Origin: Populus alba
Lineage: Eukaryota > Streptophyta > Magnoliopsida > Malpighiales > Salicaceae
Direction: 5' to 3'
DNA length: 64,000 bases
Assembly (NCBI RefSeq): GCF_005239225.2
Contig: NC_133297.1
Coordinates: forward strand, 17,658,147-17,722,146
Shown: positions 1 through 64,000 of the stretch, piece by piece
How positions within the stretch are numbered: the first letter of the stretch is position 1
How the letters are laid out: every line of letters begins with the position of its first letter
Notes under the pieces: model-generated
Seen by the model: the letters and a program-made list of their open reading frames with translations, nothing else
Database searches by the model: none
Told to the model about the DNA's origin: nothing
Made by a program: the position numbers and the translations under genes

Positions 1-363
1 AGAGAAAAAAAAATAAAGGCTCATTGGCGATAAACTAGACCCCACACACCAACACGCGTTACACCACTAGGAAAAGAACATATTAGCTCTTTCAATGACA
101 TGGTGAAAGGGCATTTTTTAATGCCGAGAGACGCTGCACACGTCGCCTAAAGGGCGCACGCTCTTCCTACACACAATAGAGTGCGCCGCACGCTTCCCAA
201 CCTTTTTTATTATTATTTTAATATTTATTCAAATACCAAATTCTTTCTAAGTTGATATGATAATAACAAAAAAAATCATTACTCGAAGACAAAAAAAAAC
301 CCATAACATTAGTTTAAAATTTGTTGCTTATAAGAGTATTTTGGTCATTTCACTATATATATA

Positions 364-404
<41 letters not shown>

Positions 405-757
405 GTCAAATATCAAATTTCTCCTTAGCTGAATTGATAATAATAAAAAAAAATCATTGTAAAAATATAAAATTGCCCATTGACGTTAATTTTAAAATAT
501 TTTGCTTCTAGTGATATTTTGGTCGTTTTACAATGCCTTTGAAATGAAAAAAAAATTATTTGTTTCCGGTCAATTTAATAATAACTAATGAAACTTGTGA
601 AAAATATCTAAATACTCCTAATAATCAATATTATTTTTTTTAATGGAGAGGCAAAACCATAAAATGTAAAATTATAGTGTTAGTAAATGGTGATTTCACT
701 CAAAAGCTATACTGAAAATTATGTTTCTTAAACTATTTAGCATGTATTATATGGTTT
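1..757. other. AT-rich non-coding stretch with (AT)n microsatellite
   Basis: No coding region is recognised. An (AT)n run lies at about 353-401, and A/T homopolymers are frequent. A small GC-richer patch at about 115-200 is the only compositional break. This may be the 5' flank or terminal part of the Harbinger element that follows, but I could not find a terminal inverted repeat. Confidence 0.5.
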
Positions 758-1372
758 GTGCATTTGATGTTTTATATTTCTTTTATATATGAATCAAATG
801 GTCTAACAAGTTTAGACAAGTTTTACAGAATATTCAGAAATGTTGTGGCGACTTTCCATTATACATGGACTCCATCTTCCAAAACTTTACTTGATGATGA
901 TGTTGTGAATCAAAGCACTCAGGATGTTAATATTAATGTTAATGAAGAAGAAAATCTAGAGGCAGGAAGTGGTGATTCAGAGGAGGATGTTATTCTCAAT
1001 TATACAAATGATGCCTACAATTTAGTTGTTGTAGTTAATATGGGAAATAGTAGTACTATAAATAACAATGGAGAGAGAAAAGCAAGGGAACAATGTGGTG
1101 GGTAAAGTAGAAAGAAAAACAAAATCCTTATAGATTTGGAGCTTAATTGCTTTCATGTTGGGATCAACTACTTGATTGTGTTTCGATCAGGAATGATAAT
1201 ATGGATAAGATAGAGTGTAGCATTAGTGAGGTGATAGTTGAGATCCATTCCATACCCGAAATCACTTTCGATTATGACTTATATTGTTTTATTACTGAGC
1301 ACTTATCTATGAAGAATAAAAGAGATATTTGGGCATTAATTAGAGATATTGATAGGCAGTAGCAATGGCTTT
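758..1372 (+). pseudogene. Harbinger ORF1, Myb/SANT-like DNA-binding partner (broken)
   Basis: In PIF/Harbinger elements ORF1 encodes a Myb/SANT-like (trihelix-like) protein that binds DNA and helps the transposase. Two frames carry the remnant. At 758-1105 there is an acidic, Asn-rich segment (NVNEEENLEAGSGDSEED). At 1147-1362 there is the C-terminal part, LLDCVSIRNDN followed by IPEI and FITEHLSMKNKRDIWAL, which matches the conserved 'IPEV/IPGI ... DLY.F.TE.....KR..' tail of plant Myb_DNA-bind_3-type proteins. The frame breaks at about 1100-1145. The N-terminal Myb helices were not recognised. It lies upstream of the transposase on the same strand, as expected. The family call rests on the C-terminal motif only. 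Confidence 0.55.
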
Positions 1373-3360
1373 AAAAAATATACCAGAGAAGTCAAAAACA
1401 CTAAATCAAAGTTAGTATTACTTTATTGATGCATTTAGTTTTTGTTCTATCATGAACAATTCTGTTGTGGTTAATTTTTCTATTTTATTGTCAATTGCTT
1501 TAACAATTAGATGTTATGGTAGTTTTGTTGTGATGCCAGATGATGTATAGGCTTGGAATAATGGGACAATGAGTCATAAGGCTGATGTATTGAAGCATGA
1601 AGAGTAGTGCTGATTTCAATAAAGAACCACCTTTTTTAATTATGTTTGTGAATTGCTAGTCTAACATGTTTTAAATTTACAGCTATATTGGTAAACTTAT
1701 TGTGTTGTCTGATGTTATGTTGAGGGAGAATTATTATGAATGTTCTTAATTATGTTTGTGGATTGTTAATCTAACACGTTTTAAATATACAACCATATTG
1801 GTAAACTTGTTGTGTTATCTATTATTATGTTGATAGTGAATTATTATGAATGTTCTTATCTTAAGTTTGGCTAATGTTCTTATCCAAGTGCTGGAGAAAG
1901 ATTTCAAATACCAACTAGTTCTATTACTGTAATGTTATTGATAACAATAGCAATATGGATCCAATTATATGTTAAATTCCTATATCAACCTTAAGAAACA
2001 TGAAGAATAAATCACATATCACCAACAAAATTAGAAATTTATGTATGTTTGTGTTGTTCCAAATCATAATATAATAAAAAAAACAGTAAGACACCAAGAG
2101 AAAAAACGGAAAACCAAAATATGAAATTACAAGTAAATTGAATTGATAGTTCTTTTTATAACATTAATAATTAACAGAGTTATGGTTCTCAGCATAACAA
2201 TTTTATATTTTTCATCATGCCTGCCTTTAGACAAAACAATATGATTAATGCTTGACTTTTGTGACATAAGTCATGTGAAATAAAACTATTTCAATAATTT
2301 TTTCTTGACAGTAATTATATATAAGGCTGTAAGTTAAAAATAAATTAGAGTACATATAATTGAAAATCATTTATTTATGATCTCATCAAAACATTAAAAG
2401 AAATTGGTCGTACCAATATGAAATAGAAATAATGACAATGAAGTAGTGGATATAATGTATGAAAAGTTGGCAAAAAATATATACAAGAGAATATATGTAA
2501 AACATATTTGTAATTGGGGTTGACATATAATATGTGTATTTTGTCAATTTATAAAAAAAATTTATAGTACATTGATGCAGACCATATTTTATATGTTATT
2601 TGTGTGGTTATAATAATTTACTAAAACTTGCGAAAGCATTTTTATCATTTTTTTCATCCTACAATACTTGCAGATTCCTATATAACACATGTTGTAACTT
2701 CAATATGAGAAATAACCTTCATGAACGTTTCAATACACTACAATGAAAAAAACTTTCATTCTTAGGAGCTTCTACAAAATAAATTGTAGTTGTAAATTAC
2801 TCTTATGTCCTCCAATTTTATCCATAACTTTCAGTGCAAAACAAAGGCTTATTTGCTTTTAAATTGAATGCCAATGAAGTTCAATAGTCTTTCAATACAA
2901 GCTCAGCCGTACCTTTTATCAATCTTGTATGAATTATATACAATTCTTTACTAGAGTTTGTCCTCAAACTGTTTCTTTTTATGATGGTTTTTTGCATGCA
3001 TGCATTTTAGTGATATGCAACATCAAATGAAGTTTCTAGTTGACCCAAATATTTAAGTCAAAGATAGTTATTGAATTTTTATTTCACATGAAAAACGATG
3101 CATATAATCTAGTGCATATTTTTCTTTGTTATATCTTACTTACCATTTCCAAACCCGTAAAAAAACATGAAGTTCAATTTTTTTTTCTATATATGTTGTC
3201 AATAAAATTGATGTTATTAATCTATAACATGATTTTTTTTCATATCTTTCAAATTGATAAATAGTGAAGTCAATTAATATATAAAAAGTGATGGATTTTT
3301 TTTATATTACATGAATTGTAATGAACACAAATGTTTGTAATTTAATTTTTGTAGGTAGAT
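1373..3360. other. Non-coding interval between the two Harbinger ORFs
   Basis: AT-rich sequence of about 2 kb with no recognisable coding domain. It holds one 110-bp tandem duplication, listed separately. The rest is probably internal non-coding transposon sequence. Confidence 0.5.
1638..1857. repeat. Two-copy tandem repeat, about 110 bp period
   Basis: The block beginning AATTATGTTTGTG at 1638 recurs at 1748 and runs through matching text (TCTAACA.GTTTTAAAT, CATATTGGTAAACTT.TTGTGTT, GAATTATTATGAATGTTCTTA) to about 1857. The two units differ by scattered substitutions, so the duplication is not recent. Confidence 0.8.
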
Positions 3361-3635
3361 ATGGCAGATGAATGGGTTCATGCTATATTTGGTGTTAACT
3401 ATGACAACAATTATGATAACATGATGAATCGTGTAATTGATTATATTAATTATAATGGTACTAATGGTAGTGGTGGAGCTGCTAGTGATGGTAATGGAGG
3501 TGTTAATGTTGGTGGCAACAATGAGGATGATTCCAGCGAAACTAGTGATGATGATGACAATGTTGATGATAGTGATGAAAACGAAGATGAAAATTGTATT
3601 GATGATGATGATGAATCATTTTGGCAGTGAGAGTT
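3361..3635 (+). pseudogene. Harbinger transposase, 5' part (split gene)
   Basis: The ORF starts at ATG 3361 with MADEWVHAIFGVNYDNNYDN, then a Gly/Asn-rich and a strongly acidic linker (runs of Asp) ending DDDDESFWQ before a TGA. Many plant Harbinger transposases open with a short acidic N-terminal region of this kind. The reading continues in phase after the retrotransposon: the GAGTT target (3631-3635) encodes the Glu of the EFDRKK segment that resumes at 10421. The in-frame TGA at 3628-3630 precedes the insertion and is a separate lesion. Shorter overlapping frames here are low-complexity shadows. Confidence 0.65.
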
Positions 3636-4006
3636 TGGTGGGGACACCAGACCCATACCACAAACTACACGAGTATATGGACAGAGACAACGTAGGATGG
3701 CCTAACCTGTCACGCTTTGGTTGGGAGACTAAGCCCATTTGGGCCTATCTCATTGTTATTTTATTTATTTGAAATTATTTATGTTAAACAGTTTGATTTG
3801 ATGGGCCGGGCTCAACAGCGAGATGTTTGCGGGTTTACTATTTATATGTTCCTCTGTTATTTTGTGAGACAGTTTTTGATGATTAATGAAAATATTGCAA
3901 AGTTTGCATATCTCCAATCCCCTTTCTTCTTTTCTTTAGATTTTTTCTTTCTCTAAAGTTTCTTTCTTTTCTTGCTTTAATTCTTATTATTTATTGTCCC
4001 ACATCA
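3636..4006 (+). repeat. 5' LTR of Reina-like element
   Basis: Starts TGGTGGGGACACCAG and ends CCCACATCA. It pairs with 10034-10420 at high but imperfect identity. It is 371 bp long; the 3' LTR is 16 bp longer, mainly because of a short internal duplication offset by small indels. Confidence 0.88.
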
Positions 4007-4010
4007 AATT

Positions 4011-4022
4011 TGGTATCAGAGC
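4011..4022 (+). other. Primer-binding site, initiator tRNA-Met type
   Basis: TGGTATCAGAGC lies 4 bp after the 5' LTR end. This is the common plant LTR-retrotransposon primer site, complementary to the 3' end of initiator tRNA-Met. Confidence 0.9.
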
Positions 4023-5268
4023 ATGGCTTTTAATTGTTCTTAGAATTAAACGATCCATATGTTTATGTTTAACCCTAGATTGATCTAAAAAAAACGCATT
4101 GTTCTGATTACAAAAAAAAAAAACATTGTTCATCGGCACTATTCATCATGGATCCTCAGCAGCGGTGCCTCAAGCAATCACAGCGACAGACCCACCACCA
4201 AGAAGACCTGCACATCAGTCCCACAGAGCGATCGGCCATTCTACATCAATGCCAATAACAGCCAATGATCACAAGTCCACACCGATTTACTGCCTTTAAC
4301 AACCCGCAACGTCGCAGCCACAATAACACTTTGTCTTCTGTTCCAAATTAGTGTTACAAACCATCAGCGCCATTAGCTGCACCCCCAACAGTAGCACCAG
4401 TCGCAACACCACCATCCACAGTGCCCTTACCTTTAGTAGCGACAACGGATCAACAGGCCCCCGTCTAACAGCGACACCATAGACACCACCGCCTCTTCCC
4501 TCGCATCGCTGAGCCCAAGCAGAATTATGAAACCCTACTTGGTGCACCATCACCGACAGTAGCGACAACAATTCACAGAAGCTAGGGAAGCAAGAAAACA
4601 AAATTTGGTAAAATAATTAACCTAGCCACATTAACACCATATCAGAGCATCCGTGTCATCAGCCACGACATCATTTCTTGCCATGTTATCTGCCACATCA
4701 TCAGATTTGCCATGTTAGCGTGCCCCGCCACATCATCTATCTTGCCAGTATATCCTGCCATGTAATCCTTCACTGCCACATCATACGTTCAGAATTTTTA
4801 CCCATTGAAAATCATCATTCCTGGTATGTTTTTACACTTGTTAACCAATATTTAACATTAATATTATTCTTTGTGCTTGCCCATAACTAAATTACATAGC
4901 CCACTTTTAAATTGAATTACCTTAATTTTGAGTCACTGAAGATCTGATCCTCTTAATTAATTGTGGAGCTTGGTTAAATTAGTGGGAAAACTGAAACATT
5001 GTGTTTGGATTGTTGTGTGCATTTAGAGGACTTACATTGCTTGCTTGCGCATTTTCCTGGTTTAATCTGTCATTACTTAGTTTCTAAGATAATAATAAAA
5101 AAATATTAAAAAAAATTAATTTATTAATTTATTTTTTATTTTTATTAGCTATAATTTTATTTTGAATTTTTTCTTACAAGTGTTATTTGTGATTTCAATC
5201 TCAAGATTAGTTTTTGCATGCATTTATGTAGTGGTCGTTTAGTACACAATCTGGAAGTCATAGCTACT
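4023..5268 (+). other. Leader of the Reina-like element, non-coding
   Basis: About 1.25 kb between primer site and gag. It has a compositionally distinct CA-rich portion (about 4140-4760) with repeated 'GCCACATCATC'-like words. No conserved domain is seen, and the ORFs here look like chance frames. Confidence 0.55.
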
Positions 5269-6390
5269 ATGGATTCGAACTCTAGTAATGTTTTTAGAGA
5301 TATTCAAGAACAATTACAGCTTATGTGAACGGAAATGAGCAATATGTCCAATCAAATGAACAACCTTTCTAGGAGGATGAAGTCCATAGAAACTTTGCAA
5401 GTAAGACAATCTAGTGAGAGCGAGCATTCTAATGACAACCATAGGAATCCTCAAAGACCAGTTCCTCATAGGAACCGCCACCATAACCAACACCAGGGTC
5501 ACAATGACCTTTTTTGACCCTAATGATAGTGAGCTTTCCAATGATTACCATTAAAGACCAGCTCATCCCAAGAACCGTCAATACAATCGCAATCAAGGTC
5601 ATCACGATTACGATGACCTTGATGAGCGAGTCATGAGGCATATCAAGGTAGAAGCCCCAACTTTTAAGGGTCAACTTGACCCGTAGATCTTTAATAGATG
5701 GATTCATGACATGGATCAATTCTTTGACTGGTATAATTTATCTAAGAATAGGAGGGTAATATTTGCAAAGATAAAATTTAGTGGGACCGCTCAACTCTAT
5801 TGGAAAAGTGTGGAAGAGTCTTTGGATAGGGGATGTCGACCTCTTATCACTAATTGGTTTGACATGAAGACTAAGTTAGAAGTATTTACCTCGTTCTTAT
5901 AGAGAAAATCTTTTGGGCCAGTGGAATAACTTGAGGTAAGGAGGCAAGTCTGCCAATGAATATATGGCATAATTTGATGAGTATAGGATGAGGTGTTCAA
6001 TTAGGGAGGATGAAGTGATGACCTTAAGTAGATTTCAAAAAGGCTTAAATGATGACCTTAGAAGAGAGGTTGTGCTTAGAGGTATGTCCACCCTTGATAA
6101 TGCTTATACCCTAGTACAAAATTATGACTTGGTCATAAAAAGCCAATGGACGAGATGTCAGGGCATTCGTAGTACCCCTTCTAGATCCCAACCTGGTAGT
6201 AATAACTCCATATTGGGTGCCTCACCTCGTAAACCCAATCCTTTAATTTCCTAGATACCTAGAGAAGACAAAGGTAAGGGTATTTTTCATGAAGCACCTA
6301 AAACTTCAAGAATTCAGTGTTTTAAGTGTCAGGGTTTTGGTCATATTTCTTCTAACTTCCCTAATAAGACTTTGTTCATCAAGGGGTAAG
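5269..6390 (+). pseudogene. gag: gag of Reina-like element (broken)
   Basis: Gag forms the nucleocapsid particle that packages element RNA. A plausible start is ATG 5269 (MDSNSSNVFRDIQEQLQLM, then a TGA). The conserved capsid-like segment around 5640-6120 reads APTFKGQLDP, FFDWYNLS..RRVIFAKIKFSGTAQLYW and LSRFQKGLNDDLRREVVLRG, typical of chromovirus gag. A zinc knuckle follows at 6318-6359 (CFKCQGFGHISSNF): the final Cys of CX2CX4HX4C is replaced by Phe. There are several in-frame stops (for example within LM*TEMS and in FTSFL*) and a frameshift near 5510. Confidence 0.75.
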
Positions 6391-6395
6391 AGGAT

Positions 6396-7331
6396 ATGGG
6401 TGAAGAAGATAATTGTGATGATAAGGTATATGAACCCAATCCCGATTATTTTCAAGATCTAAATGATGAGGATGATGAGTCTAACTTGCTAGGATGTGTT
6501 AGGTCTACATCTACTCAAATCAAGACAATCAGGTTAGGTATGGTTAGATGTGTTTTAACACAACCTAAAGGAACAGAGGATTGGAGAAGGACTGCTATTT
6601 TTTACACATACATAAAATGTGGAGATAAAGGGTGTAAGATCATCATAAACAGTGGTAATTGTATCAATGCAGTTTCCTCAGGTAGTGTATCCCGCTTAGG
6701 CTTAAAGTCTGTTCGACACCCTAAACTCTATAGTGTATATTGGGTTAATGATACATTTATAACATTCAAAGAGAGATGTCTTTTTCCCATTAAGATTTTT
6801 AACTATCATGATGAAATTTGGTGTGATGGCATTCCCATAGATGTAGGGCACGTCATTTTGGGTAGGCCTTGGTTATATGATTTGGATGTTACAATCTTTG
6901 GACGATCAAATTCTTGTTCATTCACTTTTCAAGGTAAAAAAATCCAACTTATTGGATCACCTCCAAGGTCTAATGATAATAGTCAGAAGAAGAATAAAGT
7001 GAAAGAAGGAGGGCTTAACATAATAAGTCCTTGTGAGTTTGATAATGAGATTTGTGAGGAGTTTGTTGTGTTTGCTGTAGTGGCTAAAGAGATTGTAGAA
7101 GACTTTTTAGAGGAGCTACCTGAAGAGGTAAGAGAAGTGCTGAAAGAATTTCTAAATGTTTTCCCTTTTGAACTACATGATTCTTTACCCCCTATACGTG
7201 ATGTTCAACACACTATAGATTTTATCCCTAGGGCCACATTACCAAACTTGCCTCACTATAGGATAAACTCGAGTGAACATGCTGAATTGCAAAGGCAAGT
7301 ATGTGAGTTGTTACAAAAGGGATTTATATGA
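6396..7331 (+). pseudogene. pol: Protease plus start of RT, Reina-like element
   Basis: This is the longest open stretch of the element (311 codons). It holds an aspartic-protease domain with the active-site triad altered from DSG to NSG (IIINSGNCINAVSS), then the C-terminal protease signature VGHVILGRPWLYDLD, which is normal for the family. It continues into the connector that precedes RT (LPEEVREVL..F..VFP, LPPIRDVQHTIDFIPRATLPNLPHYR). It ends at a TGA at 7329, where the ancestral frame would run on into RT. The Asp-to-Asn change alone should abolish protease activity. Confidence 0.8.
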
Positions 7332-7337
7332 GAGAGT

Positions 7338-8520
7338 TTGAGCCCTTATCCAGCACTTGCACTGTTAACACCTAAGAAAGATGGATCATGGAGAATGTGT
7401 GTAGACAGTAGAGCCATCAATAGGATTACAATCAAGTATCATTTTCCAATTCCTCGATTGGATGACATGCTAGATATAATGACAGGAGCCCATATCTTCT
7501 CTAAGATTGACTTGAAGAGTGGGTATCACCATATTAGGATCCGTTTGGGAGATGAGTTAAAAACAACATTTAAGACTAAGGATGGTTTATATGAATGGCT
7601 AGTCATGCCTTTTGGCCTTTCCAATGCACCAAGCACTTTTATAAGATAATGACACAAGTGCTTCGGCCATTTATAGGAAAGTTCTTAGTGGTATACTTTG
7701 ATGATATTCTTATTTATAGCAAAACCAAGGAAGATCATTTTGATCATCTTATTCAAGTTTGTACCACTCTATGAAAGGCAAGTTTGTTTGCAAATGTCAA
7801 AAAGTATTCCTTCTTTACAGATCAAGTGGTCTTTTTAGGGTTTATAGTGTCATGGAAAGGAGTCTCTGCTGACCCCCAGAAAGTCTAAGCAATAGTAGAT
7901 TGGCCGGAACCTAAGACTATTCATGAGGTTCATAGTTTTCATGGGCTTGCGACTTTCTATCATCGTTTCATTAAGGGATTTAGCATCATCATGTTGCCTA
8001 TTACAGATTGTTTGAAACAAGGTGAGTTTAAGTGGAGTAAAGGAGCTAATAAAGCATTTGAGGAGGTTAAGAAAAAGATGATGAAGGCCCTAGTAATATG
8101 AGTGCCTGATTTTACTAAAGTGTTTGAAGTAGAATGTGATGCTTCGGGAGTCGGTATAGGTGGAGTACTTAGTTAGGAATGTCACCATGTAGCCTACTTT
8201 AGTGAGAAACTTAACGAGGCAAAACAAAAGTACTCAACTTATGATAAGGAGTTTTATGTGGTGGTTCAAGCCTTGCGTTATTAGAGCCATTACTTGTTAC
8301 CATATGAGTTTGTTCTTTACTCTGACCATGAGGCCCTCTGCTATCTTAAATCCCAAAAAAAGCTCAATCACAGGCATGGTCATTAGGTTGAATATTTGCA
8401 AGCATATTCATTTGTTTTGAAACATAAATCTAGAATAGAGAATAAAGTTGCAGATGCTTTGAGTCGTCGAGTAAGGCTGTTATCTGTAATGAGTGTTAAA
8501 GTCACAGGATTTGAGAGACT
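7338..8520 (+). pseudogene. pol: Reverse transcriptase and RNase H, Reina-like element (broken)
   Basis: RT copies the element RNA to DNA, and RNase H removes the RNA strand. RT motifs are [43 protein letters not shown] (stop just after, about 7648) and the catalytic box YFDDILIYS at about 7694-7720. RNase H is visible from about 8100: VEVECDASG-like text, YFSEKLNEAKQKYSTYDKE and [10 protein letters not shown]. Stops interrupt it repeatedly (for example 8169-8180, 8280). The catalytic YxDD and the first RNase H Asp are still readable, but the frame is not. Confidence 0.8.
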
Positions 8521-8539
8521 CAAATAGGGGTATGAATCT

Positions 8540-9770
8540 TGCTTAGAATTTGAAGAAATATACTTGACATTGAAGGATGAGAATCACCATGTTATAAATG
8601 GTTATCACCTCCAAGATGGATACTTATTTCAGGATAATAAGCTTTGTATCTTGAAAACATTCGTGCATGAATTTTTAATATGGGAGATTCATGTTGGAGG
8701 TCTCTCAGGACATTTTGGAAGGATTAAAACCATCAAAGAGGTGGAACGTCAGTTTTTCTAGTCTAGTTTGAAAAGAGATGTAGCTAAATTGGTAGGTCAT
8801 TGTCGAACTTGCCAACTAGCTAAGCATAGAAAACAAAATACTAATCTTTACACCCCATTGCCCGTTCCCACTTACCCTTGGCAAGATGTAAGCATGGATT
8901 TTGTGCTTAGGCTTCCACGTACTGCAAAGGAACATGATTCTATTTTTGTGGTTGTCGACCGCTTTTCTAAGATGGCCCATTTTATTCCTTGTACTAAGAC
9001 TACAAATGCTTCCTACGTTGCAAAACTCTATTTTAACGAGATTGTCAAGTTGTACGGTCTTCCCCAAACTATAGTTTCAAATAGGGATGTTAGATTTACA
9101 AGTTATTTCTGGAAAACCCTTTGGCATATGGTGGAAACCAAATTGAAGTTTTCTACTGCTTACCACCCCCAAACTGATGGTCAAACTTAGGTGGTTAAAA
9201 GGAGTTTGGGAAACCTTTTAAGGTGTTTAGTGAGTGATCATAATAGGAATTGGGATCTGATTCTTCCTATGGCCTAGTTTGCCTATAATAGCTTTATCAA
9301 TAGGTTAATAGGTATGAGTCCCTTTGAAGTTGTACATGGTTACAAGCCTAGGAAACCTTTAGACCTTCTGACCATGTCCCTTTATGCTAGTATGTCCAAG
9401 TCAGCCTAGTCTTTTGCATGTAGAATTTAGGATTTACATATTGAGATCACTAAACAAATTCAAGCAAGTAATGCGCAATATCAACTTCAAGCTGATTTAC
9501 ATAGACGACATAATGAATTTAATGTGGGAGACTATGTTATGGTACGGATTAGACCCAAACGGTTTCCTTCAGGAACTAATTGAAAATTGCATGCACATAG
9601 TGCTAGGCCTTTCAAAGTGCTACAACGAGTTGGTCCAAATGCTTGTGTTCTTGATTTACCATATAATTTTGGCATTAGCACTACATTTAATATTAAGGAT
9701 CTAGTTGTATACCATAAGCCACTTCCTATTCCAACTGATCCATTTGAGATACCACTTAACTCCCCCTGAT
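8540..9770 (+). pseudogene. pol: Integrase, Reina-like element (catalytically dead)
   Basis: Integrase inserts the cDNA into the host chromosome. The zinc-binding HHCC region reads HVGGLSGHFGRIKT ... CRTCQLAKH. The core follows ([41 protein letters not shown]). In the DDE triad the first Asp (MDF) is present. The second is altered, with SNRD where the family has SDRD. The Glu after DGQT is a TAG stop at 9188-9190. A GPY/F-like C-terminal part follows in broken frames to about 9770 (VLQRVGPNACVLDLP). Confidence 0.82.
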
Positions 9771-9809
9771 GATCCTATTGAAACCTTTATCCCTTTCACC
9801 TTGACATTA

Positions 9810-9990
9810 GCATAAAATGATAATATTGATGATATTTTGGATGAACAAGTTGTTTTTAACAGGAATGGTAAGGTTCAATGGTTTCTAGTTCATTGGGTGG
9901 GTCGACTTGACTCGGATTGCACTTGGATTACTAGAGATACTTTGCAGTAGCTTGATCCAAATCTTTGGGAGTACTATCAGAGTTGGGCAG
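9810..9990 (+). pseudogene. Chromodomain-like integrase tail
   Basis: After the integrase core the translated text reads ILDEQVVFNRNGKVQWFLVHWVGR..SDCTWITRDTL, then a stop, then LDPNLWEYYQSW. The QxFLVxWxGxxxxxxTW pattern is that of a chromodomain, which chromoviruses use to steer integration to chromatin marks. It is short and interrupted by a stop. Confidence 0.65.
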
Positions 9991-10033
9991 TGATACACTC
10001 AACGAGGTTGAGTTTTTCTAACCCCGGGAGAGT

Positions 10034-10420
10034 TGGTGGGGACACTAGACCCACACCACAAACTACACAAGTATATGGACGAAGACGATGTAAGATGGCC
10101 TAGCCTATCACGCTTTGGTTAAAAGACTAAGCCCATTTGAGCCTATTGCATTGTTATTTTATTTAGCCCATTTGGGCCTATCTCATTGTTATTTTATTTA
10201 TTTGAAATTATTTATGTTAAATAGTTTGATTTGATGGGCTGAGCCTAATAGCAAGATGTTTTAGGCTTTACTATTTATATGTTCTTCTGTCATTTTGTGA
10301 GACAGTTTTTGATGATTAATGAAAATATTACAGACTTTGCATATCTTCAATCCCTTTTCTTCTCTTCTTTAGCTTCTTTCTTTTCTTGCTTTAATTCTTA
10401 TTATTTACTGTCCCGCATCA
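10034..10420 (+). repeat. 3' LTR of Reina-like element
   Basis: Starts TGGTGGGGACACTAG and ends CCCGCATCA, followed by the target duplication GAATT. A purine-rich tract (GGGAGAG, about 10026-10032) lies immediately upstream. A 36-40 bp internal block, 'AGCCCATTTGGGCCTATCTCA'-like (about 10131-10200), is present twice here and once in the 5' LTR. Confidence 0.88.
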
Positions 10421-10425
10421 GAATT

Positions 10426-11720
10426 TGATCGTAAAAAACTATTGTTATGCACCACTAGTGCTTTACATATGTATTATGCTACTTATGTGTATAAGGAACC
10501 TTGTATGATTTCATATAACACAAGGATGAGATGGTTAGATGAAGTCATACAAGGACACTGGAAACAATGTGCTAACATGTTTAGGATGGATGCAACTACA
10601 TTACAAAACCTTTGTTATGACTTGGAAACATAGTATAGGTTGAGACCATCGAAAAGGATGAGTGTTATTGAGATTATGACAATGTTTTTGTACACCATTA
10701 CATTAGGTGCAACAAATAGGCAAGTCCAAGAAAGATTTCAACATTCTGGTGAAACTGTAAGTCGATATTTTAATAAAGTATCGAAGTCAATTTGTTAGCA
10801 TGTAATAGATATAATTAAATTAGAGGACTCTGAATTTTTAAACACTCCATGAGAAATTGCGATGAATCAGAGATTTATGCCTCATTTTAAAGTCAGATAG
10901 ATCATGTTTATAACAATTAATGACACAAAAATTAGTTTCAAACTCTTCTAGTATTATTTATAAAATGTTGGTTGTTGTTTTGTTTTGTTTTGTAGAATTG
11001 CATTGGTGCATAAGACGACACACATGTCCGTGCTTCTATTTCTCAAGAAAATCAAATACCATTTATCAGTAGAAAAAGTGTGATGACACAGAATGTAATG
11101 GTTGTATGTAGTTTTGATAAGCAATTCATGTTTGTTTAGGCAGGATGGGAAGGTAGCGCTCATGATACTCGTATTTTTCTAGAGGCTATTGACAATCCAA
11201 CTATAAAATTTTGAATGTAAATATATGACAATAATTAATTGTTATTTAAATTTAAAATATGTTTATTTTATATTTTTTATTAAATTTGTTATAATTTTCT
11301 TACTTATCATTAGAGGGAAATATTATTTGGTTGATGCTACCCAAATGAGTATGGATATCTTGGTCCATATAAAGGTGAGAGATATCATTTCCAAGATTTT
11401 CAGCGTCGTGGGCAAACAACAAGCTGGGAAGAGGAATTCAATCGTGCACACTCGTCACTTCGCAATGTCATTGAACGTGTATTTGGAGTGTGGAAACAAA
11501 GATGGAGAATTTTGTAGAACATGGTGGCATATCCATACAAATCACAAGTGCAGATTGTAGTGACATCAATGACACTACATAACTATATTAGGAGGAATTC
11601 ATAAGATATTTCATTTATAGAATATGATCGCAATCCTAATTTTATTCCTAATGATTTTTTAGTCAATGTTGTACTTCTCAAAGCCAAGGCAACTAGAGGT
11701 CTTCTCGAATGAATTATAAC
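10426..11720 (+). pseudogene. Harbinger transposase, 3' part with DDE core (broken)
   Basis: This continues the gene split at 3636. The first segment reads EFDRKKLLLCTTSALHMYY ... RMRWLDEVIQGHWKQCANMFRMD..TLQNLCYDLE, then RLRPSKRMSVIEIMTMFLY and NRQVQERFQHSGETVSRYF, the helix-turn-helix-like region of HARBI1-type nucleases. The catalytic region has DDTHVRAS (first Asp; stop just before it), AGWEGSAHDTRIF (second Asp, about 11140-11180) and RNVIERVFGVWKQRW (Glu, about 11460-11500). Typical intron remnants precede NCIGA (acceptor TTTGTAG, about 10995) and GKYYLVDA (acceptor about 11313). Stops and frameshifts are present throughout. Confidence 0.8.
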
Positions 11721-12577
11721 AGTAATGGAATAACAGATAGTTTAATGAGATAATTGAAGAACAACAATAATATAACATATTTAATTTTTTTATGTATTAC
11801 AAAAAAAATGCTGACAAATGCTACTCACAAATCAAGGAAAGGATTAAATAATGAGGGAATTGGGTGTGAAATTGAACTTTTAAAGGAAATAAGGGACACG
11901 ATAAAGAATGTTTTAAGAATTCATGTGTCAAGATGTAAATACACCAAATAAAAGGGATCAGTTTACAATTAAGCAAAATAAAAGGGTCAAATAGTAAATA
12001 GAACAAAAATAAGGAGTATAAATTCCCTTTTTATGTCTTCTTGGCCGACAATTTGGGGGATAAGAGAGGGGTAAGGTTTTCTTTGAATTTCTTCACCAAA
12101 TTATTACTAAATCTCTTGCAAAATGGTAGTTTAAAAGTAATCAAAGGCTTAGTGAGTTATTAAAGAAAGAAACAAAGTAATTCTAAATGGTTTAAAAGCT
12201 TTGAAGAGGAGGCTTGGCAAGAGAGAGCGGAAAGCAAAAAGTGGAGAGAGACTTAAATTTCTTGCAAATTCTTCTTTGATTTCTTGTTGTTTAAAGGTAA
12301 GAACAACCTATATTATGTTTTAACTTTGAAAACTTAACATTTGATGTTTTGTGTATTAAGGAAAAAATGAATATCTATGGTTAAGAGGTTGAAAGGGTAA
12401 ACTATTGTTAGAACCAAGTTTAGAAACATGTGTAAAGTAGGAAAAGTGGAAGAATTGAATAAATATATAAAAAATAATTCAATCCCTTTCCTTATGCACC
12501 TATTGGTTTAAAGAGAGAAAGCGGTTAGGGAGCATTTTGTTTCAAATATTAACAAGATTCATAAATTTTATGAATAT
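11721..12577. other. Non-coding interval
   Basis: AT-rich sequence with no recognisable domain. It is probably the 3' end of the Harbinger element followed by unassigned DNA. Confidence 0.4.
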
Positions 12578-13797
12578 TGTGGTAACCCAATTTTGGCCCA
12601 TTGACTTGTTAAATTAATTTTACATGGTTTAAAATGTAAAATTAAAAGATTAGAGATTTATTTTGATGAAAAGTGTGATTTTTCAACTTGCATGAAAACT
12701 AGGGACTACAATGTATTTTTTTCATTCTATCCTTATCTTCAAGATAATCCTTGTCTTCAAGATAATGATAATTATCCGCTTTCAAATTTGATTCTTAATC
12801 AAATTCAAACTTCAAAAAGGAGAATGAGTTTGATTGAAACTTTGTTTCTCACATGCGAAGGGACTCTAGCACTATAAATACAGACCTTAATGTATGCAAA
12901 AGAGAGGAGGAAAACAAATGCAGAAGTAATAATACCAGTTTTCCCAGTAACGAACGCCTGCATCAATCTTCGCTTAAGAAGTTGGCAACATTAGTCCAAC
13001 AACAGGTAAGCCATTTCGTCCCCTCCTTTTCACTTTTAATTACCCTCTTCTTGTAACAAGGGTGCACGAGTAGCTCGCGCATGCTTAAAAGAAAAAAAAA
13101 GTGGGCCGGGTCTGGGCTTTGGGCCCAGCCAGCTCAAATTGTGTTTGCTAAGGGTGTGCTTGGCAAAATACACCCTTATGCTTTGGCCATAATTTTTATG
13201 CCCATTCTAATTTGATATTTGACCAAACAAACCTCTTTTTGATAAAAGAAAAATTCCAAAAATATTTTGGGGCCTTCATTGATTTATTTGTGGGCCACTT
13301 GCACTTTGTTTTATTATTATTTTTTTGTGTTTGTATTTTTTTGTAGATGTGCTCAATCTGTGGACTATCACTGTTAAATGCAAATATGTCATGCAATGTT
13401 TTTCTTAACTTCTATCTAAAAAGGGCAAATAATAATAAAGGATAAACAAGAAAAAAATGACTTAGAAAATTTCTTCAAATTCATTTTTTGCAAAAACATT
13501 CACTGATGCTAAAGTCAAGAGTATCATATTTTTTTATTTTGTACAATATTTACCGACACCAGAGTTGGAAATATTCTTAGGAATTGTTCACTAACACTAG
13601 AGTCAGGAACATGAAATGAAGAATAAAAAAAGGAAAAAAGGAGAACAAATTCTTAAAAATTTTAGACAAAACTAGCAATGCAGTCTACCTTAGGTAGAAC
13701 TCTTAAGGGGTGATAACATCTTCTATTTTGCGTAACCAATCCCGTATCATAAAATCTCTGTTGACCAGTTAGGATTCCTAGTAACCATAATACTAAG
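12578..13797 (+). repeat. LTR of a Tat/Ogre-like element, plus orientation (putative)
   Basis: The left edge is TGTGGTAACCCAATTTTGG, matching the start of the minus-strand LTR ending at 18687 (TGTCATAACCCAATTTTAG). A TATA box, TATAAATA, sits at 12873-12880. The right end (AGGGGTGATA.ACATCTTCT ... CCTAGTAACCATAATACTA) matches the inner end of the minus-strand LTR and abuts a tRNA-Arg-type primer site. About 1.2 kb, with no coding content. The exact 3' boundary is uncertain because a CA end is not clear. Confidence 0.6.
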
Positions 13798-13807
13798 TGG
13801 CGACTCC
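13798..13807 (+). other. Primer-binding site, tRNA-Arg type
   Basis: TGGCGACTCC follows the LTR end. This matches the primer site used by Tat/Ogre-type plant elements (complement of a tRNA-Arg 3' end). An inverted equivalent occurs at 14823-14831. Confidence 0.6.
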
Positions 13808-14822
13808 TTGGACAAGACCTTTTCTCCCTAAAGAACAAGATGTCAAATATCTGTTCATTTTCCAATTGATTATTTTTTTTTAATCGGTTGCCATGATGTC
13901 CAGGTGTTATAAATATAATAGAATTAAATAAATAAGGAATTACATAAATAAAAGAAAACTCTATTCTATTTCATGCTTAGGAGGGTTTTGGCCAAGTGAG
14001 GTTGGGAGAGTGTTTACACCAATTATAATTGCATATAGATTATGTGTGTGTGTGTTTATATATATATATATATAAGATAGCTCTAAATGGGTGAAACCAC
14101 AAAAATATGCCACCTACAAATGAAATTATAATATGAATAAGATTCTTCTTGTAAAATATTGAAGATTCATTGGTAAAGAGAGAAAGGCCATATAGGGTCC
14201 CTTATTGTGTTTATGAAAATGTTGATAACATGATTATGGTGTTTTTAGGGGACTTTATCACAATAGTGTGCATAAAATATTGTTATCTGCATGAATTAAT
14301 TATCAAGGGTAATTAATGATATCAAAGGTATTGATATCGACACAAATTGATATGTCACTTGAGAAAGAAAGTGACTAATGATAACATTAAATATCATTAT
14401 CGACATTGATTAATTACAAAGCAAGTGTAATTAATTATATTATAGGTATTGATATCAATATTAATTGATTAGTCACTGGAGAAAGAAAATGACTAATGAT
14501 AACATTGAATATTGTTATCGCCATTGATTAATTACCAAGTAAGGATAGTGACTAATGATAACGACAAGTATTTTTGTCAGCAGAGATGTAATAAACTAGA
14601 TCAAATGTATTAATATTAAATTAAATTGAATTGTCATTTGGAGAGACTGAAAATGGTTAATAAAGATAAAAACATAATTGATTGTATGGTAAATTATCAA
14701 ATTGAATCATCAAGAATGTTATGAATAATGATATATGTCTTGATGTGTAAAACATCGAATGACAAACCTGTCTCCTAGAATAAGGAGTTTTTTGAGTTTG
14801 ATCATAAAATTATGATTTGAGA
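13808..14822. other. Interval between two facing primer sites
   Basis: About 1 kb flanked by convergent LTR/primer-site junctions. It holds a (TG)n(TA)n microsatellite (about 14041-14074) and a tandem repeat (14277-14562), and no coding domain. It should consist of the truncated leaders of two oppositely oriented elements. Confidence 0.5.
14277..14562. repeat. Tandem repeat, about 115-bp unit, about 2.5 copies
   Basis: Repeated words ATTGATTAATTA, GGTATTGATATC, GTCACTxGAGAAAGAAA and TGACTAATGATAACATT recur in the same order at about 14277, 14388 and 14506 (partial). Confidence 0.75.
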
Positions 14823-14831
14823 GAGTCGCCA
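14823..14831 (-). other. Primer-binding site, tRNA-Arg type, minus strand
   Basis: The plus strand reads GAGTCGCCA, i.e. TGGCGACTC on the minus strand, immediately inside the LTR end that begins near 14832. Confidence 0.6.
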
Positions 14832-17800
14832 CCTAGTATCATGGTTACTAAGAAACCTATGATCTGCGAGAGTCTGGGTAAGAGGACTAATTGTGTAAGG
14901 AGAAGATGTATCACCCCAATACACCTTATTTATGGTAATCTGCATTATTAATTGCTTTTTATTTTAAGTCGTGTTTCTAATAATTGGTTTTATTTAAGGT
15001 TCAAAGTAAATCTCTTTTCATGAGGAAGTGTCTATCTTATCGGGTTAAATCCTAATTATTTTAAGAACTAAATGTTAGCATTGCATTTATTTCATACTTT
15101 GTATCTTTAATACTCGAGGATATACTTTACAATGTAATTTTATACTCTCAAATAATAAAGTCTACAACTAATTTTTAACGTGTAATGCTATTAATTCATT
15201 TAATTTAATATTGAGAGTATGCATCACGTTGTAAACTTTATACCATGAATATTAATTAAACAAAATAATTTTTATGGTATTTTAAAATCTTGGCTAAATC
15301 CTAATGGATAATTATTAACTGTTTATGATATCTATTTTGCATTCTTAAAACATGATAAAAAATGCAATTTTGCTTTGTTTTTTTCATATATATATATAGT
15401 GCATAAGAAGTTTTAGAATTTGGTTGCATGTACGAAAAAAAAAATATTTTTGTATTTTAAAATTGAGAAAATGTTTTTTTTATAATTTTGATTTTTCTTA
15501 GATTTAAAAAAAAAACAAGTATTTTAATATCAAGTCAGTATTTTACAATATATGTCTACAATCCCAATATTAAGTGAAAAGATTGGAAAATATATGAAGG
15601 GCCACAAATAATTTTAAAATAATCCTTGAACTTTTTTAGATTTTTTTGGAAGTTATTTGAGGTTTTTTTTTTTTTTTTTTTTGGCAAAAGCACAAAAAAT
15701 AAGAATATAAACACTGTTGAAAAATTAGTAGGACATGTTTATCAAACACGTTATTGACTAAAAGTCAGAAGCTTAAAAGATACCTTAAAGGTTGTGTTTG
15801 GCAAACACGCTTTAAGGATAAAATATTGCATTTTTTTTTTTATATAAAAATTGATCATGCCAAACATTGCCTTATTGAAAAAGGGGCTCAACCAATCATG
15901 CGTGCTAGGCTTCCTAACCCATAAACACAACCCAAAACCAAATGGGCAAAAAAAAAAGATCAAAAAGAAAAAAAAAAACACAACGTTTGAATTTATTCAA
16001 GAATACCAAGAACCTATGAAGAAATCCAAAAACAAAGATTAAAAAATAGACCAGATTAGATCAAAATGAAGATACAGAGACATGTAAACACACAATTCAA
16101 ATAATAAACTGAGCTTTGATCATCATGATAATCAAGGAAATGTCATGATTATTTGATTTTATGCCAAAAAATAAGATAAAAAAACAAAGATAAAAAAAAC
16201 TCTCCAAATGGTGCTTTAAGCCATAAAAATTATAAATTAAAGATCAACAGACATGCATGCACACATGATAACCATCAATTGACTGAAATGACTAAGAAAA
16301 CGACGATCTAAGGCAAATTTCAACGAATGAATGTCAACAAAAAAAAAATTAGCAAAGCCAAAAACCTAACAAAAGGTCCAAACCCAGAAAAATGCAATAA
16401 AACTCACATAAACAACATAAACCTAGCAACCTAAGCTTAAGCATGTTTACTACGAATGGCTGGAATCATTAAAACAAAAGGAAATAAAAGATTAAAAGTA
16501 TAAAACAAGCAAGAACCAATGATAGCAAGCAGAAAAAGCCTTTCCAGTGTATAAACATTGTTCCATTAATCATAAACAATGTCTTGAAACTTAAACAACA
16601 TGCTTATAACTTCAGTAAAACTAGTAGACCAAACTAAAACAAACTAAACCACAACAAAAATCAAAACCTTAAACATATTGTCAAAACTTTAAACAATGTT
16701 AACCCAAAATCAAAGCATGTAAAACAACATTCTTTACTAACATTTGCCATTTCATAATCATATTTATTACACATTAAAACAAAGCAATAAACAAAACTTG
16801 AGTAAATACAAGTTGTATTCAAAGCATGTTTAAACATTCTAAAATAATAATCATGGCTTTCAAAGTAATAAATTACTTCAAAGGATACATAACAAACATC
16901 ATAAACAATAATATAAAGATAAAAATAAAGAGGACGGAGGTGTGCTCATTGAGCTCTACCCCTTAATCAAAGTTTCAAAGCTTACCTAACAATGAAAAAA
17001 ATTAATTCTTTCTCTGGATTCCTTGCTTATTTCCTCTTGATTTGCAACTTCTTTTCAATATCATATTGATATCCTCATTCTTTTAAAACACATATTTGTT
17101 ACTTTTCTTTCCCTTTTATTCAAGGTATTCTATTGATTTTTTTTTGTGTTTTTGCTTTCTCTTTCTTTTCTGTGATTTTCTTTGTAATTTCTTTTTTGGA
17201 TCCCTTCTTTGGTGTGCTCGAGTACAACCTTTTATAAGCTAAACAAAACAAGAAATGATAAAAACATGGTTGTTTTGCCAAAAGTTTGTTAGATAAGATT
17301 ATTGCTCATTATCTCCTCTAATCTCCCCAATAAAGTGCAAAGTGCATTCTGGTTCTTTTATCTTTTTATGAGCTCAAACCTGTCAAGGGAAAGTAACCAC
17401 GAAGTTTAAACAATGATAATGGTTTTTTTCTTCAATCATGGTTGACCGAGTGAGCTACTTTAGAGAGATTATTGTGACAAACTGGATGTAAAAGTGGCAT
17501 AGGAGTAGCTGATCCTTGTAGAGGGAATGTATATCTACCATAGGGATCAAATCTCATTTAATTTGGAGGTCTAAAACTCCACATTCATTGATTAAAAAGT
17601 AAACTATCAATCAACTTAAAATTGTCAAATGCAGGGGAAGCTAATTAGGGACAAGATGTTGTTGAGTTCATTGAGCCAAAGAAGGTGTAAACATATGATG
17701 ATGATAGCTTATTCTTATAGAGGAGGTGTTTCATAGTTTATTAGTGGTGGTTTGAGCCTCTAAAATGATTGGAGATACCACTTTCATTCGCTTGAAGATA

Positions 17801-18687
17801 ACACAATCAGCCTTTTCGATTGAAAAAAAAAATGATAAAGACTAGATGACAAGTCCCTCAATTCTCTTTATTAAAAATGAGTGACATGTTCTGGTTAAAC
17901 CCTAGAAATTAGGGTTTTCTAATTGGGATTTTGTAAACTTCAATTTGGTCCTCGTTGTTTTAATTTTGTCATTAACACCCTTAATTTACCCTAAAACTTC
18001 TTAATCTTTGCAATCGAACGCCTAAAAACTTTGATTTGACTCCTCTGATTTGAGCATCCTTTTCAAATTGATCATTGGTTTTGAAATTGTTCAATTTTTA
18101 CCTTTATTGACCATCAAACTTTTCATTTCTTTCAAATTGACCCCTGATTTTGATTGATTTCAATCCTTGAACATACACGCCTTTTGCACTTTATTCCTTG
18201 GTTTTAAGATTCTTCAATTTTACCCTTAATTAAAACATGAACTTTGATTTTCTTGCAATTTCACCCTTTCTTTCATCCAAGTAAACTTGTAAAAGTTAAA
18301 TTTGATCCTTTAAAATTCTAATCTTATCAATTAAACCTAAATTAGGCTTCCAAACTTACTTTTTCAACAATTAAATCCTTAATAAAATTAATTTGAGCCA
18401 TTAAAAGTCTAATTAAGTCCTTGTATTTAATTAATTATTTTATTTTCTGTCTGAATTAATTTATAGACTTAATGTTTATGCAATTTCATCCAAAATTCAT
18501 ATTGAACTTGCATTGTGTTTAACATTTAGGTCTTTTAAAGGTGTATTGGAATTTCCAAAGTTACCACAAATTCAATTTGGTCACTCCAGCTCTCATTTAT
18601 GCATATTGATCCTTTTTCAGCTTGTTCTTGTCAACCAAGTTGCTTGTTTATTTGTATTTTAGGGAACCCTAAAATTGGGTTATGACA
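14832..18687 (-). repeat. Long LTR of a Tat/Ogre-like element, minus orientation (putative)
   Basis: On the minus strand it starts TGTCATAACCCAATTTTAGG at 18687 and ends next to a tRNA-Arg primer site at 14831. A TATA box (TTATAAAAGG on the minus strand, 17228-17237) lies at a plausible U3/R border. A length of about 3.9 kb fits the very long LTRs known in Ogre-like elements. There is no coding content; several A-rich and T-rich blocks occur. Small insertions could be included in the span. Confidence 0.55.
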
Positions 18688-21527
18688 ATATTTATGATCA
18701 AAGGTTAATAAAATAGTTCTGGTTGTGTTACAATGATAAAGAAGACCTTAATAGATTCTAATGCTTAAGATTACTTATAGAACATAAAATACAATCATGA
18801 TATTAAATATTTTCTAAGCCAAACATTATATCTTATTAATTATATATGTATGTGTATGTTTTTATGTTATATGTTCTTTGTAGTCCTGTCCAGAATAGTA
18901 TGGATTATGCTTATATATGTGTGTGTGTAGTTTAGAGAGTAATATAACTCCTTTTTGGATTAATGTATTACGATTAACACTTAATAATTTATTAGAAACT
19001 TAGTAATTTACTGATGATGTAAATTATTGAATCTGAATAAACTTTCTAGTTTATTTTTTATGATAGGTAATTTAATTAGTTTTCACTTTTAATTTGATGG
19101 AATGTAATGTTTTCATATTTTCTTTAATTATATAGTTATAATTTCCTTGACCTTATAATATGATTAGTAATATGTTGTACATATTTGCGTTATATAATAT
19201 GTATAAAAAGTATTTGTAAATTAATATGGTTAAATGAGTTTGGGATGATTATTGGCAAGATGTTCATGTTGATTTGGACTATGAGATAAAAAAAAAAAAT
19301 ATGCTTGACACAAGTATTTATAATGTCGATCAATTTGGTAGCATTACTGAATAGGGGAAATGTTGGAATTTACAAAAAATATATTAATTTTTTTTTAGGA
19401 TGTTACAATTATTCTTCCATAATTGTATTTATTTTTCTAAAAAAATATAATATTAACAATTGTTTTTACATTAACTTCATGTTATTGATGCGATTAGCTT
19501 TTCTTATTTGATTCTCTTCAAATAATGTTTCTTTCTATACAATATAATGTTTAGTTTTCTCATTCTCTAATTATTATGATTTATTTTCTTGCCCCTTCCC
19601 CAATTGATATGTATATGCTGATATGTTTGCATCCCACCCCTCCTTTTTCCCTACATTTTAAATTGTTTCATTATGTCGAGTTATTCCTCTTTTTTTATCT
19701 TTTTATAATTATAATTTTTTTTTTGTTAATTTAAGTTCACTGTATATTACCCCCACCTTAACACCTTTTTTATTTTTATATCATTTTATAATAATGTTAT
19801 TAGCCCAAACACCAATTCCTTTCCTTTAGAAGGAAGGTAGCTTTTATGGTGCCAATAAATAGGTTTATATATATATAACTTAATATGTAAAAAATATTGC
19901 TAACCTTTTGGTTAGACCCTCTAGAGGTTTTTGTTTCCTACAATCTTCACATGTCAATTTAAACAATTTAGCAATATGTATGAACAACATTTCTTCTTCA
20001 TGGATTTCCCACTAACAAAGCAATCCTTAAATATGAAATGGCTATTTTGCATGTAAACATCTATATTTTCTAATACAACACATTAACTTTTTTCTATGCT
20101 TGTATTTATTTTCACCTGCAATTAAGGAAATTGTTATTGTTTTGGTCTTATCTTAATTTCTCCCATTTTCTTAAGCCATACATTTTAATTGAATTCAAGT
20201 ATTTGCATTTTTTTCATTATTTAATCTGGAAAAGCTACTTTTTTCAATCATGTTTCACTCATTTTTCGTTGTTCTTTGTCCTTTTGTTTTATTTTTCTCT
20301 GTTACCCATTATTTCTTTATGGCTTTATATATATATATATATATGTAAAAAACAACAAGTTAGGGTAAATTCATGGTTTTTTGTATAGTTCACTAAGACA
20401 TAAATACCATGGATTGCATTATAGAAACAATGTATTTTTGTGTGGTGAAAGTTCATTTTGATCCCTGAATTTTTAACTTTTATATTTTTGGTTTCTATAG
20501 TTTAAGGTGTATACATTTCAATTCTTAAGTTTTATTTTTATTATATTTTAGTCTTCAAGTCTAAAACAAAAAGAGAAAATATTGTTGAAAAATAAAGAGA
20601 AGAGAGAAAGAATATGGCCGGAAACATTCTAGCCATAAACAAGGATGGTCTTAGTGTCAATAAATTCATTTTGAAGAGGAGACTTCAATGAATGTGATTT
20701 TTGCTCTTTAATTAAATGGTGTTTTGGATTGCAAATAGGGTTATTGAGATTTATAGGATGTTTTTTAAGGATGTTTTCATATCAAAATAAGTTGAGAATA
20801 AAAACTCAACCTCAATTTTCAATGGCAAAATTTGTTGCAACAAATGATATGTCAATCATTATTATTTTTATTTCATATTGAACGAGCGATACATTGTTCG
20901 CTTATTTTTTACAAAAAAATATCAGAAGTTCAAGTTTGACCCTTGGTACATAAACACTTTTTTATAATTTAAAATAAACTCCTCTTTAAATTAATAATTA
21001 CAATGATATTTTTTAAAAAATAATATGATAATGTCATATTTTTTAAAAAAAATATTAGAGCTTGTATGGCTATATTCTTAATAAACTTGTTAATAATTAT
21101 ACATGAGTATAACATGTAACAAATTGTAAAAATATATATATATACAAGAATAGAATATCCAATGAGAATAAAATATATAATGTTTTTTCATTGTTGCTGT
21201 TTGTATAGTTTTCATAAATTAATGATTTTTTTTTTCCATATAGCTACATAAAACATGATTTTTTTATTTTTATTTGAATCATGGGTTTTAGATTGTGATA
21301 AGTTTTTTTTTTTTTTTAAAAAAAAATCCTACTAATAAAAAAGGCATGTTTTGTAACAAAAAAAAAAAGAGTTTTGCCTCAAGAAATAATTGTTTTTCCT
21401 CTTTAATTTAAATTATTAAGATTCTTCATAATATTTATTTTTAATTATCTTAAGTTTTTATTAAAAAAAATAAGATAATAAAAAACATATTTTTTTCAAA
21501 ACAAAATATACATAGAAAAAAAGCTTA
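18688..21527. other. AT-rich non-coding stretch
   Basis: No domain recognised. Contains (TA)n and (TG)n runs at about 18910-18925, 19867-19880 and 20327-20345. ORFs here are short, hydrophobic and low complexity. Confidence 0.5.
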
Positions 21528-21639
21528 GGATGTGTTCGATAATGCCATTTAATCTTTTTTTAAAATGTTTTTAAAATTGCTTTTTATATGAAAAAAAGCT
21601 TTAAATTAATATTTCTAATTATTTTCAATGATTTTAGTG

Positions 21640-21673
<34 letters not shown>

Positions 21674-21741
21674 TATTTTAATATATTTTTAATTAAAAAA
21701 TACTTTTAAAAAAACTTATATTATATTACCAAACACACTCC
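21528..21741. mobile_element. Small TIR element (MITE-like)
   Basis: Left end GGATGTGTTCGATAATGCCA and right end ATTACCAAACACACTCC form an imperfect terminal inverted repeat of about 16 bp. The interior is AT-rich with a (TA)n run and runs of T and A. The GTGTTTGGTAAT-type end is common among plant MITEs. No coding capacity. Confidence 0.6.
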
Positions 21742-23530
21742 GGCCATGGTTCGCTACCAGTACAAATTTGCAATCGCACTTACGGTCTAAGTAACATGCT
21801 TAGTACTAATCCATGACAATCCTCTCGTATGCTCCAATCCTCCTAAAAAGAGCAAAATTAAAAAAAAAACGGACTACTAAATTAAAAAACCCAACTAACG
21901 ACTTATATAATGGACTGTCGGGCCCTAAGCTTACCCAATTTTATTTATCTGTTACTCTCTATGCACGATCCAGCACATGTCATGATCTGCGCAAGACTAT
22001 GCCAATGGAGATGTAAAATGGGCAGGAAGGCACAGCCCACTTGCAACGATTAAATGGGCTTGATCCAGTTCGTGTCCCGATCTGGGCTAGACTATAGATG
22101 GGCCATGCTCTATTGATCCATGGATATACATAAAGGAATTGTTTGGATTTAAATAAATCAATGAAGGATAAATAAAAGGTGGGAAAAAGGCCCTCGCCAA
22201 GCCCCTTTTTTCTCTCTTTATCAATCCTTCAGATTTCAAGCAATTCGACTTCTTTTTCAATCCGGAGTTTTTCCTCATTTTAGGAGTTAACAATTTACAT
22301 GCACTCCACTATGGATGAGACTGATTTTCTTGAAATTTCTCAATTTAATTATTTATTTAATTTAAGTTTTTAACTAAATTGCACTATAATTAACTTAACT
22401 TAAATTAATTGATTTTATAGATCCAAATATAATCTTGATGACCAATAAAAACATAACTTAGTTTTTTTTAAATATTAAAAATAATATATTTTTCAAACAA
22501 TTGATTGGGACAATGAAAGATTGACTCGATTTCAATCCCCAAACGACTCATGCCATAGACTCCATTGAGTTTAATAATGCTTTATTTTCTAAACTATTTT
22601 TTTAAAATTATATTCATAATTTATTTCTCAACCAATCAAATAGTGAAGAAAAAAAAATCTAAAAAAAACAATTAAAAGATCAATAACAAAAAAAAAAAAA
22701 AAACATATCCGACTAGTGAGTGAACTTATCAAACCAATGAACCAGGTAATCCGGGCTAGCATACAAAACCTCTGAACTGAGAATTGACTCTAGTAAGATT
22801 ATAATTTGTTTTTTGAAAAACTATTTTTTATTTAACAATATAATAACAAAAATAAACGCTCGTAAAATCAAATACTAACCTAATACTGAGATGCTGAAAA
22901 CAGTAATGAAAAAAAAAATTAAACTCGTCAGACCTTTTCTATGAAACTACTTTTTTTTTTTTTTAGAATATGAGAAAAGAATAGATAAAAAAAGATAGAG
23001 TCAAGTTCAATAAAAAAGAAGAAGAAGAAAGGCACCTAAACAAACCCATTTTGGGTTCGTAATTTTTTCTAAAAGAAAAAAAATTAAAAAAACTGAAAGA
23101 CAAATATAAATTAAAATATTCAATATCGTAATATGGATAATTTATCTGGTTGTATTTAATGAATTTGTTTATTCGAATCAAATTAAACTAGAAATCGACA
23201 AACACATATGATATATTGGATAAAATAAAAAGAAAAAACTCTTATGTAAGGTTGTATATATTAAAAATATAACAATAAATATTTCTCATTTCTAAAATTA
23301 AATTTAATATATATATATATATAACTACAAATGAATAATACGGATCTCTTAAAAAATTAAACAAATTCAATATAAAAAGATGATAAATAAGCAAAAAAAA
23401 AAAAAAAAAACTACAAAGAAATAAAATACAAAATAATAAAAAACAAAGAATGAGGTTAGGCCTAACGCATAGCCCATAACTAAAAGGCTTGTGCGTGGGC
23501 CTGCAATGTTAGGCCTAGTCCCATGGACCA
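21742..23530. other. Non-coding stretch
   Basis: A somewhat GC-richer patch at about 21900-22310 contains GGGCCCTAAGC, GGGCTTGATCC and GGGCTAGAC words but no recognisable protein. The rest is AT-rich. I see no gene. Confidence 0.45.
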
Positions 23531-26500
23531 TTTTTTTTTGTTAGATAATAGGGCGGATATCCCAATTCAATTTTTTTAAAAAAGGACGATATGTAGTTTG
23601 GCATACCTAAATGCTGGCTACTGTGGTGGGTGGAAAATCAGGGTGCTTTGTTTTTGTTCTCTAAAAACCAATATTCAACCACAAATACCTAGAAAACACT
23701 ATCATAACCTTGTTCAACCCATCCTTAAGTTTTAAAAGCGCAAAAAACCGGTTCAAAACAAAGAATCAACCTAGAACCTAATTTCTTTTATAAATCAGAT
23801 ATGTTTTTTAAGCTAGTTTCAAGGTAACAAAACATCTAATTCAAACTCTTCTCATCATATAAAACTATTTGGAATAAAAATATAATATTTTGGTGGTCGA
23901 AATTGTTGAAACAACACATTTCTTTCTCTAGGCTAAATTCTATCAATTGCCTCTCTCTCCTCTCATCTAATATAACTGAAAATGATGAAATAGAGATTTA
24001 GTACCAAAATAAATATTTGAAAAACACAAAAGACTGATCAACTTATAGCAAAAAAATTTGGGGGATAAAAATATACTTTACCAACAAATTTAAATGTGTC
24101 ACCCTGTTATTTGTGCATTGCACTTTAGTCACTTGTCTTGCAATTCAACCCTCACCCTAAAAATACATGCAATTGGATTCTAATTTTGGCTTAATTGTCT
24201 AAAATAAATGTTTGAGGTTCAAATTGATTTTTTTTTCAAAATTCCACTATTGTAATCCACGGTAAAATAAAAGGGTAAACAATGGTATAGCTACAGTAAA
24301 AACGCCAAATCATTTAGCTTCAAAGATAATTAATAAACAAAATCTATTCAACAACAAAGTGAAGTTAATTGAGCAAAAACGATAGTGTAAAGTACTAAAA
24401 CTAATTATAATTATGTATTAACTCCAATAAATTGATTTGAAGGTTAAAAATGCATACTCTCTTTTTTTAATTTCAGAGTCCGGATTTTAAGATTAACAAT
24501 CATGATAATTTATTAAATTACTTTAAATACGTGAGACCAGATAGAAAAATCATTTTATATTTTAAGATCGTTGGAGAGAAACATCCTTGAAATGATTTGA
24601 ATTAGTTTTAGTTAATGCACAATTCAAAAATAATCTTTACCGTTGAATAAATAATTATAATTATGTGTCATAATCTTTTTTCTTGGATGAGAAAATTAGC
24701 ATTATCCGAAACTCCTAACAAATTGAACTATATCCTTTTAGTTTTTAATTCAAATATTATTTTGTGGCCATTATGAATATTTAACTAATAAATTTCCCCA
24801 CATCAAATAATTTTTTCCATGAAAGGTTATACATTAAAAGTTGTATATTTTAGATATGTTAACCACCCATCAGTTACATGTATATTTTTTTTCATGGAAA
24901 AGAAGAATTAAAAAAAATATATATATGTTTTTATAGAGAAAATAAAAGTGGTATATGATCTTACAAAAAAACCTGTGATTTCTCCTTTAAGTACACATAT
25001 TAAGGACTTGGATAAACTAGAATATGTTTGGGAGTGTAATTGCGGTTGTTTTTTAAAGTATTTTTCATTCCAAAACACATTAAAATAATATTTTTTTTAT
25101 TTTTTAAAAATTATTTTTGATAAAAGCACACCAAAATGATTTGAAAACATAAAAAACATATTAATCTGAAGAAAAAAAATTTCAATTTTTTTTAAAACGC
25201 TTACAAAACTCAATGCCAAATAGAATTATCTCAAATGATTTTTTAACATTTTGGTATCTTCTTTTTCTTCTTTTTTTGAAATTTGATTGTTATGGCTGGA
25301 TGTATGTTTTATTGGGATTTTGCTTGCAATTTATTAAAACTTTATGATGATATTGCTAACATTTGGTATAAGAGCAGTATCTCTAATTTAATTTTGGTTT
25401 TATTTAAATTTCTGTTTGAGATCTCTTTGATTATTGTTCATAGTTTATCTATTAAATTATGTATATTATGTATGTTGAAACTCTATGCAAGCTAGATTTC
25501 TGTTGTTGTTTTACTTAAATATTGTATGCCTATATTTTACTCAAATATTGTATGCATATAAATATATTAATTAATTGCTTTTATTACAATTTACATCATT
25601 AATTGTTTATCTACAATGATTGCTTTTTTCAATTTATGTAATCTATATCTATTGCTAGATGATGATTTTTTTGTGAGTGAATTTTCACTTTTAAAAAGAT
25701 TGCCATGCAAATATTAATGTGCATCTTTAGACTATTAAGTATGTGTTTGGTATAAGAATGCATAATATTTTTTAAAATTGTTTTTTAATTGAAAAAATAT
25801 TTTTTTTATTTTTTATATCAACACATTAAAATCATAAAAAAAATATCAATTTGATATTTTTCAAGCTAAATGTACTTAGTACAATTCTAAATGAAAAAAA
25901 CAAATGGGTTTAAGTGTTATTGGAATAGCAATAATAGGCTATTGGGAATTGAATTTGAAACCTTTAAATTAAAGGATTAAAACATTTATTTTTGGCTACT
26001 ACTTGATTTTGATAGATCTATACATGTTTTTTTACATCAATAATTATAATTAATCATGTAGCTGTGATAATTCAACCCCACATAATGATTATATATATAT
26101 ATATAAAATTGCCCACGAGTCTATTAGAAATAAAATGTTAGTCCTATAATAAAGTAATTTAAATTGCTTGTGTTATAATCTAATTCCACTTGAAAGATTA
26201 TAATGACATGTTGATTTATTTATTAGAATTAATTTACAAGGGTAAATGTTCCATATTTGGCTTCGTTACATGTTTTATTTAGTGATCTTTTATTGTTTAT
26301 TTGCAGTTATTCAAATTTTATCTGTTATGAAGTTTTTATTTTTTTAATATTGCTCCTCTAAGGGGTGATAATTATGCTAACCGGAAGGAAAAAGTTATCC
26401 TTAAACATTTAATGTTCCATTAAATGTTCCACATTAATGTGCATGGACCTTCATTTATTACTTTGAATGGATGAACCTCCAAAGCCCACGAAATCAAGCA

Positions 26501-27457
26501 CAAAAGATGAGAAAACATAATATGATTTTTAGGAGTGATCCAATTGCTTATGTGCTCTTAGTTTCATATTAGAAAAAAGTATTCGTGGATCCATCCCTAA
26601 TTGTGCCAAAGCGAAAGAATATCTCAATTTGAGACTTTTAACAAGGCATTAATGAGCACCCCAATAAAAAAATGTGCTTCATAAAATTTAATGGCATTCA
26701 AGGTATACATTAGCAAAGACGCGGGATATAATTGCTATATTGAATTTGGAAATTGAAAGCAATTAGCAAAGATGCTGGAAATTTAATGGCATTCAAAGTA
26801 TACATTAGCAAAGTTCAAGGATTATTTTGAAATAAATAGCCAAGTTAATCAATGGAGGGCTTAATTGAAAAGATAATTTGAAATTAGAAGTCAATTTGGT
26901 TTAAAAATAAAGATGGGAAGAACTAATGATGAATTTGCAACAAATGGTTAAATTTGAAGGAATAAATTGATTCATTTAGGGACAAAATAATAATAAAAAA
27001 AGAGATTTATGAATTTTTGAAAAAACCAAGGACTAAATTAAAAATAAAAAGATCAATTAATTCAATTTCATGCTTAAATTGAAAGAGATTTCAAGATTAA
27101 ACATCTTAATTAAATGAAATTGAAAAACTTAAAAGCCAAAGATTGTAATGAAAAGGATTAAATATTAAAGGGACCAATTAACTATTTTAATAATTTAATT
27201 ATAGTCCTATTTGTTTTAGTCCAACCATTCAATCCAATTAATCCCAATTAAGTCCAATGGAGTTAAATTAATTCAATTAAGCCCATTTAATTCAAGTTTT
27301 AGGTCCAATATTTTTTCAATTGATTGATTTTAGTCCAGAATCCAATTAATCAATCATAGCAATTAATCACAAATTTCAATATCAATATTCTAGCTCTTAA
27401 TTCAAGATTTCCAACCTTTGTTATCAATATTTAGCACTAATTTGCAGTCTTGATTTG
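23531..27457. repeat. Left flank of Athila A, first copy of a duplicated segment
   Basis: From TTAGATAATAGGGCGGA onward this stretch is repeated at 49927-53859 with only scattered substitutions and small indels, right up to the Athila insertion point. It has no coding domain. The part from about 26830 to 27450 is rich in 'AATTGAAAAG', 'GGACTAAATT' and 'AGTCCAAT' words resembling the 17900-18500 LTR sequence in opposite orientation, so it may be LTR debris. Confidence 0.85.
25025..25222. mobile_element. Small TIR element (MITE-like), copy in the first duplicate
   Basis: Ends TGTTTGGGAGTG and CAATGCCAAATA pair as imperfect terminal inverted repeats (9 of 12). The interior carries the T-rich then A-rich pattern AACACATTAAAATAATATTT ... 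CACACCAAAATGATTTGAAA. The same element lies at 51433-51631. Confidence 0.55.
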
Positions 27458-27763
27458 TGACACGACCAAAAGATTGATGTCTTCTCCCAAGTGCAGGAGT
27501 GTCGAAGTAATAAATAACCGGCAAGACCGGGGTCGAACCACATAGAGGTTAATTGTACAAATTATAAATAACAATAATACAACAACAACAACAATAATAA
27601 CAACAATAATAACAACAATAATAATATTATTAATAATAATACTCAGTACGTGGCGTTGTTATACCTGAGAATGATCTAAAAGATCGGGTCACAGGTTTCC
27701 AGCCTATATACTGAGTTTATGAAAAGATGAAAGAGATATATTATATAATATAAACAGAATGTA

Positions 27764-27810
<47 letters not shown>

Positions 27811-27812
<2 letters not shown>

Positions 27813-28352
27813 TTAACAGTGATAATAATAATAACAATAAAAAGAGGAGGAAAAAATTAATGAGAACTTTGAGATGGAAGATTAATGTAAGGATTAAACA
27901 ATGATAAAAATAAATGTCAAGGTTAGAGGATCCACCAATGGTATTTCAAACAAGTATAATATAAACTCTTATTATTCAACCGGAAACCACACACAAAGGA
28001 GGTTCCAATTGGCCGATTTGTCATTAACAGCTCATTATAAATTATTAACATGATCATATTAATTATCTCATTTAATAATAATATTAACAGTGATAATAAT
28101 AATAATAACAATAAAAAGAGGAGGAAAAATTAATGAGAACTTTGAGATGGAAGATTAATGTAAGGATTAAACAATGATAAAAATAAATGTTAAGGTTAGA
28201 GGACCCACCAATGTATTTCAAACAAGTATAGTATAAACTCTTATTATTCAACCGGAAACCACACACAAAGGAGGTTCCAATTGGCCGATTTGTCATTAAC
28301 AGCTCATTATAAATTATTAACATGATCATATTAATTATCTCATTTACATAAC
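27811..28352. repeat. 271-bp tandem duplication inside the Athila A 3' LTR
   Basis: The block beginning TATTAACAGTGATAATAAT at 27811 recurs at 28082 and extends to about 28352. It holds AAAAAGAGGAGG, CACCAATG, CAACCGGAAACCACACACAA and CATGATCATATTAATT in each unit. The join is at an (AAT)n run. Element B and the solo LTR have one unit, so the duplication is specific to this LTR. Confidence 0.9.
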
Positions 28353-28868
28353 ACGAAACTTTTAAATATTATCAGGAATTCATGATGTTAATTGATGTTA
28401 ACAACAAATCAAGTACCTTTCATAGCCCAGGTGTAGGTAATACCATACGGTTGGGCTATGAGAGTGCCAAGCATTTGTTGTACCAAGTATTATACAACAC
28501 AAATCTAGATTAACCATTTAACAAGCAAGGTATTAAGAATTAGTAAGATAAAAAGATAAGACATGTTAATATTAAACATTAAGGTTCATGTTGAGTTTAT
28601 ACCATACTTGTTCTTACACCATTAGTGTAACCTTTTCACCTTGACATAATAAACTTAGCCAAACATAATGAAGAAGAGAAACATAAATAAATAAAACAAG
28701 AACATAAATAAGATACAAGTTAACTAAGGAAAGGAAAGGAAATGAAAAGCATAAACAAGATATTAATTAAAGCAAAACTTAAGAATTACAAAAAAAAATA
28801 TAAAGAGAGAAATAAAGAGCATGAACTTGATTTGAACAACCAAGCCCCTAAATACATGGCAAATGCCT

Positions 28869-28880
28869 CCTTTTATAGGC
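28869..28880 (-). promoter_or_regulatory. TATA box of Athila LTR promoter (element A, 3' LTR)
   Basis: GCCTATAAAAGG on the minus strand, followed by AGGCATTTGCCATG. The same motif occurs in the 5' LTR remnant (about 35033-35044), in element B (about 54903-54914) and in the solo LTR on the plus strand (about 48420-48431). It marks the U3/R border. Confidence 0.65.
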
Positions 28881-29554
28881 CAAAATTCAGAATTATTGAT
28901 TTGATGACTAATTGTTGAGTGGGTGACCAACTTTTGACTTGGTGAAAATCCTTATCTTCTTGTCTTAATAAAACAAAAATGCTAGCATCAGAACTGGGTC
29001 CAGATGTCCAAATGAAAGTTCTAGGAAATTATCTTAGCTTTCTAGGAAAAAAACAATGAGGTCATTTGGACTTCTATAACTCAAGATATGGGTTGAACAC
29101 TGAACAGTGTCTGGGCTGCAGGACAGATTTAGACTTCTTCGTTGTTGTTATAATTTGGACTTGAAAACGGCCTTCTTAGATCTTGATGTCCAAATGAAAG
29201 TTGTAGGCCTATGTCTTACTGAATTTGTGTAAAAATTTAAGGTCATTTGGACATCTAGAACTCGAGATATGACCCAATTACCGAACAATGTTCTAGTTTG
29301 GACTGCACCAACATCTCTTTTCCAAGTTTCACCCTCTCTTTATCTTCACAAATTTCAGTAGTTGAATTCATCAATCAATACTTTGATTTATGTGATAGAC
29401 CTGCATTTAAGATGAACATTTACCATATATTAGGGTATTTTATAGTATTAGACTTGTTATTATAAAACATGCTTTAGTTAAGGAGTTATTGATACTTTAA
29501 GTGCAAAATGATGATATAAAACCTTGATAAGTATGCACTTTTAAGTACTAATCA

Positions 29555-29565
29555 CACCCCCCAAC
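29555..29565 (-). other. Polypurine tract of Athila A
   Basis: The minus strand reads AGTTGGGGGGTG directly before the 3' LTR start TGATTAG. It is the RNase H-resistant primer for plus-strand DNA synthesis. An identical tract occurs in element B (55589-55599). Confidence 0.85.
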
Positions 29566-30758
29566 TAGCTTATTACTAGTCCCTAGTAATTAAAGCGTTA
29601 AACTAGAAAAACAATTTGCAAATTCCATAAAGCAAGGCATTCATCATTCAACTTACTTTAATATATCCAGATAAACAAAACTCTCATTAAATTCATATAT
29701 CTGCTCAATACCTCTTAAACAAGATATTACTAAACCTTTCTTTTGTGCTCAAAATATCAACATATAGTTATGGGGCTTTACTTGGAAGAAAAACAATTTT
29801 TTGCTCTAATGTTTAAGGCTAACTTCCTTAGGTTGAGATTATGATTATTTTTTTTTCTTTTATTTATTTATTTATTTATATACACATGCAACTTAAAACA
29901 CAATGCATCTTTAACCCATGTAACGAGTTTTAGGCTAATGACTCCTAGACCAGTTGGTCTTAGGGCATTAGGTGTTGAGACACCCCTACAAGCTTAGCAA
30001 CTCGGGTTGCAGATACTGATACAGAGATAGTGCAATGTTTGATTCCCTTAAGCTTTTCTCCTCAACCTATGTAACAAGCGTTGGGCCAATAGCTCCCAAG
30101 TCAGTTGACTTTAGGGTATTAAGTGTTAAAACACCCCTTCGGGCTTAATTGCTTAGGTTAGGAAGGCTACGAAACCAAACTTATCTACCTTTTTATTATC
30201 ATTGTTTTTTTTTTTTTGCAAATTATATACTATCCCTTTCCCTTAGTTGTTACCTTTAACAAAAGAACATAAATAATGTAATGATCTGATGTGCAACCCA
30301 CAATCATATGTTAAAGCGTGTGTGTGAAAATGAAGATTTAAAAATACTTGTTAAATGAGCATATGAGCAGAATCAAGTGCTACCAATACGAGAGTTTGTA
30401 AGCCTGAATATTTCAAGAAGTATTCTGATAGACCTTGTTAAGAATGTTTACTAAGATGCGTCTCAAGAGTCACTTTATCAAAAGAACTCCTTTTACTCTG
30501 CCATCCTAGTAACAACAGTTTTTGCAAATAGTTTATGAAATAGAAAACACAGGTTTTTTTTTAATTTTTTTTAAAAATATCAATTACTATCTTTTCCCCC
30601 CAACCAAAATGAGACATTGTCCTCAATGTCTTAAGGTAGAAAGATATAATATAGAAGACATAACCTGAAATAACGAACACTGACAAACCTGAAACACACT
30701 TAAACAAATAATAAGAAATAGTAAAACATAATAATAAAACCAAAAAGACACAAAGTTT
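29566..30758 (-). other. 3' non-coding region of Athila A, with a duplicated hairpin module
   Basis: About 1.2 kb between the LOG stop and the polypurine tract, with no protein domain. Two related blocks about 150 bp apart (29913-30003 and 30063-30152) each contain an inverted repeat of form NNNNNN-GT-NNNNNN: AGACCA/TGGTCT in the first, AAGTCA/TGACTT in the second. Each is followed by a second small inverted repeat (GGTGT..ACACC; GTGT..ACAC). Element B has the same region (about 55600-56789). Confidence 0.6.
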
Positions 30759-31412
30759 TTACAAACGAAGTCTCAAATCCAATCTAAGTTTTTTACGGCT
30801 TTCCTTAGTTGACCAATTTATGCGACTCATGGAGGGATTAATTACAGGGATGAAAGATTGTAATTGGTCAATCAATTGTTCAGCAGTAGCAGCAAAGATT
30901 ATGATTTGTTGTGCTGAAGATGTTAGAAATTCCTGTTCCACAGCATGATCAAGAAAAGACAACAACTTATCATAAAAACCATTAACATTTAACAAACCTA
31001 TGGGTTTATGGTGAATGTGCAGTTGGGCCCAAGAGGAAATATGAAAGATCTCTTCCAATGTGCCCAGACCACCTGGTAAGGCAATGAAGGCATCAACATG
31101 GTTAAACATTGCATTCAGTCGATCAGACATTGTGGGGATCTGTAATTCCTCTCCAATTGTTTTTCCAATGATGTCCCCTTGTGCTAAAGCTTTGGGGACA
31201 ACCCCCAAAACTTGACTACCTCCTAAAGATGCAGCTATTGACACTCCCCCCATTAACCCAAGGCTGCCTCCTCCATACACTAAATGAATCTTTCGCTCAG
31301 CTAGTACCTGACCAAGATAATTTGCTGATTCTAAAAACTCTTTTTCTTTCCCAGGACTTGATCCATCGAAAACACAAATATTGTTTATGTGATTACTTGA
31401 GGAACCTGCCAT
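30759..31412 (-). CDS. LOG-family cytokinin riboside 5'-monophosphate phosphoribohydrolase, retrotransposon cargo
   Basis: LOG enzymes convert cytokinin riboside 5'-monophosphates directly to active free bases. From ATG 31412 the ORF encodes 217 aa, the usual plant LOG length. The in-frame upstream ATG at 31499 only adds a hydrophobic 29-residue extension and is less likely. Visible motifs: NICVFDGSSPG (12-21; plant LOGs usually have Cys where Asp16 is), LVYGGGSLGLMGG (44-56), Arg98 in MSDRLNAMF, and the hallmark ALPGGLGTLEE (111-121), then SWAQL and PIGLLNVNGFYD (137-148). The Arg and motif Glu needed for activity are kept. The style resembles divergent LOG10-like paralogues. It is intronless although plant LOG genes are normally multi-exon, so capture from a processed RNA is likely. 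It sits in the sense orientation between an RNA-virus-like ORF and the polypurine tract. Element B holds a broken copy at 56790-57444. Enzyme activity is untested. Confidence 0.9.
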   Translation of the reverse strand: MAGSSSNHINNICVFDGSSPGKEKEFLESANYLGQVLAERKIHLVYGGGSLGLMGGVSIAASLGGSQVLGVVPKALAQGDIIGKTIGEELQIPTMSDRLNAMFNHVDAFIALPGGLGTLEEIFHISSWAQLHIHHKPIGLLNVNGFYDKLLSFLDHAVEQEFLTSSAQQIIIFAATAEQLIDQLQSFIPVINPSMSRINWSTKESRKKLRLDLRLRL

Positions 31413-31665
31413 TTCTACACATGTCTGTATTTGATGAATGTATGGGTTGAGTAGAAATGAAGGGAAGGAAGAGAAGAAGATGAGAAATTGAAAATGCAAT
31501 CATACCACCTATATGTAGGCCATCTGTAGTCTCACACACACACACACACTCTCTCTTTCTCTTTATTAATTATTTATTTTGAAAAAGCATATATATGTAC
31601 AGGTAGTTGTGATTATGGCTCACATTTTCCCTTGGTTTTACATCCAAGAACGGCTTAAACGCCCT

Positions 31666-32214
31666 CTATGGGTCGGGGATAGGCTTCCCATCCAGTTTTT
31701 TTAAAAACTGGCAAACAGGGTCTTTTTTAGTCAGATTCCCAAGACTAAGTCGAGCATGTTCTTTATGGAATTGGGGCCATAAATCATAAATTGCACGATG
31801 CACATCTCCACTAGGGTGCGTCTCAAGAGTCAATAGAAGATTATCTAAAGACCCCTTACTCAGGCCATCCTTAATGAATTGTATTTTATCTTCACGGTTT
31901 ACAGATACCATTCCTAAAGAATGACATGTTGCATTACAAGTCCATATGACACATTTGTGACAGACTTGCAGTCGTTTTGCACGACGTTTCTTTGCAAAAG
32001 TACTTTTACTTGTTCCAGGCATGTATGAAATGAAAGAATTGGAGGACTCACCTGATAACCGAACCTTTGCTTCAATCAGCCAACAAATATCTTCAGGAAT
32101 TCCATGATTCATTAACAACCTCAATCTCGCACATCTAGCACGGTAAATTTTTGTAATCGCATTTTGAGGCAGAGCGGGAAAATACTTTTTCGATTTTTCA
32201 AGAGTGGTGTCCAT
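31666..32214 (-). CDS. Cysteine-rich nucleic-acid-binding-like protein, resembles carlavirus-type NABP; retrotransposon cargo
   Basis: 182 aa from ATG 32214; an upstream in-frame ATG at 32274 would add a 20-residue hydrophobic leader. Seen: an N-terminal helical region with IYRARCARLRLLM and GIPEDICWLIEAKV (23-51), then STFAKKRRAKR (71-81), then a Cys cluster C85, C88, C93, C97 with H98, then VSVNREDKIQFIKDGL, and a C-terminal extension of about 65 residues rich in Leu and His. The order (short N-terminal domain, Ser/Thr-aromatic-Ala before an Arg/Lys run, CxxC finger, then a short 'N..K...FI..G' segment) resembles the small cysteine-rich nucleic-acid-binding proteins at the 3' end of carlavirus and related plant RNA virus genomes, some of which affect RNA silencing. 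The Cys spacing is tighter than I expect for that family, and the C-terminal tail is extra. The viral assignment is inference and could be convergent. The ORF lies between integrase and LOG on the same strand. Confidence 0.6.
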   Translation of the reverse strand: MDTTLEKSKKYFPALPQNAITKIYRARCARLRLLMNHGIPEDICWLIEAKVRLSGESSNSFISYMPGTSKSTFAKKRRAKRLQVCHKCVIWTCNATCHSLGMVSVNREDKIQFIKDGLSKGSLDNLLLTLETHPSGDVHRAIYDLWPQFHKEHARLSLGNLTKKDPVCQFLKKLDGKPIPDP

Positions 32215-32425
32215 TTTCAAATGAGAATTGGATGAGAGATTCAAAGAAAGAAGAAAGAGCAGAGAATTGCACAATTATATATACCGATATCAGTTATCAT
32301 GGAAAACTGAAAGAACCGACTTAAAAGTCACAGAGTACCGCTATCCGCCATTTGACCGGGGTGAGAGAAACTAGCAAAACAAAAGATACACCAAAACATA
32401 ACACAAAACAATGTGAGAAAAAGAA

Positions 32426-33640
32426 TCATTCTTTATATACAGGATCACTCAATTCAATAGAGTCATTTTCAACTGAAAAATTGTCAAAATAAACTTTCAA
32501 CCGATGCCCATTTACCTTGAAAACATTTCCATTCTTTGGATTTTCTATATCACAGGCCCCATATGGATACACATGTTTCACAATAAAAGGACCGCTCCAT
32601 CTTGATCTTAGTTTTCCAGGAAATAAATGGAGTCGAGAATTATAAAGCAAGACTTTTTGACCAACATTGAATGTTTTTGTCAGTATTTTCTTGTCATGAA
32701 ACTCTTTGAGTCTTGCTTTATTAATTCTTGAATTGTCATATGCATCATTTCTTATTTCCTCAAGCTCATTTATTTGTAATTTTCGCAGCTGACTAGCATC
32801 ATCAATGTTCGAATTGGAAGCTTTAATAGCCCAATAAGCTTTATGTTCAATTTCCACAGGCAAGTGATAAGGTTTTCCATATACTAGTCTATAAGGTGAC
32901 ATACCTAATGATGTTTTATACGCAGTTCGATAAGCCCAAAGTGCATCATTAAGTCTTAAAGACCAGTCTTTCCGATTAGGGTTCACCGTTTTCTCTAAGA
33001 TCTGTTTAATCTCCCTATTAGCAAGTTCTACTTGTCCACTCGTCTGAGGGTGATAAGGGGTGGCAACTTTGTATGTGATTCCATATTTTTTCATTAAAGA
33101 CTCAAATGGCTTGTTGCAAAAATGTGTTCCACCATCTCTTATCATGGCTCGAGGGATTTCAAATTGACTTAAAATGTTTTCTTTCAAAAACTTTATCACT
33201 GTTTGTGATCATTGGTTCGACTTGGAATTGCCTTTATCCATTTTGAAACATAATCTACTGCGACCAATATGTACAAGAAACCAAACGATGGAGGAAATGG
33301 ACCTATGAAATCTATACCCCAACAGTCAAAGATCTCAATGACAAGAATAGGATTTAAAGGCATCATGTGACGTTTCGAAATAGATCCTAACTTTTGACAA
33401 TTTTCACAAGTCTTACAGAATGCATGTGAGTCTTTGAACATGGTGGGCTAGTAAAATCCACTTTGTAAGATTTTTGCAGTTGTCTTTCTTGATGAGAAAT
33501 GACCCCCACATGCCTCAGAATGACAAAATTTAATGACACTACTTACCTCATTGTCAGGAATGCATCTTCGAAATATTTGATCAGGACAATATTTGAATAA
33601 ATAAGGGTCATCCCAATAAAAGTTCACTTCATTCAAGAAC
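32426..33640 (-). pseudogene. pol: Integrase of Athila A (frameshifted)
   Basis: DDE integrase. The N-terminal zinc region ([16 protein letters not shown] ... [11 protein letters not shown]) is followed by [10 protein letters not shown] (first Asp), [14 protein letters not shown] (second Asp) and [15 protein letters not shown] (Glu). The C-terminal domain has [22 protein letters not shown], with the GPF motif, and ends [11 protein letters not shown] ... VYKE at TGA 32426-32428. This is classic Athila. Lesions: a 1-T deletion near 33197 (element B has TTTT where A has TTT), a TAG replacing Trp at about 33448-33450, and indels near 33560 and 33630. The catalytic triad is intact but the frame is not. 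Confidence 0.9.
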
Positions 33641-33865
33641 TTTCTTTTGTCTTGGGGTACTCTAATGAGCTGACAATTGTCCTGAAACAAGAAAATTAAC
33701 AATATTAGCAAACCAAGGCATCGTAGAGACAGAAAATAAAGATTCATCAGGAAAGTAGTCATCGATTGGTGTGATGTCAGATCTCGAATCGGTTGTCAAT
33801 CTTGACAAATGATCCGCGACAACATTTTCGGTGCCTTTCTTGTCTTTGATTGTGATATCAAATTC

Positions 33866-34223
33866 TTAAAGTAACAAAATCCACCGCACCAATCTAGCCT
33901 TAGAATTTTTCTTAGAGAGAAGATATTTCAATGCTGCATGATCACTAAAAACAACAACAGGTGAGCCAACAAGATAAGATCTAAACTTGTCACATGCAAA
34001 TACTACTGCAAGTAATTCTTTTTCAGTGGTAGTGTAATTCATTTGAGCACTATTTAAAGTTTTACTTGCATAGTAAATCACATAAGATTTCTTATCTTTT
34101 CTTTGTCCCAAGACAGCACCCACGACATAATCACTAGCGTCACACATTATTTCAAAAGGTAGTGACCAATCAGGAGGTTGAATGACAAGAGCAAAAGTAA
34201 GCAAGCTTTTAAGTTTAACAAAG
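33866..34223 (-). pseudogene. pol: RNase H fragment of Athila A, truncated at a deletion junction
   Basis: Reads [27 protein letters not shown] ... [40 protein letters not shown] ... [16 protein letters not shown], a Ty3-type RNase H with the catalytic Asp of CDAS and the Glu of EKELLA. Homology with element B stops at about 34223 (AACAAAG), where filler DNA and then LTR sequence follow. RT, protease and gag are gone. A stop replaces Gln or Glu in ILLLQEF (about 33867). Confidence 0.88.
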
Positions 34224-34250
34224 TTTAACTTTTAAGCTTTTAAGCTTTTA
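34224..34250. other. Deletion junction with short filler DNA
   Basis: Between the RNase H fragment and LTR sequence lie about 27 bp made of repeated TTTTAAGC words, apparently copied from the adjacent AAGCTTTTAAGTTTAAC. This is typical of error-prone end joining with templated insertion. The LTR side resumes at a (TAA)n run. Confidence 0.75.
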
Positions 34251-35708
34251 ATAATAATAATAACAATAAAAAGAGGAGAAAAAAATTAATGAGAACTTTG
34301 AGATGGAAGATTAATGTAAGGATTAAACAATGATAAAAATAAATGTCAAGGTTAGAGGATCCACCAATGGTATTTCAAACAAGTATAGTATAAACTCTTA
34401 TTATTCAACCGGAAACCACACACAAAGGAGGTTCCAATTGGCCGATTTGTCATTAACAGCTCATTATAAATTGTTAACATGATCATATTAATTATCTCAT
34501 TTACATAACACGAAACTTTTAAATATTATCAGGAATTCATGATGTTAATTGATGTTAACAACAAATCAAGTACCTTTCATAGCCCAGGTGTAGGTAATAC
34601 CATACGGTTGGGCTATGAGAGTGCCAAGCATTTGTTGTACCAAGTATTATACAACACAAATCTAGATTAACCATTTAACAAGCAAGGTATTAAGAATTAA
34701 TAAGATAAAAAGATAAGACATATATTAAACATTAAGGTTCATGTTGAGTTTATACCATACTTGTTCTTACACCATTAGTGTAACCTATTCACCTTGACAT
34801 AGTAAACTTAGCCAAACATAATGAATAAGAGAAACATAAATAAATAAAACAAGAACATAAATAAGATACAAGTTAACTAAGGAAAGGAAAGGAAATGAAA
34901 AGCATAAACAAGATATTAATGAAAGCAAAACTTAAGAATTACAAAAAAAAAATATAAAGAGAGAAATAAAGAGCATGAACTTGATCTGAACAACCAAGCC
35001 CCTAAATACATGGCAAATGCCTCCTTTTATAGGCCAAAATTCAGAATTATTGATTTGATGACTAATTGTTGAGTGGGTGGCCAACTTTTGACTTGGTGAA
35101 AATCCTCATCTACTTGTCTTAATAAAACCAAAATGCTAGCATCAGAACTAGGTCCAGATGTTCAAATGAAAGTTATGGGAAATTATCTTAGCTTTCCAAG
35201 AAAAAAACAATGAGGTCATTTGGACTTCTAGAACTCAAGATATGGGCTGAACACTAAACAGTGTTTGGGCTGCAGGACAGATTCAGACTTCTCCGTTGTT
35301 GCTATAATTTGGACTTGAAAACGGCCTTCTTAGATCTTGATGTCCAAATGAAAGTTGTAGGCCTATGTCTTACTGAATATGTGTAAAAATTTGAGGTCAT
35401 TTGGACATCTAAAACTTGAGATATGACCCAATTACCGAACAGTGTTCTAGTTTGGACTGCACCAACATCTCTTTTCCAAGTTTCACCCTCTCTTTATCTT
35501 CACAAATTTCAGTAGTTGAATTCATCAATCAATACTTTGATTTATGTGATAGACCTGCATTTAAGATGAACATTTATCATATATTAGGGTATTTTATAGT
35601 ATTAGACTTGTTATTATAAAACATGCTTTAGTTAAGGAGTTATTGATACTTTATGTGCAAAATGATAATATAAAACCTTGATAAGTATGCACTTTTAAGT
35701 ACTAATCA
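34251..35708 (-). repeat. 5' LTR remnant of Athila A
   Basis: Matches 28090-29554 closely to the terminal TAATCA at 35708, followed by target duplication ATTTG. The inner part (including the primer-site-proximal end) is lost in the internal deletion. A TATA box equivalent lies at about 35033-35044 on the minus strand. Confidence 0.9.
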
Positions 35709-36499
35709 ATTTGCAAAGCAAAAACATGAGATTTTAAGGGAAAAGAAAGAATAAAAAAGGGGACAAAGGGCATTTATCAGTCAAAGAGCCTCTCAAGGAA
35801 CAAGATATGAATAACACAACAAAACTCTAATCCACTATAAACAACTACCTGCATCAACATAAAACCTCTCAGGGAGGAAACAAAAAAAAAACATAATGAA
35901 AATCACTAGCCTATCAACCTAAGAACCAACTTCTCAACTCAACAACTGGTGGTAAAAAACCAAAGAAAAAAAAATCAATGAAGAAAAACATAAGACCAAG
36001 GACCAGCCTCTCAAACTAGAAGAGAAAACTAGTGGTTGCTAACCTTCATTAACATTGGAAAGTTCTCTAGTTTTTTCCTCCACCTAAGAACTATCAAACA
36101 CCCATAAGCCTCAACCTCTTAAATTTCAATACTAGTAACCATATTCCCTTCTCCCTAGTTGAACAAAATGGCTCTACCATAAAATTAATTCTTTTATACA
36201 TTATTTTAGCAAAATTAGAATCTTTCCTAACCTTAATCATCTCCTATCACTACCACCATTAATCACATACCTAAGTAACCCACCACTGCGACTAATTTTT
36301 AGTCTTTATCAACCTTTACTGCTTTTCCTCCAAACCCAATAACCACTCAAACCGCCACCAATAACCAAACCTTCTCCATCACAAATTAAAGCCCTTTCTT
36401 CATCGTGACCGCCAACCATACTGACACTAACAACCCCTTTCATAGAGCCACCAACACCATTATATACAACCATTTGCTAGTCCTTGACCATTGACCACT
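35709..36499. other. Non-coding; probably leader of a Tat/Ogre remnant
   Basis: No domain recognised. The sequence is A- and C-rich and lies directly upstream of gag-like text on the plus strand, so a retrotransposon leader is likely. Confidence 0.4.
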
Positions 36500-38235
36500 G
36501 CTAATCAAGCTTATTATCACCAACAAAACATGAAAGATGAAGAACATGCTTATCATGATGCCAATTTCCAAGAAAAGTTGGACTTCATGAAGATTAACAT
36601 AACTCACATCACTTGCTTGCTTGAGAAAACGCTCAATCTTTGGTGAAACCCGTCCAATAAGCTTTTGACATTTACCCAAACACAAACAACAATTTAGCCT
36701 GAAGAAAGGATGGGTGTACAAGGTTTGGAACCCTAATACAATATGATATTTGTACAATCATTAAAAATTATATCAAACTTAGCAGTCGTAGATGCATTCA
36801 CCAATTAATCCCACAAAAAAGTCTTTTAAGGACATTGATTATGATAAGATAGAAGCATTAGAAATAAGAGTAAAGGTTATTAAGGGTGTGGACTTATATG
36901 ACCTATACAGGCTGCTGAAATGTGTCTAGTCGCAAACCCGGTAATACCAAAGAAGTTCCATGTACATGAGTTTATAAAGTACATCGAAATTTAGTGTCTT
37001 GTCACTCACCTCAATTTTTATTGCAATAAGATAACTAAAGCATATGCACTTCTTTCAGGACAATTTGAGTAGGGCAGCATTGAGCTAGTATACGAGACTA
37101 GATAACATAAAGATCAAACAATGGAAAGACCTTGTGGATGCTTTTATCAAATAGTAGAAATACAATATGGATATCGTCATTGATAAATCAAGTTTGTCTC
37201 TTCTAGAGAAGAGAGACAAAGAGACCATGAGAGAGTATGCTCAATGATGGAGGGACTTAGTTGTATAGGTACATCTACCACTTCTAGATAAGGATATGAT
37301 CACCTAATTTGCAAATACATTCAAGGTTTCATACTAAGAGCATGTGATGGGTAGTTTAGCGCAACAATTTACTAACATTGTAGCCATGAACGAGCATATA
37401 GAGCAAGGGATAAGGAGTGGTAGAATCTCTACGCTCACTGAGAAAAAGGGTTTTATAGGAAAAGGAAAGATGTTGATCATATTGAGGGTAGCTAAATAGA
37501 AAAAAAGAACCATTTCCAAAACTACAATCCTCTAAACTTTTCATCCCAAATTGCCAACAATAATTTCAACTCATCTTTTCCTGTAAAAAAACATGAAACC
37601 CAAGCAACCAAATCATCAACTAAGTTGAAAACCACCAAAATAAATTGCTAAAGAACTATGAATAACTACCTTGCTGTCATAGTATGAGATGTATCTAAGA
37701 CTATTGAGAACTGGATAACTAGCTCTAGTACCACTCGCGCCACTGTAGTTACCCTATCTTAATTGGTACAAATAAAAACTCACCTTTAAGCATCACACTG
37801 GTGTCACTTAACATAACATCAATACCTATAATGCCTTTAAGAAAAAGCTCATGTAGTTAACCTAACTTGGGTGGATAACATTTGATCAGGCCCCAAATAT
37901 AAATATAAATCCTCTATCCAATTATGTCACAAGTGGTGGATCAGTAAATGCATTAGCAATGAAAGACCCAAAGAGCTTAAAGGTGTCACTGAACAGGATT
38001 TACAAAATGTTGGTAGAAGCTCGATACGAGAAGGGTAGTTTTGAAGAAGTATCAACAAGAAGGAATTTTTGTAGGTATCATCATGAGAAAGGCCATATGA
38101 TCAACTAATGTGAAGGCTTCCACATTAAGGTAATACGAATATTGACTCAAGAAACTCGTATAACTGATGGTGTGATAAACAAAGAAATGTTCGTGGTAGA
38201 TGAACCTAGCAGAAACAAGAAAGTCTACTAGGTGC
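36500..38235 (+). pseudogene. gag: Tat/Ogre-type gag remnant
   Basis: Translated plus-strand pieces in several frames match Tat/Ogre gag in order: AAEMCLVANPVIPKKFHVHEFIKY (about 36910-36985), AYALLSGQFE, QWKDLVDAFI and KYNMDIVIDKSSLSLLEKRDKETMREYAQ.WRDL (37100-37260), then LAQQFTNIVAMNEHIEQGIRSGRI (37355-37430). A Cys/His knuckle-like segment CRYHHEKGHMIN.CEGF is at about 38070-38120. It is full of stops and is clearly non-functional. Confidence 0.7.
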
Positions 38236-38766
38236 AATTCATTATAGAAGGACTATCCAAATTGATTCTATCTAAATCAACAGTGGTAGGTAAAAAAAAC
38301 TACAATGCCTTACCATATAACTATAGGTAATCCTTTGAGAGAACGTAATCATCGCATGTTTTCCAAGTAGAAGTTAAAGGCTTGACCTGTAGCGGAAAAT
38401 GATTTACCTTGGAAGAGCCTGAGAAACAAAGGAAGATGAAATGAAAAGAAATAATTGATTTGACAAAAAAGTGAACAAACCCTTCACTGAGAAAAAGACC
38501 AATGAGTTCCTAAAGTTGATAAATATAATGATTATTGTTTTGTTAAGTAGTTTAATAAGACTCTTATTAGAATATCAATGTTGTCATTAGTTTTGAGCTT
38601 CAACCACTTAGAAAAGCTCTGTAAAAGGTGTTGAACGAGCCGTATGTGCCTCAAGATATCAACAAAAAAACCATGAAACACCTAATAAGGAGAATCCAGG
38701 ACTCAAATTATCTGTACTTCACTAAAGATAAGTTGAAATTTTGGTGGTACTAGGAATAACAGACAA

Positions 38767-39400
38767 ATGTACATCACAATACAATGCAAAGATGTCATAA
38801 TAGGAAAAGTACTGATTGACAATGGTTTGACATTAAACATGTTGTTAAGACACATGTTAAGAGAGATTCTCGTTGATGAGTCACATATAAGACCATGTAT
38901 CATAATGGCAAGAACATATGATGGCTCACCAAGACAAATAATCGAGACCTTAGAAATGGAGCTTCATGTGGGGTCACAAGTGTTTTTGATGACAATACAG
39001 GTAATAAATATTCATCCTTTCTATGATATGTTATTAGAAAGATCATAGATCCATGTGGGTAGAGTGGTTACCTCCACCTTGCATCAATGCTTAAAATATA
39101 TTATGAATGAGATGTTGGTAATTGTCAAGGTCAAAGAAATAGTTTCCATGATAAAGAATACAATTGTACTATCTGTTAAGGTTGAAGATTATAGGGATAA
39201 GAACATTCACACTTTTGAGATCATGAACATTGAGTGGGTTCCACAAGTTACAATGTTGAGAAAGCTAAAAATTTTGGAAGTAGTAAGGATGGCTACTAAT
39301 TGCTTCCTTAAACATGAAATTCTCTTTCAGTTTAATTCTGACCTAGGATGTCAGAGCAAGTCAATGTGATTAAATTAAAATGTGTTTATAAGAGATTTGA
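38767..39400 (+). pseudogene. pol: Tat/Ogre-type protease remnant
   Basis: The text MYITIQCKDVIIGKVLIDNG, LNMLLRHML, ARTYDGSPRQIIETLEMELHVGSQVFLMTIQVINIHPFYDMLL and IHVGRVVTSTLHQCLKYI follows the order of Tat-type retropepsins, in which LIDNGS, FDGS, ILGRPWIH and VPSSLHQ.LK are conserved. The active site reads DNG instead of DSG/DTG, and LERS-stop stands where LGRPW is expected. Confidence 0.72.
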
Positions 39401-40239
39401 GTTCGGATATAAGCCTATAAAAAATGACTACATGCGGGTCACTAGGATTAAAAGGGAAGCCATAATGACATAAATTAAAGGAAATGAGTCTAATAAGGAA
39501 GAGCTTATCATCTTGGCACTCTAAATGACCTTCCTAAGACTTACAAAGGTGATAAGATCTAGCATAGCAGACCTTCACATTACTATGTTAAAATGTGAAA
39601 ACAAGGAACATATGATAAAATTAAGGTCAAAGCAAAAGACGAGATCCTATTGCAACAGTCTATTCACACCGTTAATGAAATCCCAGTAAAAGCCTTTATC
39701 AGGAAGTTGGTCAGTAGGGAATCATACCAGAATTAAATGGAGCTTGTTCTAGTTGTGTTTAAAAAAAGGTAATTATTCACCATGCTTTTTGACGTGTTTT
39801 GTCTTGTTGTGTTTTGTTGTTTCTACATGTTTCTGGTTTCGAAGGCAAATTGGCTCATGATACCATAAGACTTTCTTTATCAATAAGCCTTCTTATTTTT
39901 AATGAGACCATGCATTTCTTGTGTCCAAAATATGTCCTTGTTTTCTTTTATTTTTCATACAAATGACACACTTACACGAGCACTCCTTACATTTTCAGGA
40001 ATCCTAAAAGTGAATCTTCCACCAATCCACAAACCCATTACATTGAGAATAATTGACCAAACATTGATAACATAATCGCAATGGGTGGTGAAAATTGAGA
40101 AGAAGATAACATAAAAAAGTTTACTAGGTTGGTAAAAAAAATCTGAGAAAACTTGGAAACCCACTAATAAAGAATTAGAAGTAATAAATTTGGGTACCAA
40201 ACAAGATAAGAAAAAAAATAAAATTAAAGATTGGTACAT

Positions 40240-41615
40240 TTATTATAACTAAGGAAAGGGATGTTTTGGTTGCTTTGTTGTAAGAGTATGCAGATGTCTT
40301 TCCTTGGACTTACACAAACATGCCTAGATTGGATATTGACATTGTGGTACATCAGATTCCCTTGATGGAAGAGAATGTGTCTAGATGTGTTGCTTAAAGT
40401 GAAATAAAAAATATAGAAGCATTGAGATGCATGATTCCTAGATGTGGTCTATTATCCTTAATGGGTGGCTAATATAGTTTTTATTCCCAGGAAAGATGGA
40501 AAGATAAGGGCATGTATAGATTATAAAGATCTGAACAAGGCTAGCTCAAAGGATGACTTTCCTCTACCCCATATAAACATCTTAGTCAACAATGCTACGA
40601 AGAGTGCCATGTATCATTCATGGATGATTATCGGGATATAATCAAATCAGGATGACCAAGGAAAACAAAGAGAAAACTACCTTTTTCATATATTGGGGAA
40701 CCTTCTGTTATAAGGTAATTCCATATGGATTGAAGAATATATGAGCCACTTTTCAAAGGACAATGATCACCTTATTCAATGATATAATGCACTAAGAAGT
40801 AGAGGTCATACTTACCAAATAAAAAGAAAAGATTATGTGCAAGTATTAAGGAGATTGCTCGAAAGGTTGTAAGAATTCCAATGAAAATTAAATCCCACAA
40901 AGTGTTCATTCGGGGTAAAAACAAGAAACCTGTTGGGCCTCATAGTAAGCAGTCGAGGAATAAAAGTTGATTCGAACAAAGTAAAGGCAATCCAAGTTTT
41001 CTTGGCCACTTGAATTATGTAGCCCGATTCATATCCCAACTTACGATGACGTGTGAGTTGATATTCTAACTGATTAGAAAGAAAAACCTCAGGGTATGGG
41101 TTAATGATTTCCAATAAGCCTTTGACAACATTAAGAGATATTTACAGAACCTGTCGCTGATAGTACCCCCTATATTAGAAAGACCTTTGATTCTATACTT
41201 GACGGTGACAGAAACAACCATAGGGTTCGTGCTAGGCTAACATGATGAATCAGGAGGAAAGAACAGACCATTTACTACTTGATCAAGAAGTTCAATGATT
41301 ATGAATCCCAATATACTATAATAAAAGGCTACGTTGTGCATTGATTTAGAGTGAAAAAAGACTCAGGTAGTATATATTGTATTACACGACCTGATTGATC
41401 TTATAATTGGATTCACTTAAAAACATTTGTGAAAAGCCCTATTTGTCAAGTAGAATAGTAAGGTGGAAAGTGATGTTGGTGGAATACGATGTTGTTTATA
41501 TAACAAGGATGTAAAAGGGAGCATGATTCTTAACCATTTAGCAGATAATGTTGTGGAAGATTATGAGCCACTAAATTTTGACCTTGCCGATGAGGATGTA
41601 TGTAACGACTTGAAA
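40240..41615 (+). pseudogene. pol: Tat/Ogre-type RT and RNase H remnant
   Basis: RT can be followed in broken frames: DVFPWTYTNMPRLDIDIVVHQIPL (about 40290-40365), ARKDGKIRACIDY-like text near 40490-40525, FMDDYRDI near 40618 and PYGLKN near 40725. RNase H follows: GLNYVARFISQL-like text, an EYDVVYITRM-like segment and ADNVVEDYEPLNFDLADEDV (41540-41600). Almost every segment is interrupted by stops. The remnant ends abruptly at about 41600, where TGTAACGACT, a possible LTR start, begins. Confidence 0.65.
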
Positions 41616-42315
41616 TTTCCATGTAACTTTCATACTTATAATCATCATGTCTGAGTATAATGGGGTATTTTTTGTGTGCAATCTGTCTAAAAATACATCC
41701 CATTATTGATTATTTGGTTTACCAAATTTACAGCAAAGTTTCCCTTATAACTTATACATTTTCTCAATTCTTTTCTTATCCTCTTTGGTAACACAATATC
41801 AAATAACTCTATTAAATACACGCAGTAGCCTTCGACCACCCACCAATTCGATTGTTTCTTTATTTGATTCTTTCACATCACTTCTCACAATTTATCTTAT
41901 ATTCTTTCTATTTTATAGTTACTTAAAACATACGTGTGATGAATACACACACACACACACACACATAATAAAAGAGATGCAATAACTAAATGCTTGAAAT
42001 ACAATTATACAATTTAGTACTTTTCAAGGTGAAGTTATTAGCACAATTTTAAGTATTCATAGTACATAAAATAAGTACTTAACAAAATTATAAATAGTGA
42101 AATGACATAATCACTACTGACCCACTTTATGACATAGACCTACAACATATAGAGCATTGTAAGATTTATTAGTTGTCAAGAAGACTTATATTCATGATTT
42201 TTTTATAAGGGAAATGAATCATTATGTCTATTAGCATTTTTAACAATCTTGCTCAAAACATTTAACTCAAGTTCAATAATACTTCAACTCATATGACAAT
42301 ACTCATGCTCATTGT
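41601..42315. other. Non-coding, possible LTR-like start, (AC)n microsatellite
   Basis: Begins TGTAACGACTTGAAATTTCC, a common style of plant LTR start, right where coding similarity ends. An (AC)n run lies at 41945-41965. Nothing else recognised. Confidence 0.35.
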
Positions 42316-43850
42316 TGTTACTCATTTTTGGACTCCACGTGCTTAAGATGGTGTGTACCCCTTTTGAACCAAGTGCAGGAGTGGAGCTCATGTTTGATGG
42401 AAAATTTACAAAAACAGAGGAGAAAGAAATATTTTTTTGAACCTTGTTTGAGCTGTTTTCTACTCCTTTTATCCTTCCCTTTGCTGCCAAAAGGGTCAGG
42501 TTTTTTTAGGCTGATAAGGAGTCTTAATATAAATCCCTCAGAATTTTCATTTTAAAAAAAAATTGATTCTGCTGCTGTCGTAATTTTTTGTTCCAACTTA
42601 GGCTCTGATTTTGACTTGGTTTCGTACGATATCTGACAATCCTAGCTATATTCTGTCAGTCATGACATGTTGAAAAATTGACCTACACCTTTATTGGGTC
42701 TTAGGGATCACTATTCTTAGGACAGACTCTCAGTTAGATTTGGATGTTTGGCATTGTAAGATCTTGCTAGATTGTGTTATCTAATTTTTTTTTATCTCAT
42801 TTTGAATACTTCATCAAAGTTGTAGTATGGGACAAGTAGATGAATTTAGGCTATTGAATTGCTTGATTTCGATATTAGAAGCTCAAGATATTCCTGTTTG
42901 AAATCTAGCATGAAAACATAGAATCATGCCGCGAGACGGTTTCCAGTCGAGTTTGGTTGCAATTCTATTATTCAAAATGAATTTATCTCATTTTTTATCC
43001 TTCATGAAAGTTATAGCTATACAAGTGTAGATTAATTAGGGACTTTTGAATCACTTGATTTCGATATCAAAAACTCATAATATTCCTGTTTGAATATCTG
43101 ACGTAAAAGTAGAGAATTCTGCCACGAGAAGGATTTTGACCTGAGTTTTTCACTGAAGACACTATTTCCATCACAAATTTTGTTGATAAATTCTTAGGTC
43201 ATACTCTCAGTCATATCGGAATGCTCGAAATTGTCAGTTTCTAAATTAGATCAGGAGACCCTTTTTGACCAACCAGATTACTGCTAGATTTTGTTCTCTT
43301 AAACGATTTTATCTCACTTTGAATCCTTTATCAAAGTTGTAGTCCTGGACGTGTATATAAATTAGGGCTTTTGAATCCCATGATTTCGATAATAGAAGCT
43401 CAAGATAAACTTGGAAATGCGTCTTTTCTTTTGCTCTAGATATTTGGTTTCTCTTTGAACAAAAGGTGCCATGCTTGCTTGCTGTTCTTTCCCTGATTTT
43501 GAGTCGGATTATTATTGACGTTAAAGCTGTGTGCACCTGTTTCTTGTTCTATTGAGGGATTGTGAGTTTTAAAGGTCTTCATTGTCCCTTTCCTCCGTCT
43601 GCATGAGTGTCACCTGGCCATAAAATGTTGTATAGGAAATGTTGTGGCTTATAGGCGTGTTTTTACTCAGAGGAGAAAATAAAATAAAATGTGAGGGAGG
43701 GTACTTTTCAGTTAAGGGACTTTGTGTTTTTTTGTTTCGACAGGTTCTTGGTCACACTTTTCCTCTTTGTTTATTGTTAAAAAAAAATGAGATAGCAAAC
43801 ACATTTTTTGAATCTTAGCATATCCTATATGTTCTCTTCTTTTATGTGAA
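42316..43850 (+). repeat. LTR-like unit, first copy (family of 47137)
   Basis: From TGTTACTCATTTTTGGACTC the sequence matches 47137-47850 and 49356-49426 collinearly (CACGTGCTxAAGATGGTGTG, AAGGAGTCTTxxTATAAATCCCTCAG, ATCAAAGTTGTAGTATGGGACA), with roughly one difference per ten bases. The right boundary is uncertain; RNase H coding similarity resumes by about 43855. It is best read as the 5' LTR of the element whose RNase H, integrase and 3' LTR follow, with an internal deletion. Confidence 0.6.
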
Positions 43851-43854
43851 ATGC

Positions 43855-45520
43855 GCATGACAAGTTCATGTTGTATATGTTGTATCACACTACGTAGTTA
43901 ATTTTCAAATTAGACCTATTGAGGTGCATTTATGAAAAGTCCTATCTATCGAGTCGAATTCTAAGGTGGCAAGTTTTATTGGCTGAGTATGACATAGTAT
44001 ATATGACAAGGAAAGCCGTGAAATGGAGTGTTATTGTTGATCACCTGGATGACCATGCTATGGAAGATTATGAGCCATTAAACTTTGACTTTCCTGATGA
44101 AGATGTGCTCAGTTTGGTGGATTATATATTTTGATAGTGCTATAAATGTATGTGGTAAAAAAACGGTTGCAATGATAATCTCTTTTAATAAGAAACAATA
44201 TCCGATTTCAGTTAAGTTACAGTTTGGGTGCAATAACAACATAGGAGTATGGAGCTTGCATTCTCATTTTAGAGGTGGCATTGGAGTTGAATATTAGAAA
44301 GATAGATATGTATAGAGACTCAATTTTGATTATTTACCAAGTGAAAGGAAAATGGCAAACCAAGGACGAGAGGTTGAGACCTTACTAAGAATACCTATCT
44401 AAATTGGCTAGAGAATTTGAAGAAATAAATTCCACCCATCTAGGAAGGGAAGTAAACCATTTTGCTGACGCTTTGGTCATGCTAGCTTCTATGGCTAGAA
44501 TAGACTTTGGGCATAAGGTACAGTCGATACACATTGATATCAGAAATAACCCATCTCATTGTTGCTCAGATGAAAAAGAAATAGATGGAAACCCTTTGTA
44601 CTATGATATCAAGAATTTCATCCAAAACTAGACATATCCCATAGAGGCATCCAAAATCGATAAGAAGACTTTGAGGAGGTTGGCTATGGATTTCTATCTT
44701 GATGGGGAAACTTTGTATAAGAAATCATTTGATAGAACTTTGTTGCGATGTTTGGATGAAGTGGAGGCAAAAAGTTGTAAAGAAATTTATGGAAATAGAT
44801 TTGATCCATTGACGTGGTCCACTAGAAAATATTATAACTAATAATGCCTAGAACTTCAATAGCAACATGATAATAGAACTCAACGCTAAATGAAAAATCA
44901 AGCATTCCAATTCCTCGCATAGGCTAAAGATGAATGGCGTTGTAGAAGTTGTTAACAAAAATGTCAAGAAGAAGATTATTTAGAAGATGGTAGTGACCTA
45001 CAAGGATTGGCATGAGATGTTGCCATTTGCCCTTCACACGTACTGCATCGCAGTCCGAACCTCAATAGGAGCAACCCCGTATACATTGGTATATGAAATG
45101 GAGGCGGTGATGCCTTTAGAAGTGGAAATCCCCTTCTTGAGAGTATTGATAGACTCTGAGCTAGAAGAGGTAAAATGAGCAAAGGTTAGATATGAACAAC
45201 TGAATCTAATTAGTGAAAAGAGAATAACTGCAATTTGTCATCATCAACAATACCAAAAAGAAGGATGGCCAAATTATAGGACAAGAAGGTTCAACCTTGA
45301 GGATTCCACGAAGGAGATCTTATACTAAAGAAAATATTGCCTTTACTAGGAGAAGATCAGTAAATGGGCACTAAACAATGAAGGCCCTTACGTGGTAAAG
45401 AAAGTGTTCTCGAGAGGAGCTTTATTATTATCTAGAATGGATGGAGAAGATATAGTTAGACTTGTGAATGCTAACTCTATAAAGAAATACTATGCTTCCC
45501 AATCAATAAAATAAAGTTTG
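43855..45520 (+). pseudogene. pol: RNase H and integrase remnant of a second Tat/Ogre-type element
   Basis: The RNase H tail RILRWQVLLAEYDIVYMTRKAVKW ... AMEDYEPLNFDFPDEDV duplicates the domain at 41400-41600 but is diverged, so it comes from another element copy. Next come INSTHLGREVNHFADALVMLASM and GNPLYYDIKNFIQN, typical of the second RNase H region of Tat elements, then the integrase start (KKTLRRLAMDFYLDGETLYKKS). The DDE core is mostly deleted: NN where the DNG catalytic Asp is expected (about 44840) and KMNGVVEVVNKNVKK with the Glu. The C-terminus reads DWHEMLPFALHTYCIAVRTSIGATPYTLVYEMEAVMPLEVEIPFLRVL ... GPYVVKKVFSRGALLLSRMDGE. Confidence 0.75.
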
Positions 45521-46296
45521 GTCATGAATTATCTCTATAAAAAACCTTTTTCTTCATAAAGCACATGATCTCATAGCATTTGAAATCTTTTACTTAAAAG
45601 AACTTTTTTTACGCATGACTAAGGAGATGACTCCATCAATTCCCAAATTGGAGGGAACCAAACCAAATTTAAACACCACACTGGGGATAAAAAAAAAAAA
45701 AAAACAGCACATAAAGGTCTATAGTAAGCCAAAGCCCAAAGGGATATCATCATAAAACTTCTGAAATGCCTTTTATAAGAATGGCTTAAAACAAAATACA
45801 GTGATTGCATTAAAAGTTTTGGTTTTCATGAACAAAACCAGATCTTTTGAGTTTTCCTTTGAAAATAATTTCTTAAAAATGGAAAAGGCAATTAAAACAT
45901 CGACAAAAGTATAATAAAAATAATACTTAATGGAGCAAGAAAAGGCCCCATAAAGAACCAGAGATCTCTTCACCAAGAGGATAGGAAGTATAGTACGTGG
46001 AGCATATTTCGGTTCAAGAGGACGAGTTAGACAAACAATTGGAAACAAAAGCTTAAGAAGTCTACAATAGAAAAGGGGACCTATGTTTACAAAATATGTA
46101 CAAAAAAAAAAAAGGAATGCTATATTGTCATAACTCTAACTTGGTAGGAGAAGGTGTAATGAAAGCCAAATAGTTCCAAGTTTTTGGGAAACAATTGAGG
46201 TACAAAATCTCAGGTCAACGGAACTATGAAAAAAAAAAGGAATTGTGAATCAACACTACTTCATTTCCTCGAGGTAAGATGTTTTCTTTTGAAGTT
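45521..46296. other. 3' non-coding region of the Tat/Ogre-type element
   Basis: No domain recognised. It follows integrase and precedes the minisatellite. Contains A-homopolymers (about 45691-45707, 46101-46113). Confidence 0.5.
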
Positions 46297-47050
46297 TGAG
46301 ATGGGTAGGTCACCCAATTTTGATACCATTTCTTAGAAAAGTGTTTAGTTTTCTAAGAATTTTAAGATGGGCGGGTCACCCGATATTGACACAATTTCTT
46401 AGAAAAACATGGAGTTTTCTAAGAATGGAGTTTTCTAAGAATTTTAAGATGGGCAAGTCACCCGATATTGAGACCATTTCTTAAAAAAGCATGGAATTTT
46501 TCTAAAAAATCTTAAGATGGGCAGGTCACTCGATATTGAGACTATTTTTTTAAGAAAAAGCATGGAGTTTTCTAAAAATCTTAAGATGGTAAGGTCACCC
46601 AATATTAAGACCAATTTTTTTTAGAAAAAGCATGGAGTTTCCTAAGAATCTTAAGATGGGCAGGTCACCTAATATTGAGACCATTTCTTAGAAAAACATG
46701 GAGTTTTCTAAGAATTTTAAGATGGATAGGTCACCCAATATTGAGACCCTTTCTTAGAAAAGTGTAGAGTTTTCTAAGAATGTTAAGATGGGCAGGTCGT
46801 CAGTTATTGAGATCGTTTCTTAGAAAAGCATGGAGTTTTTCTAAGAATTTTAAGATGGGTAGGTCACCTAATATTGAGACCATTTCTTAGAAAAGCATGG
46901 ATTTTTTTTACAATTTTAAGATGAGTAGGTCACCCAATATTAGGACCATTTCTAGAAAAAAAAACATGGATTTTTTCAAGAAATCTTAAGATAGCAGGTC
47001 ACCTGATAGGGAGACCATTGTTTTAGGAAAAGCACCAAGTTTTATCATGA
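46297..47050 (+). repeat. Minisatellite, about 67-bp unit, 11 copies
   Basis: Unit consensus style: AAGATGGGCAGGTCACCCGA, then TATTGAGACCATTTCTTAGA, then AAAGCATGGAGTTTTCTAAGAATTTT. Units start near 46297, 46366, 46448, 46515, 46585, 46655, 46720, 46787, 46853, 46920 and 46990. Unit 2 has an extra GGAGTTTTCTAAGAAT repeat. It lies between integrase and the 3' LTR, a position where Tat/Ogre elements often carry tandem repeats. Confidence 0.92.
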
Positions 47051-47119
47051 TCAGGTAATTTATTTTTACAACACTTACTACGCTAAACACTTGACAAGTC
47101 TTGGCATCATAAGCATTGT

Positions 47120-47132
47120 AAAGAAGGGGTAG
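47120..47132 (+). other. Polypurine tract (putative)
   Basis: AAAGAAGGGGTAG just upstream of the LTR start at 47137. Such a tract is absent before the related LTR at 42316, which supports the 3'-LTR reading for 47137. Confidence 0.5.
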
Positions 47133-47136
47133 CTAT

Positions 47137-49426
47137 TGTTACTCATTGTTGGACCCCACGTGCTAAAGATGGTGTGTACCTCTTTTGAACAAAGTGTAGG
47201 AGTGTAGCTCATGTTTTGATGGAAAATTGACAAAATAGAGGAGAAAAGAAATATTTTTTCGAACCTTGTTTGAGTTGTTTTTTCTACTCTTTTTATCCTC
47301 CCCTTTGCTACCAAAAGAGTCAGGTTTTTTTAGGTTGATAAGGAGTCTTCCTATAAATCCCTCAGAATTTGCATTTAAAAAAAAAAACTGATTCTACTGC
47401 TGTCACAATTTTTTGTTCCAACTTAGACTCTAATTCTGACTTAGTTTCATACAATATCTAACTATCCTAGCTATATTTTGTTAGTCATGACATGTTGAAA
47501 ATTCACCTACACCTTTATTGGGTCTTAGGGATCACTATTTTTAGGATAGACTCTCAGTCAGATTTGGATACTTGGCATTGTCAAATCCTGCCAGATTGTG
47601 TTATCTAAATTTTTTTTTATCTCATTTTGAATACTTCATCAAAGTTGTAGTATGGGACACGTAGATGAATTTAGGCTTTTGAATTGCTTGATTTTGATAT
47701 CAGAAGCTCAAGATATTCATGTTTGAAATCTTGCATGAAAACATAGAATCCTACCGCGAGAAGGTTTCTAGCCGAGTTTGGTTGCAATTCTGTTATTCAA
47801 AATGAATTTATCTCATTTTTTATCCTGCATGAAAGTTGTAGCTCTACAAGTGATTAGTACTTAAAAGTGCATTTTTATCAAGGTTTTATATCATCATTTT
47901 ACACTTGAAGTATCAATAACTCCTTAACTAAAGCATGTTTTATAATAACATACCTAATAATATAAGATACCTTTAATTTATGGTAAATGTTTATCTTAAA
48001 TACAAGCCTATCATATAAAGAAAGGATTGATTGATGAGTTTAAGTATTGAAATTGAAAAGACAAAGAGAGGGCCAAACTTAGAAAAGAGATGTTGGTGTC
48101 ATCCAAACTGGAGCACTGTTCGGTAATTGGGTCATATCTTGAGTTAGTCCAAATGACCTTAATTTTTTGGATAGATTCGGTAAGACATATGCCTATAAAT
48201 TTCATATGGGGTCCAAGATTTAAAAAGACCATTTTCAAGTCCAAATTATAGCAACAACGGAGAAGTCCGAATATGTCCTGCAACCCAAATATTGTTTAGT
48301 GTTTAGCCTATATCTCGAGTTCTAGAAGTCCAAATGACCTATTTTTTTTCCCTGGAAAGATAAGACAATTCCTAGAACTTTCATGGTACAAGTGGTTCTA
48401 GTTCTAGTTCTAAATTTTGGCCTATAAAAAGAGGCATTTGCCATGCATTTAGGGCTTGGTTGTTCAGATCAAGAACTTTCTCTTGCTCTTTTTTATTTTA
48501 TATATATATTTTTTTAATTTTTAAGTTTTGCTTTCATTAATATCTTGTTTATGCTTTGCATTTCATTTTCTTTACTTAGCTAAACTTGTATCTTATTTAT
48601 GTTCTTATTTTGTTTAGTTATGTTTATCTTCTTCATTATGTTTAGCTAAGTTTATTATGTCAAGGTGAAAAGGTTACACTAAAAATGTAAGAATAAGTAT
48701 AATGTAAACTCAATATCGACCTTAATGTTTAATATTAACATGTCTTATCTTTTTATCTTACTAATTCTCAATACCTTGCTTGTTAAATGGTCAATCTAGA
48801 TTTGTGTTGTATAACACTTGGTAGAACAAATGCTCGGTACTCTCATAGCCCAACCGTATGGTATTATCTACACCTGTGCTATGAAAGGAACTTGATTTGT
48901 TGTTAACATAAGTTAGCATCATGAATTCCTGACAATATTTAAAAGTTTGGTGTTATTTAAATAGATAATTAATATGATCATGTTAATAATTTATAATGAG
49001 CTATTAATGACAAATCATTCGATCGTAATCTTCTTTTGTGTGTGGTTTCCATTTGAATAATAAGAGTTTATATTATACTTGTTTGAAATACCATTAGTGG
49101 ATCCTCTAACCTTGACATTTGTTTTTATAATTGTTTAATCCTTACATTAATCTTTCATCTCAAAGTTCTCATCAACTTCTTCTTCTTCTTTATTACTACT
49201 TCTACTACTACTACTACTACTACTACTCTTATTCTTGTTGTTGTTTATAATTTATACAATTAACCTCCATGTGGTTCGACCCCGGTCTTGCTGGATTATT
49301 TATTACTTCGACACTCCTGCACTTAGGAGAAAATATCAATCTTTTGGTCTTGTCAAAAATTGTAGATGAATTTGGGACTTTTGAATCGTTTGATTTCGAT
49401 ATTAAAAGCTCATAATATTCTTGTTT
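47137..49426 (+). repeat. 3' LTR of the second Tat/Ogre-type element, interrupted and cut by the gap
   Basis: Segments 47137-47850 and 49356-49426 are collinear with 42316-43095. The intervening 47851-49355 is an inserted Athila-family solo LTR. The rest of the LTR is lost in the N gap, so its end and target duplication cannot be checked. Confidence 0.65.
47851..49355 (+). mobile_element. Solo LTR of the Athila family, plus orientation
   Basis: Runs TGATTAGTACTTAAAAGTGC ... CTTTTGGTCTTGTCA with a TATA box at about 48420 (CCTATAAAAAGAGG) and a (CTT)n/(CTA)n region at about 49178-49240. No internal sequence accompanies it. Flanks are ACAAG (47846-47850) and AAAAT (49356-49360). The uninterrupted relative at 43020-43035 shows ACAAG followed by TGTAGAT, so AAAAT is best explained as the decayed second target copy. 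It is clearly more diverged than the element A and B LTRs, so it is older, probably from unequal recombination between two LTRs. Confidence 0.85.
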
Positions 49427-49926
49427 NNNNNNNNNNNNNNNNNNNNNNNNNNNNNNNNNNNNNNNNNNNNNNNNNNNNNNNNNNNNNNNNNNNNNNNNNN
49501 NNNNNNNNNNNNNNNNNNNNNNNNNNNNNNNNNNNNNNNNNNNNNNNNNNNNNNNNNNNNNNNNNNNNNNNNNNNNNNNNNNNNNNNNNNNNNNNNNNNN
49601 NNNNNNNNNNNNNNNNNNNNNNNNNNNNNNNNNNNNNNNNNNNNNNNNNNNNNNNNNNNNNNNNNNNNNNNNNNNNNNNNNNNNNNNNNNNNNNNNNNNN
49701 NNNNNNNNNNNNNNNNNNNNNNNNNNNNNNNNNNNNNNNNNNNNNNNNNNNNNNNNNNNNNNNNNNNNNNNNNNNNNNNNNNNNNNNNNNNNNNNNNNNN
49801 NNNNNNNNNNNNNNNNNNNNNNNNNNNNNNNNNNNNNNNNNNNNNNNNNNNNNNNNNNNNNNNNNNNNNNNNNNNNNNNNNNNNNNNNNNNNNNNNNNNN
49901 NNNNNNNNNNNNNNNNNNNNNNNNNN
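49427..49926. other. Assembly gap, 500 N
   Basis: Exactly 500 N, a conventional placeholder for a gap of unknown size. Apparent long ORFs over it are artefacts. Confidence 0.99.
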
Positions 49927-52900
49927 TTTTTTGTTAGATAATAGGGCGGACGATATATTGTTTGCCCCAATTCAATTTTTAATAAAAAGGACGATGTGTA
50001 GTTTGGCATACCTAAATGCTGGCTACCGTGGTGGGTGGAAAATCAGGGTGCTTTGTTTTTTGTTCTCTAAAAAACCAATATTCAACCACAAATACCTAGA
50101 AAACACCCATCATAGCCTTGTTCAACCCATCCTTAAGTTTTAAAAGCGCAAAAAAACCGGTTCAAAACAAAGAATCAACCTAGAACCTAATTTCTTCTAT
50201 AAAATCAGAATATGTTTTTTGAGCATAGTTTCAAGGTAACAAAACATCTAATTCAAACTCTCCTCATCATATAAAACTATTTGGAATAAAAATATAATAT
50301 TTTGGTTGGTCGAATTGTTGAAACAACACCTTTCTTTCTCTAGGCTAAATTCTATCAATTGCCTCTCTCTCCTCTCATCTAATATAACTGAAAATGATGA
50401 AATAGAGATTTAGTACCAAAATAAATATTGAAAAACACAAAGGACTGATCAACTTATAGCAAAAAAATTGGGGATAAAAATATACTTTACCAACAAATTT
50501 AAATGATGTCACCCTGTTATCTGTGCATTGCACTTTAGTCACTTGTCTTGCAATTCAACCCTCACCCTAAAAAATACATGCAATTGGATTCTAATTTTGG
50601 CTTAATTGTCTAAAATAAATGTTTGAGGTTCAAATTGATTTTTTTTTCAAAATTCCACTATTGTAATCCACGGTAAAATAAAAGGGTAAACAATGGTATA
50701 GCTACAGTAAAAACGCCAAAATCATTTAGCTTCAAAGATAATTAATAAACAGAATCTATTCAACAACAAAGTGAAGTTAATTGAGCAAAAACGATAGTGT
50801 AAAGTACTAAAACTAATTATAATTATGTATTAACTCCAATAAATTGATTTGAAGGTTAAAAAATGCATATTCTCTTTTTTTAATTTCAGAGTCCGGATTT
50901 TAAGATTAACAATCATGATAATTTATTAAATTACTTTAAACACGTGAGACTAGATAGAAAAATCATTTTATATTTTAAGATCGTTGGAGAGAAACATTCT
51001 TGAAATGATTTGAATTAGTTTTAGTTAATGCACAATTCAAAAATAATCTTTACCGTTGAATAAATAATTATAATTATGTGTCATAATCTTTTTTCTTGGA
51101 GGGGAAAATTAGCATTATCTGAAACTCCTAACAAATTGAACTATATCCTTTAGTTTTTAATTCAAATATTATTTTGTGGCCATTATGAATATTTAACTAA
51201 TAAATTTCCCCACATCAAATAATTTTTCATGAAAGGTTATACATTAAAAGTTGTATATTTTAGATATGTTAACCACCCATCAGTTACATGTATATTTTTT
51301 TCATGGAAAAGAAGAATTAAAAAAAATATATATGTTTTTATAGAGAAAATAAAAGTGGTATATGATCTTACAAAAAAAACCTGTGATTTCTCCTTTAAGT
51401 ACACATATTAAGGACTTGGATAAACTAGAATATGTTTGAGAGTGTAATTGCGGTTGTTTTTTAAAGTATTTTCATTCCAAAACACATTAAAATAATATTT
51501 TTTTTATTTTTTAAAAATTATTTTTGACAAAAGCACACCAAAATGATTTGAAAACATAAAAAACATATTAATCTGAAGAAAAAAAATTTTCAATTTTTTT
51601 TTAAAACGCTTACAAAACTCAATGCCAAATAGAGTTATCTCAAATGTTTTTTAACATTTTGGTATCATTTTTTTTTTTTTTTTTTTTTTGTGAAATTTGA
51701 TTTTATGGCTGGATGTATGTTTTATTGGGATTTTTGCTTGCAATTTATTAAAACTTTATGATGATATTGCTAAACATTTGGTATAAGAGTAGTATCTCTA
51801 ATTTAATTTTGGTTTTATTTAAATTTCTGTTTGAGATCTCTTTGATTATTGTTCATAGTTTATCTATTAAATTATGTATATTATGTATGTTGAAACTCTA
51901 TGCAAGCTAGATTTCTGTTGTTGTTTTACTTAAATATTGTATGCCTATATTTTACTCAAATATTGCATGCATATAAAATATATTAATTAATTGCTTTTAT
52001 TACAATTTACATCATTAATTGTTTATCTACAATGATTGCTTTTTTCAATTTATGTAATCTATATCTATTGCTAGATGATGATTTTTTGTGAGTGAATTTT
52101 CACTTTTAAAAAGATTGCCATGCAAATATTAATGTGCATCTTTAGACTATTAAGTATGTGTTTTGGTATAAGAATGCATAATATTTTTTAAAATTGTTTT
52201 TTTAATTGAAAAAATATATTTTTTATTTTTTATATTAACATATTAAAATCATAAAAAAAATATCAATTTGATATTTTTCAAGCTAAATGTACTTAGTACG
52301 ATTCTAAATGAAAAAAAAACAAATGGGTTTAAGTGTTATTGGAATAGCAATAATAGGCTATTGGGAATTGAATTTGAAACCTTTAAATTAAAGGATTAAA
52401 ACATTTATTTTTGGCTACTACTTGAATTTTGATAGATCTATACATGTTTTTTTACATCAATAATTATAATTAATCATGTAGATGTGATAATTCAACCCCA
52501 CATAATGATTATATATATAAATTGCCCACGAGTCTATTAGAAATAAAATGTTAGTCCTATAATAAAGTAATTTAAATTGCTTGTGTTATAATCTAATTCC
52601 ACTTGAAAGATTATAATAACATGTTGATTTATTTATTAGAATTAATTTACAAGGGTAATGTTCCATATTTGGCTTCGTTACATGTTTTATTTAGTGATCT
52701 TTTATTGTTTATTTGCCGTTATTCAAATTTATCTGTTATGAAGTTTTTATTTTTTTAATATTGCTCCTCTAAGGGGTGATAATTATGCTAACCGGAAGGA
52801 AAAAAGTTCTCCTTAAACATTTAATGTTCCATTAAATGTTCCACATTAATGTGCATGGACCTTCATTTATTACTTTGAATGGATGAACCTCCAAAGCCCA

Positions 52901-53859
52901 CGAAATCAAGCACAAAAGATGAGAAAACATAATATGATTTTTAGGAGTGATCCAATTGCTTATGTGCTCTTAGTTTCATATTAGAAAAAGTATTCGTGGA
53001 TCCATCCCTAATTGTGCCAAAGCGAAAGAATATCTCAATTTGAGACTTTTAACAAGGCATTAATGAGCACCCCAATAAAAAAATGTGCTTCATAAAATTT
53101 AATGGCATTCAAGGTATACATTAGCAAAGACGCGGGATATAATTGCTATATTGAATTCGGAAATTGAAAGCAATTAGCAAAGATGCTGGAAAATTTAATG
53201 GCATTCAAAGTATACATTAGTAAAGTTCAAGGATTATTTTTGAAATAAATAGCCAAGTTAATCAATGGAGGGCTTAATTGAAAAGATAATTTGAAATTAG
53301 AAGTCAATTTGGTTTAAAAATTAAAGATGGGAAGAACTAATGATGAATTTGCAACAAATGGTTAAATTTGAAGGAATAAATTGATTCATTTAGGGACAAA
53401 ATAATAATAAAAAAAGAGATTTAGGAATTTCTGAAAAACCAAGGATTAAATTAAAAAATAGAAAGATCAATTAATTCAATTTCAGGTTTAAATTGAAAGA
53501 GATTTCAAGATTAAAATGAAATTGAAAAACTTAAAAGCCAAAGATTGTAATGAAAAGGATTAAATATTAAAGGGACCAATTAACTATTTTAATAATTTAA
53601 TTATAGTCCTATTTGTTTTAGTCCAACCATTCAATCCAATTAATCCCAATTAAGTCCAATGGAGTTAAATTAATTCAATTAAGCCCATTTAATTCAAGTT
53701 TTAGGTCCAATATTTTTTCAATTGATTCATTTTAGTCCAGAATCCAATTAATCAATCATAGCAATTAATCACAAATTTCAATATCAATATTCTAGCTCTT
53801 AATTCAAGATTTCCAACCTTTGTTATCAATATTTAGCACTAATTTGCAGTCTTGATTTG
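49927..53859. repeat. Left flank of Athila B, second copy of the duplicated segment
   Basis: Collinear with 23531-27457 from the first base after the gap, with scattered substitutions and 1- to 12-bp indels, up to the ATTTG (53855-53859) next to the Athila insertion. No coding domain. Small local differences: an expanded poly-T (about 51667-51689), and CATCTTAATT missing near 53510 relative to the first copy. Confidence 0.9.
51433..51631. mobile_element. Small TIR element (MITE-like), copy in the second duplicate
   Basis: Counterpart of 25025-25222, with ends TGTTTGAGAGTG and CAATGCCAAATA. Same interior layout. Confidence 0.55.
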
Positions 53860-55588
53860 TGACACGACCAAAAGATTGATGTCTTCTCCCAAGTGCAGGA
53901 GTGTCGAAGTAATAAATAACCCGGCAAGACCGGGGTCGAACCACGTAGAGGTTAATTGTACAAATTATAAATAACAATAATACAACAACAACAACAACAA
54001 CAACAATAACAACAACAATAATAACAATAATAATAATACTCAGTACGTGGCGTTGTTATACCTAAGAATGATCTAAAAGATCGGGTCACAGGTTTCCAGC
54101 CTATATACTGAGTTTATGAAAAGATGAAAGAGATATATATATAATATAAACAAAATGTAAATAACAATAACAATAACAATAACAATAATAATAATAATAT
54201 TAACAATGATAAAAAATAAATGTCAAGGTTAGAGGATCCACCAATGGTATTTCAAACAAGTATAGTATAAACTCTTATTATTCAACCGGAAACCACACAC
54301 AAAGGAGGTTCCAATTGGCCGATTTGTCATTAACAGCTCATTATAAATTATTAACATGATCATATTAATTATCTCATTTACATAACACGAAACTTTTAAA
54401 TATTATCAGGAATTCATGATGTTAATTGATGTTAACAACAAATCAAGTACCTTTCATAGCCCAGGTGTAGTAATACCATACGGTTGGGGCTATGAGAGTG
54501 CAAATCATTTGTTGTACCAAGTATTATACAACACAATCTAGATTAACCATTTAACAAGCAAGGTAATTAAGAATTAGTAAGATAAAAAGATAAGACATGT
54601 TAATATTAAACATTAAGGTTCATGTTGAGTTTATACCATACTTGTTCTTACACCATTAGTGTAACCTTTTCACCTTGACATAATAAACTTAGCCAAACAT
54701 AATGAAGAAGAGAAACATAAATAAATAAAACAAGAACATAAATAAGATACAAGTTAACTAAGGAAAGGAAAGGAAATGAAAAGCATAAACAAGATATTAA
54801 TGAAAGCAAAACTTAAGAATTACAAAAAAAAAATATAAAGAGAGAAATAAAGAGCATGAACTTTATCTGAACAACCAAGCCCCTAAATACATGGCAAATG
54901 CCTCCTTTTATAGGCCAAAATTCAGAATTATTGATTTGATGACTAATTGTTGAGTGGGTGGCCAACTTTTGACTTGGTGAAAATCCTTATCTTCTTGTCT
55001 TAATAAAACAAAAATGCTAGCATCAGAACTGGGTCTAGATGTCCAAATAAAAGTTCTAGAAAATTATCTTAGCTCTCCAGGAAAAAAAAATGAGGTCATT
55101 TGGACTTCTAGAACTCAAGATATGGGCTGAACACTGAATAGTGTCTAGGCTGCAGGACAGATTCGGACTTCTCCGTTGTTGCTATAATTTGGACTTGAAA
55201 ACGGCCTTCTTAGATCTTGATGTCCAAATGAAAGTTGTAGGCCCATGTCTTACTGAATTTGTGTAAACATTTGAGGTCATTTGGACATCTAGAACTCGAG
55301 ATATGACCCAATTACCGAACAATGTTCTAGTTTGGACTGCACCAACATCTCTTTTCCAAGTTTCACCCTCTCTTTATCTTCACAAATTTCAGTAGTTGAA
55401 TTCATCAATCAATACTTTGATTTATGTGATAGACCTGTATTTAAGATGAACATTTACCGTATATTAGGGTATTTTATAGTATTAGACTTGTTATTATAAA
55501 ACATGCTTTAGTTAAGGAGTTATTGATACTTTAAGTGCAAAATGATGATATAAAACCTTGATAAGTATGCACTTTTAAGTACTAATCA
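53860..55588 (-). repeat. 3' LTR of Athila B
   Basis: 1729 bp, TGATTAGTAC ... GTGTCA on the minus strand. Contains (AAC)n/(AAT)n runs at about 53980-54035 and 54160-54200 and a TATA box at about 54903-54914. A polypurine tract (GGGGGG) abuts it at 55589-55599. Confidence 0.93.
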
Positions 55589-55599
55589 CACCCCCCAAC

Positions 55600-56789
55600 T
55601 AGCTTATTACTAGTCCCTAGTAATTAAAGTGTTAAACTAGAAAAACAATTTGCAAATTCCATAAAGCAAGGCATTCATCATTCAACTTACTTTAATATAT
55701 CCAGATAAACAAACTCTCATTAAATTCATATATCTGCTCAATACCTCTTAAACAAGATATTACTAAACCTTTCTTTTGTGCTCAAAATATCAACATATAG
55801 TTATGGGGCTTTACTTGGAAGAAAAACAATTTTTTGCTCTAATGTTTAAGGCTAACTTCCTTAGGTTGAGATTATGATTATTTTTTTTCTTTTATTTATT
55901 TATTTTATTTATTTATATACACATGCAACTTGAAACACAATGCATCTTTAACCCATGTAACGAGTTTTAGGCTAATGACTCCCAGACCAGTTGGTCTTAG
56001 GGCATTAGGTGTTGAGACACCCCTACGAGCTTAGCAACTCGGGTTGCAGATACTGATACAGAGATAGTGCAATGTTTGATTCCCTTAAGCTTTTCTCCTC
56101 AACCCATGTAACAAGCGTTGGGCCAATAGCTCCCAAGTTAGTTGACTTTTGAGTATTAAGTGTTAAAACACCCCTTCGGGCTTAATTGCTTAGGTTAGGG
56201 AGGCTACGAAACCAAACTTATCTACCTTTTTATTATCATTTTTTTTTTTGCAAATTATATACTATCCCTTTCCCTTAGTTGTTACCTTTAACAAAAGAAC
56301 ATAAATAATGTAATGATCTGATGTGCAACCCACAATCATATGTTAAAGCGTGTGTGTGAAAATGAAGATTTAAAAATACTTGTTAAATGAGCATATGAGC
56401 AGAATCAAGTGCTACTAATACAAGAGTTTGTAAGCCTAAATATTTCAAGAAGTATTCTGATAGACCTTGTTAAGAATGTTTACTAAGATGCGTCTCAAGA
56501 GTCACTTTATCAAAAGAACTCCTTTTACTCTGCCATCCTAGTAACAACAGTTTTTGCAAATAGTTTATGAAATAGAAAACACAGGTTTTTTTTTTTAATT
56601 TTTTTTTAAAATATCAATTACTACCTTTTCCCCCTAACCAAAATGAGACATTGTCCTCAATGTCTTAAGGTAGAAAGATATAGTATAGAAGCATCACCTG
56701 AAATAACGAACACTGACAAACCTGAAACACACTTAAACAAATATAAGAAATAGTAAAACATAATAATAAAACCAAAAGACACAAAGTTT
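55600..56789 (-). other. 3' non-coding region of Athila B
   Basis: Counterpart of 29566-30758, including both hairpin-containing blocks (about 55949-56040 and 56098-56190). No protein domain. The second hairpin arm reads AAGTTA here instead of AAGTCA. Confidence 0.6.
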
Positions 56790-57444
56790 TTACAAACGAA
56801 GACTCAAATCCAATCTAAGTTTTTTACGGCTTTCCTTAGTTGACCAATTTATGTGACTCATGGAGGGATTAATTACAGGGATGAAAGATTGTAATTGGTC
56901 AATCAATTGTTCAGCAGTAGCAGCAGAGATTATGATTTGTTGTGCTGAAGATGTTAGAAATTCCTGTTCCACAGCATGATCAAGAAAAGACAACAACTTA
57001 TCATAAAAACCATTAACATTTAACAAACCTATGGGTTTATGGTGAATGTGCAGTTGGGCCCAAGAGGAAATATGAAAGATCTCTTCCAATGTGCCCAGAC
57101 CACCTGGTAAGGCAATGAAGGCATCAGCATGGTTAAACATTGCATTCAGTCGATCAGACATTGTGGGGACTTGTAATTCCTCTCCAATTGTTTTTCCAAT
57201 GATGTCCCCTTGTGCTAAAGCTTTGGGGACAACCCCCAAAACTTGACTACCTCCTAAAGATGCAGCTATTGACACTCCCCCCCATTAAACCAAGGCTGCC
57301 TCCTCCATACACTAAATGAATCTTTCGCTCAGCTAGTACCTGACCAAGATAATTTGCTGATTCTAAAAACTCTTTTTCTTTCCCAGGACTTGATCAACCG
57401 AAAACACAAATATTGTTTATGTGATTACTTGAGGAACCTGTCAT
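56790..57444 (-). pseudogene. LOG-family ORF of Athila B (broken)
   Basis: Same gene as 30759-31412. The ancestral start is ATG 57442-57444. Two lesions: an in-frame TGA at 57394-57396 (the Gly of the VF.GSS motif) and one extra C in a C-run at 57277-57283 (7 C, versus 6 in element A), which shifts the frame. From 57275 down, the last 161 codons stay open and keep Arg of MSDRLNAMF, PGGLGTLEE and PIGLLNVNGFYD. Differences from element A in this part include Ile/Val, Val/Ala, Phe/Ser, Arg/His and Arg/Ser. It should not make a working LOG enzyme. Confidence 0.9.
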
Positions 57445-57741
57445 TTCTACACATGTCTGTATTTGATGAATGTATGGGTTGAGTAGAAATGAAGGGAAGG
57501 AAGAGAAGAAGATGAGAAATTGAAAATGCAATCATACCACCTATATGTAGGCCAGCTGTAGTCTCACACACACACACACACACTCTCTCTTTCTCTTTAT
57601 TAAATATTTATTTTGAAAAAGCATATATATGTACAGGTAGTTGTGATTATAGCTCACATTTTCCCTTGGTTTTACGTCCAAGAACGGCTTAAACGCCCTC
57701 TATGGGTCGGGGATAGGGTTCCCATCCAGTTTTTTTAAAAA

Positions 57742-58248
57742 CTAGCAAACAGGGTCTTTTTTAGTCAGATTCCCAAGACTAAGTCGAGCATGTTCTTTAT
57801 GGAATTGGGGCCATAAATCATAAATTGCACGATGCACATCTCCACTAGGGTGCGTCTCAAGAGTCAATAGAAGATTAACTAAAGACCCCTTACTCAGGCC
57901 ATCCTTAATGAATTGTATTTTATCTTCACGGTTTACAGATACCATTCCTAAAGAATGACATGTCGCATTACAAGTCCATATGGCACATTTGTGACAGACT
58001 TGCAGTCGTTTTGCACGACGTTTCTTTGCAAAAGTACTTTTACTTGTTCCAGGCATGTATGAAATGAAAGAATTGGAGGACTCACCTGATAATCGAACCT
58101 TTGCTTCAATCAGCCAACGAATATCTTCAGGAATTCCATGATTCATTAACAACCTCAATCTCGCACATCTAGCACGGTAAATTTTTGTAATCGCATTTTG
58201 AGGCAGAGCGGGAAAATACTTTTTCAATTTTTCAAGAGTGGTGTCCAT
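57742..58248 (-). pseudogene. NABP-like ORF of Athila B (C-terminally truncated)
   Basis: Counterpart of 31666-32214. A CAG-to-TAG change stops the frame at 57742, removing the last 14 residues. The basic run and the four-Cys/His cluster are intact, so a near-full product is possible. Replacement differences from A include Ser/Leu near the start, Cys/Arg in GIPEDI.WL, Val/Ala between Cys88 and Trp91, and Asp/Val at GSL.NLL. Function as for element A is inferred only from resemblance to viral cysteine-rich nucleic-acid-binding proteins. Confidence 0.6.
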
Positions 58249-58459
58249 TTTCAAATGAGAATTGGATGAGAGATTCAAAGAAAGAAGAAAGAGCAGATAA
58301 TTGCACAATTATATACACCGATATCAGTTATCATGGGAAACTGAAAGAACCGACTTAAGAGTCATGGAGTACCGTTATCCGCCATTTGACCGGGGTGAGA
58401 GAAACTAGCAAAACAAAAGATACACCAAAACATAACACAAAACAATGTGAGAAAAAGAA

Positions 58460-59700
58460 TCATTCTTTATATACAGGATCACTCAATTCAATAGAGTCAT
58501 TTTCAACTGAAAAATTGTCAAAATAAACTTTCAACCGATGCCCATTTACCTTGAAAACATTTCCATTCTTTGGATTTTCTATATCACAGGCCCCATATGG
58601 ATACACTTGTTTCACAATAAAAGGACCGCTCCATCATGATCTTAGTTTTCCAGGAAATAAATGGAGTCGAGAATTATAAAGCAAGACTTTTTGACCAACA
58701 TTGAATGTTTTTGTCAGTATTTTCTTGTTATGAAACTCTTTGAGTCTTGCTTTATTAATTCTTGAATTGTCATATGCATCATTTCTTATTTCCTCAAGCT
58801 CATTTATTTGCAATTTTCGCAGCTGACTAGCATCATCAATGTTCGAATTGGAAGCTTTAATAGCCCAATAAGCTTTATGTTCAATTTCCACAGGCAAGTA
58901 ATAAGGTTTTCCATATACTAGTCTATAAGGTGACATACCTAATGATGTTTTATACGCAGTTCGATAAGCCCAAAGTGCATCATTAAGTCTTAAAGACCAG
59001 TCTTTCCGATTAGGGTTCACCGTTTTCTCTAAGATCTGTTTAATCTCCCTATTAGCAAGTTCTACTTGTCCACTCGTCTGAGGGTGATAAGGGGTGGCAA
59101 CTTTGTATGTGATTCCATATTTCTTCATTAAAGACTCAAATGGCTTGTTGCAAAAATGTGTTCCACCATCACTTATCATGGCTCGAGGGATTCCAAATCG
59201 ACTTAAAATGTTTTCTTTCAAAAACTTTATCACTGTTTTGTGATCATTGGTTCGACTTGGAATTGCCTTTATCCATTTTGAAACATAATCTACTGCGACC
59301 AATATGTACAAGAAACCAAACGATGGAGGAAATGGACCCATGAAATCTATACCCCAACAGTCAAAGATCTCAATGACAAGAATAGGATTTAAAGGCATCA
59401 TGTGACGTTTCGAAATAGATCCTAACTTTTGACAATTTTCACAAGTCTTACAGAATGCATGTGAGTCTTTGAACATGGTGGGCCAGTAAAATCCACTTTG
59501 TAAGATTTTTGCAGTTGTCTTTCTTGATGAGAAATGACCCCCACATGCCTCAGAATGACAAAATTTAATGACACTACTTACCTCATTGTCAGTTCGAAAT
59601 ATTTGATCAGGACAATATTTGAATAAATAAGGGTCATCCCAATAAAAGTTCTTCACTTCGTTCAAGAACTTTCTTTTATCTTGGGGTACTCTAATGAGCT
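58460..59700 (-). pseudogene. pol: Integrase of Athila B (one nonsense change)
   Basis: Open from the RNase H linker to 58634. N-terminal zinc region [17 protein letters not shown] ... CKTCENCQ; catalytic [19 protein letters not shown] and [15 protein letters not shown]; then [47 protein letters not shown] and [16 protein letters not shown]. An AGA-to-TGA change at 58631-58633 cuts off the GPF-containing C-terminal domain, which still reads through to TGA 58460-58462. The DDE triad is complete. Compared with element A this copy lacks the 1-T deletion and the TAG. A deletion near 59590 removes RCIP. Confidence 0.92.
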
Positions 59701-60542
59701 GACAATTGTCCTGAAATAAGAAAATTAACAATATTAGCAAACCAAGGCATCGTAGAGACAGAAAATAAAGATTCATCAGGAAAGTAGTCATCGATTGGTG
59801 TGATGTCAGATCTCGAATCGGTTGTCAATCTTGACAAATGATTCGCGACAACATTTTCGGTGCCTTTCTTGTTTTTGATTGTGATATCAAATTCTTGAAG
59901 TAACAAAATCCACCGCTCCAATCTAGCCTTAGAATCTTTCTTAGAGAGAAGATATTTCAATGCTGCATGATCACTAAAAACAACAACAGGTGAGCCAACA
60001 AGATAAGATCTAAACTTGTCACATGCAAATACTGCTGCAAGTAATTCTTTTTCAGTGGTAGTGTAATTCATTTGAGCACTATTTAAAGTTTTACTTGCAT
60101 AGTAAATCACATAAGGTTTCTTATCTTTTCTTTGTCCTAAGACAACACCCACGGCATAATCACTAGCGTCACACATTATTTCAAAAGGTAGTGACCAATC
60201 AGGAGGTTGAATGACAGGAGCAGAAGTAAGCAAGCTTTTAAGTTTAACAAAGGCTTTTTCACATTGTTCAGTCCATTCAAAAATATTTTCCTTTGTTAGA
60301 AGGTTACACAATGGTTTAGATATTACACTAAAATCTTTGATGAACCTTCTGTAAAAACCAGCATGTCCTAAGAATGATCTAACATCTTTAACAGATTTTG
60401 GTGTTGGTAAGTTGGTAATTAACTCGATTTTAGATTTGTCAACCTCAATTCCTTTTGATGAAACAATGTGACCAAGTACAATGTCGTTTGTTACCATAAA
60501 GTGACATTTTCCCAATTTAGTACAAGATTCTTCTCTTGACAC
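59700..60542 (-). pseudogene. pol: RT thumb/connection and RNase H of Athila B
   Basis: Reads [62 protein letters not shown] (end of RT), then [29 protein letters not shown] and RNase H with [34 protein letters not shown] and [11 protein letters not shown], and the tail [14 protein letters not shown]. It overlaps the upstream RT frame (60491-61402) by a frameshift at about 60500-60540. At its end the frame is lost near 59780-59700 (LISGQLSAH), before integrase. Confidence 0.92.
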
Positions 60543-61402
60543 CTGTTCAAAACCTTTTCCAAGTTAGTTAAACAATCATCAAATGAATCACCAAAAACAG
60601 AAAAATCATCCATAAAAATCTCAAGAAAACATTCAACCATATCACTGAATATGCTAAGCATGCATCTTTGAAACGTAGCTGGTGCATTACATAACCCAAA
60701 AGGCATTCTTCGATATGCAAAAGTACCAAATGGACATGTGAAAGTAGTCTTCTCTTGATCTTTCAATGCAATTTCAATTTGATTGTAACCTGAATAGCCA
60801 TCTAGGAAACAATAAAATTCATGACCTGCAACTCTTTCGAGGATTTGATCTATGAAAGGTAAAGGGAAATGATCTTTTCTAGTCATTGAATTAAGTTTCC
60901 TATAGTCAATGCACATGCGCCAACCAGTAATAGTCCGAGTTGGAATTAACTCATTTTTCTCATTTGTTATCACAGTGACTCCAAACTTTTTAGGTACAGC
61001 TTGGGTAGGACTTACCCATTTGCTGTCAGAAATAGAATAAATGATTCCATTATCTAGAAGCTTAATGACTTCATTTTTTACTACTTCTTTCATATTAAGA
61101 TTAAGTCTTCGTTGCATTTCTCTAGATGGTTTAGCATTTTCCTCCAAATAAATCCTGTGTGTGCAAATCAAAGGACTAATTCCTTTTATATCAGTTATGG
61201 TCCATCCTAATGCATTTTTGTGCATTTTCAGAGTTTGTAATAACTTACCTTCTTGACGTGCATTAAGTTTGGAAGAGATTATTACCGGAAAAGTTTTATT
61301 TTCTCCCAAAAATGAGTATTTGAGATTGACTGGTAACGGCTTCAAATCAAGTTTTGGTGGTTGAACACTTAAAGGTATAGACTTAATTGATCGTGATGGC
61401 AA
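60491..61402 (-). pseudogene. pol: Reverse transcriptase of Athila B
   Basis: RT fingers and palm: GWTITDIKGISPLICTHRI, NGIIYSISDSKWVSPTQAVPKK, TITGWRMCIDYRKLNSMTRKDHFPLPFIDQIL, FYCFLDGYSGYNQIEI, FTCPFGTFAYRRMPFGLCNAPATFQRCM and the catalytic box IFMDDFSVFG. All catalytic Asp residues are present. The frame ends in VTLW-stop at 60491 through a frameshift and re-enters in the next ORF. Upstream, a stop at about 61420 separates it from protease. Confidence 0.93.
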
Positions 61403-61543
61403 TTCTTCAATTTGTGGTCTCTAATTACATGCCTTTGCTTCTTCCTGAAAAAAAACCATTTGCAACTCGTCAGGTTCATCAATCTCAGTTTCACTGGAAG
61501 TGGTTTGAAATTAATCATGAACTAATTTTTCAATAAAGTCCAC

Positions 61544-62130
61544 TTATAAATCATTATCATCTCCAGGTTGCTTGTAAATGTTGAAAATATTCATCTCCAA
61601 TGTCATGTTTCCAAATGATAGTTTCATCAGTCCATTCCTACAATTAATCAATGCATTAGAAGTTGCAAGAAATGGACGTCCTAAAATAACAGGAATTGAA
61701 TTACATGCTTCAACAGGTTGTGTATCCAAGACAATAAAATCTACAGGGTAAATGAATTTATCGACTTGTACTAACACATCTTTAATTATTCCTCTAGGCA
61801 CTTTTATAGATCTATCAGCAAGTAAAAGAGTTATAGAAGTTGGTTTTAAACTCACCTAGATTGAGACTTTTGAAAAACTGAATATGGAAGTAAATTCACA
61901 CTAGCTCCAAGATCAAGTAAAGCTCTTTCAATTTTATGTTCTCCAATAAAGCAAGAAATTGTAGGACAACCAGGGTCTTTATATTTCAAAGCATTATTAT
62001 TCTGAAGAATAGCACTTACTTGTTCGGCTAAAAAGGCTTTCTTTTTCACATTCAGTTTTCTCTTCACAGTACATAGATCTTTCAAAAAATTTAGCATAAT
62101 GAAGGTATCATGTTTAATAGCATCCAACAA
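61544..62130 (-). pseudogene. pol: Aspartic protease of Athila B (frameshifted)
   Basis: Two frames, joined at about 61852. The first has FLKDLCTVKRKLNVKKKAFL, PGCPTISCFIGEHKIERALLDLGASVNLLPYSVF, with the Athila-type active site DLGA. The second has LLLADRSIKVPRGIIKDVLVQVDKFIYPVDFIVLDT and SIPVILGRPFLATSNALINCRNG, with the conserved ILGRPF. Only the frameshift separates them. The enzyme would process the gag-pol polyprotein. Confidence 0.9.
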
Positions 62131-62148
62131 AGGTATATTGATCCTTAC

Positions 62149-63791
62149 CTATTTGAAAATTTCAAGGATTTCAGAATTGTGATTGACTTTCCTTTGTTTG
62201 GTCATGGCATGAGGAAATGGAAAGTGCTGGCGGAGAATCAGTCTTTTCTTCACAATGTTCAGATTCAACCCCTTCCTTACCCTCAGAGATGACTCATCAT
62301 CTTTCTCACAAGGTTCAAGAGTGGGTTTTTCAATAACCTTACCACTGCGAAGAGTGATGACTGATTTGACTTGATCCATATGTTGGCTTTCGAAACTACT
62401 TGCATTTGCATTGTATTGCCCCTTTGGATTTTGCTGTGGTTGAGATGGAAACTTACCTTTCTCTTTGAAAACTGAGAGCAATGTGAATTTTGCAAGAGCA
62501 TCTTTAAAATTTGTCATGCTTTGAGTAAGTTGAGTGTTGATTGTCTCTTGCTTTTCAATGAATGCATGTAATGTTTCCTCAAGATTTCTTCTAGGAGGTG
62601 GAGCATAAGGAGGTGCATATCCATGAGAATTTTGGAAATTATGGTGTGCTTGAAACGGTGGCTGTGAAGTTTGTGCATTATTGTTATCACTCTTCCAACT
62701 GAAATTTGGGTGATTTCTCCAACCAGGATTGTATGTTTGCGAGTATGGGTTATGATTGGGCCTTTGGAAACTGTTTAATGCATGAGCTTGTTCATGAAGA
62801 CATTCCTTGAAAGAAGGCAAAGTTGGACAGTTATTGGTTGCATGTTCATTTGTTTCACAGATTTGACACACAATGTCTTGAACAGATTTTAATTGACCAC
62901 TTTTTTTCAATTCTAGTGCCTCGACTTTTCTAGCTAAAGATGTAAACTTGGCTTGGAGGTCATGATCTTCCCTAAGGTTATACATACCTCCACTAGATGT
63001 ATGAGGTTGGGTTTTACTTGGTGCCTCATAAGTGCCCTTAGTGTCCCAATTTTGCGCATTTTCAGCTAGCAAGTCTAAGTACTTCATTGCTTCATTAGGG
63101 TCTTTATCTTCAAAAGTTCCATTGCACATCAATTCAACCATTTGCCTATCTTTAGGTGTTAATCCTTCATAAAATTGTGAAACCAATCTCCATGTTTCAA
63201 AACCATGATGAGGGCAAGTATTAAGCAAGTCTCGATACCTATCCCAACATTGGTAAAATGTTTCTCCTGGTTTTTTAGTGAAAGTGGTGATTTGTCTTTT
63301 GAAAGAGTTGGTTCTGTGAGATGGAAAAAACTTCTTTAAAAATTGTTGTTGCATTTCATCTCAAGCACGAATGGATCCTGACCTAAGATTTTGTAGCCAT
63401 GTTTTAGCTTTATCTTTTAATGAAAAAGGAAAAAGCTTTAATCGAATGGTGTTCATGCTATAATTTAAGTCATTATAGGTGTTACAAACTTCTTCAAATT
63501 CTCTCAAATGCAAGTATGGATTTTCTAGATCTAAGCCATGAAAAGAAGGTAAAAGTTGAATAATGCCTGGCTTAAAATTAAAATGGGATGCATCATGAGG
63601 GAAAACTATGCATGAGGGTGCACTTGTTCTTGTAGGATTCATGTGGTCTCTAAGTGTCCTAACACGGTTATTCTCATTATTCTCATTATTTCATTATGAA
63701 GTGACTGGTTATCTTCTTCGGCCATATTTTCTGAAAATGATGAGGATATCCTAGAAAGTCTACCACTTAATGTACGTGACCAAACACTCAT
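62149..63791 (-). pseudogene. gag: gag of Athila B (one frameshift, one nonsense change)
   Basis: Likely start at ATG 63791 (MSVWSRTLSGRL) or at the downstream MAEEDNQ. A frameshift lies in the AATGAG-repeat region near 63680-63700; the frame resumes as NNRVRTLRDHMNPTRTSAP. The capsid region is FKPGIIQLLPSFHGLDLENPYLHLREFEEVCNT ... LKLFPFSLKDKAKTWL. TGA replaces Trp at about 63358-63360, then QQQFLKKFFPSHRT, TFYQCWDRYRDLLNTCPHHGFETW and LVSQFYEGL. A zinc knuckle CQICETNEHATNNC (about 62835-62880) has exact CX2CX4HX4C spacing. A Pro/Gln/Asn-rich tail follows. Confidence 0.92.
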
Positions 63792-63910
63792 GCACGTGTA
63801 GAAAGAGAATAAAAGGAAGAAGAAAACAAAAAAAAAAGAAACAAAGTTAGATACAAGAAAAGTGAAAAGAGAAAACAAAATAAATACTATGATTTGTACA
63901 AAAAATTACC

Positions 63911-63928
63911 TCCCCGGCAACGGCGCCA
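63911..63928 (-). other. Primer-binding site, tRNA-Asp type
   Basis: On the minus strand TGGCGCCGTTGCCGGGGA, 18 nt complementary to the 3' end of plant tRNA-Asp, six bases inside the LTR end at 63935. This is the primer used by Athila elements. Confidence 0.95.
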
Positions 63929-63934
63929 AAAACT

Positions 63935-64000
63935 TGACACGACGAAAATATTGATGTCTTCTCCCAAGTGCAGGAGTGTCGAAGTAATAAATAACCCGGC
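63935..64000 (-). repeat. 5' LTR of Athila B, partial at window edge
   Basis: TGACACGACGAAAATATTGATG on the plus strand matches the outer end of the 3' LTR at 53860 with a few differences. The remainder is outside the window. Confidence 0.92.

Follow-up and report, generated by a model that had tools for sequence, protein, structure and literature searches.

The carlavirus nucleic-acid-binding protein (NABP), about 100 aa long, is encoded by a 3′-proximal flexivirus gene that overlaps the coat-protein gene and is a small ORF of its own, placed after the genes for replication and structural proteins. In Potato virus H (PVH), this cysteine-rich protein (CRP; 97 aa) carries a basic motif ahead of a four-Cys finger spaced CX2CX9CX4C (PMC3689765). 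The PVH protein suppresses local silencing and the Potato virus M (PVM) protein both local and systemic silencing, whereas p12 of CVB shows no local-silencing suppression and is a transcription factor causing hyperplasia (PMC3689765, PMC10219291). A long CRP (223 aa) with NLS and zinc-finger motifs, both C-terminal, is described for mandariviruses, again from a gene overlapping the coat-protein gene; the CRP of the mandarivirus CYVCV suppresses local silencing, and viral cysteine-rich proteins are reported to have low homology between genera (PMC12172455).

The nearest precedent for a mobile element carrying such a viral function is provided by insect LINEs with a viral SF1 helicase, a domain acquired from positive-strand RNA viruses and proposed to act in silencing suppression (PMC5563155). 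Those are animal non-LTR elements with the helicase inside the LINE ORFs, whereas the locus described here is a plant LTR element with a separate NABP ORF. Its architecture is shared with plant Ty3/gypsy elements that bear an extra ORF (eORF or aORF) between pol and the 3′ LTR, including carriers of LOG (YgdH), which are already published for LTR elements of Citrus and Populus trichocarpa (PMC9289625, citing Steinbauerova et al.). In that work, 121 angiosperm genomes were screened and 15 extra domains recovered; those named in the section concerned are PMD, G-patch, AIR1, DUF1409, YgdH, L26, B3, ArgoL2, and 2-ODD, and NABP is not among these (PMC9289625). The survey of Neumann set a minimum of 250 codons for the eORFs that it counted, so that an ORF of 182 codons would be missed (PMC6317226), and antisense aORFs are said in a review to be without similarity to other TEs or viruses (PMC7264820). 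Among the papers listed by literature searches, with subscription papers mostly outside their coverage, there was no report of a flexivirus NABP in a plant retrotransposon.

The ORF and its host element in Populus alba

The window, a 64,000-nt stretch of the Populus alba genome, holds an ORF that begins with ATG and is uninterrupted to its stop over 182 codons (Table 1). An earlier note on this DNA, made from the sequence, had described a basic run followed by a C..C....C...CH cluster, and this is exact: residues 75 to 81 precede a finger of C85-x2-C88-x4-C93-x3-C97, with H98 immediately after. The encoded protein is basic (computed pI 9.6). The placement within a retrotransposon also stands: the ORF is preceded by integrase frames that stop at 32426, 211 nt before the NABP ATG, and is followed after 253 nt by a LOG-type gene with its ATG at 31412, all on the same strand. 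At 32275 to 32283 of the minus strand, 61 to 69 nt upstream of the NABP ATG, TATATATAA precedes a pyrimidine-rich tract; this may be an internal promoter.

The element that contains this ORF (copy 1, 28094–35708) is bounded by LTRs of about 1.46 kb each that are 97% identical to one another. Its 5′ LTR abuts the RNase H region (34204–34249), and primer site, gag, protease, and RT therefore appear deleted; a tRNA scan found none. A 10-kb block that includes the NABP–LOG part occurs twice (23561–34223 and 49966–60252, about 97% identical and 26 kb apart). The second copy still has frames for gag, the protease region, RT, RNase H, and integrase, in that order but with frame breaks, and its 5′ LTR, if present, lies past the window end. 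Its gag frame (62149–63354) holds a knuckle of its own with the retroviral spacing, CX2CX4HX4C. The two NABP copies differ by six replacement changes (one of them the premature stop) and two silent codon changes, as expected of dead copies. Given the lost gag, protease, and RT of copy 1 and the frame breaks of copy 2, both look dead as elements, although the copy 1 NABP ORF is intact. Elsewhere in the window, a related LTR in inverse orientation (47848–49195, plus strand; about 84–91% identical to the element LTRs) is apparently a solo LTR, and 46283–47034 is taken up by tandem repeats with a unit of about 66 bp.

Table 1. Features of the two element copies, in window coordinates
Feature	Position	Strand	Basis
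Copy 1
3′ LTR, approximate ends	28094..29554	-	97% to 34249-35708
LOG-type gene, uninterrupted, intronless, 217 aa, PF03641 E 4.5e-37	30759..31412	-	Pfam
NABP ORF, Viral_NABP/Carla_C4 type, 182 codons, intact	31666..32214	-	ORF list and profile search
PF05515 Viral_NABP match, residues 38-120 (profile 117-202 of 227)	31855..32103	-	Pfam search
Compact CX2CX4CX3C cluster, residues 85-97	31924..31962	-	Sequence; Cys columns 91-98% Cys (109-sequence alignment)
Basic run KKRRAKR, residues 75-81	31972..31992	-	Sequence; conserved in family alignments
Integrase frames (rve, two pieces, each under Pfam cut-off), frame break	32426..33441	-	ORFs, Pfam
Integrase H2C2 zinc-binding part, sub-threshold match	33448..33762	-	Pfam
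RNase H frame; gag-protease-RT missing between frame and LTR	33866..34204	-	Pfam, self-comparison
5′ LTR, approximate ends	34249..35708	-	Self-comparison
Copy 2
LOG-type gene, 3′ part open, 5′ part frame-broken	56790..57275	-	Sequence
NABP ORF, premature stop near C-terminus	57742..58248	-	Sequence, Pfam
Integrase, C-terminal end broken by stop; above Pfam cut-off	58634..59791	-	Pfam
RNase H and reverse transcriptase, overlapping ORFs 59691-60542 and 60491-61402	59691..61402	-	Pfam
Protease-region frame, 37% to Orobanche P0167 frame	61544..61855	-	Protease label by eye
Gag frames; Retrotrans_gag match in 62149-63354 frame	62149..63642	-	Pfam

The order RT–RH–INT found in copy 2 is that of Ty3 elements. 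The ORF holding the integrase C terminus gave no chromodomain match at E-values up to 1, and between RT and INT only the RT-type RNase H was found, with no additional RNase H (aRH), the domain that angiosperm Tat elements carry at this place (PMC6317226). By the criteria of that paper, the absence of both a chromodomain and, in the RT–INT interval, an additional RNase H suggests Athila, and the element is thus likely a Ty3/gypsy LTR retrotransposon of the Athila lineage.

A conserved protein family in several plant orders

Three protein searches returned matches at E ≤ 1 for 605 of 663, 396 of 455, and 202 of 229 candidates. An ORF arisen by chance was ruled out, since 605 of the 663 candidate database proteins match it (best E 2.1e-111). 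Among the best 120 of the 605, of the 396, and of the 202 matches, the named sources are Populus alba, Populus x canadensis, Xanthoceras sorbifolium, Acer yangbiense, Rhamnella rubrinervis, and Orobanche minor, which represent at least four orders (Populus, Malpighiales; Acer, Sapindales; Rhamnella, Rosales; Orobanche, Lamiales). Length is closely kept among the 212 relatives fetched, with 79 at exactly 182 aa and 99 at 180–186 aa. The exact CX2CX4CX3C motif is kept in 155 of them; of the 57 without it, 30 were inspected by eye, and many look like decayed Populus-type copies, with a few gene models that have no finger.

Conservation by residue was counted over 109 sequences (108 of 177 relatives and the window ORF). 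All four finger cysteines are 91–98% conserved, and residues well outside the viral profile match described below are conserved too (E131, H133, C168, Q169, and K173, each at least 95%), the C-terminal part (about 121–182) lying outside that match altogether. In this alignment, sequences as little as 53% identical to the window ORF are still 181–182 aa long. An open frame of constant length at such divergence is hardly expected of unselected sequence, and the family has probably been kept by selection, as judged from protein data, with protein databases favoring open frames.

Gene models of other plants fuse neighboring frames and thereby reveal the element context. In Rhamnella, one model (P0206) joins an integrase C terminus (77% to the window over 111 aa) to NABP (66% over 159 aa), and in another (P0210) an NABP-like part (61% over 179 aa) precedes a LOG domain (PF03641 E 1.8e-15) that is 47% identical to the window LOG over 115 aa. 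The finger of P0210 is disrupted and no NABP profile match was obtained in its own scan; its precomputed label is PF01623. In the Orobanche model P0167, NABP (55% over 173 aa) is fused to a protease-region frame (37% over 54 aa). By these fused models, NABP resides in elements of the window's kind in Rosales as well as Lamiales, and the NABP–LOG order is common to the window and Rhamnella (P0210), the sole other species in which the pairing was seen here. A recent one-off viral insertion was ruled out because the family spans several plant orders with shared neighbors. The NABP ORF is therefore a long-established, conserved accessory gene that belongs to a Ty3/gypsy element, not a stray viral insertion.

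Resemblance to viral nucleic-acid-binding proteins

When the window ORF was searched against all of Pfam, the best match was Viral_NABP (PF05515; E 2.8e-5, 24.6 bits, cut-off 23), and this match takes in the basic run and the finger together with the residues around them, which is the significant profile match that the earlier note had proposed as support. Its companion proposal, a match to Carla_C4 (PF01623), fell short for the window copy, where that model ranks second at 17.7 bits (E 0.0036), under its cut-off of 20.9, but both models are matched family-wide. The third match was HIPIP (E 0.072). Copy 2 likewise matched Viral_NABP (E 3.3e-6, 27.7 bits) and Carla_C4 at 17.0 bits, under the cut-off, which is exceeded by the relatives P0206, P0167, and P0136.

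Two alignments, each counting in the window ORF, were used to extend these searches. In the smaller (31 of the 120 listed relatives and the window ORF), 31 of 32 members matched both viral models at E ≤ 0.1. In the larger (74 of 177 relatives, 176–218 aa long, and the window ORF), 73 of 75 members matched each model at E ≤ 0.01, with best E-values of 1.1e-8 and 3.7e-8 for the two models. Shorter pieces and many near-identical Populus-type copies, which more often have a broken finger, were left out of the larger alignment, and the exact finger motif is accordingly present in 67 of its 75 members versus 155 of the 212 fetched relatives. The other families matched among the 75 were SHQ1 (four members, best 0.0018) and AAA_18 (one member, 0.0071). 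Residue-shuffled controls that preserve composition gave no match to either viral model at E ≤ 0.1 (zero of nine); one of the nine matched PORR at E 0.043.

The outcomes that the earlier note had counted against a viral relationship were a better match to a host zinc-finger family or to known retrotransposon accessory ORFs, and neither was observed. No host zinc-finger family of Pfam outscores the viral models for the window ORF, copy 2, or the members of either alignment, the nearest zinc-binding model being DUF4637 (E 0.061, copy 2 only). The NABP ORF had no match to Pfam families of known retrotransposon accessory ORFs, and gag or nucleocapsid families of Pfam were matched neither by the window ORF nor in the 32- and 75-member alignments. 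Three scans of viral contigs for relatives of the ORF found none, a tblastn search of phages gave two nonsignificant matches (E 5 and 9), and a search of solved structures by sequence gave one weak match (E 1.1) and, with the alignment as query, none.

A structure model built from the 75 sequences reached a mediocre pLDDT of 62.9 (an earlier model, at 53.6, was too poor). With this model, Foldseek returned 27 matches at E ≤ 10 from the BFVD viral structure library, none of them at E ≤ 0.001. Ranks 1–8 and 10–12, that is, 11 of the top 12, are Betaflexiviridae proteins, none individually significant, and rank 9 carries no name. The top match is a Potato virus H protein (E 0.19, probability 0.84), and by taxonomy the 11 matched viruses comprise six of Carlavirus, two of Trichovirus, one of Prunevirus, and two unclassified in Betaflexiviridae. 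A PDB search with the same model gave only three matches at E 6.2 or worse, which are meaningless. Structure prediction, which had been suggested as a check, thus favors betaflexivirus proteins among the leading viral matches but yields no significant one from a mediocre model; Foldseek also scores residue identity, and the search is therefore not fully independent of sequence.

The resemblance to carlavirus-type proteins asserted in the earlier note is borne out by the profile match, the basic run, and the Cys cluster, but not by the finger spacing. Like the Potato virus H CRP, the protein has a basic motif and then a four-Cys finger, and it resembles the carlavirus NABP in being a separate small ORF that follows other genes. 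In contrast, it is 182 aa long, its compact finger has a loop of four residues where that of Potato virus H has nine (PMC3689765), its conserved C-terminal part falls beyond the Pfam match, and its gene lies between integrase and LOG/3′ LTR in a chromosomal retrotransposon. The mandarivirus CRP is alike in being long, with NLS and zinc-finger motifs, but the plant protein has its finger in the middle and a free-standing ORF (PMC12172455).

Origin, possible role, and meaning

These observations are best accommodated, in our judgment probably though far from surely, by a conserved Ty3/gypsy accessory gene, likely derived from a flexivirus long ago, whose product would blunt silencing of the element through predicted RNA binding. 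An ancestor of the element would have acquired the NABP gene from a flexivirus, transfer presumably running from virus to element. The protein, predicted to bind zinc and nucleic acid, would bind RNA by way of its basic run and zinc finger, and this binding would blunt RNA silencing of the element and let it escape. A silencing-suppressor role, which the earlier note likewise put forward as a hypothesis, is suggested by analogy with the viral relatives from Potato virus M, Potato virus H, and mandarivirus; given homology, the chances of RNA binding that blunts element silencing are roughly even, and it would be the most likely role.

Two alternatives accept shared descent and differ in function. 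Instead of suppressing silencing, the protein might serve the element's RNA or cDNA in the manner of a nucleocapsid, as a nucleic-acid chaperone or a transport factor, in keeping with its high pI and with a finger spaced nearer to the retroviral knuckle than to the Potato virus H finger. The element's gag frame has a knuckle of its own, however, so that a second nucleocapsid is not needed and this alternative loses weight, and no Pfam gag or nucleocapsid family is matched; we consider it unlikely. A nuclear transcription factor like CVB p12, acting with the neighboring LOG to promote division of element-active cells, seems to us equally unlikely: an NLS-like basic run adjoins the finger and LOG adjoins NABP both in the window and in Rhamnella P0210, but that pairing is seen here in one other species only.

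The remaining alternatives concern the resemblance itself. Transfer might have gone the other way, the ORF being native to plant retrotransposons and flexivirus ancestors having taken their 3′-terminal gene from one of these. Such an origin, to which we assign a small likelihood, would suit a family that is large in plants and spans at least four orders, and also the low homology of viral cysteine-rich proteins between genera (PMC12172455), whereas the spread of structural matches over several betaflexivirus genera suggests a broad viral family. Convergence, by which a protein that is small and basic and has clustered cysteines would merely look like viral NABPs, could draw on the modest E-values of the window copy, the differing finger spacing, and the want of any single significant structural match. 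Opposed to it are the matches of 73 of 75 aligned members to both viral models, the failure of shuffled sequences of the same composition to match either, and a structure search that favors the same viral family, and we regard convergence as very improbable.

How plant LTR retrotransposons persist in the face of RNA silencing has long been asked, and most of the extra ORFs they carry have no recognizable relatives. The preferred reading, a flexivirus-derived accessory gene, concerns an extra ORF that has relatives with tested viral functions (silencing suppression and transcriptional activation), is conserved across orders, and stands beside a cytokinin enzyme. More tentatively, and with the balance tilted against it, a retrotransposon lineage of rosids and asterids may carry a two-gene counter-host cassette composed of a flexivirus-type silencing suppressor and a cytokinin-activating LOG. 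Such an element would hide its RNA from the plant and keep host cells dividing, a virus-like lifestyle inside the genome. The NABP element would parallel, in a plant LTR retrotransposon, the case of the viral helicases in insect LINEs, and the tested functions of its relatives, together with conservation across orders, make virus-type suppressors in retrotransposons directly testable in plants.
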